Shown piece by piece: positions 1 through 64,000 of a stretch of DNA of 64,000 bases (its first letter is position 1; each line of letters begins with the position of its first letter). The notes under the pieces were generated by a model. It was not told where the DNA came from and made no database searches. It saw only the letters and a list, made by a program, of their open reading frames with translations. Made by a program: the position numbers and the translations under genes. The stretch spans positions 10,162,991 through 10,226,990 of the forward strand of contig OY744616.1 of NCBI GenBank assembly GCA_963556255.1, in the 5' to 3' direction. This DNA comes from Allolobophora icterica. Lineage: Eukaryota > Annelida > Clitellata > Crassiclitellata > Lumbricidae.

Positions 1-256
1 GCAGTCACGTACTGCTTTCTGCCCTCAAATGATCTGCCACAGATAATTAAATAATATCACCTTCTACATAGCTACAGCTAAAATAGGTTTTATTCCTCAC
101 TGGTTCATTCCTGATCCTCTAATCCTCGCCCTCTCTTGAAATCCATAAACCAACTGCTTTATCGGAACTCCTCCAGCCACTTCCAAACTATCTTCCATCT
201 TCTTCAATAGCTGAACCGTTCTGTTCTTCTTTTCGGGCAAAATTGCTACCCACCAT
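1..256. other. Flank left of the first transposon, no gene seen
   Basis: I see no coding exon, RNA gene or repeat that I can name here. The reading frame on the - strand that crosses into the transposon end has no recognisable protein content. Confidence 0.5.
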
Positions 257-295
257 TTCGATGGCTGGAAGCACAAAGGTGCTAAGCGCACTTTT
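257..295 (+). repeat. Left terminal inverted repeat (39 bp)
   Basis: It is identical to the reverse complement of 4734-4772 over all 39 positions. The core reads TGGCTGGAAGCACAAAGG and continues into GTGCTAAGCGCAC. The match stops at 296. Confidence 0.93.
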
Positions 296-349
296 TTGGG
301 TTTTTCAAAAAAGTAGTGCATAATATGCCTGGAAGAAATATACATCGGA

Positions 350-481
350 GCACAAAGGTACTAACGTTTACGATGTTAATTTGGATCACTTGGCACCAAA
401 AACACAATTGGGCTAAGTCTCATTGGCTGAAATCCATAGAGCGCAAATAGCTCAAGCGCACTTAATACCTATGTGCACCCT
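350..481. repeat. Subterminal repeats of the left transposon end
   Basis: GCACAAAGGTACTAACG at 350-366 copies the TIR core with one change. A degenerate copy lies at about 425-466 (TTGGCTGAAA, then GCGCAAATAGCTCAAGCGCA). A short inverted piece, TACCTATGTGC, follows. Such clustered copies are typical transposase-binding sites; that role is inferred. Confidence 0.6.
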
Positions 482-617
482 CTTTTTTTAACGCCTTGTC
501 TTTGTTGTTGACTTCCACGCCATTCGCCATTACTGTTTATCGTCGTCCCCGTTACAAAAATAATAAAAGTTACATTAAAAATAACAGAAACAATATCTCG
601 AAATCTTTATTATTGAA

Positions 618-3600
618 ATGCATAAACGAGTGCATCGTTTCAGTTCTGCAAAAGCGCTTCAGATGATCATGGACCTTAATGATTCAATCGAGGAATCCAG
701 TGATGATGGTAAGCTTATGAATAGGAACCTTAGAAAATGCTGTAAAATTATGGAAAATAAATGTTGATGTTTGGGAAATTAAGTGATTTAAAGCTCGAAA
801 TCGGCTTATGTGGTAAAATTGTAAAAATTATGCGGTATTATGCAGTAAGGTTTGGGCTGCATCGAAAGGCAATGTCATGGACGTCTCATCGGTATTATTA
901 AGCAACTACAGGTGGGATCGTGACCACCAGAACACACCTGCAGACGCATAGACCGGTATTGCTTGCCATAGTGAATATTAAAACCAGCGATGCATCCCTC
1001 CGTGTTTCTTTACATTGTTTAACTTGGGTATGCATTTTGTCTGTCTTAGGAACATCTACTGAACATCTGGCAACTGATTTGCCTGCAACTATGCTTCCTC
1101 TGGACCTCGAGATTTCTTCTCCGCTTAATCGTACACCTGCTATGACAGTTGAAGGGCTTGATCCTACACTTCCTCTAGTCTTGGAGCCTTTTTGCAGAGA
1201 GGTTTCTGCAGTAGAAGTGCTCGACCATTCACACCCGCTGGCAACTGATTTGCCTGCAACTATGCTTCCTCTGGACCTCGAGGTTTCTTCTCCGCTTAAT
1301 CGTACACCTGCTATGACAGTTGAAGGGCTTGATCCTACACTTCCTCTAGTCTTGGAGCCTTTTTGCAGAGAGGTTTCTGCAGTAGAAGTGCTCGACCATT
1401 CACACCCGCTGGCAACTGATTTGCCTGCAACTATGCTTCCTCTGGACCTCGAGGTTTCTTCTCCGCTTAATCGTACACCTGCTATGACAGTTGAAGGGCT
1501 TGATCCTACACTTCCTCTAGTCTTGGAGCCTTTTTGCAGAGAGGTTTCTGCAGTAGAAGTGCTCGACCATTCACACCTGCTGACGTCCGAGCCTTTCAAC
1601 CTTCATGTTGCAAGTATGGCCACTCCGATGGAAAGAACTCGTACCCGTAAAGTTATCATCATTACTCGCCTAAGGTAGTTCTTTGTACTATCATTTCAAA
1701 TGTGGTTTCAATTATTATTTTAAGATGTAGGTCTAATAGTCATTGTCTCTATGGAGTAGTCATTTTCTTGTATTTCTGCCATTATAATTGATGAATTAAT
1801 TTACTTAAACTACTCTTATGATGAAAATACAAAAGTTAAATTAAACTTCTGTTAAACTTGTCATCAGTTACTACAGTGTACTATGATTATGAATGTTTCA
1901 TTGTAATCGCAATGCATTCTGTGAATGTGAACTTCAATAAAGGAAGATTATTAAATTATTAAAAATGAGTGTTTAATTGGCATTTATTTTTATTTTACAT
2001 GTCATGTAGGCCATCAATCTTGCAACCTTTGCAAGTTCCAGTCGGGGTTATTTCTTCTCAACAGATGTCACCTGATTCAGTGCTTCCAACAACAGTTGAT
2101 GTAGTTAATCCTCCACATCCAACAGAAGTTACAGTGTCTACTCGTTCAACTTCTCTCTCTAACGAAGAGCCTGGTCCCTCAGGAAGTCTTCCTCTCAGCG
2201 ACGATGCATCTACACCTTGCCTACCACCATCAGATATGGAGGAGCGTTCACGAAAGCGTAAACGAAATACACAAGGTTGGAAACGAAATGTTAGGCAGCT
2301 ATCTCGAGCTAATGGAAAGGAGTATGTTTCGAGGAAAGGGAAACTAGTGGCGGGAAAAAAACCATGTGGGGGTTGCGAAGAAGGATGTCGTTTTAAGTGT
2401 GGGGTCATGATTTCGGAAGATAAGCAAGTGCAATTATGCAACGAGTATTACTCGTTGCAAGACATTCAGTGCAAGTCTCAGTTCCTCTGCAGCGCAGTCA
2501 CTGAAGTTGCTGTCCGCAGGCGTAGCATAGATGCTGCAACTGGAGAGGCTGTAAGCACAAAGCGCAAGAAAAGTCGAGAGTATTATTTGATGTCCGATGA
2601 TGATCGAATGCGTGTCTGTAGAAACTTCTTTTGCAGTACTCTTGCTATTTCAATCAAGATTGTTAACAGGGCTTTAAAAGGTAAATCAGATACTGGTTTA
2701 TTTGTTGGAAAAGATGGTCGGAAAGGAAAGGTTCCTGCAAATAAAACTTCAGATGAGAATATCCAGAAGATCGTCGATCACATAAACAGCTTTCCGCAGG
2801 TTGAATCGCATTACACTCGCAAAGACTCACGTAAACGGTATTTGGCACCTGATCTTAATATTCAACAGCTTTACCGTTTGTACAGTGAGGATTACTGTCA
2901 AAGGCTTGGAGTAGCACCTGTTAAGCAAGAAATCTATCGAAGAGTCTTCAATACCCAATTTAATCTTGGCTTCTTTATTCCTAAGAAAGATCAGTGCTCC
3001 ACTTGTAATAGCTACAGAAATGCTGTGGATACAGAGAAGACGAACTTGCATGATGCATGGGAAGCACATAAAAGGCGAGAAAAAGAGTCTATGGAGGAGA
3101 AGAGTCGCGATAAAGTAAAAGCTTGCAGTGACCAATCGTATCGAGCCATAACATTTGATCTTGAAGCAGTTCTCTCTACTCCACATGCAGGTGATTCACA
3201 AATATATTATAGAAGGAAGCTTGCTGTGTACAACTTTACGATACTGGAATCGGCATCCCAACAAGGATTCAATTACATATGGGACGAGACAGAAGGTGGT
3301 AGGGGAGCAAATGATATAGGGTCCGCCCTTCTGGATTACTTGCGAAAACTTCCAGCAACCGTCACGCACGTCACATCATTCTCAGATACTTGCGGTGGAC
3401 AAAATCGCAACCAGTTTATCTGTGCAGTCATGTTGTACGCCATTAGAACATTGCCTTCTCTACAAACTGTTGATCTAAAGTATATGGAGAGTGGCCACTC
3501 GTATTTAGATGTAGATCTAATGCACTCCCTGATTGAGCGAGCTACAAAGCATCTCAAAATTTATACAACTCGTGATTGGGAAGTGGCGATAGCCGGTGCA

Positions 3601-4041
3601 CGAAAGAAAGCTCCTCCATTTATCGTTCAGCGAATGATGCACACAGACTTCAGTGACTTGAAGATGCTGGCTTCTACTCTTCTACTAAATCGCAGCAAGA
3701 ATATGGAGGGGGATACGGTGAATTGGCTACGTGTTAAGTGGCTGCGCTTCAGTAAACTTCACCCATTTGTCATTGAGTACAAATACCAGATTAGTGATGA
3801 GAATTTCCTTCGCCTCAACATATCCAGCAAACGCGGCAGGCCAAACACACTGATAGGGGACCTTACACCAGCCTATCTCTCTCGAATCCCAATCTCGACG
3901 GCCAAAAAAGCTGACCTCCTTGCGCTACTGAAGAGCAGAGTAATTCCGGCAGAGCATGCGGTTTTCTACAATGACTTGCCTTCAAATGCTAGAGCTCGAG
4001 ACTGTCTTCCGGAGCCCTGTGCTGACGAGGAAGAAGACTGA
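618..4041 (+). CDS. Transposon-encoded DUF7869-type protein, likely transposase
   Basis: Three exons, 618-708, 1050-1674 and 2010-4041, join in phase with GT-AG introns into 915 codons. I chose the ATG at 618 because its exon ends at a good donor (GATG/GTAAGC) whose phase fits exon 2. Exon 1 is short and acidic (ends DSIEESSDD). Exon 2 holds three 57-residue repeats and a basic end. Exon 3 holds a basic region, a cysteine cluster (CGGCEEGCRFKC), the stretch SREYYLM...VCRNFFCSTLAIS, then the core. In the core, FDLE (D about residue 622), SDTCGGQNRN (D about 698) and YLDVDLMHSLIE (D739, D741, E748) look like the three acidic positions of an RNase H-like fold. The family is one I remember as DUF7869, common in invertebrate genomes and of unstated function. 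The role as transposase is inferred from the surrounding TIRs. Confidence 0.82.
1067..1579 (+). repeat. Three tandem 171-bp units inside exon 2
   Basis: Units start at 1067, 1238 and 1409, exactly 171 bp (57 codons) apart, and are nearly identical. The first differs at GAGATTTC versus GAGGTTTC, and the last ends CACCTGCTG instead of CACCCGCTG. The array keeps the reading frame of the transposon gene, and the opposite strand is also free of stops across it. Each unit encodes a Pro/Leu-rich, acidic, probably disordered segment beginning LATDLPATML. Confidence 0.95.
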
Positions 4042-4733
4042 ATTCAAACTTAATGTTATTCTTTTCTTATCTGAAACTAATGGCTTGAATGCAGAGCATT
4101 ATTTTATAATTACTGTTGCATTTTATTGTTTTACTTCTTCAACGTGTGAAATGTGGATAAATTATGGAGGAAGATGCATTTTGGTGCTTCTTGATTTTCA
4201 TTATAATATTTTTTTCTTAAATCTTTATTGGATGTTAATTATAATGATAAGTATGACAGCTATGATTATCACATTAATTTGAAGGAAAACTCGGCGTAAG
4301 AGTCGCTCATACTTGAATTAAATTATTTTTGGTTATTTTCCTGATATTATTAGGAGTTTTTTTGCTTAAAAGACATTTTAAAATTAAATAATATAATCAT
4401 GTGGTGCTTAATAAATTAACAAATGCTTAAAGGCTAGTTAGAACAGTATTTATTAAGGGTCTTCTAAAACAATTGTCAAAACAGTTGACATGAATTAGTA
4501 TTTCAGGTGTCCCAGCATCAGCGCACAAAAGTCCTAAGTGCATATATTTCCTTACAGTAATTTTACAAAGTCATTTTTTTTTTACAAACAGAATTATTTG
4601 TGCAAAAATAAAAATACTTGTAACACTGCAATAAGCTCTTCTTTTGGAAAAGTCATTGCAAATCGAATTATTTTGAATAATGAATTTTAGCAACACATAA
4701 CAAAACTTCAACTTCAGTTTTCTTAGAATTAAG
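4042..4733. other. 3' non-coding part of the transposon
   Basis: AT-rich sequence between the stop codon and the right TIR. It holds one subterminal motif copy at about 4520-4542 (GCGCACAAAAGTCCTAAGTGCA). I see no further gene. Confidence 0.6.
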
Positions 4734-4772
4734 AAAAGTGCGCTTAGCACCTTTGTGCTTCCAGCCATCGAA
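4734..4772 (-). repeat. Right terminal inverted repeat (39 bp)
   Basis: Exact reverse complement of 257-295. It ends CTTCCAGCCA followed by TCGA. Confidence 0.93.
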
Positions 4773-4994
4773 TTTTCTAAGTTCCAGAGGACCTAACGGA
4801 TTTCGACTATAGTTCTAATGGCTTCAGTGACTTAGCTTAGGGCCTAATTATTCTTTTGCAATGCGATTTTCCTTAGACGTGACCATCGTCTGGTGCTCTG
4901 TGCGCTAGAAAAGTTATATTAGATAACAGACCTTTTACCTATCGATGAATCACGTCATAAATTATAGCCTATGCCTTAACCCTGGAACTACCAC

Positions 4995-5013
4995 TGGGGT
5001 CAAAATGACCCCA
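4995..5013. repeat. Subterminal palindrome of the piggyBac relic, copy 1
   Basis: TGGGGTCAAAATGACCCCA, arms TGGGGTCA and TGACCCCA. The other copies are at 5173-5191 and 5938-5956. They are probably transposase-binding repeats; this is inferred from position. Confidence 0.7.
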
Positions 5014-5267
5014 AACGATTTTGCATTCCTCACCACTCCTACATAACATGCAGAATTTGCATGATTTTTCTTGACTTTGTAGATTTAGCCATTCTTTGTA
5101 AAATTCTTTAATATTAGTTCCACTTTCTCTCACCAGGTGGCGTTCATAACGATTTGAAACACTGACTACCACTGGGGTCATTTTGACCCCAAAAGTAAGA
5201 TGCTCAATAGGAATCAAATATGCCTTAAATTTTCCTAAATGAAACTGTTAGAAATATACAAATATCA

Positions 5268-5735
5268 ATGCTGTTTGAGAAAAATTATCCAAGTTATGAA
5301 AGCAATAGAATTTATGCTATATATACCAAGCGCGGAGTGGATATGGCGGACCAAATGCTTCGCATGTACAAGGCGCTGGCCGAAGGCAATATTTTACAAC
5401 ATGGTGCACATAAGCGCCCTCAATGCATCCATTGTATGGATTACACTCAATCCAGACTTGCAATTCAAGTCAAAGCACCATCTCCTTTCCTAGTTCTAGG
5501 AGAAATATTCATTTCTCCTAGAACTAGGAAAGGAGATGGTCGGTCAGACCGCTGATGTGGAACACACATTGAAAGAATCCGTCGATACAGTCGATGTGAC
5601 AGCTCTGTCAGCTGAGAAAAGGGCTCCCTGCTTTATCTGTCCACAAGAGAGACAAGAAATCGAGCTCCACCTGCTTGGCATGTGGGCGTATTGCATGCTA
5701 AGATCACCTAAAGAACATCTGCGTCCACTGCAAAC
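5268..5735 (+). pseudogene. piggyBac transposase C-terminal remnant
   Basis: The frame from 5268 reads YTKRGVDMADQMLRMY, which matches the piggyBac motif around the late catalytic acidic residue (GGVDxxDQ). After the hairpin at 5477-5540, the frame near 5620 gives CFICP. A shifted frame then gives TCLACGRIAC, a stop, and DHLKNICVHC, which looks like the C-terminal cysteine-rich zinc finger. At least one frameshift and one stop break it. The N-terminal and central catalytic parts are missing. Confidence 0.7.
5477..5540. repeat. Perfect 30-bp inverted repeat with 4-nt loop
   Basis: The arms are 5477-5506 and 5511-5540, separated by ATTC. The left arm begins ACCATCTCCTTTCCTAGTTC and the right arm is its exact reverse complement. 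It sits inside the transposase remnant and would form a very stable hairpin. Confidence 0.95.
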
Positions 5736-7039
5736 CTTGACACTTATACTGTTACAATTTCTGTTAGTCTCTATGCGACTTGACATCATGCATAGCGTTG
5801 CAGTAATCCAGGACATGGAGTAAAAGGACCGTGCAGTTTTAGACACAATTATGAAGACAAGCTATTCCTACTTGAAAGGAAACAATTTGTCTTTGCATTT
5901 AACTTTTGTTGGTGCATTAAAGCGATATAAATGGTGTTGGGGTCATTTTGACCCCACTGGTAGTCAGTGGGTGCAAAATATTTTGGTAGTTCTAGGGTTA
6001 AATTGTCCAATTTGTTATTAAATGAAACAATTCTTACGTTTACTTTCGACTCTCTGTCTGTTATGATGTTCTGCTCGAGGTTTTAATTCGTGTCGATAAG
6101 TCAGTTATTCATCGATTTGCGATGCTTGGAGTCATCAATTCTGACGTTGAACTTCGATCGAATATTTCGATGATTTCTGGTGGAAATGACAATTTCTTGG
6201 CAGCAGTCGAGTCGTTGTCGATTTGCGTCTTCAAAGAAGCACCTAAATGCATTTATTTAGTTGAATTTCGACGTTTTTCTGACATTTTTGGTGATTTCTG
6301 TTCGAAATCTCTCGTCTCGTCTGATCTCTTCCAAATCGAGTTATAATGACGTTGCCAAGACACTGAACAGTGTATCTAACTATGACGTCATCTGCAATAA
6401 TGGCAAAATAATAATAATAATAATCTTTATTAATAATAATCTTTATTATTTCAGACTGACAGACGCAGTAAGATTACATAGAATTTGCCCGGTCTTAGGA
6501 TATTACGGGCCCTGTGCAGAGTAGGCCTATACTTTACGGGCCCCTCATGACACAATTAAGTCAAATTGTTTTTCATTGCTAATCGTTTTATTTGAGTAGA
6601 TTGTTAACAAGTAGCCTACAAGTAGAATTTAACTAGGCCTACATACAAATGCAACTGTAACAGAATAATAGAATGCTACTTCTTTACAGAAAGAGAACTT
6701 TCCTTGCTCTCTGTGCTGCAAACTGTTTTACAGCGCTAATATTTTTTGAGACAAACTAAACTGTTGGTCCCATTTGACTTTTATTTTATTGACAAAAGAG
6801 AAGATATATTATAATCGAAACCATTATGTTATAATTAGGGTGTTCTTGTTCATGTTAATTTATGTTACCGTACATTTTCTGCCGCCCCCCTCCTTAGTTG
6901 CGGGCCCTTAAGGCCGGCACTGGTAACAGCGATGGAGAGAAGGGTGGTGACTTTTGCAAGAAGACAGATGAAGGACTTGAGGAGGACGAGAAGGACGAGG
7001 AAGAGGAGGAGCCTATTTTCATTCGCGAGATGGCGCGTT

Positions 7040-7200
7040 GTTAAAAATGAGATGTAGGACGTGATGGGAGCCTTGCATGGCTGCCGTATACAGTTAAATT
7101 CGACTCCTGTAATAACTTGTGATCATCCGTTCATACTGATTTGTAATCATACTGCGTTATTGTCAGTTTGAAAATATTAAACGAATATTATTATTATTAT
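7040..7200 (+). repeat. SINE 3' fragment (family C)
   Basis: It matches the right half of the element at 24052-24330: shared blocks include TACAGTTAAATT, GTCAGTTTGAA and TTAAACGAATATTATTATTA. The tRNA-like head is missing here. Confidence 0.65.
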
Positions 7201-7288
7201 TTATAAACTGTAACCTACTATTTTGATCTGCTTTTAATCGTTATTCATAACGGAACTTCCGGTCGTATGACTTTTGTAGGTTTGCATC

Positions 7289-7310
7289 ATCGATATCTAT
7301 AGATATCGAT
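7289..7310. repeat. Perfect 22-bp palindrome
   Basis: ATCGATATCTA followed by TAGATATCGAT, with TTTGCATC on both sides as a short direct repeat. It lies about 500 bp before the BLZF1 start codon. Confidence 0.85.
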
Positions 7311-7579
7311 GGTTTGCATCGGTCATATTTACTTTTAAACAATATTTGGCTAAATTTACCGAAAGTTAAATTCAGATCAGTTACTTGTATATTATTGTCG
7401 GCAAAATATAAGGCTTTGTTTAACAGATTTAGTATTTAGAAAGACGTATCTATGAAATTTATAAGACTAAGTTCCCAAAGTGTATCGTTTGAACACGTAT
7501 CCCTATACGACTGACGGATGTATTTTCTTCAACGTCGACTGAACCATTGACTATCTTTCATTTCAATAACCCTCACTGA

Positions 7580-7811
7580 ATTGCATGGCAAGGCTGCTTT
7601 AGCAAAGGGTATGTACAGTATGTTTTCTTGAATGATATAACAAGATATAACATGTCAATACAAACAATTAGCAGTTTCGTGACCCAAAAGGTTTAAGTTT
7701 AAAATGCATATAACAAATTTTAATGTTTTTTTTAATATTTCCGTTTTTTTCTCTAGGCAGCTATAGACAGTAGCTAGCTGAAAGACTATTTTCTCATATA
7801 TTCTCTTGAAA
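7580..7811 (+). promoter_or_regulatory. Likely BLZF1 5' leader with an untranslated-region intron
   Basis: A donor-like AAAGG/GTATGT lies at 7609 and a long pyrimidine tract ending TTTTTTTCTCTAG lies at 7756, 55 nt before the ATG. This suggests a short intron (about 7609-7756) in the 5' UTR. The transcription start itself is not identified. Confidence 0.4.
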
Positions 7812-10800
7812 ATGGATCATAAGACGAGTCTTGGAAGCAGCGGGGGGCAAGAACAGAAGCAGCGGAAGGTAGTCGTATATCCAACACAACGATCCATGTC
7901 AGTGGTTAAGAGAGATTCTCCAAGGTTCATTCCTCATGAACCTGTCAGAGGCGCTGTTTCTCCTTTGGATAAGAATTTAGGGCTGCGCGGCGGCAGGGTT
8001 TCTGAAACTTCTACAAAGCGGAGCATGGAACATCATGAAAAGTTGACGACAAAGAATGAACGGACAAATGTAGCTCTTACGAATCGACTGAACAGAGTAC
8101 AACCGTTGTCATCTTCTGAACAGGTTGGTAGGAGATATTGATTGCTCAATGCCTTTTGTAATAAATTGTTTATATGGCGTTCTTTTGGGATTAAGATAAT
8201 TATCTGTTATGCATTTCCTAATTATGATGCGGAGATATAACTTCTGTTAGTGTTAGTTTTTCATTTTATTTATTTGTTTACTCTATTTATTTATTGTATT
8301 TGTTTGTGCACAAGGTCAGTAAGTCTGAATCTGAGACACACGCTCTCGAACATTCTGTCCTGGGTTGTTAGTCTCGGTACAGGGAGTCCACATGGAAGGC
8401 TCAAACCAACAATCGTTGTATTATAACCTAGTGTGTTACTGATTAGACCATGATGACTCACAAATTAGCCTTTAATATGTAAAAGCCTTCACTCAGTTTA
8501 GTCCACTTCATATGCCTTATTGATCGCCAAAAACAGAAGCTAATTTTACAATTTGTTATATAAATGTAACAAGTGTCAATGTTGGTGTTAACTGTGTGTT
8601 ATCACTAATCTTGTTATTTGTTTTATGAAGAATTCTGTTTGGTGATTTTGCCTGTAAGCATGATTCTCCAATATATTTCTTTATGTTTGGGTTAAAGTAG
8701 TTTGAACAGATGTAACACCAGTATTCTCCAAGTGGAGTTTTGATGTCGAAAAAGTTACGAGACGAAATGACTGTTTTCTCAGTTGCAGTGTGCGTTTTCA
8801 TGTGTTCCAGGTGTCCAATTCTTCCAACATATATCCGCAGCCTATTCCGCCATACCACGACAACTATCATGCTCATCTGCAAGGAAGTTCCGTGGTCTCC
8901 GTCTCCAGTTCTAATAGTCTCTCAGTGTCATCCTCCTTACATCTTCCTATGCAAGAGGATCACTCAGCTCTTCTTGGTGCTCGGTTGATGCTCGGCAGTT
9001 CCTCTGAGAGCAGAAACAATGGCAGCAGAGACACAGGTACATGTTTGAAAGAGGAAGATCAGCGGGATACTTCAAATGAAGTCACTCAGTTGAAGGAGGA
9101 ACTTGAGGTTCTGATGAAGGTAGGTGCTTATTCGAGCACTGCAGAAATTTCTATTATTGCTGTTGTTGATGTATGCTTATTATTAAATTATTATTAATTA
9201 ATTTATTTATTTTAATATGTTTATGTTTATTTTTTATTATCACTTACCCAAGGTTAGACTGACCCATCAGCTGTAATTGGGAGTATGTGGTAATATTATT
9301 ATTTGTTTTGTGTACATGATGTATTTTGTTCAGTGATGTAAAATGATTCCTAACAATCTTAAAAAACTATCCAGATAATAAAACTATCTTCTGATGAGGC
9401 CCATAGGTATCTGTTTGCCTCTTTATTATTATTATTATTGTATTATTATTATAATTATTAATGCTATTAAGGCAGGAGAAAAGGATAAGGTAAGGGCACT
9501 GAACAGTGCCTTCCAAAAACAAGCACGGAAAGATAAAGAAATACATCTAAACGAATTATGCAGAGAAATGGAAGACGAGGGAAGGAAGGGACGAACCAAG
9601 GAAATGTTCTCAAAAGTAAAGACAATCACGGGAAAATTTGCACCTAGAATGGGCTCAATGAAGGCAGGAGATGGAAATGTAATCTGCGATGAAGAAGGGA
9701 TAAAGCATAGATGGAGAGAATACACGGAGGAGTTGTATAGGGAAGACAAACGAGTCAAAAAAGAACAAATTGACGTAACAGAGTATGAAAAGGAACCGGA
9801 GGTCATGGAAGCGGAGGTAGAATGGGCAATCAGACAACTCAAGGACAATAAGGCACCCGGTCAAGATGGGATACCTATAGAACTGATAAAAGCAGGGGAT
9901 GATGCGATGATAAAAACAATAACAAAATTGTGCAATCAAATATGGGCAACTGGAGAATGGCCGGAGGACTGGAAGAAGTCGATCTTTATACCTATATTCA
10001 AGAAAGGAGATGCGAGGGAGTGTGAAAATTATAGGACGATAGCAATGATATCACACACTAGTAAAATATTACTGAAAATAATTCACAAAAGAATGGAAGG
10101 CACAATTGAAAGAGAACTTCCGGTGAACCAGGCAGGGTTTAGGAAATCTCGTGGAACTCGAGACCATATAGCCAACATGAGGTGGATAATGGAGAGACAA
10201 AGGGAGTATGGACAGGAGGTTCACATCTGTTTCATTGACTATAGCAAGGCATTCGACTGCATTAACCATGATTTAATGTGGAAAACCCTGCTTGAAATGG
10301 GAATTCCGAAACACCTGATAATGTTACTAAAGGGTTTATATGAAGACCAGATAGCGGTGATAAGAACAGAATACGGAGACACTGACAATTTCAGAATCAA
10401 GAAAGGAGTGAGGCAGGGATGCATCTTGTCTCCATTCCTGTTTAATCTATATGCTGAAAGAATAATGAGAAAGGCTGAACTGGAGGGGGCAATTGAGGGA
10501 GTAAAAATTGCTGGAAAGACACTGAATAACCTTAGATACGCGGATGACACAACATTAATGGCAAAAAGAAAAGAGGATCTGGCAGAACTGATAAGAAGGG
10601 TCAGGAGAGAAAGTGAAAAAGCTGGTTTATACTTCAACATAAAGAAGACAAAGGTCATGACAACAGCAGATTGGGATAGTTTTGAGATAGACGGAGAGGA
10701 AATAGAGGTGGTAGAAAGCTTCACATTCCTAGGATCACTGGTTGGAAAGGAGGGAAAGTGTGATCCAGAAATAAAACGAAGGATTGCTATAGGGAAAGCT

Positions 10801-13491
10801 GCAATGACCGGACTGGAAAAGATATGGAAAGACAAACATGTGAGCATAGAAACCAAAAAAAGGCTCGTGAGAGCACTAATCTTTCCTACGGTACTGTACG
10901 GTTGCGAGACGTGGACAATGACAAAGAACATGGAAAATAAGGTTAACGCTTGTGAAATGTGGATATGGAGGAAGATGCTGAGAATATCTTGGACTGAGAA
11001 AAGAACGAACGAATCAATACGAGAGGAGATTGGAGTTGAGAATGAAGAGTCGTTAAAACAAACTGCGACAAGAATGAAGCTAAGGTTCTTTGGACATGTT
11101 ATGCGATCTGATGGTCTGGAGAAGGAAATGATGCTGGCGTGCGGTGAGGGGAGGAGAAGACTGGGTCGCCCAAGGAGGAGATGGATGGATGAGATACAAG
11201 ATGTAACTGGCATGAATTTGGCGGAATTGAGAGACTTGTCATCGAATAGGAGACGGTGGAGTGTGTTCACCAGGACGATCGCTAGAGCTCCACGAGCTGA
11301 CAGCACAAGGTGACAAGGTGATTAGTATTATTACTATTTAACAGTTGTTGAGAAAGTATATGGTGTCTGAAACTCGCCCTTAAAATTTAAGTTGTTCACT
11401 GCATTGAAATTTTCATAAAATCTGTTTGTTTGATTTAGGTTAATTCTGATCTAAAGAAGTTGTTGGTCGCTTCTATTGGAGATGATCTGCACTACAAAGT
11501 CGATGCTCTTGTTAGGTGATTATTGAACTTAGTTGCCATGGAGATAACCAGGATTTATTTAGTCAACTCTTATTGTATTCGAATTTAAGCTGTTACGATG
11601 ATGTAATAATAATAATAATAATGATAATCCGGACATAGTTTTGATTGCCTGAGGGATCATAAATACCTGTGGTATAGATAATTTGGAAACTTCTCTATCT
11701 CTGGAGTTGGGCTGGGAGTGCCTCTGAGTAGGTATCTTAGAGGGGCGCTATATAAAGCCTGTGAATGATTAAATAGGATAATTTAACGATGAGTGTGTAC
11801 TAAAATGTATCGATAACTAATTCCTGTCATCATTAAAGGGTTAACAAGAAAGGCCTTGAGCTGTGGTTTGAATGTCTTCAGAGGTGATGCATTCTTCACA
11901 TGGTTGGGAAAACTGTTCCACACGGTTGGTCCAGATAATGAGAAGAAAACCTAATAGAAGACTGCGGGACTTGTAGTTGATTTTTTTTATGTGGATGTAG
12001 AAGAAGAGGAGCTGTCCCTTAGCTTGTCCTGAGCGAAGTTTTGGTGACAGACATAGGCTTGTTAGTAAAAATGTTTGTGGTTCTATTCCTCTGTTACTCT
12101 AACTGTTTAATAGATTTTTAATTTGTTTAGTTTCTCTTTTCGGTAGGACCAAGGTACAGTTGGCTAACGAAATCGGAGACTATACTCGTAAACTGGTTGA
12201 GGATTATGAAGACCTCGATAAACTGTCGATTCAAGCCGATCTTTGGCACTCAAAGTACCAAGCAAGCAGGTAACCAATGTTCAGAATAGATGTAGCACTC
12301 GCTCGGAATAACTGTTATAAGAAGCCATTTATTGGAATTATAGCTAATAACTACACCTTATGAAGCGTCTTATTATCATGTGAATTCTGATATAACATTG
12401 TCAGATATATGGATCTAAAATTTACCTAAATTTAGTTTAGCTTCAGAATATAATATAACCTCATTCTGTTTTAACAGGTAACATATAACAACTGGTTTTT
12501 AAAGCTTTGTTATGGGCTTCCATGCTGAGTAGTTTGTCCTGCGAGGGGCACTATATAAATTGACAATTGCAGTACAGACACTCTTCATGAGACAACCCCC
12601 TTCCCCCACATAATGTCGTGGTGAACTTGAATCCCAACTGTAGGGTTATAAGGAGATTCCAGCAGTAAGCCTACCATTGTGTTGTTTACCAGAAAAGTGA
12701 CTATGATCGACACTGGGTAATACACTGTGAGGATACTCTGACATTGGAAGGGTTATGAAAATATTAGTTGACTCACATGAACAAGTAGGAGTTGATTTAT
12801 TGACTCACTTGAGCCAGTAAGTTACTAACTGGCTGATATGACCCTGTGGGAGTTGATGCACTGACTCACGTGAGCCTCTGGGAATTAATGTAGTGACTCG
12901 CATGAGCCCTTGAGAATTGACCTAATGACTCGCGTGAGACACTGGAATTGACTTAATGACTCGCATGAGCCATTTTAAATTGACTTAATGATTCGCAGAA
13001 GACACTGGGAATTGACTTAATGGCTCGCACTCGTGAGTCACTGTTAATTGACGTAATGACTTGCATTAGCCACTGGGAATTAAGTTGGAGACTTTCAGAT
13101 GCTGTTGTTTGGTGTAATAGCATGTCCCTCTTGTTGATTCTTGATAGGGTTTTAGTGGAGCAGCTGACCTCTGAATGCGACCGACTGAACGGTTCGTTAG
13201 GTCAGGCACAGATGGCACTACAGTACAACATCCAGGAGAGACTTGAGCTTCAGGAGTTGCTCGTGCTTGCACGCAGGTACGTTTAACCGAGTTAGAACCA
13301 GGTAGTAATACGTGTATTCTGTTCTTCAAACATATTTGCATGTATGTGTGTATGTTTGTATGTGGTTAGGCATGCATGCAAATGTGTATATATGTATGTA
13401 TGTACAGTATCTGGTTATTCATAGATACATGTGTGTGTATATATATATATTATATATACACATGTATATATATATAATATATATATTATAC

Positions 13492-13563
<72 letters not shown>

Positions 13564-15204
13564 GGTCTTGTGAATAATTTGTTCTAATATGTGTGTAGGC
13601 ATGTGCATCTGGTTATTAACATGTTCTCTTAACCTCCAAAAGGTAGGTTTGAGAGTCACATGCTGGGTGGCAAGGGTGACACAGTGGCTAATTAAGTTAG
13701 TGGCTGAAAGGGTGGACTGGTGGCAGATAGGGTGGAATGGTGAGGATAAATTTCTGTTTCAGTTTTGTATTTGAAAATTTGAATATTTCTCAGAAATCTT
13801 CTAGCGCTGGTTGGTTCACAAAAGCCGTCTTTGGTCGAGCGCTTTCGCACAAAACGTCCTCACGCTTTGGACCTGGCGATCGATATCAAGCGCTTGACTG
13901 ACACCGCGTGTCGTCTACTTGCTGGAGGCATTCCTCCGTGCGAACCCGACGAAGATGCGAGATCGTCCTTCACACCTGCCGAGCTACTCACACATCAGGT
14001 AATGCAGGCTCTTTCCCTGTTCAGTGTTTCTGCTGTATGAATGTCAAGGAAAACATAATGTCATTCTGTTGGAAATCAGCATCAATTGCTTAGCAAAAAG
14101 CACTTTTGTTTGGTACTTAATAAGAACTTTAAAACCCCTAGAGGTTTACCTACAGGTTCATAAATACCATACATATGTATCATACTTACATAACATACTG
14201 ACATAACATACATACATACGATGCATGCTGTTGACCCAGGGAACAGAATCAACTACCAATCTTACTTTGAAGCTCAAATTCTGTGTCTTCCTTCAACAAA
14301 TGCCACAAAATGCACTATTTCTCACTAACTTTCAGGTAGTTGAATTTCTAACTGCTCTAATACATGGTGGTTGACTGGCCATCCTTGGATTCATATTACT
14401 GTGTGGCTTTGTGCATAATGACAAATGTTTATAATAATATTAATAATAATACATGCCATCTTTTCTTGGATATGACGCTCATGTGTGTGTGTGACCAGCA
14501 TGACAACTTGAATTTTAGTAGAGTGTGAATATTTGAAACATTTTACAAACTTGTGCTAACAATCTGAACTTTATGAGTGTAGACGGGTAAGGAAAGTTTT
14601 CATATTTAAAGTTACTGTTGATCTGCGAGGCAGCATTCAGCAGTCTTGAGAGAGTCTTAAAAGGCAAGCTCATACTAAGTGAATTGTGGGATGATGAATT
14701 GCTACTGAAATCTTAAAGCTTCTTCTGATGCGGTGCTTTAGAGAGGGTTAAAATTTGTGGGGGGCACAGGGGTAGCCGAACAGATAGAACGCTCAGCATG
14801 TAATGTGGAGTGTACAGGTTCGAGCCTTCACTCGGACACTCCTTGTGTTAGGAATTTGAGCAGGTCCTTCACGGTGTTCACACACAACTGCTTGGCACCA
14901 TCATATGGTTTGTGTGCACTTCTGAACTTTGGAAGGAGGGCAATATCAAATGCTGTTGTATTGTATTAAAATGTGCTATATATATGTGTTCGGAATCATA
15001 GATTCATAAAATGTTTTGACTTCTCAGGTTCTATCTTCTGTCAAAGCCGGTGGTGGGTGTGGCAGTGCAAATGGCGTACCAGGGTCAACGTTCGTTGCTC
15101 GTCACCCTCCCATCCTTCTTCCGCGGTTTCACCCTGGCGCAAGGTACGAGGGATTCACCTTCAGCTGCTGTGCCCACTGCAAGGGTGAAGTCTTTGTCCT
15201 ATGA
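7812..15204 (+). CDS. BLZF1: Golgin-45 (basic leucine zipper nuclear factor 1)
   Basis: Seven exons (7812-8123, 8811-9119, 11439-11515, 12147-12269, 13148-13276, 13794-13998, 15028-15204) join in phase into 443 codons; the human protein has about 400. Golgin-45 is a peripheral Golgi coiled-coil protein that binds GRASP55 and Rab2 and helps keep the medial Golgi stacked. The diagnostic pieces are DLKKLLVASIGDDLHYK in exon 3, the coiled coil of exons 3-5 (about residues 190-315), and the C-terminus RFHPGARYEGFTF...CCAHCKGEVFVL. The terminal cysteines and hydrophobic tail are the part that docks on the GRASP55 PDZ domains in vertebrates. The N-terminal 180 residues are Ser-rich and poorly conserved. 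The start is the ATG at 7812; the in-frame TTG just before it is not a start. Intron 2 carries an RTE retrotransposon and intron 4 a minisatellite. Confidence 0.93.
8285..8460 (-). repeat. tRNA-headed SINE, reverse orientation
   Basis: On the - strand TGGTCTAATCAGTAACACACTAG resembles a pol III A box region and GGTTTGAGCC a B box, about 45 bp apart. It lies in BLZF1 intron 1. It is degraded and cannot be a working tRNA. Confidence 0.5.
9463..11313 (+). CDS. RTE-clade reverse transcriptase, partial ORF2
   Basis: About 616 codons without a break. The finger and palm motifs are present in order: NKAPGQDGIPIELI, WKKSIFIPIFKKGD with NYRTIAMISHTSKI, QAGFRKSRGTRDHIANMRWI, FIDYSKAFDCINH, GVRQGCILSPFLFNLYAE, and the catalytic LRYADDTTLM. 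The C-terminal part has VLYGCETWTMTK and FFGHVMRSDGLEKEMML. This wording is close to the BovB group of the RTE clade. The apurinic endonuclease domain that should precede it is absent. The open frame continues upstream only through the translated (ATT)n tract, so no genuine start is visible. Confidence 0.85.
   Translation, partial: AIKAGEKDKVRALNSAFQKQARKDKEIHLNELCREMEDEGRKGRTKEMFSKVKTITGKFAPRMGSMKAGDGNVICDEEGIKHRWREYTEELYREDKRVKKEQIDVTEYEKEPEVMEAEVEWAIRQLKDNKAPGQDGIPIELIKAGDDAMIKTITKLCNQIWATGEWPEDWKKSIFIPIFKKGDARECENYRTIAMISHTSKILLKIIHKRMEGTIERELPVNQAGFRKSRGTRDHIANMRWIMERQREYGQEVHICFIDYSKAFDCINHDLMWKTLLEMGIPKHLIMLLKGLYEDQIAVIRTEYGDTDNFRIKKGVRQGCILSPFLFNLYAERIMRKAELEGAIEGVKIAGKTLNNLRYADDTTLMAKRKEDLAELIRRVRRESEKAGLYFNIKKTKVMTTADWDSFEIDGEEIEVVESFTFLGSLVGKEGKCDPEIKRRIAIGKAAMTGLEKIWKDKHVSIETKKRLVRALIFPTVLYGCETWTMTKNMENKVNACEMWIWRKMLRISWTEKRTNESIREEIGVENEESLKQTATRMKLRFFGHVMRSDGLEKEMMLACGEGRRRLGRPRRRWMDEIQDVTGMNLAELRDLSSNRRRWSVFTRTIARAPRADSTR
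9463..11340 (+). mobile_element. 5'-truncated RTE/BovB-like non-LTR retrotransposon
   Basis: The element begins right after an (ATT)n tract (about 9424-9462) and ends near another ATT-rich run at about 11322-11340. It lacks the endonuclease half but keeps an unbroken reverse transcriptase and C-terminal region. It sits in BLZF1 intron 2, sense to the gene. No clear target duplication was seen, because simple repeats mask both junctions. Confidence 0.8.
11690..11775 (+). repeat. LINE/SINE shared 3' tail
   Basis: GGAGTTGGGCTGGGAGTGCC followed by TCTGAGTAGG matches the LINE 3' end at 43698-43770 and, more loosely, the tails of the SINEs at 52018 and 53248. Confidence 0.6.
12750..13085 (+). repeat. 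Degenerate minisatellite in BLZF1 intron 4
   Basis: About nine imperfect units of roughly 35-40 bp built on TTGACTTAATGACTCGCATG followed by AGCCACTGGGAA. The array ends about 60 bp before exon 5. Confidence 0.75.
13435..13562. repeat. (TA)n microsatellite
   Basis: More than 50 bp of pure TA at the end of a longer TATA/CATG-rich run in BLZF1 intron 5. The frames across it are artefacts. Confidence 0.95.
14756..14975 (+). repeat. tRNA-headed SINE (family A)
   Basis: The head is GGGGCACAGGGGTAGCCGAA with ATAGAACGCTC (A box region), then ACAGGTTCGAGCC (B box). The body has GAGCAGGTCCTTCAC and the tail GGAAGGAGGGCAATATCAAA with TGTTGTATTGT. The same body and tail are at 38850-39035. It lies in BLZF1 intron 6. 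Confidence 0.75.
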
Positions 15205-16291
15205 TGGACCCCTGCCGAAAATGTACTTCTCGTTGACGTAGGGCATTGGTTTTTGGATATTGCTGACTCATTCTGTGGAATTCTCAAGACAAGAGATCCT
15301 TTGCCTTTGTTTTGTCAGGGATTCATTGTGCTTTACGACTGTCGTCAGGTCGATAGCACTTTGAAGAGCTTTTTTGGAAGTAGTACGGAGTATTCAGTTA
15401 TGGTTAAGGCTACGAATGTATTTTCCTGTCTCAATCCTCCAACGTGTATTGGTATCAGCTTTAAAAACATTAATCTCTATTTTTTCCGGTTATTGTAAAG
15501 GGCTTTTCATTAGGGTTCATATTTTTGTATACATACTTACTTTCAACATACTCGTACATTATGTGAGGAACATTTGGAGCGCTGAGCACCTCTGATGAGT
15601 TTTGCTTGAAGTTGCTCTACATAAATTAGCGATTATGATTACTTGTCTAGTGGACTGTCATGTAATAGGATAATTCTGATGTAAGATATTATTGTTTCTG
15701 GTATTGTACATGCCTATGGTATTTGAGAGAAGTAATTAGTTGTACAGCTGAGGACCTGTGTAATTAGCCATTAAGAGTTGATTAATCGTTCTTAATCATT
15801 CAACTGATTCAGTAGGACTTGATTAACGATTTGGTTCATTAGCCAGCAGGAGTTGATTACATGACCTGTAGCTACAGATGTTGAATTACAACTGCAGTGT
15901 AAGTAAGTTTCTTCGTAAGTTTAACACGTGTGTAACAGGTAAAATTATTTTTAATTAAATTAGCTGTGGTAGAGGTAGGCCTATTCTGTTCTGGTAGTAG
16001 GCATAGCTGAACAAAGGTCTGAATTGTATTGCATGGCTATTTAAAAGTTGAAGAGTGAATACTGACTGAGCTAAGTTTTGAAACATGGCATTGCATGGCG
16101 ATTAAAGTAGTGAAGACTATGACCTATTGACCTTGTACATGTAATTTGTATTATGAATATTATGTTGAAATATACAGTGTAAATGTGTCTATGCACAAAA
16201 GTAACAAAAGAAATTTGTCAACGTATGATCCACACTTCTGTTGATACTGTTTATAAAACATTAACTGTACTACTAGGGCACCGGAACTTTC
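15205..16291. other. BLZF1 3' flank
   Basis: This probably contains the BLZF1 3' UTR. I saw no clear AATAAA signal in it. Diverged copies of a GAGTTGATTA-type unit lie at about 15770-15865. No other gene is seen. Confidence 0.45.
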
Positions 16292-16299
16292 TTCTAAAG

Positions 16300-16621
16300 C
16301 AGCGGTTTTCAACTTTTTGAGACTCGAGGACCACTTATAAATTTTGTGTCTTGGTTGCGGACCACCGCTAGAAATTGTGTTGAAAACAAATTATTACAAA
16401 AGAAATTTTTTTGCCATGAATCCGTGTATTATTAGTTTCATGCTGCCAGCTAGCCGATTGTAGCGATTGAAATAAAAAAAAATTTAAAAGAAATTTCTGT
16501 TTGCACGCTTAGATGTGCTTTTGAACAGCACATCTTTTAAATTGTAAGCCTTGCTCGCGGACCACCAGGCAGATTGCCGCGGACCACGAATGGTCCGCGG
16601 ACCACAGGTTGAGCACCGCTG
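16300..16621. mobile_element. hAT-type MITE, 322 bp
   Basis: The ends are inverted (CAGCGGTTTTCAAC on the left, CAGCGGTGCTCAACC read from the right), with repeated GGACCAC inside, the usual look of hAT ends. The 8-bp target duplication TTCTAAAG is exact at 16292-16299 and 16622-16629. There is no coding capacity. Confidence 0.9.
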
Positions 16622-16654
16622 TTCTAAAGCACATCTTCCAGATATACGGTACTG

Positions 16655-16720
16655 ACCTAATTGGTTTGGTTTTGGTGCACACCATCGGTTGATGCCTTGT
16701 GCAATTCGAATAAAATGTGG
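16655..16720 (+). repeat. Interspersed repeat tail (GGTTTTGGTG type), copy 1
   Basis: TTGGTTTTGGTG, then CCATCGGTTGATGCCTTGTG and AATAAAAT, is shared with 42390-42470 and 51425-51510. It is probably the 3' end of one LINE or SINE family. Confidence 0.55.
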
Positions 16721-16746
16721 TCGTAACTTGAACAGCATTCCCTTTA

Positions 16747-16780
16747 CTATGTATGTATGTATGTATGTATGTATGTATCT
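16747..16780. repeat. (GTAT)n microsatellite
   Basis: Seven to eight GTAT units in the intergenic interval. Confidence 0.9.
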
Positions 16781-16859
16781 AGATACTTAATATAGCGCCT
16801 TTTAAGTACCTCACAGAAGTGCTGCACACGTGATTATCTGACTGATCTAAAGAAGTGCA

Positions 16860-19410
16860 TTTTAAGACTGCCGTTGTGTGACTCCGTACACTATAAGAAA
16901 TGATCATTCTGTCCATGCAGCATATGCAGAAACCCACACAATTACTTTGACTTGGACTGAGTGCGGGACATACAATGTAGATCCAAAGTCTAATTGCATT
17001 CAGCTTTAAACCATGTTTTCATGCCATCTTGTCATTATAAAGGCAGCTTCACAAGTATGGACCAGTGAATATCTGCATCAAGTGAATGTATGTATCTGGT
17101 TCCACTGAATCTATCTACAAAGTATCTGCTTCCAGTATATGCATTGTATCTGCTTCAAGTGAATGGATCTGAACATTTATATACGTAGTTTAGGTAACTG
17201 GTTATGCGCACTGTAGCGTGCTAAAGACGTTATACGTTACAACCTGAAATGCAGTGAAATCATTAGCAAGTTTTTGTACAAAAATATGGAATTTATTTGT
17301 TAAATATGCAGTTGTCTCGTATAAAACGTCAACACACGAAACAGCAGACAATGACAAGTAAACATCAATCACATGTTTAGATACAATAAACCATTTTCGT
17401 AAGAAAACAAATGGCAGCTTCCATGACATATACGCATAAGAATTCAGATCTTAGAAAGTCGTCTGCATTTACAGCCTGTTAGATTTCTCTGCTATGGTAC
17501 GATTTTCTGATGAAGTGGCTTGCAACGTTTAACCATAGAGTAATAGTTATGCTGAGTAGGTTACAGTCACTGAAACATCTGCTGAAAAGGGTAACAGGAG
17601 ATAATTACAGATAATACATGTCCGTTTCAAAGTGCAAATTTAACAGAACAAAAACAGCCAGGGAATCTTTATGTTAAGATTACCTGTCTCAAAATTTTAA
17701 AGTCTTAACAGTTTAACGATGAGTGTACTAAAAGTGACTGGGAAACCAATGCAGCTTGTTGTTAAAGTGTTAATTGTAGTGGTTGTGATAACTGAAGAGT
17801 AAAGCCAAAGGGTTTGTCATAAAGGAACAAAAAATTGTGGGGGCCCCTCCCTCCTTGTGTTTGCATTCGACATTGCCCTCCCCATCGCCCTGCGAACGTC
17901 TGTAACTGCAGCGAAGGCCTAGGTGAGGCTACCTGTTGATCGTATATGGTTAACTGTTCTACTGGGTGAGGGACTTCAATACTGCTTGCCTTACAGCAGA
18001 GGGATTCTAATGAGATCCACTGATTCAGAATATCTGCCTTCTGACTGAAGTTGGTGTTTAAGGCACAGGCAGTACTGAGTTAACTATGTACCAAGCTTAG
18101 TGGTGGAAGTCTGCATTGGACATAACTTCTTCCCTCTTGTCCGCATTTGGTGGCCCTGCAATCCCTCGATGCAGATCTCTTTAATGAAAGACCCCTTTTG
18201 GCTGAAGTTTAGACGTGACAGCAGAGAACCTTTACATAAAGATTACGTCTCTCAAAAAGATAATGTCGTAATTGTAATGGTTGAGGTAAGTGAGGAGGGT
18301 AAAAGGCTTTGTGTAGGGCCAGGGCCTGTCTTCATTTAACAAGCATCTTTATGTATATAGCAATTTGGAAATTTTCGATATCAACATTGAACCCATTTTC
18401 TTCAATGATAAAGTTATTCATAATTGGCAGATCTGGATGAAATTTTATTTGATTCGTTCAAGTTTTATGTTATCTGTTTTAATTTTATTATTTTGTTTTC
18501 TTAAAGGATTACTTTGCATGCATTTTCAGCGGCAGATTTAGCTGAAATTAAGTTTTATTGGGAGTCTCTTTTAATTTAATTTTAATAATGTTCATAATTT
18601 ATTTTCTTGTTTTCTTCCTGGATAAAGTTACAGTATTAAGGCTATAGAAACTTTATCTTAGATAGAGTCCTTTTATGCTAGAGCCTGTTGACATGATAGT
18701 CATTAATACTGTCCCCATTTGATGTACTTGGTTGCTGTGTGACTAGTTTTTCATCATTAATAAATAAATAAACAAATATGTGTATATATATATATAGATA
18801 TGTATATTACAAATTGGCAGATTTAGTTGAAACTGAAGTTTTATGGTGGTGTTTTTTGTGGTACATGTATGAAAATTTGAAGGCTTCTTGCTGGGGTGGA
18901 TACAATGATTCCTTAATTTTGTAATACTGGTTAATAATGCTGGTAACCTGAGCTGTAGTTAGTGGTTATTGGTTAAGCTCGAAAGCCGTTGGCTGACCTA
19001 TTGTTGTAGTGTAGGCCTAGTTGAATCTGAATCCCAATGGGTGATTTGTATTTTAATTTAGGTTCATCTACATGCAAGTTCCTCTTCTGAGATAGACACA
19101 AAAGAAGGTTGTAAGAAATTTAGCAGCTGGACTTGGTACCATTTGGTTCTTGAGATCGCTCATACTCCAATTAAACGATATATTCTACCTTCATCATCTT
19201 CTTATTTTTAAATCAATTTTGGGTTAACTGAATAACTGACTTGACATGCTTCACGAAAACATTCCTTATATCATGCTTATCTTTTATGTACAAAATCAGC
19301 ATGACCTAATGTGACGCATTTTCACTTGAAACCTACGGTTTGAGCAGTTGGGAAGTTTGTACTTCGTTAAATGATTAAGGCTTACATTATATTAGTGAAT
19401 TATACATAAC
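16860..19410. other. Intergenic, repeat debris only
   Basis: No conserved exon is recognised on either strand. An interspersed repeat (TTTAACGATGAGTGTACTAA, then AAGTGACTGGGAAACCAA) is at 17712-17748, with relatives near 11793, 24355 (reverse) and 60212. The rest shows nothing I can name. Confidence 0.45.
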
Positions 19411-19411
19411 T

Positions 19412-19615
19412 TTCTTGGGCATGGTAGCTGAATGGTTAGAACGCTCCAATCGTAACGTGGAGAGTACGGGTTCTGATGTCGCCCAAGGGTATTACTGTAT
19501 AGGGAACTTGAGCAAGTCCTAAATGCACAATTGCTTAGTGCTATCAATGCTCTGTTGTTTGGTCATGTATGCACTTCGGAACACTAGAGCATTATCAAGT
19601 AGTTTTACTTGTATT
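19412..19615 (+). repeat. tRNA-headed SINE (family A)
   Basis: The A box region is GGTAGCTGAATGGTTAGAAC and the B box region GGGTTCTGATGTC. The body has TTGAGCAAGTCC and TGCTTAG. It is related to the copies at 14756, 38850, 40500 and 48000. Confidence 0.7.
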
Positions 19616-20774
19616 TACTGGACAAGTTACTCGGTAGCACTCCCAACATGGGTGTTTACGTATATACACCTGTACGTAACAATTGAGCGCAAAACCTTTA
19701 GGCCACGTACAATTCAGCGACACCACATAAAGAGTAAGATGGGCCTAGTTATGTCTGTTAAAATTGACTGTGTGTACAGTAAGCTGGTTACTGCGACTTG
19801 GCTCTTATCTGGCACTGCAGAAATCTCAAGATTATGATTTGAGCAGTTCCTAAGTTATTCCTAAATTTTCTTGCATGTCATTTTTTAACCAGCTGCTAGT
19901 CTGGCATCGGTTAAATTAAATCTGCTATTTCTTTCTAAAACTCTTGTGAGTAAAATTACAGCAGATAAATTATGCTTGCACTGTTCAGATCTCTCGTTTT
20001 TGGCATCTGTAGTTCTACATATAATCACCTATTGTTCATAGCACCACATTATTTTCAGCAAGATTTTATAAGTGTTTCTAAACTATTTCTTATTATCATA
20101 CAAACCACAGCATTGTTTGTTAACACTGTTAACGGTTTATGTTAATTTGGACCTTGGCACATCGCAGTATGCTTGCAAAATTTTTGTGAATCATCTAGTA
20201 CTCTAGAAATATAAATCGCAGGTAAGCAAGAACTGCTAGGTCATCATTTCTCTTACCGTATACATGTACACTGGACTGTCTTTACGAATGTCACTGCCAT
20301 GGGCCACATCACATACCTCATGAGAATGCTAGGTTCTAAACCCATGCAAGTTAGAGCGATTTGTGTCACTGATGGCAAAGGCATCTGTGTATACTATGGG
20401 ATTTGGTTGGGTCATCATTGCTTGACAAATGCGTATTGCTTGCTGGAATGAATATAGACTGGTGTGGTCTGTCTCGCTCAGCAGTGCTTATTTATATTGC
20501 TTTCTGGGTTCAATTTAACCTGCCTATAATTATTTAGATGTACATGTATATACTGTACCGATACCCCACAGAAGCTATTTCATATTCTGGCAACCACGAA
20601 AAAATGAACGTATGTTCGGATTTGTTTACGATAATCACAGTGGTGAATATTTGCAGAAGTTAAGAGCACCGCTTCATTTTTGCATTGGTTAGGCCCGCTC
20701 GATACTGCACTTTCCGTAACTACGGCGCTTACTAATAACACCTTAGAGAATTCAACACAACTGTTGCCACTGTA

Positions 20775-20935
20775 GAATTGGTAAAACTGCAGCTGCACTT
20801 GCTACATTTGCAACATCTGTTGCAAGTACAGCAACCGTTGCATCTGCAACAAAAGCAAGATCATCTGCAACAACTGTTACGTGTACAGCTGCTGCAGCAA
20901 CTGTTGCACATGATCAACAACCATTACATCTGCAA
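20775..20935. repeat. Low-complexity CAACTGTTGCA tract
   Basis: Many offset copies of CTGTTGCA, CATCTGCAAC and related 8-10-mers. The Gln/Leu-rich frame across it is a by-product of the repeat. Confidence 0.6.
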
Positions 20936-22409
20936 AACCAGGATCAACTGCTTCTCTTTGAAGAAATTTGCTTTTCCAAAGGACTGACCAGAATTGTGCA
21001 GGAAACAAAAACAGGCGCTCTAACAACGAGGATGAATGCCAAACAAACGGACAAGAACTGCATTCCCAAATCAAGGATAAAAACGTGCCAAAAATGATTT
21101 GTATTGGCAGATCAAATAGCAAGTTATAAAATGCCATAGATGGATGTGGTTTGTGTTGGCATAACAAGTGGCAAACTTAGAAAGTGCCAAAAAAAGACGT
21201 GCCGAAGGTTCAAGATACGTTGTTAGCTTCAGTCGGTCTTCGACTGTGCCACCTGATCACTGCCCAAACAGTCTAAATACCAGAATGTAAGTAGCGCTTT
21301 TGACACAGTTTAAATGCTCTGAAACATACTCTGTGGTCTGCATACTGAGTGGCATACTTAGAAACCACCTAAAATTTATATTTGCTGTGCAAGGATTGCA
21401 AAAACAGTTCCTGGAACAGAAAACATCTACTTACCTCTACAGTGCTCTGCTATCGATTCTAAGCAGCTAAAAAAATATTGCATCACAGTACAGGAAAACA
21501 TGGGGGGCGAGAACACAGGCCAACAGCAGACAAAACGGCCTATAAAAGCACAATACATGACGGCAGTGAACATTGTCATCACAAATACCTGCTAAAAGGA
21601 TATTTTTGTCACAATGCTCTACGACCATTAGACTCCTGCTAAAGCTGCCTTTGAAAATGGTCCACACCATTTAGAAAACACCAAAAATCACCAATTTAAA
21701 ACAATAACCTTTCTGCGCTGCAACTGGACCGGGTCTAAGCTCACTATCACAAACGTAACTCACTGGCAATCCGATCAAGACAGTAAACGAACAAATTCAT
21801 TTCGACAAAAACATCAACCAGAAACGAGCAAAGAACGTGGAACATGGGACTATCTTTGAACAACGAGTGTTAAACTTTGACTGAGCCAACTGGGCAAGCG
21901 TACCCAAAACGATTTAAAGGGTACAAGTTCTTCAGTGGGTGGTCTCTTTTAAGACTGAACTGATTCCACCTCAACCGTTGTTTATCTAGAAATAGGAATC
22001 AATCAAGTAATGCTGCAGTGCTAGTGCAATTCCAAAATGTATGCCTTGGTCCAAACAATGTATCTTTTATCTGGAAAAACGTGCCATTCCACACTGAATA
22101 CGCGGCACTAAAAATGGCAGTCTGTTCAAATTAAATCTAAACAGAAATTTAAATAAACTCGTAAGGCCTTGGCTCTGCCTCGACCGTACGTTTGGATTAC
22201 ACGAAACACTGGCCTACGGTCATCTGACTTAACAAAGCTGTAAAATTTTCGACAAGTTCTCATCACAGAACGAAACGAGGGAACTCGCAGCTGGGGCACA
22301 GCGCCGAACCTGTTGGCAAACGATGCCGGCAACCCGTGCGTCATAACCAGCAGTATTTGAAACAGTCTTGAAAGACGGGCATTTCTTTCACTTGCAGTTT
22401 CTTCGGGTC
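20936..22409. other. INTS6 3' flank
   Basis: This probably includes the INTS6 3' UTR (- strand). I did not find a convincing polyadenylation signal and see no other gene. Confidence 0.4.
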
Positions 22410-25400
22410 TCAGTGAAACTCACCGAAGACGTCGTTACATTTGTTTGAAACGCGAATTTTCGTCATTTCGGTCGCACCTGACAGTTTCTGTTTCGACGCA
22501 GGCTGGACTGAATTCGCCAGTGATTGCATGAATTCCTCGAGTTGCAAGGCGAGCGCCTGCTTTTTAAATCGTACGGCCTCGCTCTGAACGTTGCGGATGA
22601 AGTGACAGCGCAGTTCGTTCGGGCCTTGCAGCGACCGGAGATGTTTGAAAATGTTGTCGTAACCTAAAAAACCAAACTAGATGTAGAACATACCCAGACA
22701 GCAACCATTATTATTTATTTAGTACGAACATTTTTAATGTGTGCAGTCACACAGAAATGCGAATCTGAGCACGGTTAGTCAGACGCCAGATGAAGAGCAA
22801 TTAGATATCCAGATGTTTGTAAGCCTGTGAAAATCAACGAGTTTTGAGGCGTTTCTTGAAAGGAGAAAAGGTTGAGCAACGGATAAACATTGGTAGTAGA
22901 TTCCACTTCTTGGGGCTGCAACACGAAATGCACGAGAGTCCATGGCAGTGCTACATCTAGACTCAACCACAACACCCATAACCGAAGACCACAGACTGCG
23001 TGGCGGGATGTAATGAGAGAGTAGTGGTTGAAGGTAGGTAGGAGTGCAAATTGTGATGGTTTTACAGGTCAAACAGGCCAGTTTAAATCTAATTCTGAAT
23101 TCTACAGGAACCCAACGCAGCTTATGTTGATGTAAGTAAGTATTTGCCTTTGAAGTCCATTCAAAATTGCTGTGTCTTGACTAACTGATTTAAACAAGTG
23201 CTGAACTGCGAATGCAACAGTATTCACTTACAGTGGAGGATTGTTCCACGAGGCGTGTTCAACACAGGAGAAAGCACACTAATGAACAACGTCTCAATCA
23301 TTCCGAGTTAAAATGATATGCAAGTGGCAGGATAAATATAAACACTTCACCAGCAGATAAATATTCCTCACCAAAGAAAACCAAGTTGCAGATGAGTCGT
23401 CCACAACGTATTCCGAGACCACAGTGGCTCTGAAAACGACGGAAAACCTCAAAAACACTGAGTGGTCGAAACGTTGTGCAAGTCACATCAACTCCGCCCG
23501 AGGCATAATTTTAAAGGTCACAAACAGACAAATTATGAAAGAGACTTCACCTGAGAGAAGAACATACAAGCAACAACTCAACTGCACTTACGCTTTCCAG
23601 GCTTTCGAACTTCGATGATTGCTAGCTTCTGCAAGTTAGCGTTGCACTCCTGTATTTTTACGCTATTTACAAAGTTGTTCGGTTTTCTGTTATTGCTTAA
23701 GCGAGATATTTCCGTTTCTCCGTTTGTCGTGCCTTCGTCTAAAGTCAGATCAATTTCAAGTCCATTCAGTTCAGAGTTAACAATGTCCTGAACGTGATTC
23801 GTAAGATTTTCCAAGCAGGAATGGACGTGATTTGGCATGATATTGTCCGCTCGTTCATCGCCAGACTCACCTGCAAGAAAATTCAAATTAAATCAATACT
23901 CTACTTAGTGGCTTTGATTACATTACATCGCTATGCTCCACTGCTAAAGGGATTTATAGGTGCCTTGCTTCTGCTTGGAAACTTCCTACTGGAACTATCT
24001 TTCCCTGAATAGACAAATTCAGCTCAACATGCATTCTGTTTAAACCTTGGTTAACCTTTGGAGATCGTTGAATGGTAACACTCTGGCACGAAGATCAGAA
24101 GGATGCGGGTTCGATACCTGCTAGCCCCATAAAAGTTGACTCAGCCTTTTCACTCCCTATGGGGCGAATGTAAAATGAGCAGGACAGATGGGTGCCTTGC
24201 AGGCTGCCATACAGTTAAATTTGACTCTTGTTAAACATGTAATCATGTGTTACTACTATATCATGCAATCTTACTGCGTACTTGTCAGTTTGAATTTAAT
24301 AAACGAATATTATTATTACTATTATTATCTTTATTAAATGAGAGAGATTAGTTTTCCATACATTTTAGTACACGCTCGTCATTAAAAGTGTTGACCAAAG
24401 TGGAACGTGTTTACATCACATCGTTAATCATGAGTGGTTTTTGAGAGTTTCTTACAAGGCACTATAAAACTTCCTTGGTACATACATTAGCTACATCTTT
24501 CATTCAAGAGAGATGTAGAGGTCTATTTTTATAGTGGTTAGGCCCACTTGACATGTCACTTTTTTGTAATTTTCTCATTATTCTGCCTTCACTTGCTTCA
24601 GTTCTGTCAGCGACTAAAAACTGCTCTGTTTGACTGTGGTTTGTGTTGTGAGGTGGGCAGTTTCCTTGAGAGGAGCAACATAAATTTGATTAGTCTCTAC
24701 AGGTTTGTAAGCAGGGATGTTATTGTGACGTTCGTCGCTCGAGATCAACTAACCCTTCATCAGACGTGGTACCAATTTGTGTCGGTCTTACCCGAGACGC
24801 TGCTTCGTCGTCGGGCTGGGTTCGGCTCCAGCCAACTGACCTTCTGGAGTCGCCCGGGTCACTATCCTGTCTACTTCTGCTGTAGACGAGCGGTTCCCTG
24901 TCTCCGCTCTCAGTGCCCATTTCTCCAAGAGGAGGTCCCGAGGGTATCGCTTGTTTGCGAACAGTGTCGCTGTCAAGCTCCATCTCACTTTCGGACTCTG
25001 CCACTGCCGCGGTCGCCGGGTGGGCAACGTCCTCGTCCTCAGGATGGCCGTCCTTTAGAACAGGGTTCGCTCTCTTGCCGGCAGGAGTCCTCAGCTTCCT
25101 GTGAGATCTCTTAGTCAAAGACTTCCTCTTTTTCTCCGCCTTAACCGAACCCTCACGTACCATTCTGCATCTCATGACTCTCGAGTTATCGTCAATCGGG
25201 GAAAACTCTGAACGTTCTCTTGTCCGAGAGGACAAGGTGTACATCTGACGAGTCGTCACGTCGTGCCGTCTCAAACACGCGAACATCTTGCGATAATATA
25301 TACACGTGTAATATTATCGCGGTATACTGGTCTCACGACACTCTCTTCTGATAGGACAGGTTCTAGGTCTAAAACCTCCCTAACCGCACGCAGAACTGGG

Positions 25401-28400
25401 TTCCGACCGGCGCACGAGGTGGGCCCTACTTCGCACTTCGGTCAGTTCTCGGGACTACGTGTTTCGATCACCAAGTTATTTGCTCTGAATAACGATTGGC
25501 TTGAATACAAGATTTTCCTGACTCTATCGTTTTCCTGGTCTTACCGCACTGTAATCAGTTGTCGGGCGGTCTTTTCCCGTACTGCGGTCTTTCGGTAACA
25601 GTGGTCTTTCCCAGTAACTATTTTTAGTTACCGGGCGATGGAGCCCCTCCAACGCTCCACCGGCGTGTCAGCCATCCAAGTGTCACAATCCAAATGTAAC
25701 GCCGACCCCGTAAGGTTACCAGAATGTCCTGAATTTTGTTCCCAAGAATTTCCGAATTTTGGTTCCCTAACGAGGGTCACGCTTACTCCCACGGGTAACC
25801 GGACAAGCTCCGATCCTGCCTGTCGCCAAATTTACCCTTATTATCGTTTTTGTACTAAATTGGTTTTTCAGGTATCCCGACGGTCACTTCACCGAGTGCC
25901 GAAGTCGCGTAAAACTCTCCCAGCCGAGGACGCCGAAGTCGCGTAAAATCCTCCCGGCCGAGTACGCCGAAAGTGCGTAGAACTTCCCTTGTGTCGAGTA
26001 CGCCGAAATCGCGTAAAACTCTTCTCAGTGTATAAAACCAAACACTGTCGGATCTTGGAGTTCTTCGAACTCCAAGAGGGATTTCCTTGCCCGACGCCAA
26101 ATTCACCCTTGGTTTCAAGGATTTCAGAATTCCAGAAAATGGCTACCTTAAGAAGGTCACCTCTACTCTCATGGGTTACCCGACAAGCTCCGATCGCGGA
26201 GTTCTTCCAAACCCAAGAGGGACTTTCCTGCCCGTCGCCAAATTCACCCTGGTTTTCGATCTCACACTGAATTGGTTTTCCTGTGTATCAACGGTATCCT
26301 TCCCCGAGTATTACTCAGCCGTAGATCTCCCACAATCGGGACCTAGACCGCTTCGCGATCAACTGCGGGATCCAACCCGCCGGATCGGCGCTGTCGGCCC
26401 GTCTCCCAACAGTGAACTTCTTTAGCTGTACTCGGGATCGCCTGATTATATTATTCGGACGCCCCTTTCGTCCGTAAATATGTTTGTACTAACCGGAAAC
26501 TCGAACTCTGACTCTGTCGTAACCAAAATCACTCGCCTACCACACTGAGTGCAGTATATTTGAATCGGTAACTGAATCGCTAACCAACAACGCTGTTTGA
26601 CAGTATTGCTATGTATGAAGAGTCGAACCAACTCTTCACGTATAAAGCAGCGCACTGTGAGGCAGGCTCTATGCATCCCAAATTAACGCGTCTGCTCGCT
26701 ATGCGCTGGCTTCAGACCGTCGATCGGGCTTCCCTATCACGGTCGTTACCGGACAGTCGCCTATTGAAATTAAATAAAAATTAAATGATCGATGCTGGGC
26801 CTTCGCATGTAAAATTAAGAGAAACGATGCTGTTCCCTTCGCATGTAAACTGAAAGAAAACGATGCTATTCGCATAAAATAAATCTTCCCACATACGCAC
26901 GGTAACCTTGACCGCCACACTCTCCCCACCTTACTTAGATGCGGAGCATCTCTGCCAAAATCGGGGACCTTAATCAAACGTGACAGGAACATCCCCAACC
27001 CAGATCCACTTAGAGAGCAAGGAACCAAATGCACCTTTGGTTATAGGGCGGTCTATCGACAATCTCGGCACCCTGCACGTACGCCAAACACGATGAGAAC
27101 CGTGATAGCGACAGCCTTTTTAATGATGCTTTCGATCTCTCGGCACCCTGCACGTACGCCAAACACGATGAGAACCGTGATAGCGACAGCCTTTTTAATG
27201 ATGCTTTCGATCCGAACCACCACCCTACTGGCAACCTGTCGTACCTGACAAATCGCCAACCTTAACAGGCCCTCTATCATGAACCTGGGCTCTACCGGAC
27301 CCCAAGGGCCAGGAGAACTAAAGGAGAGAAAAGTCGCCCACTGTCTCCCGATCTGGTAACCATTGTCGATCAGTCACACCCGGTACCACTTCCAAATCGT
27401 GAAAGCAAAATAATAGTACAAGTTATCATATTGTAGAACCAACGCAATGAAGCGTTCTAGTACTGGAATCTTTACTCGTTTCAGTACTAACCACTAAGCC
27501 AATGTTTAACCGAAACATATTATCAAAAGGAAACTTAAACAGTCATTCACTGACAATCTGTCAAAACCAACGCAATTAAGCGTTGCTGGTAGCACAGGTA
27601 CTGTATGCTCCCAGATACCGCTCAAAAGAAATACTCTCATCAAAAGGGCAACTGAAACATGGGTCTCCAATAGTCAATGAAACCAACGCAATTAAGCGTT
27701 TATCTAGTTGGTCCTAGATACACGTCTGCTTCAGAAGGTCACTAACAAGGACTTCTACAGTCGTAGTCATCCATCCAAGCGAGGTCTTCGTCTCGTCCGT
27801 CGTCCAGGTGGCAATTCTGGATCAGCGGTCTCGTCTGGATTTTCTGAAGGTTCCTCTGGTTCATGTTCTGCATTAGAATCTTGAGCCAGGACTGGCCAGT
27901 CTACTGTAGGTAACTCAAGATTTCTGTCCCTCTCCGGTAACCAAGTACTCGGAGGTTTACCGTAAAACGGCTTCAATTTATCCACGTGCACAACCATTAG
28001 CGTGGATTTCGGATTCTTCTGAATCCGGTACAGATACGGACTGAGCACTTGAATAACCAAGAATGGGCCGGTGTAATAGCGAGCCCATTTTGTCTTCCTT
28101 TCGCTCCTTAGCCGAGGGTAGTAATAGTAAACCCAATCTCCTTGAGCGAACTTGCTAGGTCTCACTCTCAAATCGTAGGCTTTTTTCCTTCTTTCTGCTA
28201 CTCTCTTTAACTGTTCTCGTACAAGCCGATACGATCGTTCCATTTTCTCTTTCTGTTTCTCCACGTACTCTTCCATGTCACTGTAAGACGGTCTCTCGAA
28301 CTCTGTAACTTGGGCTAGAATCAAGTCTAATGGCGTATGGTTCTCTCTTCCCAGGAACAGGAAATTAGGTGTCCGTTAGGTCGCTTCATGTTCAGTACCT

Positions 28401-31400
28401 CGATATGCCGCCATTACATATGGTACGTGAACATCCCAATCCTTTTGTCGTTCCGACACTACCTTTCCGATCAACATGTTCAGTGTTCTGTGGAACCTTT
28501 CGATCATTCCGTTACCAGAGGGTCGATATGGAGTTGTACGTACTTTGTCAATCTCCATGCGTTTACACAGCTCTTTGAATAACTTCGACTCAAAACACGG
28601 TCCCTGATCCGTCAGGATCTGGCGTGGCATACCAAACCTCGAGAACACGTGTACCATAAGCGATTCTGCCACAGTAACGGCCTCTTGGTTTCTGATAGGC
28701 AGAGCTTCAGCCCATCTCGAGAAGTAATCTATCGCTGTCAGTATGTATTTGTTGCCTTTACTTGATACAGGATGCGGACCAGTTATATCAATTCCGAATC
28801 TCTCCATTGGTTCACCGACCACAGGAGTCTGCATGTAACCCTGTCTTGGAGGTTTCTCCCTTCGATAACGAGCACAGCGATCGCACCTTTGGCAGAACCG
28901 TCTAACATCGTCCTTCCAACTCGGCCAATACGCCCGGCGTTGCAACTGAGTTAAACTCTTCCGAATCCCGAAATGTCCTCCGGCAAAGCTTGCGTGTGTT
29001 AACTGAAGCATCTCTTGCCGTAGAGATAAGGGCACAACTAACTGAGATCGCTCAGCTTTTCCTGTGTTACCCTGAATCCAGCCCCTGTGTAACACTCCTT
29101 GCAGGACTTCCAGCTGATTCCAGTTGCTCACCAACACTTTCACCTCTCCGTTAGCAGGTGATAGTTCTGCCTGTGTTGGATGATGCTTCGACTCCTTCCA
29201 ATCAAGGACCGTACCAATATTGTAATCGCTCTGCTGTTCTCTTCGAAGAAACTCCTTTGTCCAACGGATTTCCTGGCCTGTATCCTCACTGGTAACCTCG
29301 GAGCGCGTTACTTCTCCGATCGGACGTGCCCACATCACGTCTTCATTCGTAACTCTCATGGTAACCACTTTAGGTTGTTCCTCACCCGGACCTCTAGACA
29401 TCGCGTCTGCGTTACCGTGTTTTGCTCCCGGTCTGTGACATATCTCCATGTCAAACTCCTCTATCATCTCTAACCAACGAGCCTGTTGGCCAATCGGTTC
29501 CGGTGTTCTGCGTAACCACTGAAGTGCGGAGTGGTCCGTTCTGAGTAGGAATTTACTACCCAGTAAGTACTGACGAAACTCTTTCAAGAAATACACCACA
29601 GCTAACAACTCTCGCCTGGTAACGTTATAGTTCCGTTCCGCCGTCGACAAGAGCCGACTCGCGTAACAAATCACTGTCTCTTCTCCTTCTTGTACTTGCG
29701 ATAACACCGCTCCAATGGCGTATGCCGAGGCATCCGTATCTAGGATGTACTGTCCCTCGTCGTTCGGTAACCCAAGTATAGGTGCGGAAACCAACTTTCG
29801 TTTAAGTTCTTCGAAAGCTCCCTGACATTCGTCAGTCCAATGGAACGGTACATTTTTCCTGGTCAGAAAATGAAGTGGTTGAGCTACCACCGCGAAATCA
29901 TGTATGAAACGTCGGTAATAGGAGCAAAGACCAACGAAGGATCTGACTTGCCTCAAGTTCCGAGGAGCAGACCATTCTTCTACGGCCTTGATCTTGCTCG
30001 GATCCGTCGCGACCCCTTCTTCACTCAAAACGTGACCAAGAAACAATACTCTCTGTTGTAACAGGTAACATTTGGATGGTTTCAGCTTGAGATTATACTC
30101 TTGTAATCTCCTGAAAATCATCTCTAGACGTTGCATGTGCGTCTCTACGTCCCTCGAGAACACAATTATGTCATCCAAGTAAACCAGACAGATGTCATAG
30201 TTTAGCCCTGTCAAGACTAAGTTCATTAGTCGACAAAACGAGGCCGGACTATTGCACAATCCGAAAGGTAACACTTTGAATTGGAAGCTGCCCCTTCTCG
30301 TAACGAACCCGGTCTTGTGTTTGTCTCTTGGGTGCAAGGCCATCTGGTGATAACCTGCTCTCAAATCGAACGTACTGTACCATCTGGCGCCACCCAGGGT
30401 ATCTAAACTCTCGCGGATAAGGGGTAACGGATGAGCATCTTTCCGTGTCTTCAAGTTCAGTTGCCTGTAATCGATACAGAAACGCATACTGCCATCCTTT
30501 TTCTTAACCATTACGACATTGGATGCCCATTCCGATATCGAAGGTTCAATGATTCCTTGTCTCAACATGTCTTCTACCTGACGATCAACTTCCGGTAACA
30601 TGGAAAGCGGTTGACGTCTCAAAGGTTGCCGAACTGGTTTCTCCTGTCCCGTATCGATCTCGTGTTGGATCACCGAAGTGAATCCGTTATCACTTTCGTT
30701 AAGGGAAAACGTTGCGCTGTACGTTAGCACAAGTTTTCGTAACCTGATTCGCTCTTCTTCCGAAATGTCTGCTGGCACTTCTTCCCATAGTCGTTTTAGG
30801 GTCTGTTCGGCAAGTGGGTTGAGCGTCTGCTCCGCCACACTGGCCGTTGTACTAATCTTCGATCCAAACCGGTCAATCGTACTTTGCTGCTTTCCTCGGC
30901 GTTCCTCCGGATAACCTGGGCCCGTAGGTTTCCCCGGATTTTCGCTTCGGTAAGGCTCATCATACGGTTCCGTTCTGGCTCGATTAACTGTCACATCGAC
31001 TACGTTCACTCGCTCCAGCGGACATTCAGTCCGTTTCTTGACTAGCGAATCTCTGTCTCCAACATTCAACATCCTGATCCACACTTCCGTGTCTCTTCCT
31101 GTCACCAACGTACGTCCGATTATCAAATCTTTTGATAATTCCATTGGAATGGTCGTCCAATCTTCGTTATCCTTTTGGAAATGCGGGTATACTACCCAAG
31201 CTGGAACGTCAACTTCGCTCCTTGGAGGAACTATTATGTCCTCTTGCACAATAACCCTCCGGCACATGGACTCGGTAACGACCTCTTTCAGAGGGATCTT
31301 CTCGCTCCCAAGGAAAACGCATCGACTTGCGAAGTCCCATCTTGCCTGATTGGCTTCCAGCCAAGATAACCCCAAGATCACTTCGGTCACTTGGTCTGTA

Positions 31401-34400
31401 ACTAGACAGGGTACAGGGTACACCTGCTTTCCGATCCGAATCTTAAGGTTAGTTTCACCATCCACCTTAATCTGACTTCCATTAGCGGCTAGGAGTCGCT
31501 GTTCTGACGGTACTAGCACAGCGTCTAGCACGAAACGTCGTGGCACAAGTGACATTTCACTTCCAGAATCAAGTAGACAGTGTATACGTTTTCCTGTCAG
31601 TCTCGCAACCACGTAGGCCACCCTACTGCCTTTGACCAGTCGGTTTTGGGTTTCCTCTTGTATCGGTTCAGCCTTTGTAGGTTCACTGGTACCGGTTGCA
31701 CCATTCGTCTCAGCGTTTCTCTGAGGACAAAATCGCTTCATGTGTCCTTTTCGTTTGCACAAGTAGCATTCGATATCCGGGTTACGCAACCGTGTGGGCG
31801 GATAAATCCGTCGCCACCCCACATTCGGTTCGGTTGTCCTCTGATCTCCCACAGCTAGATCAGAACTGTTCTCCCTTTCATGAGGTTTTCTCGGAACGAT
31901 GCCCAAATTCTGACTTATTGTCACTCGATCAAGTTCTCTTGAAAGATTTTTAATCTTTCGCTCGAGATCTTCTAGACGACGAGACTGTTGCCCCTCAGTG
32001 CTCGAGTCTTTTCGGTCTTCCATGGTAACTTTAACTCTCGCGTGTCTCCGGTCTAAATCACCACCTTGTGTCGAAGATCGACCATAGGCATCCAACCTCA
32101 CCGCATGTTTATACGCCGCTTCGAGGTTAACTGGTTCTCGCTCGCGCACCTTCTGCCCCAAATCCTGGTTTGCCAGTGCATCAATGAAAGCGTCACAAGC
32201 GACCGTCTCGACGATATCACTTGTTGGTCCTGGGTATGCCAAAGCCATTAGCCTCCTTACTTCCTGCACTACACTACTCAGCGTTTCTCCGTGAGCCTGC
32301 CGGTAAGTGCGAAGTTTCATCCGATATAGGCTAGTTTGGTCATCAGACCCGTACCGGGCCTTAAGCCGCTCAACAAGTTCTCGCCAAGACACGTCCCTCT
32401 GTGCACCCATGTCCCACAACAGCTGCGAAGCGGGACCCGTTAGGGCACACATTAACTGGTCTGCTTTTTCCTGATCACTCCACCGGTTGCACCGTGCACA
32501 AACTTCGAACTTTGCTAGAAAGGCTGCGATCGCTGACTTGCCGTCGTACTTCTCTAGCTTGATTCGTATACCGCGATCCGATCGGTCGTCGCCTCTTGTC
32601 CGCGTAACAAGTGATCTTCCGACACTCTTCTTGGGATTTCCTCTCCGGTTGTCCTCATCGTTACTCCTGGAACCGTTTTCCTCGTCTGTCCTCACCACTG
32701 ACCGGTGCCGACTCTGTCCCCTCAGAGTACCCAACGTCTTCCCTGTACGCCACTTAGAAGACATCGTAGTCATCTCTCGGTCGCCTGACGTTGCACTGTC
32801 TTCATCAGAGATGTACTCAGCCTGTCTCTGACCTTTTCTACGAGGCTCACCACCTGCGTAGTCTTTGGACTCCGATCGTTTATATTTATTGCGAGAACTC
32901 TGAGAGTTTCCGTTGACGAACGTAACTCTTCTGTCTTCTTCGCGAATATCTCTTTTCCCTGACTCTGGCGGTCTGTCAGATTCGTCGTACCTAAGACAAT
33001 TACGACTTCTCGAATCTGGTTTGTGCCCTTTAGAGTACCGCTCGTGGGTCTCATCCCAGGCCAAATGATCTCTGTCTCTTCCCATGTTCGATTCTCTCTC
33101 GGTTTCTCTATCAAGTGCCTGTTTTAAACCACGTCTCTCGTACTCTGGTAGACGTTCCTTACCATACGTCTCCCTTTCAGTTTTCTCATAACTCTCGTGT
33201 CTTCCTCGTTGGCGGAGGTTTTTCCTGTCAAAAACTCCGGTTCTCATGGCCTCTTCTGGACCAACACTATCGGTGTCTGAATCCGAAGAACTCACTGACG
33301 AACGTAATTTCGCCTCAACTCTTCCTCTTGTCAACAGACGTTGTCGACTCGATTGCCTTGCCGTTTTTCCGTGTGACTCTCTCCCGCTGTCCTCGGGAAG
33401 ATAGCGGCTACGTAACTTTTCCGAAGTTTCCGAAAGCGAAACTTCCTCACGTGTCTCTGTGTTACCTCGGCTCCGTGCTGGCTCTTCGATCTGCAGCTTC
33501 CCTCGGCGATCCATCTGGTAACCTGGGCCCGTAGGTTTCCCCGATGTCTCGCGTCGGTAAGACTTCGCATGCTGAGCAGCAGGAACAGACAGTTCTTCAA
33601 GTTTCGAACTCATCATTGCCACACTCTGTCGCAGGTAAGACATCTCCGCTTGCCAATCTACCTCATCTGTCACAGGTCTTGGGCGACCTTCTTCCATGTT
33701 GGTAAACGGTACTCGATTGCCTTCGTTTCGCTGATGCGCCACGATGTCACCACTCGTTTTCTGCACTACCGCGTCACCCCGCGGTTTCAGGCCTGTCTCA
33801 ATGTCTCTTGGCCTATCACAAGCCTGTCTCAACTGTACAGGTTGCCTGCCCCGTACGATACTAGGTACTTGAACCTGCACAAGGTTCCCCGATCTATTGT
33901 CGACGAGTGGTTTGGACCTGTCAAACCTACTCTCACCAACGGTCTCTCGCCAGTGTGTGAATGTCTCGTTATTCACATCGTTCTGTACTACCTCAGTAGT
34001 CTTTGGAACGGTTATCAACCATCCGTTATCCTCATGGAAACCTCTTTCACGCCCACTGCGGGTTCCAGCTTCCGTTTCAAATGCACTGGTTTCGTCAGGT
34101 GCACCCGTTTCATCAAGCAACCTTCGTTTGCTTTTCCGTTTACGTAACTTTGGACGCGCGCCTCCGTGCTCACTATGGGGCACTTCATCCGACTCGTCCT
34201 CGGTATCTTCCGGACCTTGCCTGGTTCTGTGACAAGAAAACGCTAGAACCCCACTTCTGGTACCAGTTTGTGACGTTCGTCGCTCGAGATCAACTAACCC
34301 TTCATCAGACGTGGTACCAATTTGTGTCGGTCTTACCCGAGACGCTGCTTCGTCGTCGGGCTGGGTTCGGCTCCAGCCAACTGACCTTCTGGAGTCGCCC

Positions 34401-37400
34401 GGGTCACTATCCTGTCTACTTCTGCTGTAGACGAGCGGTTCCCTGTCTCCGCTCTCAGTGCCCATTTCTCCAAGAGGAGGTCCCGAGGGTATCGCTTGTT
34501 TGCGAACAGTGTCGCTGTCAAGCTCCATCTCACTTTCGGACTCTGCCACTGCCGCGGTCGCCGGGTGGGCAACGTCCTCGTCCTCAGGATGGCCGTCCTT
34601 TAGAACAGGGTTCGCTCTCTTGCCGGCAGGAGTCCTCAGCTTCCTGTGAGATCTCTTAGTCAAAGACTTCCTCTTTTTCTCCGCCTTAACCGAACCCTCA
34701 CGTACCATTCTGCATCTCATGACTCTCGAGTTATCGTCAATCGGGGAAAACTCTGAACGTTCTCTTGTCCGAGAGGACAAGGTGTACATCTGACGAGTCG
34801 TCACGTCGTGCCGTCTCAAACACGCGAACATCTTGCGATAATATATACACGTGTAATATTATCGCGGTATACTGGTCTCACGACACTCTCTTCTGATAGG
34901 ACAGGTTCTAGGTCTAAAACCTCCCTAACCGCACGCAGAACTGGGTTCCGACCGGCGCACGAGGTGGGCCCTACTTCGCACTTCGGTCAGTTCTCGGGAC
35001 TACGTGTTTCGATCACCAAGTTATTTGCTCTGAATAACGATTGGCTTGAATACAAGATTTTCCTGACTCTATCGTTTTCCTGGTCTTACCGCACTGTAAT
35101 CAGTTGTCGGGCGGTCTTTTCCCGTACTGCGGTCTTTCGGTAACAGTGGTCTTTCCCAGTAACTATTTTTAGTTACCGGGCGATGGAGCCCCTCCAACGC
35201 TCCACCGGCGTGTCAGCCATCCAAGTGTCACAATCCAAATGTAACGCCGACCCCGTAAGGTTACCAGAATGTCCTGAATTTTGTTCCCAAGAATTTCCGA
35301 ATTTTGGTTCCCTAACGAGGGTCACGCTTACTCCCACGGGTAACCGGACAAGCTCCGATCCTGCCTGTCGCCAAATTTACCCTTATTATCGTTTTTGTAC
35401 TAAATTGGTTTTTCAGGTATCCCGACGGTCACTTCACCGAGTGCCGAAGTCGCGTAAAACTCTCCCAGCCGAGGACGCCGAAGTCGCGTAAAATCCTCCC
35501 GGCCGAGTACGCCGAAAGTGCGTAGAACTTCCCTTGTGTCGAGTACGCCGAAATCGCGTAAAACTCTTCTCAGTGTATAAAACCAAACACTGTCGGATCT
35601 TGGAGTTCTTCGAACTCCAAGAGGGATTTCCTTGCCCGACGCCAAATTCACCCTTGGTTTCAAGGATTTCAGAATTCCAGAAAATGGCTACCTTAAGAAG
35701 GTCACCTCTACTCTCATGGGTTACCCGACAAGCTCCGATCGCGGAGTTCTTCCAAACCCAAGAGGGACTTTCCTGCCCGTCGCCAAATTCACCCTGGTTT
35801 TCGATCTCACACTGAATTGGTTTTCCTGTGTATCAACGGTATCCTTCCCCGAGTATTACTCAGCCGTAGATCTCCCACAATCGGGACCTAGACCGCTTCG
35901 CGATCAACTGCGGGATCCAACCCGCCGGATCGGCGCTGTCGGCCCGTCTCCCAACAGTGAACTTCTTTAGCTGTACTCGGGATCGCCTGATTATATTATT
36001 CGGACGCCCCTTTCGTCCGTAAATATGTTTGTACTAACCGGAAACTCGAACTCTGACTCTGTCGTAACCAAAATCACTCGCCTACCACACTGAGTGCAGT
36101 ATATTTGAATCGGTAACTGAATCGCTAACCAACAACGCTGTTTGACAGTATTGCTATGTATGAAGAGTCGAACCAACTCTTCACGTATAAAGCAGCGCAC
36201 TGTGAGGCAGGCTCTATGCATCCCAAATTAACGCGTCTGCTCGCTATGCGCTGGCTTCAGACCGTCGATCGGGCTTCCCTATCACGGTCGTTACCGGACA
36301 GTCGCCTATTGAAATTAAATAAAAATTAAATGATCGATGCTGGGCCTTCGCATGTAAAATTAAGAGAAACGATGCTGTTCCCTTCGCATGTAAACTGAAA
36401 GAAAACGATGCTATTCGCATAAAATAAATCTTCCCACATACGCACGGTAACCTTGACCGCCACATTATCTTTTAATTATTAATCATGTATGGATATTTGG
36501 AAGAAATAGTTTGGCTGGACTTACCGACACTGGCTGGACTGTGTGGCATATATAACGGAACTGTCGATTCAAGGGAATCTGGTGAGGATGGAACAGGTGA
36601 CAACGGAACAGGAGACATAAGTTGACGAACAGGAACGTCCCTTGGCAGCGGACCTGAACATCAAGTCGAACAAGTAACATTAATGGAAACTACTGGGTTC
36701 CAGATACGCCGACCATGTAATTGAAAATTACCAGAGACTGATACATTAAAAAAAATGTACAGAAGTAACATTAAACCAGATCTGCTTAATTTTTTTGCTT
36801 AATTCTACACATTCATTTGTCACAGTAGACATCTGTTATGTATTTGTCAGTACATCCACCGATATTTCTAGATCAGTGGTTCTTAACCTTTTTTGACACA
36901 CGACACACCTATGCTTGCAACAAAACTTGGCGACACACCACGCTATCGTCGTGTGTGAATAATGTAAAAAATGTTAAAGTTAAACTAGTTATATACTTAA
37001 CATTTTTAATTGTTAACATTTGCAATGAATGAAAACGTTCATGTTAAGTTCTTTGTGATTTCTACTTTAACTTAGTAACATTTAGTGGGATTTTTGCTCC
37101 CAGATTTTTCTCTCTAACAGTTTGTTTAGTTTTTTGTTCTTTTTGTTGATCATTTGAGAAAATCTTGCTAAGGAACTAAGAAATGAAACCTACTCCTTGA
37201 TTGCTTTGCTCGCCAGTGTTTTGTAATGTTCTTCTTTGTACGTCTTAGCCCAGAACCGAGTTCTTGAGGATTGCTTGTGCATATCCTTCTGTCTAGATTT
37301 CTTATTTTTATATGTTTTCATGATTGGTTTACTATTATAAACTAGCAGTGGCAGCAGCATCATTTTCGCATTCACTGTTGGAGCTAGAATTCGTCTCATT

Positions 37401-40400
37401 GCTACCAAAATCTGATTTCGCATCATCAGTAATCGTAATCTCCAAACTTCTAACACGCAACTCGAAGCCCAAGCGCAGGGCACCAGCCTATCACGAGCGC
37501 TACGTCAAATCAGAGAGGGGTTACAGAAAATAGTCCAAAAGAGGCCCGAGTTCGGTTTCCAGAAGGTCAAATCAAATCAGAGGGGGTTCTTCAGAGAGTA
37601 GTCGAAATGAGGTCCGAGTCAGGTTTAGAGGAGGCCAAATCAAATCAGAGAGGTTTCCAGAGAGTAGTCCAAAAGAGGTTAGTTGTAGATTCGCAAAATT
37701 TTCGTTTTCTTCTGAGAAATATAGGGCTATCCATTTCGAATGTTACAGTAATGGGTAAAAGTTTACATCCGCGCGGGCGCAAACGTATAGGGGCCTATAC
37801 TGTATAAGGTAAATATCATGGACATTCCAGATTGTGATATAGGGGCCTACTAGAATAGATAGAGTGCTACGAATTCTCACAGCCTACGTCCGCTAAACTT
37901 TAAGTAAGTAAGTGTAATGCAAGAATGACGGACGTAGGCTGTGAGAATTCTCGACACACTAATTTTTCGCGACACACCAACGACACACCATGTTTACGCG
38001 ACACACTCCCGGTCGATTCGCGACACACTAGTGTGTCGCGACACACCGGTTAAGAACCTCTGTTCTAGATGACCTCAAATCAGTTTTGAAAATAACTGCT
38101 TTTATTATTATTATTATTACAAAAATTTTTAACGCGCGCAAAGTCACACAGAAATGCGAATCTGAGGCGCGGTAATTATTAATTATTATCAAAAGTACCA
38201 TAATCACATCATGTTGAAGTCCCAAATTTTCAGCCACATTTACTTGCAAACAAATATATCAAAAGTTAACTATTTAAATTTTCCAAAAATTTCACACCAG
38301 AAGAAATAACACAGAAAATAACAATTGACAGAAATTGAATAGAAATTCTAAACATAACAATTAATAGAAATTCAGAATAAAAACCAATCAAAGTAGAAAG
38401 ATGACAAAGCTGAGGAGCATCCAACCTGGCTTCCTTTTGTTAGGTCGAGGTGAAGAGGCAGGAGAATCCGGTGCCGGTCTTTTCCTTCCAGTCGGCTGGC
38501 CAGGCATTGCCTCATCAGCTTCGTCTATCATGATATTCTGAATCACACAGAAAGGGATCATTTGGATTAGTGCCAACGCTTATCATTTACTCGACTCCGG
38601 AACTTAATTTAATTAATGGCAACTTTGAAATGAGGTAACGTAAGGCAAGTTTGAAGGTGGTATAGCATTAGCTCTCTTGTCAATTATTTTATATTGCAAT
38701 TAGTTGTCACTTGTCCTTTAATCTTTCACTGGTTAGTAAATTACTACCCACACAACATGAGAGCTTAAGAGGTGTCTTTGTCATAGATTACAGCAGTTGT
38801 ACTTATTTATATCTTGGAAGAACATTCTCTTAAGTTAAGGCCACTCTTCTATAGAGGTGCGCACTGCACATTAACCGAATGGAGAGTACAGGTTTAAACC
38901 TCCATTCAGGCGGTCACTGCGCAAGGACCTTGAGCAAGTCCACACAAACTGCTCAATGATTATTAGTCACAGGTCATGCGTGAAATTCTGAATTTTGGAA
39001 GGAGGACAATATCAAATACAGTTGTATTGTGTAAACCAACATGTTACGATTAACATTATTTTCATAATCAGTAAAACAATCACTTTATTAAATATGTTCA
39101 GTAAGGCTAAGATTGTAGGAAAGGTCAGCTCAGAAATGTTAAGAGCTCAAAAAGATTGCACAAGACGACTGAAGGCAGAGATAATAAATACGTCGCTTAC
39201 TTTGTTCACTTTAAACGGATTTCCAAATGTATGTTGTCTGACGGGAAGGGTTTCGATTTCCCTCAGCGGCTGCGGCAACTTCTTCAGGTATTCCTGATAA
39301 TTACCCATGTCCTGAACGGATATCGTGTGCAGGTTTTCTGTTCAAGAAACATTCGCAGAATAACACACAAACTCACACCCAGTCCTTGATAGTTCTCATC
39401 AATTTACAAGTATAACCAGTGCAAGCTCAATTAAACCCTGTACTTCTACTGAACACAGACATAACTTCAACAATCGGCTTGACCTACTCAGATCTGGCAC
39501 CGGGACGGACAAGGCAGCCTGGCTATTGCGGACTTGATTTGATATATTGCTGGTGTTTAAGCTGGCCTACCTGACATGGCCTTTGTCTGGCGATGAGAAA
39601 TTCTGGAGATTTACATTTACATTCTAAACATATCACATACATTTAATCTAAAATTAACAAATCTCTAGTCTGCTGTGTGGTATAATTGATTAGTCTGTAA
39701 TCGATATATTGTGGGTCCAACTCTGCCCACAGCATCCAAATAACAACCATGACCAAGTTGCTTACAAACAAGTGCCTCTGTCACCAAGCAGTATACTTTG
39801 ATAGCAGCATATGCTGCGTAGCAAACAGCGAAGTTCTGCAATGTGCTGGCCCGAGTCCACGATTTCTGGATTCGTCCATTGCCAGCTCAAGGTTGAAAAG
39901 CGTGAAATATGAGCACCTGCCCTACATTCCACTATGGAAGCTGTGCTTTACTTTTTCTATTTACACAAGGTGACCTTTGCAGTTATCTGCTAAATGGATT
40001 TCGGTTGAAAACATCACCCAAACTACAACCTGGGTTAAGCACTATTGAATTTAAACTCAAAACTTCACGATGAGCTTTTGGTTAGAACTCTAGTGATTTA
40101 TAGAATGAGCGCAGCATCTACAGATCAATACGAAGGAATGTTTTACCTTCTTCCTGAAGATAACTTGTTCCAAGCTTTGGCATCTTCATGAAGTTCACTC
40201 TCATTCGCACAATCTGGTTGAGAAGATCATTTCGCTTTATGTCGAATGGATTTCTGCACAACAAGAAAACAGTCACTGCAATGTAGACTTTACAGATTTT
40301 ACATTTTAATTAATCAACAAACTCTGATAGCAAACTCTATTCGCTCTCAGTCCAGAGTCTCTCCTGTTACAGTTAGAGCCAATGCCAGTACTAGCTCTCA

Positions 40401-43400
40401 CATAAAAACAATCTCAGTTCCATCACCCATAATGATCTATCTGCAAAGCATAAAGAAGTGTAAAGTATACATTTCGACAGCAAAAGTTCTACTCTTTCTT
40501 TGTCGGGGCTGTAACTGATTGGTAAGAGCGCTGGTCTTTTAACGCTGAGTACAGGTTCAAGCCGCCTCTGAGATGACTGCTGTGTAGGGACCCTGAGCAA
40601 GTCCTTCATTTGTAATTGCTGAGCACAATCAACTGATGCTTGATCATTATATAGTGGCGCTTAATAAATGCCTTGAAACTATTTCTTGTTGGCCTTCAAA
40701 CTTTATCTGGATATGTAACTGCACTTCACCTGGCGACTGACTAAATGTGCCTCTGATTCGCATTTCTTTGTGTCTTAGTGCGCATTAAAAATGTTTGTAA
40801 TAATATTAATAATAATAATAATGCTCAGTCTCTTGTGTCATTTCAGTCTCGGCTTAAAAACTATCATTATCAACTCATTTACCCATCATAGCATGCCTCT
40901 CTGTTACAATGAACAGACTTTTTGGTATTGGTCAGACTGGTGCATGAGTTTGGTGCCTTGTACCTCTGACACCAGCAACACAGAAATTCTTTTACTAGAC
41001 TGTCCTTATGAAAAGACCGAAGGAATGCGGTTATGAAAAAGGCACACGAAGTACATTAAAAAACTCAAGCTTTGATTACGTGTAAGCACGAGTTGCCGGG
41101 TTGCGTGTTTCGACGTGCAGCATCAGCGTATCCCAGTCCTTCAGCTCCTGCTTCAGACTCGACAGGTCGCCACGGTGATGAGCCAGCAACTGATTGAAGT
41201 CGGCACGCTCCAGAATGGATGTCTGCGACCGCGACATCACTTTTATGCCCTGACAGACGGGCTGACACTGACCGACGGATGCAACCAACCGGTCATATTC
41301 CAGCTTTGCCTGTAAATCAAACCATTCATAAGAATATCTTAGCCGAGAAACAGTTTAGTTCGTCATGACATTTAGAGTTTATGACAATCATAAACATAAA
41401 TTCAATAGAACAAAATATTATAACGCCTTGATGTCATGGAAGGCTGAAATGAGTGCAGGATTAAAGAGTTCAGACACTGATAAGAAAGCTGACGAACACA
41501 CTGCCACACAAGCATGTAAACACATGTGTGTACACATACAAATACCTCTGATGCTAGTATCTGCATAATTACACAGTATCTTTTAAAAACTCTTAAGGAT
41601 TGACTGAAATTATGTGACACGTCTTACATCCACGACTTAAGATAAGCTACAAGTGTACAATACCTTCCTGTTACAATTTAATTTCTTATTTTGTTAATTA
41701 CACTTTGGTGCTTATTAAGCTACAATCTCGTGTGGTGTTACAGTCAGAAGTCATGGCAACGTACCTGGTTTTTTAGTTTCTTCAGATAGGAGACAACAGC
41801 ATAACTCAAGCAGTTCTCGATCTGCTCTGGAATGAGATTTGTTGGGGCACCCATACGTGCAAGCGCTCGCTTCAACGGCTGAAACAGACAAATAAATAAG
41901 AAAAATGGAAACAGTGCATTTTTGAGACATGCAGCCACTGGTTTCTAATAAATGGAAACAGTGCGTTTTTGAGACATGCAGCCACTGGTTTCTAATAAAT
42001 GGAAACAGTGCATTTTTGAGACATGCAGCAACTGGTTTCTAATAAATGGAAACAGTGCATTTTTGAGACATGCAGCCACTGGTTTCTAATAAATGGAAAC
42101 AATGCATTTTTGAGACATGCAGCCACTGGTTTCTAATAAATGGAAACAGTGCATTTTTGAGACATGCAGCCACTGGTTTCTAATAAATGGAAACAGTGCA
42201 TTTTTGAGACATGCAGCCACTGGTTTTTAATAATTTTTGTCCGCACTGCAAGTTCTCTGGTGCATTCAAATCTTATCTCGAGATCTGTTCCTCTGAAATC
42301 GTTTATCCAGCAGAAACCTTCCTTCTTGTCCTTCTGACACTTCAGCGCTTGACTGAAACTGCCTCACGGATTGATCTTCTGGATATTAATCTGATTACAG
42401 CTTGATTTTGGTATGCCATAGGTTAAAGCCTTGTGCATTTGACACTGGCACAATAAAGTTACAAATTACAATTACTAGATCTTCTCCCTAAGAAATTATA
42501 ATCATGAACTGTGGCATCATTAACAATAGACCATCAGCCGACGCCTGTTCTGTTATGATAAAACAGTAGTAGGCCTACTGAAGAATTCTTCAGATTTGCT
42601 TCTCTCTTCACGAATATGGTTGCCCATTGGTGTTAATTTCACACATCACGTAACCTTTGGCTTTGTCACACCAAGCATCTGCACCCTAATGCCCAACCAT
42701 CCTCCTTTATCCTGGGGAAGGCACTGGCAAAGGCAAACCTGTGACAGGGTCAATTCTATATGCTGGTACCATGAATCTATTTTAGACAAGCAAGGTGGAA
42801 ACAGGGTACTTTTAAATCATACGATACTGCATTTGCACTTTCAGAACATTTTCAAAAACCAAAATTGCTACTGTGTTTATCTCTTGGTCAATCTAATGAT
42901 CCCAGTAGAATGAGAATGACAAACTGACCGCTGCATAGTAGACTGGCATTGTCTTGAGATAGGCATCGAACTGCTGTCTCCACTTTGGCGTCGGTTTGCA
43001 TTTATGAACTTTGAACATCTCATCTATAAAAAAAACACTCACTTCAGAGACATAAGTAAAAGTAACCAAGTGGCAAGGATTGTTGGCAAGGCACAGGACC
43101 ACAGAAAAATCAAGAGTATGTCACAGAGAATATTTAACACGATTGATTTACTTACTTATTCCAGTTGACACCTATCAGTTGCCAGAAAGTCATTTCCCCG
43201 AGACATCAGCATTATAGGAGTTGCTAATATCAACTACGGGTTCACACAGACTCCTCAAAGCCACAATCACTGGATAACAGTATGCTACTACACGTGCCAA
43301 ATAGACCACCATACTACACATGATAAATTTTAGATACAGAGGTGAGACAACATGCTATGGCAGAACCACATAACTTCAGATCTAGAGGCGAGAAGATGAC

Positions 43401-46400
43401 AGTTAAGGCACACCCATGTTATGACGCATTTTATGGAACAGTGTAACATACAATTGCATTGCATGCAAATATCAGCAACCATATACGACGACATTTGTGC
43501 GCTTCATTAGAAGATGCATTCCCAACAAACAGCCAATGTGTAAACACATGATTGCTATCTAAGCATATGTATAGTCATGCCTTTTCAGTGGTTGGGCCGA
43601 CCACAAGGAATCACCTTCCTTCTGATCTGCATGTTCTTTTAACTAGGGACTCTGCATACACCTTTTACAAGCATCTCAAAACTGTTCTTTATCGTCGGAG
43701 TTGGGCTGGGAGTGCCTCTGAGTAGGCATCTGCGAGGGGTGCCATACAAGTCCTATGAATGAATGAATGAATGAATAGATCCTGTCTAGTAACTTAAAAA
43801 AGACAAACTTACCGAGCAGTGGTACAAGCTGTGGGTAGTTGTATGGCATAACAAACAGATTAACTGATGACAGACTTGTGCTAGCTTTCAGATAGCCAAA
43901 CGGAAGTCCGATGTCATTGTACTTGGCACTGCCGGCAATGAAAACCTAAAGGCAGACAAAGTGAAGGCGCTCATCACAACACAGAAACAACATCACTGAT
44001 TTGCTCTGTGCAAATCCGTACCCAATTTGTATCTAAGCACCACAATATTCATATAATATCGCGTTAAGAATATCTCAAAGGTACAGTACTATGCGATGTT
44101 GGTGTTACCTGGCTCAACAAACTTCTAGACGCTAACATTTCTCAAGTTCATCAGCTTTGTTAACTGTTGTAAACACTTGCACTGTTCTTGTACCAACTTT
44201 CGATACTGCACAGCAACTGGGCGATCCTGTTAGCAGAACAGTTCTGTTCAACTGTGTGCTCCATTTTGACATTAAATGTTGTTTGCCCCTGTGTCTTGTA
44301 AACCAACTGTTTATCTGGCCATCAATAAAGGCTATTCCATTTTGATTATTCACACAATTTTTAGTAAAGACATCCTCAAAATTCCGAAAAGGCATGTATT
44401 ACACGAATTAATGAAAAAGATGCCCTTACCTTTGCTGACTTAACCCACTACACATCAGACCGCCTTTACACTACCTAGCCACCAAACAAACTCACCTGCC
44501 ATGCTACGTTTGGCTGCCTCCTTTCGAGAATGTACTGTGTGAGCGGAGATGGTTCTAACTCGTACTTGTCAAACGGCAGGTTGTCTAAAACTACGGGTTC
44601 ACAGGAGTTACAGGAAAACTTCAGGACAGGGTGGGACAACCGGGGAGGCTAAAACACAGAACATAAAACGTTAACAAGTATCCGAATATGAAGCCTAACA
44701 AAAGCATCTAGCACATCGACCGTGCTAATGGCATTAAACACACTTTCCCAGCATAAAAGTGCAACAGATTGTCTGCTAGTGTGACCTGTAATCCAGAAAA
44801 ACTCTCGTTAATTACAGCGAATTTTCAGTCAATAGCCAAAGAACAGAGCAGAGACTGCGTTTCTTGGAAGGAGTGTAGTACCAGGTGATCCCTGCCAGCC
44901 AGAAACTGTTACCCAGCAAAGAGGAAAATGACAAACAACAAACAATTACCGTTAACAACAGCTGAAAGGCGCTTACCGTAAATGTGGACGTGCTTATGCA
45001 TAGGGTTGTTAATATCGTTGTTTTTGGCAAACCGATTATCGATTGTAGAAATCCGATATTAAACCGATCATCGTTTTTTTGCCTTCATAGAAATATATTA
45101 TGAATTATAATATAATGCAAGTTACTTAATGCATTATGTACTGTAACGTACGTACAAGCCACACAGTGTTGACACCGAATTGTTATTTTCTACTTAGAGA
45201 GTTAAATGTCAAGCTATTAACTATTAACCTAGCTATAATGCCTACTTAACGACCGGTCAACTTGCTATTGGCGTCAATTAAACAATAAATGTATTCATTG
45301 ACAAAAACGCGGCAAACTTGCGACCCAAATTCACGGGGACTATGTATTAGAAGACGTCAAACACTGACACTAATACGCCTAGTTAAATTGAATGGTTTAC
45401 TTGTGCATCAATGACGCCGGTGTTACTGTGAAACCTCTTATTATACATAGTCACCTCGAATTTAGAAATATAGCTAGGTTGCACAGTTAGGGATCCGATA
45501 GCGCAAGTTTGCCAACAAATTGAACAATTTAATTTTTTCTGGTATTTTTTTAAATTTTCCCTACGAAATTTTTTTTTTAAAAATAAATTCCATTATCGTT
45601 TGTAAATAACAGAAACCGATAATCGCTTTCAAAAACGATAATCAGAATTCCGATTTCCATTTAACAACCCTACTTATGCACCAAAACCAATTCAAGGGAC
45701 TAAGGGAATGCATACAGAATTAAAAAACAAAACAGTCACAGAATGATGGTATAGAAAACAGTCACAACGAAACAAAGTGCAGAGATTTTTACAAAGACTT
45801 CCACAGTCTGTAAAGTAACAGGCAAGTCAACAAGAAAGTCAAACGACGGAGGCGCCACACAAATCCGGCTGTAACGTAAGAACTCCACGGTTAACTGTTA
45901 ACTCCTGTTACAATACATGGCTAACTGTTAACTCCTGTTACCTGATTCAACGATTTTCGGTGGGTATCCACCCCAAATGCACCAGAGGTTCGGACAAGTG
46001 ATTTTGTTGCGAGTCACTAGAGCTCGCGGTCTGCCGAAACACTGGCGCCGCTGGGCTGAACACAACATATGTTGCAATGTCACATGCGCTGCCAACGCCC
46101 GAGAAATCAACTTTAAAACTACTACCAAGAGACACCCTCACAATGACAGTTACACGACGCTTTTCAATCAAAACAACGGCTCATCTATCAATCTTTCCAG
46201 TCTTGATGTGCAACGTTTCTCTGCCAGCAAACCACGTCCACAGCCCACTTTCATCCTCTTACGGAAATTTCGTAACTGTTTATGACATACACAGAAACTG
46301 TGTCTTGGTGTTACAACTTGAAGCCGGTGAATTATTTCTCTTTAACAGGGCCAGCTGATTCTTCGTTACCACCCTATGCTATCGGTCTACCCAGGGCACT

Positions 46401-48703
46401 CCTCAGAACACCGTTATGACTTGCCAGTAAACACCTCATCCATTCAACATCCCCAGGTGGTAAAAGTGCAGTTTGGTGCAAGGTTAGGGACAAAACTTAA
46501 CCCGTGGACCAGAAAAGAATGAAAATAGGCTACCTCAAGGACTTAAAATAAAGTGACCAAGACCCCTTCCCCAACTGCAACATAAAAATCAGCAAAAAAC
46601 TTGAATCAGATTTGTATGGAAATGTTTAACTAAAGTACAGAGAGATAGACAAGAGGCCAATCAAAATTTAAACATCAGGTGAAAATGATTGAAGTGTAAC
46701 GTGTTAAGCAGCTCACCAGTGATGGACTGTTAAGGTCGGGCCAGAACGATTCTGGGATCGGCCAGTGGCCCACCGTGTAGCCCTTCTGCGCCGAACGGGG
46801 CACGTAGATGAGCCGTCGACAGTTCTGCCATGCCTGGTCCTGCCCAGACGGGGAGGCAGGACGTTTCTCGCCGTTCTTTTCGTTCTCTGCAATGTGCAAT
46901 CAATTTTACTCTCAGGATGTAAAAGGATTCTATCACACAACACTGTGTTACAACACAGGAGGCAGAAAGTGTTCAAGATTTCAGTAAACAATTGACATTT
47001 CACTTACTACTTAACTCAGCACGTGCACAGAAAATCCAACATCATAACAAATCCCAGATGTGGCTCACAGCTTACAATAAATTGTTATGATGATTACAAT
47101 AGAATACTTTTCCAGCGGCAAACGAGAAAAAAACATGAAACCTGATAAAGGAAACCAAATGTTGTCGATATTAACAGAAATGAAACACACGCTGTTCCGA
47201 TTAATAAGGCAACATTCTCCAGAAACCCAACATGACTTAGTCCTCTTTTAATTCTATTTCCTAAGGTAACATAGTGGCTAAGAAAACAAGTCACAAACAA
47301 GACATATATGCATACATGCTGCACAAATTGATATTAGAGATTCAAAACTAATAACTGTTAATTTCAACAACAATTTGTTGAGAAATATCATAAGCAGATA
47401 TGGACAGTGGTACAGCATCTTTTAAATTATAATATAGATTTGAAAGTAATTACTGACATTCCTTTCACTTAATGAATTGTAAATATAACCAGCAAAAGAT
47501 GGACAGTGCATATTAGAACATGTTTCTCTATAAAAAGTGTAAAATTCAAGCTGCAATAACTTCAACACTGCAAATTACAATAACAAAATCACTCTATAAT
47601 AACAGTTCACGCTTCACACAGCATCTAAACAATTGTTGTGAGCATCTAAACAATTGTTTTGAAGTTCTCTGCAGAAAAATATTATACTTGAATATTAAAA
47701 CAACTGCATTAATCAATATAAATCGTGGAAAATGAATTAAAAAATGTTTACCTGAGCCACATCTAAACCTACCGTTTGCAAAAAGAGGTCCTTCATTGGG
47801 AAGTTTTTCAAAGCTTACAACGACTCCACTTTGACACTTTTGCACGAGAGATTCTAGGCACTGAATCAGAGTTCTCTGTGAAGATATGGCATATGAACGT
47901 CCTACGAGAGATGCAAAAACCATCGCATAATCAATACCCAATAAAAAAAATGAAAAACAAATGCAATAACATGGTCACAAAGAAGAGAAGCCGAGCAGTA
48001 CCTTAATACAACCACATCTGATATTGCCTTGCCTACAAAGTTCACAGCTGCACGCACGACCATGTGACAGAACATCGAAGGCATCGAGCAATTGTGCATT
48101 AAGGACTTGCTCAAGGTCCCTACACAGTTAAGGCCTAAGTGGAGGTTAGAACCCGTGCTCTTCACATTTAATATAGGCTGAGCACTCTATCAATTGGGCT
48201 ACCGTGCCCCATGGTAAACCAGCCCTGTGAGACAGCCACAGGTATGAAATGTTGACAACTTCATTTATTCTGAGCCCTGGCATGTCAGGGCAGACGGCAA
48301 TCCACTCCCTCAATTCATGATCTTCCCTTGACAATATACAGCCAATGTAACCTTTATACCAGAGTTTACCCAGAGCACAGGTGAAGCAGGAAATGTTGAA
48401 ACATCTTTCTGCCGTAGTATTCAAACCCAGACCTCTCGGACGACTGTTTAGCACACTAACCAGTAAGTAGGCTGTGCCGCAACCTCATTTACTGAAACCG
48501 AGTTCAAATCGACTTTGAAAAGTAAACCACTTTATAGCATAAACTATTGATGAATTCCAATATAGCACGGTCAACAACACAATTACCACATGATAACACA
48601 ACCTTCACTGACTGCAGTAGTCGACCTTACAACTGAGCAAGGCACTATAATGTTCGTACAGTACAACTGCATTTGATAATGCCCTACTTCCAGTAGTCCA
48701 GAG

Positions 48704-48752
<49 letters not shown>

Positions 48753-51700
48753 GCCATACAACGGGACATCAATGGTTGCGAGCTGTAGTCAGTGAAGGTC
48801 AAGGTTCCTACACAGCAACCGCCTCTGGGGAGGCTCAAACCCATGATCTCCGCGTTACAGGCCAAGCTCTCTAACCAATCGACTAGCGTGACGTTTATTA
48901 CATCCTCTGTTACGCCCAGTTGCTACGAAATGACAGCGCATGATGACATGGCTGCTGTATATATCGAGAGACTTAATGACATTGTAAATATCATTTACTT
49001 CAGTCAACTTCAAACACTGTGCTGATAACAAACAAATGACCAACTGTGCATGCCATAATAATGACACCAAACATTTTTCACTAGCAACGCATCACATGTG
49101 AATCAATGTCAGTAATGGCCATAAAGTACGTAAAATGGATTAACAAAAATTTCACATATATGTATTTTAAATTATATTATATCTTAAAGTACCCTATGCT
49201 AGCCCTGAGAGCAGCCATGGGTATGAAGTGTTAGCAACTTCATTTTCTTAGCCTCTGCATATGATGACGGGTGGCCAGTCCACCCTTGCCGTCTTATCTT
49301 ACCACCGACAGTGTACTGTCAGTGTACTATTTATAGCCGAGTTGGTTAGGGGCTCAGGTGGAGCCGAAATCTCGAAAAACATTTCTGCCCTGGCGAGTAT
49401 TTCAACCCCCGACCTCTCGGATAACAGTCCAGCAAGCTAACCACTATACCATCAAGCACCCCATATTGTATCTTTAAGGGAAACAAAAAATGCTCTGAAT
49501 GCATGAATGAATGAATGAATTAATGCATGCAATGTACCTCCAGTAACTTCACACATTGCATGAATAGCTGTGTCATCGGCAGATGGAATGTAAGTGAAAA
49601 CGTCAACAGGCGGCGCTGCACCCATCCGTAAAACAACTCCAAAGAGTCTTTGGTCCCAGCGGAAAGGTTCCTTTGTTAGTTCGCTGCCTGGAACAGCCGT
49701 GTTCATTGGAAGATTCAGCTGAAGCAAACGAGAAAAGGTGCTCCGGTAAAGCAACACTGCAAGCATCTTGCCAAGCCACTCTTACAAAGCAACTGAAATA
49801 GAACCAGCAAGGGTAGGAACGGAAGAAAAACCAGACCAGTCTGCAAGTATATATGCAAGCGTGCATGTACAGTATGTAAACAAGTGCGTGTCAAGTATGC
49901 ATACATGCATGTGTGGTGTGTACCAGTATGAAAGCATGTACATGTGCATGCGTTTATGTAACCATGTGTGTATTATTATCCGTGTGTGCAAGATGAAAGG
50001 AATTCGTCGACACCTGTCAACCACGGTTGGTACATCAATCATCTGTTTCTACACGTATGCAAGAGACGGCCAGCAGAGACATTATCCAACCACCAGAGCA
50101 TCATTCAATAATGGATCAACCTATAGTTCTCTTCGAATGATTACACAGGTGAGAATGACCTTCAAGAGGACCTTAAGTGCTAGGCGACCGTCCAAATATA
50201 CATATTATACACATACACTAGTAGGCATGCAAAAACATACAATCTTACACACATATAATTGCATCTAGATATTTAAACAGCATACATACAAATGTATTTA
50301 TATATTTCTCAATATGATGCATTTTAGAAGCCTACTAAAACTGCCTCTTAATTTATGAATAAAGCTATTGAATGCTGCTGCTGATGATGATAGCCAGTTT
50401 TATATATATAAAATCAATATGTCTGACCCAAAAACAATTCTACACATATCAATAACAATGCTACACATATCAATAAGATATGACATCGAAAGCAGACCAG
50501 ACAAGTCAGACATAAACCACAAAACAGATATTGCCACAACATTATTGAAGCCAGCCTAGTTTTCAAAAGAAGACAAGCATGCCAAATAGCGTAAATGCAA
50601 ATCATTTAAGTTATTCAATAAATTTGCATATGCAAAATAAGAAGTCTGGATTCAGTAAAGTAATATCAAAACGAGAGAGGCACAGCCTGTAACACCGCAT
50701 TCAAGTTAAAGATACTTTTAAAAGAGTAAAATCCAAACATCGCATGATTTTTCAGTTTCTCTGATAATTAATTACCAGATTCTGAAACTGTCCTCACCTC
50801 ACATACATTTGTAAGTCTGTGCTAGCATCTCATCATAACTGAAACCTCTTTTTCCTCGGCCATTTTACGTCAGCCATGTCCCTGGATTTCAGCTATCCAG
50901 ATTCCCGGACTTTGGCTAGTTTTGCAACTTCCCTAATTACGAGACCATCACCTGATGATGCCTTAAATTTGTTACAGGTAATAATTTAAAGAATTCCATA
51001 ACTAGTTTAAACCACTTGCAAAAACACCAAGGCCCCAGGCAATGTAACCCTTGTGTCATAGAACTGACACAGAAATGTGACATGAAATAATGAAGTACCC
51101 AGTACAAAGCTGACTTAGCTACACCAGATCCTCCTTATAGCATGCCTAATTAAAACATGGATTCTGCTATAAAACAGTCAGGTACAAGGATTCCGAGTTC
51201 AGGCTTTAGAAAATGGCTTTGTAATAACACAATCTTATCACAAGGCAGTCCTAGATATAGCTCCCACATGAGAATCATAAGGAGACTTGGCATATTTGAT
51301 GTGAACTCTGAAACACTGACGTGATTTCATTAGAAGAACAGCTCAGTGGCTGAGCTGTTTAAACTACAATTATTTCTTCATTATTCTGATTCTGAGCCTT
51401 AAGACTTATGGACTAATCTGGATATGACCTGATTACAGCTTGGTTTTGGTGTGCCATCGGTTGATGCCTTGTGCATTAGACGCTGGTGCAATAAAAATTA
51501 CTAATTATAATTTAATACTGCCATAAGAGTTTCTCTCACCGCACATGATGCACTCGTCATTGTTGTCATTTTGCTGCCATCTGTGAAGCAAATGATGATT
51601 GCGGGTTCCAGATAAAATGGACAGCGACCCTGGAAACACCAAGAAGTCAGGTAATGCTTAAATTGTAAGGCAAGATATTGCTTATGTAACTAAGGTATTC

Positions 51701-54700
51701 CTTTTGTCTGCATAAAATTAAGGTAAGGTTTTGCTAAGGTACTGCTTTCATTCATATAAGCCGTTCTTCGTACATAGTGCATCTCTAATTCAACAATGAA
51801 TTTCCCTGCATGAAGCAGAGGTTGAGGGATCTTTGAGCTTAAATACAAGCACAGAATACACCACCAAGCAACATTTTTTATAACCACCTATCTGCACACA
51901 AATACATGGCCCAAAACTGAGCTGTCAATTCCACAGGACACATTATGAGTCAATCTTGGACGCACAAGCAAAGGCCAACATATCGGTAACAAGCATGGAT
52001 TTGGCAGGCAGATTACAGACACGTGGGGCGTGGTGGCTCAGTGGTAAGTTCGACGCCTTGTGACCGGAGGGTTGCAGGTTCGAATCCCACTCTAGCCACT
52101 GAGTACGGACCTTGGGCAAGTCCTTCACTCGCGATTGCTCGTGGCGCTTCAGCGTGAAAACTCCGACACAGTATCAATGCTGTAGTCGGGAGCGCATCTG
52201 AATAGTAGTTGACTTCGAGAGGCGCTATAGAAATATCCGGAATAAATAAAAAAATAAAAAAATAAAATACTACAGAGACACGCATTGAAACAAATGAACC
52301 AGCATCATAAACTATATTCATTTCGGCTTTCCTACAGATGTAATTAATAAGAGAAGAGGGAAGCAAGCAACAATGAGCTATGTAAGCAAGAAAATTACAT
52401 AAACAAATATTGTGTAAACAAAATATAAACATAATCAGCAGTCAAGAACATCTTTTTCTCCACATGTGCCCAACTTCCCGCTTCCACTTCCGTACCATAT
52501 ACATATCCGAACTACCTCAACCAACATCTTTAATAACATCAACCACCATTCACCTCACTAAATGACACATCAAAGAGACCTTATCTCTCCCATCTTCACT
52601 CTATCCAACTCTGTACCATACTCCAAGCTTCAGCTAATTCCTGACAACAAGGGTTATAATATATAAGTATATGCTCACAAAAATCAAAGCTCACAACTAG
52701 AATGTACTAAAGTAGAACCTAAACCCAACCATCTGTCCACATTGCCCATAACCACATACAGAACTCTTCAATGACTATATAGACTACACATATTACATAT
52801 AGTCTAAGCAAAATCAACTGCCACATTTTTCTCAAATAATTATTATTATTATTACAGAGATTTTATATAGAGCCCATTCAACGTTATCTATTTGGGAGTG
52901 TTCCCAGTCCAACCCCGGTCAAACAAGACAGTTTTAAGGAAAGAGTGGAGCAGAGAAGAGCATCTAGAATCTAGAAATAATCTAGAATCCACAATTTTCA
53001 TTTCCTCATCTATATACCCAACAAAACCTCCTAGTCAATATGGATTCGAAACGTGGGCCTGAGAAAGGAGGACATCAAACGAATGGAGGTTTTGAAGGGT
53101 GGATTTATCAGAGGATGGAGAAAATTAGTTGGATTAACACACAAAAAATGAGGAGATGTTGAAAAGAGTTGGGAAAGTCCCAGGAAGAAAGATCTTTGAT
53201 AGCTATTACTCGACAGAAAAAAATGGATTGGTCATGTTCATGTTTGTGGGCCATGGTGGCTCAGTGGTAAGTTCGGTGCCTTGCGACCGGAGGGTTGCAG
53301 GTTCGAATCCCACTCTAGCCGCTGCGTACGGACCTTAGGCAAGTCCTTCACTCGCGATTGCTCGTGGCGCTTCGGCGTGAAAACTCCGACACAGTGTACC
53401 AATGCTGTAGTCGGGAGCGCCTCTGAGTAGTAGTAGACTTGAGGAGGCGCTATAGAAATATCTGAAATAAATAAAAAAATAAATAAAATCTGGACAATGA
53501 TGGCTGGACAGGCTTAAAGAAGCTCAGTGCATTATCTGACATTTGAACCTGCCAGAGGGCAAAGAACCTGAGGAAGACCTCCTAGTTAATCTCAGAAGAA
53601 ACAGACCTGTCCATATGTGTCAATTCCCGAAGTCATGCGATTTATGTTGAGAAGATCAAATGTGTGCTTGAGCGCAGGACCGAGCGTCGACAGGCCAAGC
53701 GCTTCCAGGTTTTTTAATTCCTTCATGAATGTGGCATGGTTTTCTTTCCATCCAGCCTACAAAAGAAATCCAAGCCAATTAACTTAGCTTGTACTATAGC
53801 TAAGTGCATCACATGTCGATTAACACTTTGACCGCTAGGGATGTGTTAATATGGCCTCCATTGGGTAAGTTCAGTGCACAGTTAGTTCAGAGGTCATAGT
53901 GCTAAGGAAGTGACCGAGTAAGTAGCAGAGAACGTTTACATACATACAAAAACCACATTATGATGGGTGTAAAAATAACAAAGACTAACTATAACTAAAT
54001 ATATCGATTCACAGAACTACTTTCAAGTAGTTTACATTTAATAGGCAATATGAAACGGTGCACTCTCCTGCAAAGAGAACCTGTCCCCACAAGAGGTTGC
54101 CAAAACTAATGAAGGCAGTGTCCAGTTAGCTGCAATCTCTGGAATTGCTTGAGCAATTAGCTCTTCTGCAGTAGTTTTCCACATATTCGCCATCAATGAC
54201 CTTTCTTATGAACTCCACTAGTACATGCAGCACCAAGTGATTTAAGAAAGCCAGCATATGCAGGTAATGCATACATGATTCTTGAAAGAATGATCACAAC
54301 AAAACTTCAAGATATCGTAATCGTAACTGTAAACTCCAAATATCGAAAGCACTACCCTAAAGCAAAGTGCAAGCACCAGATTATTCATGAGCGTTGCAGA
54401 ATATGTAGGATCTGTGTTCATAGATGGTTGAGAAGAAAGTATATCTGGTTAATGATGCTACGAAAACAGTTCGCTTGGTCGATAAACGAAAGTTCAAACT
54501 GTACAAAGATTTAAAACAGCTTTATATTCTATAGCTGTTCATTTTCGGGACATGGGGATAGTGGCCAATGGAACATATCATACCAGGCCACCAAGTTTTT
54601 TATTTTGGATATTTTTTATTTTGGAGATATTAAGTTGCTGTGGTGGTCCAGAGCTAATATTATGAAAGTCTGCATTAATCCCAATGCAAGCAGTTTTAGG

Positions 54701-55516
54701 ATTCCAAGTACTTCACTTTCGCACAGTTATCTCATTTTTAGGTAGCTCTATAAATAACTGTAGAATACGGCTAAAAAACTTAGAAGTGCTTTCTGGTTGC
54801 AAGACACAATGCCTCAAGCATTCCAATTGTATATTTGTGTTTGATTCCCCTATTCATCAAGCATTACATAATCCTTTCTGTTACTTTGCCTTGGACAATA
54901 CAACAGCTTAGTCTTCTTCCATAAGTCGATCATGTTTGCACCCAGAAAAACATTGCTTCCATTTAAATGCTTGCTTACTTACTCTCCAAATCGAAACAAA
55001 ATAGTCCACGCGCAAGTTTTTCTCATTTCAGTTTACACCCCTGGCCGCATCACTGCGCAACAACACTGCAGCCATCATGGCGAACAATGCGAGAGAAGAA
55101 TTGGTTTGGGTGTTTTAAATCCGACAATTCGGTCTATACCGACGTAAATGGACCTACATCGCATAACAGAAACCACACTAAGAAGATGTAGGAATCAATC
55201 ATAATAAAATTAAATAAAAGAACCACTAACTTTGACGTTTGCTGGCGGATCTTCAAACGTTAGTAGCATGTATCTATCCCAGCGACTGTTCGGATCTCTC
55301 GACCTTATCTACAAAATCAACCAGCAAACTGGTTACACCCTTAAACAGCGCTACATAAAACTTTGTACCGGCCACAAAACAATTTGTGTGGGTTTGTTTC
55401 ATTACCTTCATGAACGTCTCAACTGCGCCTTTCGCTACGTCTAACATCGTAGTCCCCATATAAGTTCGTTGGTTCATCGAGGCGCTTGTATCGACAAGAA
55501 ATACGATAATTGTCAT
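22410..55516 (-). CDS. INTS6: Integrator complex subunit 6
   Basis: Eighteen exons join in phase into 890 codons (human 887): 55406-55516, 55231-55308, 53607-53756, 51540-51629, 49538-49718, 47752-47901, 46717-46886, 44496-44648, 43813-43945, 42929-43023, 41765-41878, 41080-41309, 40147-40253, 39201-39337, 38426-38537, 36525-36653, 23592-23870, 22410-22663. INTS6 belongs to the nuclear Integrator complex and anchors PP2A to it; Integrator cleaves snRNA and promoter-proximal RNAs. The N-terminus is a von Willebrand A domain with MIDAS DTSAS at residues 9-13 and CFTDGSK later. Conserved anchors are PGSELTKEPFRWDQRLF, CLESLVQKCQSGVV, GHWPIPESFWPD, FGYLKAST, GNYQEYLKKLPQPLREIE, HTFGNPFK and IMIDEADE. 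Exon 18 holds the C-terminal helical domain (KHLRSLQG...RFKKQAL). The exon 15 donor (GTTGGA) is weak. A GTGAGT lies 10 nt before the stop, so a further exon cannot be excluded. Intron 16 is 12.7 kb because of a gypsy insertion. Confidence 0.96.
22715..22780 (-). repeat. Interspersed repeat end (ATGCGAATCTGAG type)
   Basis: ACATTTTTAATGTGTGCAGT, then CACACAGAAATGCGAATCTG, is shared with 38100-38170 and, on the other strand, 40745-40815. It is followed or preceded by ATT runs, as expected for a retrotransposon 3' end. It lies in INTS6 intron 17. Confidence 0.6.
22780..23120. repeat. Diverged interspersed repeat in INTS6 intron 17
   Basis: A stretch including TAGATTCCACTTCTTGGGGC and CACGAAATGCACGAGAGTCC resembles fragments of dispersed non-LTR elements, and part of it echoes 11870-11960. 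The family is not identified. Confidence 0.35.
24052..24335 (+). repeat. tRNA-headed SINE (family C) with (ATT)n tail
   Basis: The head has GTTGAATGGTAACACTCTGG and GCGGGTTCGATACC, about 35 bp apart, like A and B boxes. The body has TGGGTGCCTTGCAGGCTGCC. The tail is TTTAATAAACGAATATTATT. A headless relative is at 7040-7200. It lies in INTS6 intron 16. Confidence 0.75.
24340..24719. other. INTS6 intron 16 beside the gypsy element
   Basis: It holds a reverse fragment of the TACTAAAAGTGAC-type repeat near 24355-24410. I see nothing else. Confidence 0.4.
24720..24723. repeat. Target site duplication TTAT (left)
   Basis: Matches 36465-36468 on the far side of the element. A 4- to 6-bp duplication is normal for Ty3/gypsy integrases. 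Confidence 0.85.
25290..25320. repeat. 31-bp palindrome in the 3' LTR
   Basis: GCGATAATAT and ATATTATCGC arms surround a centre containing TACACGTGTA, so nearly the whole 31 bp is self-complementary and has a CACGTG core. The twin is at 34835-34865 in the 5' LTR, 3 nt before the gag-frame ATG. Confidence 0.9.
25898..26028. repeat. Four tandem 34-36-bp units in the LTR
   Basis: Units start at 25898, 25932, 25966 and 26002, each beginning GCCGAAGTCGCGTAAAACTC or a close variant. The same array is at 35443-35573. Confidence 0.85.
26920..26932 (-). promoter_or_regulatory. Polypurine tract
   Basis: On the - strand AAGGTGGGGAGAG directly precedes the TGTGG start of the 3' LTR. This is the usual site for plus-strand priming. 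Confidence 0.85.
27063..27212. repeat. Two tandem 75-bp units in the gypsy 3' non-coding region
   Basis: The units start at 27063 and 27138 with TCTCGGCACCCTGCACGTAC and are almost identical. Confidence 0.9.
27439..27700. repeat. Three spaced copies of an imperfect palindrome
   Basis: CCAACGCAATTAAGCGTT occurs at 27567-27584 and 27683-27700, with a one-base variant at 27439-27456. AACGC and GCGTT form inverted arms around AATTAA. They lie between the integrase stop and the polypurine tract. Confidence 0.8.
27767..28375 (-). CDS. Integrase C-terminal part, after an in-frame stop
   Basis: This segment is in the same frame as the long upstream reading frame and is cut off from it only by a TAA at 28376-28378. 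It encodes the region following the integrase core: a basic helical stretch, then RYYTGPFLVIQVLSPYLYRI, the GPY/F module of many gypsy integrases, then HVDKLKPFY and an acidic Pro/Glu-rich tail. The first ATG is at 28324. It would be made only by stop readthrough or by an intact copy elsewhere. Confidence 0.75.
   Translation of the reverse strand, partial: RTPNFLFLGRENHTPLDLILAQVTEFERPSYSDMEEYVEKQKEKMERSYRLVREQLKRVAERRKKAYDLRVRPSKFAQGDWVYYYYPRLRSERKTKWARYYTGPFLVIQVLSPYLYRIQKNPKSTLMVVHVDKLKPFYGKPPSTWLPERDRNLELPTVDWPVLAQDSNAEHEPEEPSENPDETADPELPPGRRTRRRPRLDG
28376..34831 (-). CDS. Ty3/gypsy Gag-Pol reading frame, 2151 codons
   Basis: One unbroken frame starting inside the 5' LTR. About the first 900 residues are charged and gag-like, with a capsid-like helical part (near RWSDQEKADQLM). 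A zinc knuckle, CYLCKRKGHMKRFC (C-x2-C-x4-H-x4-C), is near residue 1020. The protease has LLDSGSEMS near 1085. The reverse transcriptase has RFCIDYRQLN near 1447 and the catalytic YLDD near 1550. RNase H has DTDASAYAIGAVLSQ near 1695. The integrase has an HHCC finger near 1945-1985 and DDE residues in GIDITGP, TDQGP and MIERFH. The frame stops at TAA 28376-28378 within the integrase, just after the core, where family members normally continue. The first 187 residues are LTR-encoded; true translation may begin there or further down. Confidence 0.9.
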   Translation of the reverse strand: MFACLRRHDVTTRQMYTLSSRTRERSEFSPIDDNSRVMRCRMVREGSVKAEKKRKSLTKRSHRKLRTPAGKRANPVLKDGHPEDEDVAHPATAAVAESESEMELDSDTVRKQAIPSGPPLGEMGTESGDREPLVYSRSRQDSDPGDSRRSVGWSRTQPDDEAASRVRPTQIGTTSDEGLVDLERRTSQTGTRSGVLAFSCHRTRQGPEDTEDESDEVPHSEHGGARPKLRKRKSKRRLLDETGAPDETSAFETEAGTRSGRERGFHEDNGWLITVPKTTEVVQNDVNNETFTHWRETVGESRFDRSKPLVDNRSGNLVQVQVPSIVRGRQPVQLRQACDRPRDIETGLKPRGDAVVQKTSGDIVAHQRNEGNRVPFTNMEEGRPRPVTDEVDWQAEMSYLRQSVAMMSSKLEELSVPAAQHAKSYRRETSGKPTGPGYQMDRRGKLQIEEPARSRGNTETREEVSLSETSEKLRSRYLPEDSGRESHGKTARQSSRQRLLTRGRVEAKLRSSVSSSDSDTDSVGPEEAMRTGVFDRKNLRQRGRHESYEKTERETYGKERLPEYERRGLKQALDRETERESNMGRDRDHLAWDETHERYSKGHKPDSRSRNCLRYDESDRPPESGKRDIREEDRRVTFVNGNSQSSRNKYKRSESKDYAGGEPRRKGQRQAEYISDEDSATSGDREMTTMSSKWRTGKTLGTLRGQSRHRSVVRTDEENGSRSNDEDNRRGNPKKSVGRSLVTRTRGDDRSDRGIRIKLEKYDGKSAIAAFLAKFEVCARCNRWSDQEKADQLMCALTGPASQLLWDMGAQRDVSWRELVERLKARYGSDDQTSLYRMKLRTYRQAHGETLSSVVQEVRRLMALAYPGPTSDIVETVACDAFIDALANQDLGQKVREREPVNLEAAYKHAVRLDAYGRSSTQGGDLDRRHARVKVTMEDRKDSSTEGQQSRRLEDLERKIKNLSRELDRVTISQNLGIVPRKPHERENSSDLAVGDQRTTEPNVGWRRIYPPTRLRNPDIECYLCKRKGHMKRFCPQRNAETNGATGTSEPTKAEPIQEETQNRLVKGSRVAYVVARLTGKRIHCLLDSGSEMSLVPRRFVLDAVLVPSEQRLLAANGSQIKVDGETNLKIRIGKQVYPVPCLVTDQVTEVILGLSWLEANQARWDFASRCVFLGSEKIPLKEVVTESMCRRVIVQEDIIVPPRSEVDVPAWVVYPHFQKDNEDWTTIPMELSKDLIIGRTLVTGRDTEVWIRMLNVGDRDSLVKKRTECPLERVNVVDVTVNRARTEPYDEPYRSENPGKPTGPGYPEERRGKQQSTIDRFGSKISTTASVAEQTLNPLAEQTLKRLWEEVPADISEEERIRLRKLVLTYSATFSLNESDNGFTSVIQHEIDTGQEKPVRQPLRRQPLSMLPEVDRQVEDMLRQGIIEPSISEWASNVVMVKKKDGSMRFCIDYRQLNLKTRKDAHPLPLIRESLDTLGGARWYSTFDLRAGYHQMALHPRDKHKTGFVTRRGSFQFKVLPFGLCNSPASFCRLMNLVLTGLNYDICLVYLDDIIVFSRDVETHMQRLEMIFRRLQEYNLKLKPSKCYLLQQRVLFLGHVLSEEGVATDPSKIKAVEEWSAPRNLRQVRSFVGLCSYYRRFIHDFAVVAQPLHFLTRKNVPFHWTDECQGAFEELKRKLVSAPILGLPNDEGQYILDTDASAYAIGAVLSQVQEGEETVICYASRLLSTAERNYNVTRRELLAVVYFLKEFRQYLLGSKFLLRTDHSALQWLRRTPEPIGQQARWLEMIEEFDMEICHRPGAKHGNADAMSRGPGEEQPKVVTMRVTNEDVMWARPIGEVTRSEVTSEDTGQEIRWTKEFLRREQQSDYNIGTVLDWKESKHHPTQAELSPANGEVKVLVSNWNQLEVLQGVLHRGWIQGNTGKAERSQLVVPLSLRQEMLQLTHASFAGGHFGIRKSLTQLQRRAYWPSWKDDVRRFCQRCDRCARYRREKPPRQGYMQTPVVGEPMERFGIDITGPHPVSSKGNKYILTAIDYFSRWAEALPIRNQEAVTVAESLMVHVFSRFGMPRQILTDQGPCFESKLFKELCKRMEIDKVRTTPYRPSGNGMIERFHRTLNMLIGKVVSERQKDWDVHVPYVMAAYRGTEHEAT
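34249..34265 (-). promoter_or_regulatory. Primer binding site
   Basis: On the - strand TGGTACCAGAAGTGGGG begins 3 nt after the end of the 5' LTR. It looks like the complement of a tRNA 3' end (leucine type is my guess). The gag frame is open across it. Confidence 0.7.
34269..36464 (-). repeat. 5' LTR (2196 bp)
   Basis: Same length and ends as the left LTR. It should hold the promoter for the element's RNA. It carries the 31-bp palindrome (34835-34865), the ATG of the long frame (34831) and the 34-36-bp tandem array (35443-35573). Confidence 0.95.
34835..34865. promoter_or_regulatory. 31-bp palindrome just before the gag-frame ATG
   Basis: Same sequence as 25290-25320. On the - strand it ends 3 nt before the ATG at 34831. 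It combines TATATATTA-like and CACGTG motifs, so it could be a core promoter, a factor site or an RNA hairpin. No choice can be made from sequence. Confidence 0.7.
36465..36468. repeat. Target site duplication TTAT (right)
   Basis: Pairs with 24720-24723. Confidence 0.85.
37503..37680 (+). repeat. Three imperfect repeats of about 60-70 bp
   Basis: CAAATCAGAGAGG, then AGAGAGTAGTCCAAAAGAGG and CCGAGTCAGG, recur three times inside the hAT element. Confidence 0.75.
37871..37950. repeat. 22-bp inverted repeat with 36-nt loop
   Basis: GAATTCTCACAGCCTACGTC with CG at 37871-37892 is exactly inverted at 37929-37950. It could be a stem-loop or the remnant ends of a nested small element. Confidence 0.9.
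38100..38170 (-). repeat. Interspersed repeat end (ATGCGAATCTGAG type)
   Basis: AAAGTCACACAGAAATGCGA with ATCTGAGGCGCGG beside an ATT run; same family as 22715-22780 and 40745-40815. Confidence 0.6.
38850..39035 (+). repeat. SINE (family A), head degraded
   Basis: The body GACCTTGAGCAAGTCC and the tail TTTTGGAAGGAGGACAATAT, then GTTGTATTGTG, match 14756-14975. It lies in INTS6 intron 14. Confidence 0.65.
39338..40146. other. INTS6 intron 13
   Basis: No gene or repeat that I can name. Confidence 0.5.
40500..40685 (+). repeat. tRNA-headed SINE (family A)
   Basis: The head is GGGCTGTAACTGATTGGTAA with GAGCGCTGG and ACAGGTTCAAGCC. The body is GACCCTGAGCAAGTCCTTCA. The tail TGATCATTATATAGTGGCGC with TTAATAAATGCC reappears in reverse near 57612-57660. 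Confidence 0.75.
40745..40815 (+). repeat. Interspersed repeat end (ATGCGAATCTGAG type)
   Basis: Opposite-strand copy of 22715-22780: CTCTGATTCGCATTTCTTTG, then GCGCATTAAAAATGTTTGTA and an AAT run. Confidence 0.6.
41902..42232. repeat. Seven-copy 47-bp minisatellite
   Basis: Units of 47 bp starting AAATGGAAACAGTGC and containing TTTTTGAGACATGCAGCCAC are nearly identical. The array begins 24 bp from the 3' splice site of INTS6 exon 11 (41878). Confidence 0.95.
42235..42928. other. Rest of INTS6 intron 10
   Basis: It contains a copy of the GGTTTTGGTG-type repeat tail at 42390-42470 (GATTACAGCTTGATTTTGGT and TTGTGCATTTGACACTGGCA). I see nothing else. Confidence 0.5.
43024..43565. other. INTS6 intron 9, upstream part
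   Basis: No gene or repeat that I can name. Confidence 0.45.
43570..43785 (+). mobile_element. LINE 3' fragment with (GAAT)n tail
   Basis: The frame reads HAFSVVGPTTRNHLPSDLH and FYKHLKTVLYRRSWAG, the usual C-terminus of CR1/L2-like ORF2 proteins. It is followed by GGGAGTGCCTCTGAGTAGGC and a GAAT tail. Only the last roughly 60 codons remain. It lies in INTS6 intron 9. Confidence 0.65.
45001..45672. mobile_element. hAT-type MITE, 672 bp
   Basis: The ends TAGGGTTGTTAA are inverted, and the 8-bp target duplication CTTATGCA is exact at 44993-45000 and 45673-45680. GATTATCG and CGATAATC motifs recur near both ends. It lies in INTS6 intron 7. No coding capacity. Confidence 0.9.
48000..48212 (-). 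repeat. tRNA-headed SINE (family A), reverse
   Basis: On the - strand GGGGCACGGTAGCCCAATTG with ATAGAGTGCTCA and GCACGGGTTCTAACC form the head, followed by GACCTTGAGCAAGTCCTTAA. It lies in INTS6 intron 5. Confidence 0.75.
48216..48475 (-). repeat. SINE (family D), reverse
   Basis: It shares GAGACAGCCACAGGTATGAA, GTTGACAACTTCATTT and AGACCTCTCGGA with 49190-49462, where the tRNA-like head is clearer. Confidence 0.6.
48605..48905 (-). repeat. SINE (family A), reverse, with (CA)n
   Basis: On the - strand CTAGTCGATTGGTTAGAGAG and GATCATGGGTTTGAGCC are the head. A (CA)n run of 46 bp (48705-48750) interrupts the body. Confidence 0.65.
49190..49462 (-). repeat. tRNA-headed SINE (family D), reverse
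   Basis: On the - strand GATGGTATAGTGGTTAGCTT and GAGAGGTCGGGGGTTGAAAT fit A and B boxes. The relative is at 48216-48475. It lies in INTS6 intron 5. Confidence 0.7.
49719..51539. other. INTS6 intron 4
   Basis: Mostly unique AT-rich sequence with a TGCATGTGTG-rich stretch at 49850-49990. A repeat tail of the GGTTTTGGTG type lies at 51425-51510 (GATTACAGCTTGGTTTTGGT, GCATTAGACGCTGGTGCAAT). No nested gene is seen. Confidence 0.5.
52018..52265 (+). repeat. tRNA-headed SINE (family B)
   Basis: The head GTGGTGGCTCAGTGGTAAGT and GCAGGTTCGAATCCCACTC has strong A and B boxes. The body is GGACCTTGGGCAAGTCCTTC. The 3' end is GGCGCTATAGAAATATC with an AATAAA-rich tail. It lies in INTS6 intron 3. Confidence 0.9.
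53248..53490 (+). repeat. tRNA-headed SINE (family B)
   Basis: Close copy of 52018-52265 in the same intron and orientation, with the same A and B boxes and an AATAAATAAAAAAATAAA tail. Confidence 0.9.
53757..55230. other. INTS6 intron 2
   Basis: No gene or named repeat is seen. Confidence 0.5.
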
Positions 55517-55760
55517 CCTGCATTAGTTATACACACTCTGGCTAAATAAAACGCAGTTTTTGTGTGATTTTGGGAGGTTTTGAACCCTATCCTCTCCTCT
55601 CGCTCTACCGTCTCTTCCTCGCTGCTAGTCGAGCAGCTAAGGCAAGCCACGGTCGGTCGTCACGTGACCCTTCCGCCATTGCGCCCCCATTGGTAGACGA
55701 TGGTCACGTGCACGAGTAAGCTCTGAAATGCGATTGGTTATGATTCTTGCTCCAACGCCG
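55517..55760 (-). promoter_or_regulatory. INTS6 5' leader and likely promoter
   Basis: Upstream of the ATG lies a locally GC-richer stretch with two CACGTG boxes (55661-55666 and 55705-55710) and two ATTGG (CCAAT on the - strand) at 55689-55693 and 55733-55737. No TATA box is obvious. The transcription start is not fixed. Confidence 0.5.
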
Positions 55761-57585
55761 TCTATATTTAGATCGGTAAGGTCGGTCGCTGCAAGTGAGG
55801 TATACATATAAATATATGTATATATCTCATTGGTCGCTGCGAGTTCGCTGTGCGATAAATATCTTGAACACCGGTAGAGTTTTTTAAAGCAAATATAATT
55901 TAGAAAGTTTCAAAGACCCAGCCGTTAGTAGGTTTCCTCTTTAAGTATTTGCGAATAATACGATCCATTAAGTTGAAATGAAATTTAAGCCATCTTCACG
56001 GGAATCATAAAGTTAGAAAGTAAACTAAGATAGAAATCACGGATGAAGGAAATGTAGGCCTACAGTGTTCTTGGATGGGTTAAATTTTAGACGTTAACAC
56101 ACCCTAATGGATTTCACTTTTCGTGGTTTAAAAAAATAATAATATCTAAGATTCTGCAACCGTATCGCACCGTGTGCGACTGCCTCTTGTCCTACAATAA
56201 TCCTGATCTCGATGACGTTATTGATTGATTGTCATTGAAAAAGGTTTATTTAGCGCTGTGGTAACGATGGATCAAATTAAACCCGAGAAATTGCCTATAT
56301 AAGAGGTCGTTAAGAAACAGAAACAAATCGATCGGACATACTTAACGTTAGTCATTTTACTTACTGTGATCGAAACACAAGAAGTGAAAATTAATCGCTG
56401 CTCACGACAGGCATTAAATAGCAGTGGCAAAAATCTGATTGAATCAACAAATTTCAAAATTTACACGGCAATTATTATCAGTTTTAATACAGCAACCTAT
56501 GATATTGAGTTTAAAAGTGAATAGCTCAAGCTGACCATAATTATATTTTTGGAATAAACTCGCGCCAGAGCCATAATTATTATGCGTTCAATAATATGTG
56601 GCTCATGTTACCCACGAACTCTGCCCCTTTTTCAATTTCCGCGCAGGCTTTATCGCAAAACCAAAGCAACGCTTCTGAAAGAACATTAATTATCATGTGT
56701 CATGTTTTTGGCCACTCCAGTTCAAACCACCATCCACCGTAACCGTCTAATCTTCGGGTCTGGACTTGGAGTCCCTCGTTGGTTATATTGGTATGCATTG
56801 AAAAATACGGAAATTACTATGGCGCCTTCTAATAGCCTATGGCGGTGATCTTCGTAACGCTGATGTCACAAGTTCATATCATCTCCTTCGACAACAATGC
56901 GATACACGTAACCACGAACTTAATAATAGATGTCTATGGGTTGAATGTCTTTCTAGCAGCTGACGCATAAAAATGTTTTATGTTTATGTTTATATTCGTT
57001 TATTACGTAGAACAACAGGCAAAACGCTGTAGGTGTACATGAAAAATAGAACTGAGGATCGAAGTAATAGCTTAGTATGAGTTGGCGAATAACATAAGAG
57101 AAATAAAAACAAACATAAAAAAATAACATACGAGAAAATAAAATCTAAAAATTTAAGTAATTATTACAGATATATCAAATTTAATCAGTGAAGTAAAGTA
57201 ATTAAGGTTACCGTCAACAAGGGTAACGTACGTACTTTGCATTTTACAACGATCGATAGATGACAGAACTGCATCTTCCTGTATAAATATAGGCCTATGT
57301 CGGTACGAGATATTGTGCTCCTCCTAAATTGTAATAACTCTCCGAAATAATGCTACACAAAATCTTCGGTGCTCAACAGGTCGTGGTTCTGAAGTTGCTC
57401 CATAGCTGCTGTGCTGGGGTGATGCCAATCCCACGCCTGAATAAAGGAGGGTGACGCTAATCTACTCTGGCTCAACAATGTTCAACAGAAACCATAGCAC
57501 ACCATTTAGGCTGGTGGCCAATTAACGTCTTGTTGACCTGGGTTCGAATGCCGACCCGTCCGCTTCTAGGCCTATGTCTTCTGGG
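55761..57585. other. Intergenic between INTS6 and RFC4, part 1
   Basis: No conserved exon is recognised. There is a short TATA-rich run at 55801-55827 and two TAGGCCTA octamers. Confidence 0.45.
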
Positions 57586-57589
57586 GTAA

Positions 57590-57795
57590 TGCCAGAAAAG
57601 TCCGTTTTGTTATTGTGCATTTATTAAGCGCCACTATTTAATGACCAAGCATCAATCGATGGCGCCGAGACATTGAGCGGAGTTACTTAAGGTCCCTATA
57701 GGCTACACAGTACGCCCTAACCGTGTCTGTGGGTAGAAGCGATTCAGTCCGAACTACAAGGACAGCTCTTTAACCGATCTACACCCGTATCCCGG
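57590..57795 (-). repeat. SINE (family A), reverse, degraded
   Basis: GCATTTATTAAGCGCCACTA, then AATGACCAAGCATCAATCGA, is the reverse complement of the tail at 40625-40675. A degraded head follows (GTGTAGATCGGTTAAAGAGC on the - strand). Confidence 0.6.
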
Positions 57796-58445
57796 GTTAC
57801 GTAACAAACGTTTTTCACCTGTAGAATTGATTGCGATTGCTTTGTTAATAGACTGTTGTAGGCCTACATTGGTTAGGCCATGGGTTGATGGTAAATTCTC
57901 TACTCATTTAGTGGTCGTTGACTCGTCGTTTGGCCTATTCGAAATTTAAATAATCGATACAAAATCAACTCAAATTTCAACGTCCGCGTTTCTAGTGAAT
58001 ATATTACGAACCATTTTTGCTTGCATGTGAAATTGACATAAAATTACATGTATATTGATGCAGAGTTGCAGACGTAACGGTCGTATCCAAAACAAATAAT
58101 AATTCTGTTATGGCCAGACAACCAGAATTGACATCAGGCGTCTGTCTTTGTGCTGTAGGAGAGTACACACTGAAGACTAATTTATACAGAAACACGTGGT
58201 AAACATTTTCTTCATCTAAGACCCCATGAAAGTAAAATTTTGATCGTTAAGAAATCGTGCCAAGCCTGGATGCATTTTCAAAGCCAAATACATGTACACA
58301 CGTACCATTCCAGAATGCAACATATGTCTGCCTTTTTCCATGCTGCTTCCAAATATACAATTCTTAAAAAGCATGCAGCTGATGAACCATGCCAAAGCCT
58401 TAAAGAGCCTTGGATACCACAGCTCTACAGCAAGGGTTAAGTGGC

Positions 58446-58824
58446 CGTCCATAAAGGATGTCCGCAATGATGGGGAGGGATGGTTTCTCCTAATGCGGAC
58501 AAAGGGTAGGGTTATCGACGTTGCGGACGTCCACATCTAAATGCGATAAATGGTTATTTCAGTACATGTACGTTAAACAACCTCAGTCAGATGGAAGACA
58601 GTAGCGTGTGCTACAATGGTTCGTTTGTAATTTTCCACTGCAGAGTGCAGACAACTCGATAACCATTTCATCCGTGTGCACAGGGACTGTGGAATAACAG
58701 TAAAAAGAATTACAGTCCTGCCACGCTACAGGAATCTTGTTGCCAGTCATCCTCTGATGCGGACCTCTGCAAATAAGGCCATGTGCGGACAAGGGGGACA
58801 GTTTGTGGACGCCCTTTATGGACG
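58446..58824. mobile_element. Candidate MITE with CGTCCATAAAGG ends
   Basis: CGTCCATAAAGGATGTCCGC on the left is imperfectly inverted at the right end (CGTCCATAAAGGGCGTCCAC read from 58824). TGCGGAC recurs inside. No exact target duplication was identified. Confidence 0.55.
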
Positions 58825-59297
58825 AACCCTAATCAGATGTTGTGAAGAAACATGCTCGAAATGTACATTTATTACTAGAAGTGTTTGTCAAATTAAAGCC
58901 AACAACCCGTCCTCGGCAATTTTCATGTCTTCAAATACTACAGCACAAAACTTTATGCAATTCTGAAAGGTACAGAGCTCGTTAATTAAGCAGTCATTGT
59001 GGCACGTTGAATTGAATTACACTGAACAGCCAAGGACTGCACTCCTCTGATGTGTTAGGTCCCGCTTGACCTTAAGAAATTTGCAGCGTTTTTGATCATG
59101 TTGGACAACTATGATCTTATACTACTGTCTTAGCACAGCGGACTCTTCTGACGTAACAAGGTCACAGATGGCAACAGAACTTCCCTTTCCCTTCAGTTCT
59201 TACAATCCCAAGTGCATGTATATCGAAAACAAACGTCTACTTGAAGCAGTTCTTGCCAGCACATGCTGCACAGTTCGATCGTCCTCGTGTCCTATCC
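58825..59297. other. RFC4 3' flank
   Basis: Probably the RFC4 3' UTR on the - strand. An AATAAA is present on the - strand at 58866-58871, about 430 nt past the stop codon. Confidence 0.4.
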
Positions 59298-59955
59298 CTA
59301 GTGGCAAACCTGTTGCATGATCACAGTGCAAAGATCCATTATCTGGAGATATTCATTTGCTCCATCCATCAGTCGTTTGTCAACCACCTGTAAACAAAAC
59401 AATGTCAACCACCTGTAAACAAAACCACGTTCAAATCAAACGCAACTTGGACCAAGTGTCACCAATCTCAAAGCATGCAGAGCGTAAACCCACTAATTTG
59501 CTGTAATGAATTATAATACAATAACAAAAACATGAGAAATAGGTACAAAAATAAAATTCATAAGCCTTTTTTTCAAAATCTAAAGCCCCTTCCAAGGTTT
59601 GGGCCTAATGGTCCAGCATGCACCCACCAATCTTGAAGCTTGCACAGCCTACTAATTTTCTGTAATGAATTATAATACAAAAGCAAGAAAAAAGAGACAT
59701 AGCTATTGTATGCGAGTCCTGGGTCTAATGGCCCTACTTGAGTCCCATCTGGTTAGCCCTGCTTCTGACCAGTAACAATGAATTATTAGTAAAAATAACT
59801 ATAGATGATAACGAATATCAGACTGAGGTGTAGCCTACCGCTATCCGTTCACAGATAATTGACTTTTGTTGGTCAGTTAGGAAGTCAGATGGAACGATGA
59901 GATCATGCAGTTGAAGTATGATCTGTCCAGCTGAATGACCATCTGATATCAAATC
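59298..59955 (-). CDS. RFC4: Replication factor C subunit 4, last two exons
   Basis: Exon 59839-59955 (39 codons, phase 0) encodes DLISDGHSAGQIILQLHDLI and QQKSIICERIA. Exon 59298-59387 encodes VVDKRLMDGANEYLQIMDLC and ends at TAG. Together they match the C-terminal collar helices of RFC4, a subunit of the pentameric clamp loader that opens PCNA at primer ends. The subunit choice rests on closeness to the RFC4 ending (LVNQLHD, KSIITEKLAEVDK, DGADEHLQL from memory). The rest of the gene must lie beyond 60842, probably past the window end, because no other exon was found. The last exon has a duplicated acceptor. Confidence 0.85.
59379..59428 (-). repeat. 25-bp tandem duplication of the RFC4 3' splice site
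   Basis: GTCAACCACCTGTAAACAAA with ACAAT or ACCAC occurs at 59379 and 59404. On the - strand each copy carries TTTGTTTACAG/GTGGTTGAC. Only the acceptor at 59388 keeps the reading frame. Confidence 0.85.
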
Positions 59956-60841
59956 CTAAAAAAAACACTTTACATTGCAAATGAGATCTAATGTAATCGA
60001 CCAGTGACCAATGCAACATATTGGATAATGTAATTATCGTCCAACATTAAGGATAATTATTAGTGACACCCGTCTCTAAAACACGTTACACCAATATACA
60101 GCTAGAGGAAAGGCAGTACAGATCGTCTTAGATAATTAGGCCATGTGTATGTGTGTACCACTCTACCTGGTATATATGTATGGCCATTAAAACATTGCCT
60201 TTAACACTTTATAACGACGACAGTGTACTAAAAGCGACTGGGAAACCAATTAAGCTCGTTGTTACAGAACCTCATAATGGTACTAACCATGGCCATGTAA
60301 TAGATCTTTAAAAGTCAGATTTACAGTATATGTGGCACCACAGACCGTTTCCAGTCTTAAATCGAAAATTGCACATATAGGTTTTTTATTTAGCTTTGAA
60401 GAGGATAATTTCAGCTTCAAAATGACACCAGAATTATTGCTCTAGCACGTTCCTAGCCAAAGTTATGCATAAAAAGTACTTTCTGATTTAGCATCGTTAA
60501 TTCCGAGGAAAATGCGTTTGAAGTTTTAACATGCAAAAAATGTGAAAGTCCATAGCAACCATGCTCCAATTTCATTGAAAATTGGCAGACTTAAAGAAAA
60601 CTACATTTGCTATAAATTCCGAGAGTTTCATTAAAATGTCTCTACCGCTTATGAAATTATTTCATTTTTTATTTTGACAATAATTTTAAAAAAATACTTT
60701 ACGTGTCAATAATGGTCTATCTTTCAATAAAGAAATTAAATAAAAGGACACTAAATATTTTATGAAATGATTATTATCTATCAGTTTAAAAAGTCCTGTA
60801 AAAATAACTACCAGTTAAAAGTTAAAATTAATTTTTTTAAA
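59956..60841. other. RFC4 intron and 3' side of the nested transposon-like gene
   Basis: No exon is recognised. A copy of the GTACTAAAAGCGACTGGGAA repeat is at 60222-60255. One transposon end should lie here if the gene at 60842 is mobile, but I could not define it without the other end. Confidence 0.4.
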
Positions 60842-63800
60842 TTAAGTTTTCGAAGAATGCCCTTGTTTGCAGCCACGACCCCGTTTTCGCAACTGTTTAT
60901 CTTTGCATTGTTCGGCATCATTCTCCGAACTCGATGACCTCAACCGAGTGCCACGATTAAGAGGTCCCCTTCCTCGTCCTCGCACTCTGACTTGTTTCGA
61001 ACATTCCTGGTTTCCACTTTCTTGTGCTGTTGGGGAAAATGGTGCTCGGCTGCTCTTGAGCTGCACTCTTCCACGTCGCTGACCTTGTCCTCGACTGACA
61101 GATGGAGTGTCATACTCATCTGTGTCACTTTCACAGGCTGCTTTGACCGACTCTGTTGGACGAGGGCAAACAACATCCTGCAGTGAATCCTTGACATATT
61201 CTCGTATCTTGTTGTACAGATACCACTGGCGCTGCAACGGAAGCCCCGGTGGTGTAATTTGTGGAGGACATTGTTTTGGAAGATTTTCCACTGGACATTT
61301 GAGTAAGTCAAACTCGGTTACATCAGAATCATCAGCTGAAGTCGAAGCCCATACCTGTAATTAAATTATTAAATAAATAAAATTTGAATAATTATTCTAA
61401 ATAAATAATTATAAAGCAGAATTCAAACAGGCCTTTTTATAATTATTGTCCACAGTAAACATTTTGTCAATTAAAAATGAATTGCATTATTTTATAATTT
61501 TTAATAGTTTAACCCTCATCTCGCTCCATTTGTTTAAATTGACTGATCTAGGCCTAGCTGGGTAACAAAACAAGCCAGCAATGACAATTTCTATTACAAT
61601 TTAACAATTTGAGGTTATGGATTCAGGATTTTAAATGCTAATTTTAATGAAAATTTTTGACATTAAAAAATAATAACTAATAGTCATACCTTGCCAGGAT
61701 ATTTAGCATCAAATTTGAAGTGATGGTATTTTTTGATGCCTGGAAGATTTCTGAAAAATGGATTAAGATGCTGCTGCCATTCGCCAACTGATACAAAAGA
61801 TGTGCCATCCTCCTTGCCAATCAACTGAGCCTGGTTTACACAGGCGCTCTCATTCACCACCGTCTCGAATTCCTCCAGCGACGACACAGCATGGCGTTTG
61901 AATGCCTTCTTGAGAAGACCAAAACATCCATCAGGGGCAAATTTTGTGTGACCCGCAATGAAAAAATTTAATGAAATTGATTGATGGAGTCCAATGCACA
62001 CCCTCCATGCACAATACCACAATACAAAACGATTCTTGTTTTGTCCTGAGCAATTGTCGCAATGAAGTTGTGCATTGGTCTCCCCCAAACCAAAACATTC
62101 AAAGAAGTGATGAAGGTAGGACACAACAGCATTTGACCCCTTCGAGATGAGATGGGCTTCATCAATGACGTAGTTCACCTGCTTAGGAATCCCCTCACAG
62201 CAAACACCAAACAGACCAACTTTCCTTGGTACAAGAAAGTACAGTGGTCCTGGCTGAAGGGGATCACTTGGCAGATGAACTTGCTGTGCGAAATCGAAAC
62301 TGTAGTGCATCGAGATCGGCCGGCTGCAGGGAACGTTTCTGTTGAAACAGGTCAGTTGATTATCCTGGCAAGTCTTCCGAGCTTCACCAACCATCTCATT
62401 GTAAAGGGAACGTTCTTGATGAACCAGCAGCAGATGTCGCTCTTGCTGTTTCAAGCGCTCACATTTCTCACTCTCCGGGGTGTTGGCTCCTCGATAGATC
62501 AGAGTATTGTTTCTCTGGCAAGTCCAGCACAAATCTGTCATTGGACGGGCGGTCACAATGAACGGTGTAAGTTTTTTCCATGAATCGCGGAACATGGTTT
62601 CACTCATAGCACGGTGGTTTGATTTCACCATAGCTGATGAGTAGGCTTTATAGACCTTAACTTTTGTTTCCGATGACGGCATCAATTTAATAGTTTCTCT
62701 TCGGAAACCAGGAACACGCCCCGGCAAGACTAAAGCATGGTCCTCGGAATAATTAGTAATGAAGGCTACTGTTCTTTGAATGTCTTCAAAACAGTAGGCA
62801 GATCGCTGGTTGTTTCTTCCACCAGATTTTTTTTCTCTTGGAACAAGTCCATTTTCTTTATACCACTTAATGATGGATGTAAGCCGATCCTGGCTTACGG
62901 CATGCAGAAATTTGAATGTGTCCCTGCAAATGACATGGGACTCCATCATGTATGCAGTTCTCTGACGGGTTCTTTCTTTTTGAGCCCCAGCAGCTTGTTT
63001 GGTGCTGCAGGTCATTGCAGACATATTGATTGTGCACGAAATCTTTCCAAGAAGGATGAGATCCTGTTCTTTGGATGTCATACTGGCCATATCCATTCTA
63101 CGCTTGACTCGTTCTTCGACAGAGAAAAGTTCGTGACATGGATTGCCATTATTGTGTTGACATGAACAGCTGTAAAAATGCAACAAGTAATTGAACTTAG
63201 AATAGGCTAATAGCATCATCATTTTTACTTTAATATTCATTAATATTTATTACACAGAAATTATTCAATCACTGACCTATTGATGAGAAAATTGATGCAA
63301 AACATTTTTTGTCGATCCTCATCTTGATGGGAACCTTCTCAATAGGTTTTTTTTTCAGGTTCCCTGACCTCCATATAGCCTCGCGCTACTGCGCTCAGCA
63401 TGATCAGGTTACAACCCCTTTTTGGTATTTTTCACAAATCGTGTACTGCAATTTAGGATGAAATGGATAAGATCCAGTGGTGTGGCTATCACATGTGCAG
63501 GGGGTGCAAGGCAGCCGGGCCAACGACCTTCAGAAGCCCACAATATTGGTAAGAGCGCAGGGCTACAGACCTTACAGGGCCAAACAGGGGTCCATGTGGG
63601 ACCCTCTGCACCCGGGCCCATGAAAAGCTAGCTATGCCATTGATAAGATCGATGAAGATTAGAGCCCAACACATTGTACACTGTACAGATTTGTTAACCA
63701 AAATAAGTAACTATTCAGGTGAGAAGAATTAATAATTTATAAGAAAAACTTAACAATTATAATGTTCCTACGTTAACATTATCGCGGGGCGTGCAGACCA

Positions 63801-64000
63801 AACACGTAGCGCGTTTACCGTCCTGCGTGGACCACACTTAGCCGTATAAAAAGTTTTGATGACTGAACAGCTGACTGATAACAACAAGGCTGAAGCATAC
63901 ATGCAGGGCTCAAAATATTAGTAATCTAACTTATCTAGTTACCTGAAATTTCGAGCTTTGTTTTTTTCCTCGTCATCATCCCCAACGATCTCCTGTGCTG
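60842..64000 (-). CDS. Second DUF7869-type protein, partial at the window end
   Basis: Three pieces join in phase: a partial exon 63943-64000 (reads EIVGDDDEEKNKARNF), exon 61690-63169 and last exon 60842-61354, together at least 680 codons. The middle exon has a Cys cluster (CSCQHNNGNPC), FEDIQRTVAFITNYSEDHAL, LPGRVPGFR, TDLCWTC, then three acidic motifs: YSFDFAQ (D at 62293-62295), CDNCSGQNKNRF (D at 62056-62058) and GHTKFAPDGCFGLL (D at 61930-61932). It ends IKKYHHFKFD. The last exon has PPGLPLQRQWYLYNKIREY and an Arg/Gly-rich basic tail. It belongs to the same broad family as the gene at 618 but is far diverged. A role as transposase is inferred only. A small hAT MITE sits in its first visible intron. 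Confidence 0.82.
63475..63642. mobile_element. hAT-type MITE, 168 bp
   Basis: The ends CAGTGGTGTGGCTA and, from the right, CAATGGCATAGCTA are inverted. The 8-bp target duplication ATAAGATC is exact at 63467-63474 and 63643-63650. The interior is rich in GGGCCC-like sequence. Confidence 0.88.

What the first reader, a model, noticed from the sequence alone, without database searches (positions are those of the whole stretch)
257..4772. Intact DNA transposon whose only gene is a DUF7869-type protein
Seen: perfect 39-bp inverted ends, a palindromic TCGA that can be a 4-bp target duplication, subterminal repeats of the TIR core, and one three-exon gene (915 codons) between them. Known: proteins with the GGQN+N core are common, uncharacterised and multi-copy in invertebrate genomes. 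Inference: this is a cut-and-paste transposon and the family is its transposase. I do not recognise these ends as any named superfamily, so this may be a new one or an unrecognised member of one.
Basis: partly seen in the sequence, partly recalled or inferred. Interest (0 to 1): 0.85.

Follow-up and report, generated by a model that had tools for sequence, protein, structure and literature searches.

The report
Freshly amplified Sola2-like DNA transposon
This stretch is a complete jumping gene, present in about 55 near-perfect copies in its host genome, and it shows that a widespread animal protein family of unknown function (DUF7869) is very probably the enzyme that moves such elements.

Summary
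Confirmed, with corrections. The window holds an intact 4,512-bp DNA transposon (259-4770) with 37-bp perfect inverted ends (CGATGG...CCATCG). The host genome holds 55 copies: 55+55 end sequences, the 100 listed all without mismatch; 54 copies encode an identical 601-aa core in an open frame, one has a broken frame. Thirty of 30 fetched copies are identical over 4,512 bp. The target duplication is 4 bp, mostly ATAT or ACAT, in 47 of 50 copies read. It is not TCGA. One copy splits a host IST1 exon, which reads through if one ACAT is kept. The DUF7869 protein is predicted to fold as an RNase H-like DDD transposase (D308/D384/D427). Four further DUF7869 families here were sampled: 5 of 8 fetched copies show both inverted ends, and all 5 have a 4-bp A..T duplication. 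DDD plus AT-rich 4-bp duplications fit the known Sola superfamily, Sola2 best (PMC3627910, PMC10741241, passages); membership by sequence could not be tested. The unusual part is a pristine, very recent burst.

The parts
255..258 (.). left target-site 4-mer ATTT
259..295 (+). left terminal inverted repeat, 37 bp perfect (CGATGGCTGGAAGCACAAAGGTGCTAAGCGCACTTTT)
   Evidence: element edge set by 50 copies
271..286 (+). TIR core motif GCACAAAGGTGCTAAG
   Evidence: read in identical copy L003
350..365 (+). subterminal repeat of the TIR core, 1 mismatch
461..476 (-). subterminal repeat of the TIR core, 2 mismatches
618..708 (+). exon 1 (predicted)
   Evidence: ORF and GT-AG sites
1050..1674 (+). exon 2 (predicted)
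   Evidence: ORF and GT-AG sites
1067..1582 (+). three in-frame 171-bp tandem repeats in exon 2
2010..4041 (+). exon 3: conserved DUF7869 transposase body, stop at 4039-4041
2995..3006 (+). invariant CxxC (C254, C257), probable zinc site with H278
   Evidence: zinc role inferred
3157..3159 (+). proposed catalytic Asp 1 (D308 of the 601-aa core; strand 1)
3385..3387 (+). proposed catalytic Asp 2 (D384, in DTCGGQNRN; end of strand 4)
3514..3516 (+). proposed catalytic Asp 3 (D427, start of the helix after strand 5)
3382..3606 (+). stretch matched by Pfam PF25273 (DUF7869)
   Evidence: residues 458-532 of 676
4523..4538 (+). subterminal repeat of the TIR core, 1 mismatch
4743..4758 (-). TIR core motif in the right end
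4734..4770 (-). right terminal inverted repeat, 37 bp perfect
4771..4771 (.). one extra A between right end and target 4-mer (also seen in copy C4:69488319)
4772..4775 (.). right target-site 4-mer ATTT

Best explanation
It is an intact, apparently autonomous, very recently amplified TIR DNA transposon. Shown: 55 copies with fixed ends and 4-bp target duplications, mostly of the form A..T (chiefly ATAT). Inferred from predicted fold and conservation: the DUF7869 protein is an RNase H-like DDD transposase. Proposed mechanism (inferred): the transposase binds the TIR core and its subterminal repeats, pairs the ends, cuts at CG/CG, and joins the 3' ends to target DNA with a 4-bp stagger at ATAT-like sites; host repair fills the gaps and makes the duplication. 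Copy number then rises by repair of the donor gap or by jumps during replication. The element most likely belongs to Sola, group Sola2 (about 0.75).
Against: Three of 50 copies lack a perfect abutting duplication: the window copy and L053 have one extra A, L002 has none. 3 of the 8 fetched copies of other families lack one recognisable end, and the edges of the other 5 were set with the duplication in view. No transposition assay, donor excision site or population polymorphism was seen, so cut-and-paste is inferred. No Sola transposase sequence was at hand. Foldseek alone gave weak hits: E 3.7e-4 with TM 0.15 for the core; for the domain alone no hit at E <= 0.001, the first hit an RNA polymerase subunit and the second an RNase H1. 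PMC3985635 (passages) groups Sola with RNase H1 rather than with integrases and mariner, whereas VIA-align puts integrases and mariner on top here; this does not decide. The Pfam match of exon 3 is just above cut-off. The N-terminal 239 aa have almost no support from relatives (of 240 proteins held, only P0050 aligns well into them).
Confidence: 0.92

Rival explanations
1. DUF7869 elements are a superfamily separate from Sola: a new TIR superfamily with 4-bp A..T duplications and a DDD transposase.
For: No named transposase family matched: Pfam listed only DUF7869 for exon 3, and no PDB chain matched by sequence apart from one marginal hit at E 0.17. The word DUF7869 is in no paper of the library searched.
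Against: Triad type, duplication length and composition, and size match published Sola/Sola2 descriptions.
Confidence: 0.24
2. DUF7869 is a passenger gene carried by a transposon moved by something else in trans.
For: No activity was measured.
Against: It is the only gene recognised in the element; the same protein family recurs in at least four other TIR families with unlike ends but the same kind of duplication; predicted transposase fold with conserved DDD.
Confidence: 0.04
3. The many identical copies are an assembly artefact or a segmental duplication.
For: Identity is unusually complete.
Against: Flanks differ from copy to copy and the target 4-mers vary; copies lie on 16 contigs of this assembly.
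Confidence: 0.01

Closest known systems
Sola superfamily, group Sola2
   Same: DDD transposase; 4-bp duplications, AT-rich AWWT (ATAT, AAAT, ATTT) in the published Sola2 elements; one transposase of about 900 aa (published 888 aa); short TIRs; size 2-9 kb (passages of PMC3627910 and PMC10741241)
   Different: TIR 37 bp against 12-21 bp in the amoebozoan Sola2 elements; no Fanzor gene recognised; second base of the duplication is sometimes C; sequence relation not tested
DUF7869 (Pfam PF25273)
   Same: the encoded protein matches it and was aligned with 62 relatives at 35-58% identity
   Different: Pfam gives no function; the model matched only residues 458-532 of the exon-3 protein, part of the RNase H-like core
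Tc1/mariner (Mos1) and retroviral integrases
   Same: predicted RNase H-like catalytic fold
   Different: mariner makes TA duplications (PMC5199201 passages); about 10% identity
piggyBac
   Same: 4-bp target duplication (PMC5199201 passages); DDD (recalled)
   Different: piggyBac uses TTAA; no TTAA among the 50 sites read here

Membership tests
RNase H-like DDE/D transposase | RNase H-like fold with three carboxylates on strand 1, strand 4 and a following helix | tested here: met
   (predicted structure; 101, 104 and 102 of 104 rows keep D308, D384, D427)
TIR DNA transposon | inverted ends at fixed boundaries in many unlinked copies | tested here: met
TIR DNA transposon | target-site duplication of constant length | tested here: met
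   47 of 50 copies, 4 bp; 5 of the 55 not read
Sola | DDD transposase | tested here: met
   as conserved residues in a predicted fold; definition from PMC10741241 passages
Sola | 4-bp target duplication, size about 2-9 kb, TIR 11-1124 bp | tested here: met
   4 bp, 4,512 bp, 37 bp
Sola2 | AT-rich AWWT duplication | tested here: met
   35 of 47 duplications are strictly AWWT and 44 of 47 are A..T; 12 of 47 depart from AWWT; definition from PMC3627910 passages
Sola2 | significant sequence similarity to published Sola2 transposases | not testable with these tools
Tc1/mariner | TA target duplication | tested here: not met
   duplication is 4 bp, including AAAT, ACGT, CCGT
piggyBac | TTAA target duplication | tested here: not met
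   0 of 50 sites
Ginger | retroviral-type integrase core by sequence | tested here: inconclusive
   Pfam scan of exon 3 lists DUF7869 alone; the predicted fold resembles integrases

The most novel reading that the evidence does not exclude
DUF7869 defines its own large, unnamed superfamily of animal DNA transposons with a DDD transposase and 4-bp A..T duplications, distinct from Sola, of which this is a member that arrived by recent horizontal transfer and is still jumping.
Probability: 0.22. Interest if true: 0.78.

Novelty: new member of a known kind. Interest (0 to 1): 0.6.

Why it matters
It gives a probable function to a Pfam domain of unknown function that sits in hundreds of mostly unnamed or 'uncharacterized' proteins (339 and 747 hits at E <= 0.001 for the two branches, possibly overlapping); many of these would then be transposases, not host genes. 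It also supplies a candidate for an active Sola-type element: 54 of 55 copies keep the same 601-codon open frame, and the 50 listed TIR pairs show no truncated copy. The paper searches made here (listings, and passages of some papers) turned up no functional study of a Sola transposase; the library is limited.

Tried and rejected
TCGA as target duplication: rejected. TTAA or TA elements: rejected by the duplications. Relatives in viral contigs and in one bacterial or archaeal genome per species: 39 and 22 stretches matched a pattern, none confirmed by tblastn. NCBIfam: no match near a cut-off. An empty site among the fetched flanks: none clean; the L020 match is a microsatellite. The second DUF7869 gene of the window (61684-63246): no obvious flanking TIR in 59000-64000, where the window ends. 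Whether a second IST1 gene exists: search did not complete. Age: zero substitutions in 29 further copies of 4,512 bp; at assumed (recalled) neutral rates of 1e-9 to 8e-9 per site per year this bounds the burst at roughly 3,000-23,000 years; the 30 fetched copies are the best-scoring ones and at least two unfetched copies differ in length, so the bound is optimistic, though 54 of 55 identical cores agree with a recent burst. Papers: passages only of PMC10294476, PMC4455052, PMC5199201, PMC10741241, PMC3985635, PMC10045372, PMC9033089, PMC5718144, PMC3627910, PMC5753468 and PMC6875170.

Full report
What is there. Exon 3 carries the conserved part and matches Pfam DUF7869, just above its cut-off. 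The N-terminal 239 residues, with three in-frame 57-residue repeats, are hardly supported by relatives, so the start of the protein is less sure than the rest.

Copies. The window lies in a 1.118-Gb assembly. A DNA search scored 33 of 62 candidates, and all 33 are full length and 100% identical. The 30 that were cut out are identical over the 4,512-bp element. A search with 29 bases of the TIR, three mismatches allowed, found 55 forward and 55 reverse sites and none for the reversed control. The listing shows 100 of the 110; all have no mismatch, and by my reading of the coordinates they form 50 pairs at one spacing, except one pair 1 bp shorter and one 2 bp longer. The 601-aa core finds 54 places with 100% identity in a 690-aa open frame, plus one copy with a broken frame, which is the longer one. 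That makes 55, on 16 contigs. No solo ends, internally deleted derivatives or decayed copies appear in the listing; a TIR decayed beyond three mismatches would have been missed.

Ends and target. Of the 50 copies whose junctions were read (30, 20; 5 of 55 not read), 47 have a perfect 4-bp duplication: ATAT 32, ACAT 6, ATGT 2, AAAT 2, ATAA, ATAG, ACGT, CCGT and ATTT one each. The variants that do not end in T (ATAA, ATAG) or do not start with A (CCGT) fix the element edge at CG...CG. The window copy and the copy at C4:69488319 (L053) have one extra A before the right 4-mer; the copy L002 has no duplication. The copy L024 lies within what looks like the first coding exon of an IST1-like gene. 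Keeping one ACAT gives a frame that aligns without gaps to residues 1-90 of an IST1 homolog in the PDB (E 5.5e-39; Pfam Ist1 E 1.5e-29), and keeping both breaks it. This serves as an empty site: the host exon contained ACAT once.

Does the family as a whole behave so? The genome holds further DUF7869 families at 34-37% identity to this one (17 rows, 73 of 428 candidates scored) and many more of the other branch. I fetched two copies each of four families (8 loci). Both ends could be recognised in 5 of 8 copies, and all 5 have a 4-bp duplication starting with A and ending with T: ACCT, AACT, AGTT, AAAT, ATAT. The edges were set with the duplication in view. The other three (L073, L075, L078) lack one recognisable end. 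So the protein family recurs with unlike TIRs but the same kind of duplication, which is what a transposase should do.

What it is called. The Sola superfamily is described as having DDD transposases, 4-bp duplications, sizes mostly of 2-9 kb and TIRs of 11-1124 bp (PMC10741241, passages), and Sola2 elements as having AT-rich AWWT duplications such as ATAT, AAAT and ATTT and an 888-aa transposase (PMC3627910, passages). This element meets each of those, though 12 of its 47 duplications are not strictly AWWT. The original Sola paper is not held and no Sola protein was available, so the assignment rests on features, not on sequence. PMC3985635 (passages) groups Sola with RNase H1, which my fold lists neither support nor exclude. 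I put Sola2 at about 0.75.

How it works. Shown: insertion with a 4-bp duplication at ATAT-like sites, precise ends, recent mass amplification. Inferred: recognition of the TIR core and its subterminal copies, DDD catalysis, excision. Not shown: excision, present activity, or how copy number rises.

Where it came from. No copy between 37% and 100% identity was scored. Among the 120 relatives listed the nearest, apart from one near-identical protein, is 57% identical. The near-identical one, P0001, is given as 100% but differs at 3 of 677 residues in my comparison and comes from an unnamed assembly (source code lgn). This fits arrival by horizontal transfer or the escape of a single copy; the donor is unknown, and related species could not be searched.

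Noticed in passing
window 61684-63246 (-): A second DUF7869 gene of another branch (PF25273 E 4.2e-18), with 99% identical copies at C7:31244746 and C2:53208516; its ends were not found.
   Followed up: partly
L024 (G000:C4:11931908): A copy of the focal element interrupts what looks like the first coding exon of an IST1-like ESCRT gene in the assembly; whether a second intact IST1 exists could not be searched.
   Followed up: partly
L002 (G000:C2:74158467): Identical element without any target duplication (ATCT / AAGA): possible recombination between copies or deletion at the junction.
   Followed up: no
window 4995-5555: Next to the element: inverted 19-bp TGGGGTCAAAATGACCCCA-type repeats and an ORF with a piggyBac-like GVDMADQM motif (motif recalled; Pfam scan of that ORF gave nothing).
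   Followed up: no
window 9382-11313 (+) and 27767-34858 (-): Long ORFs that look like a LINE-type reverse transcriptase and a Gypsy-type polyprotein (read by eye, no search).
   Followed up: no
window 1067-1582: Three 171-bp tandem repeats in frame in exon 2, kept identical in all 30 fetched copies.
   Followed up: partly
relatives P0052, P0060, P0067 and others: Several DUF7869 relatives also carry an OTU peptidase domain (PF02338), a possible second module (precomputed Pfam column).
   Followed up: no
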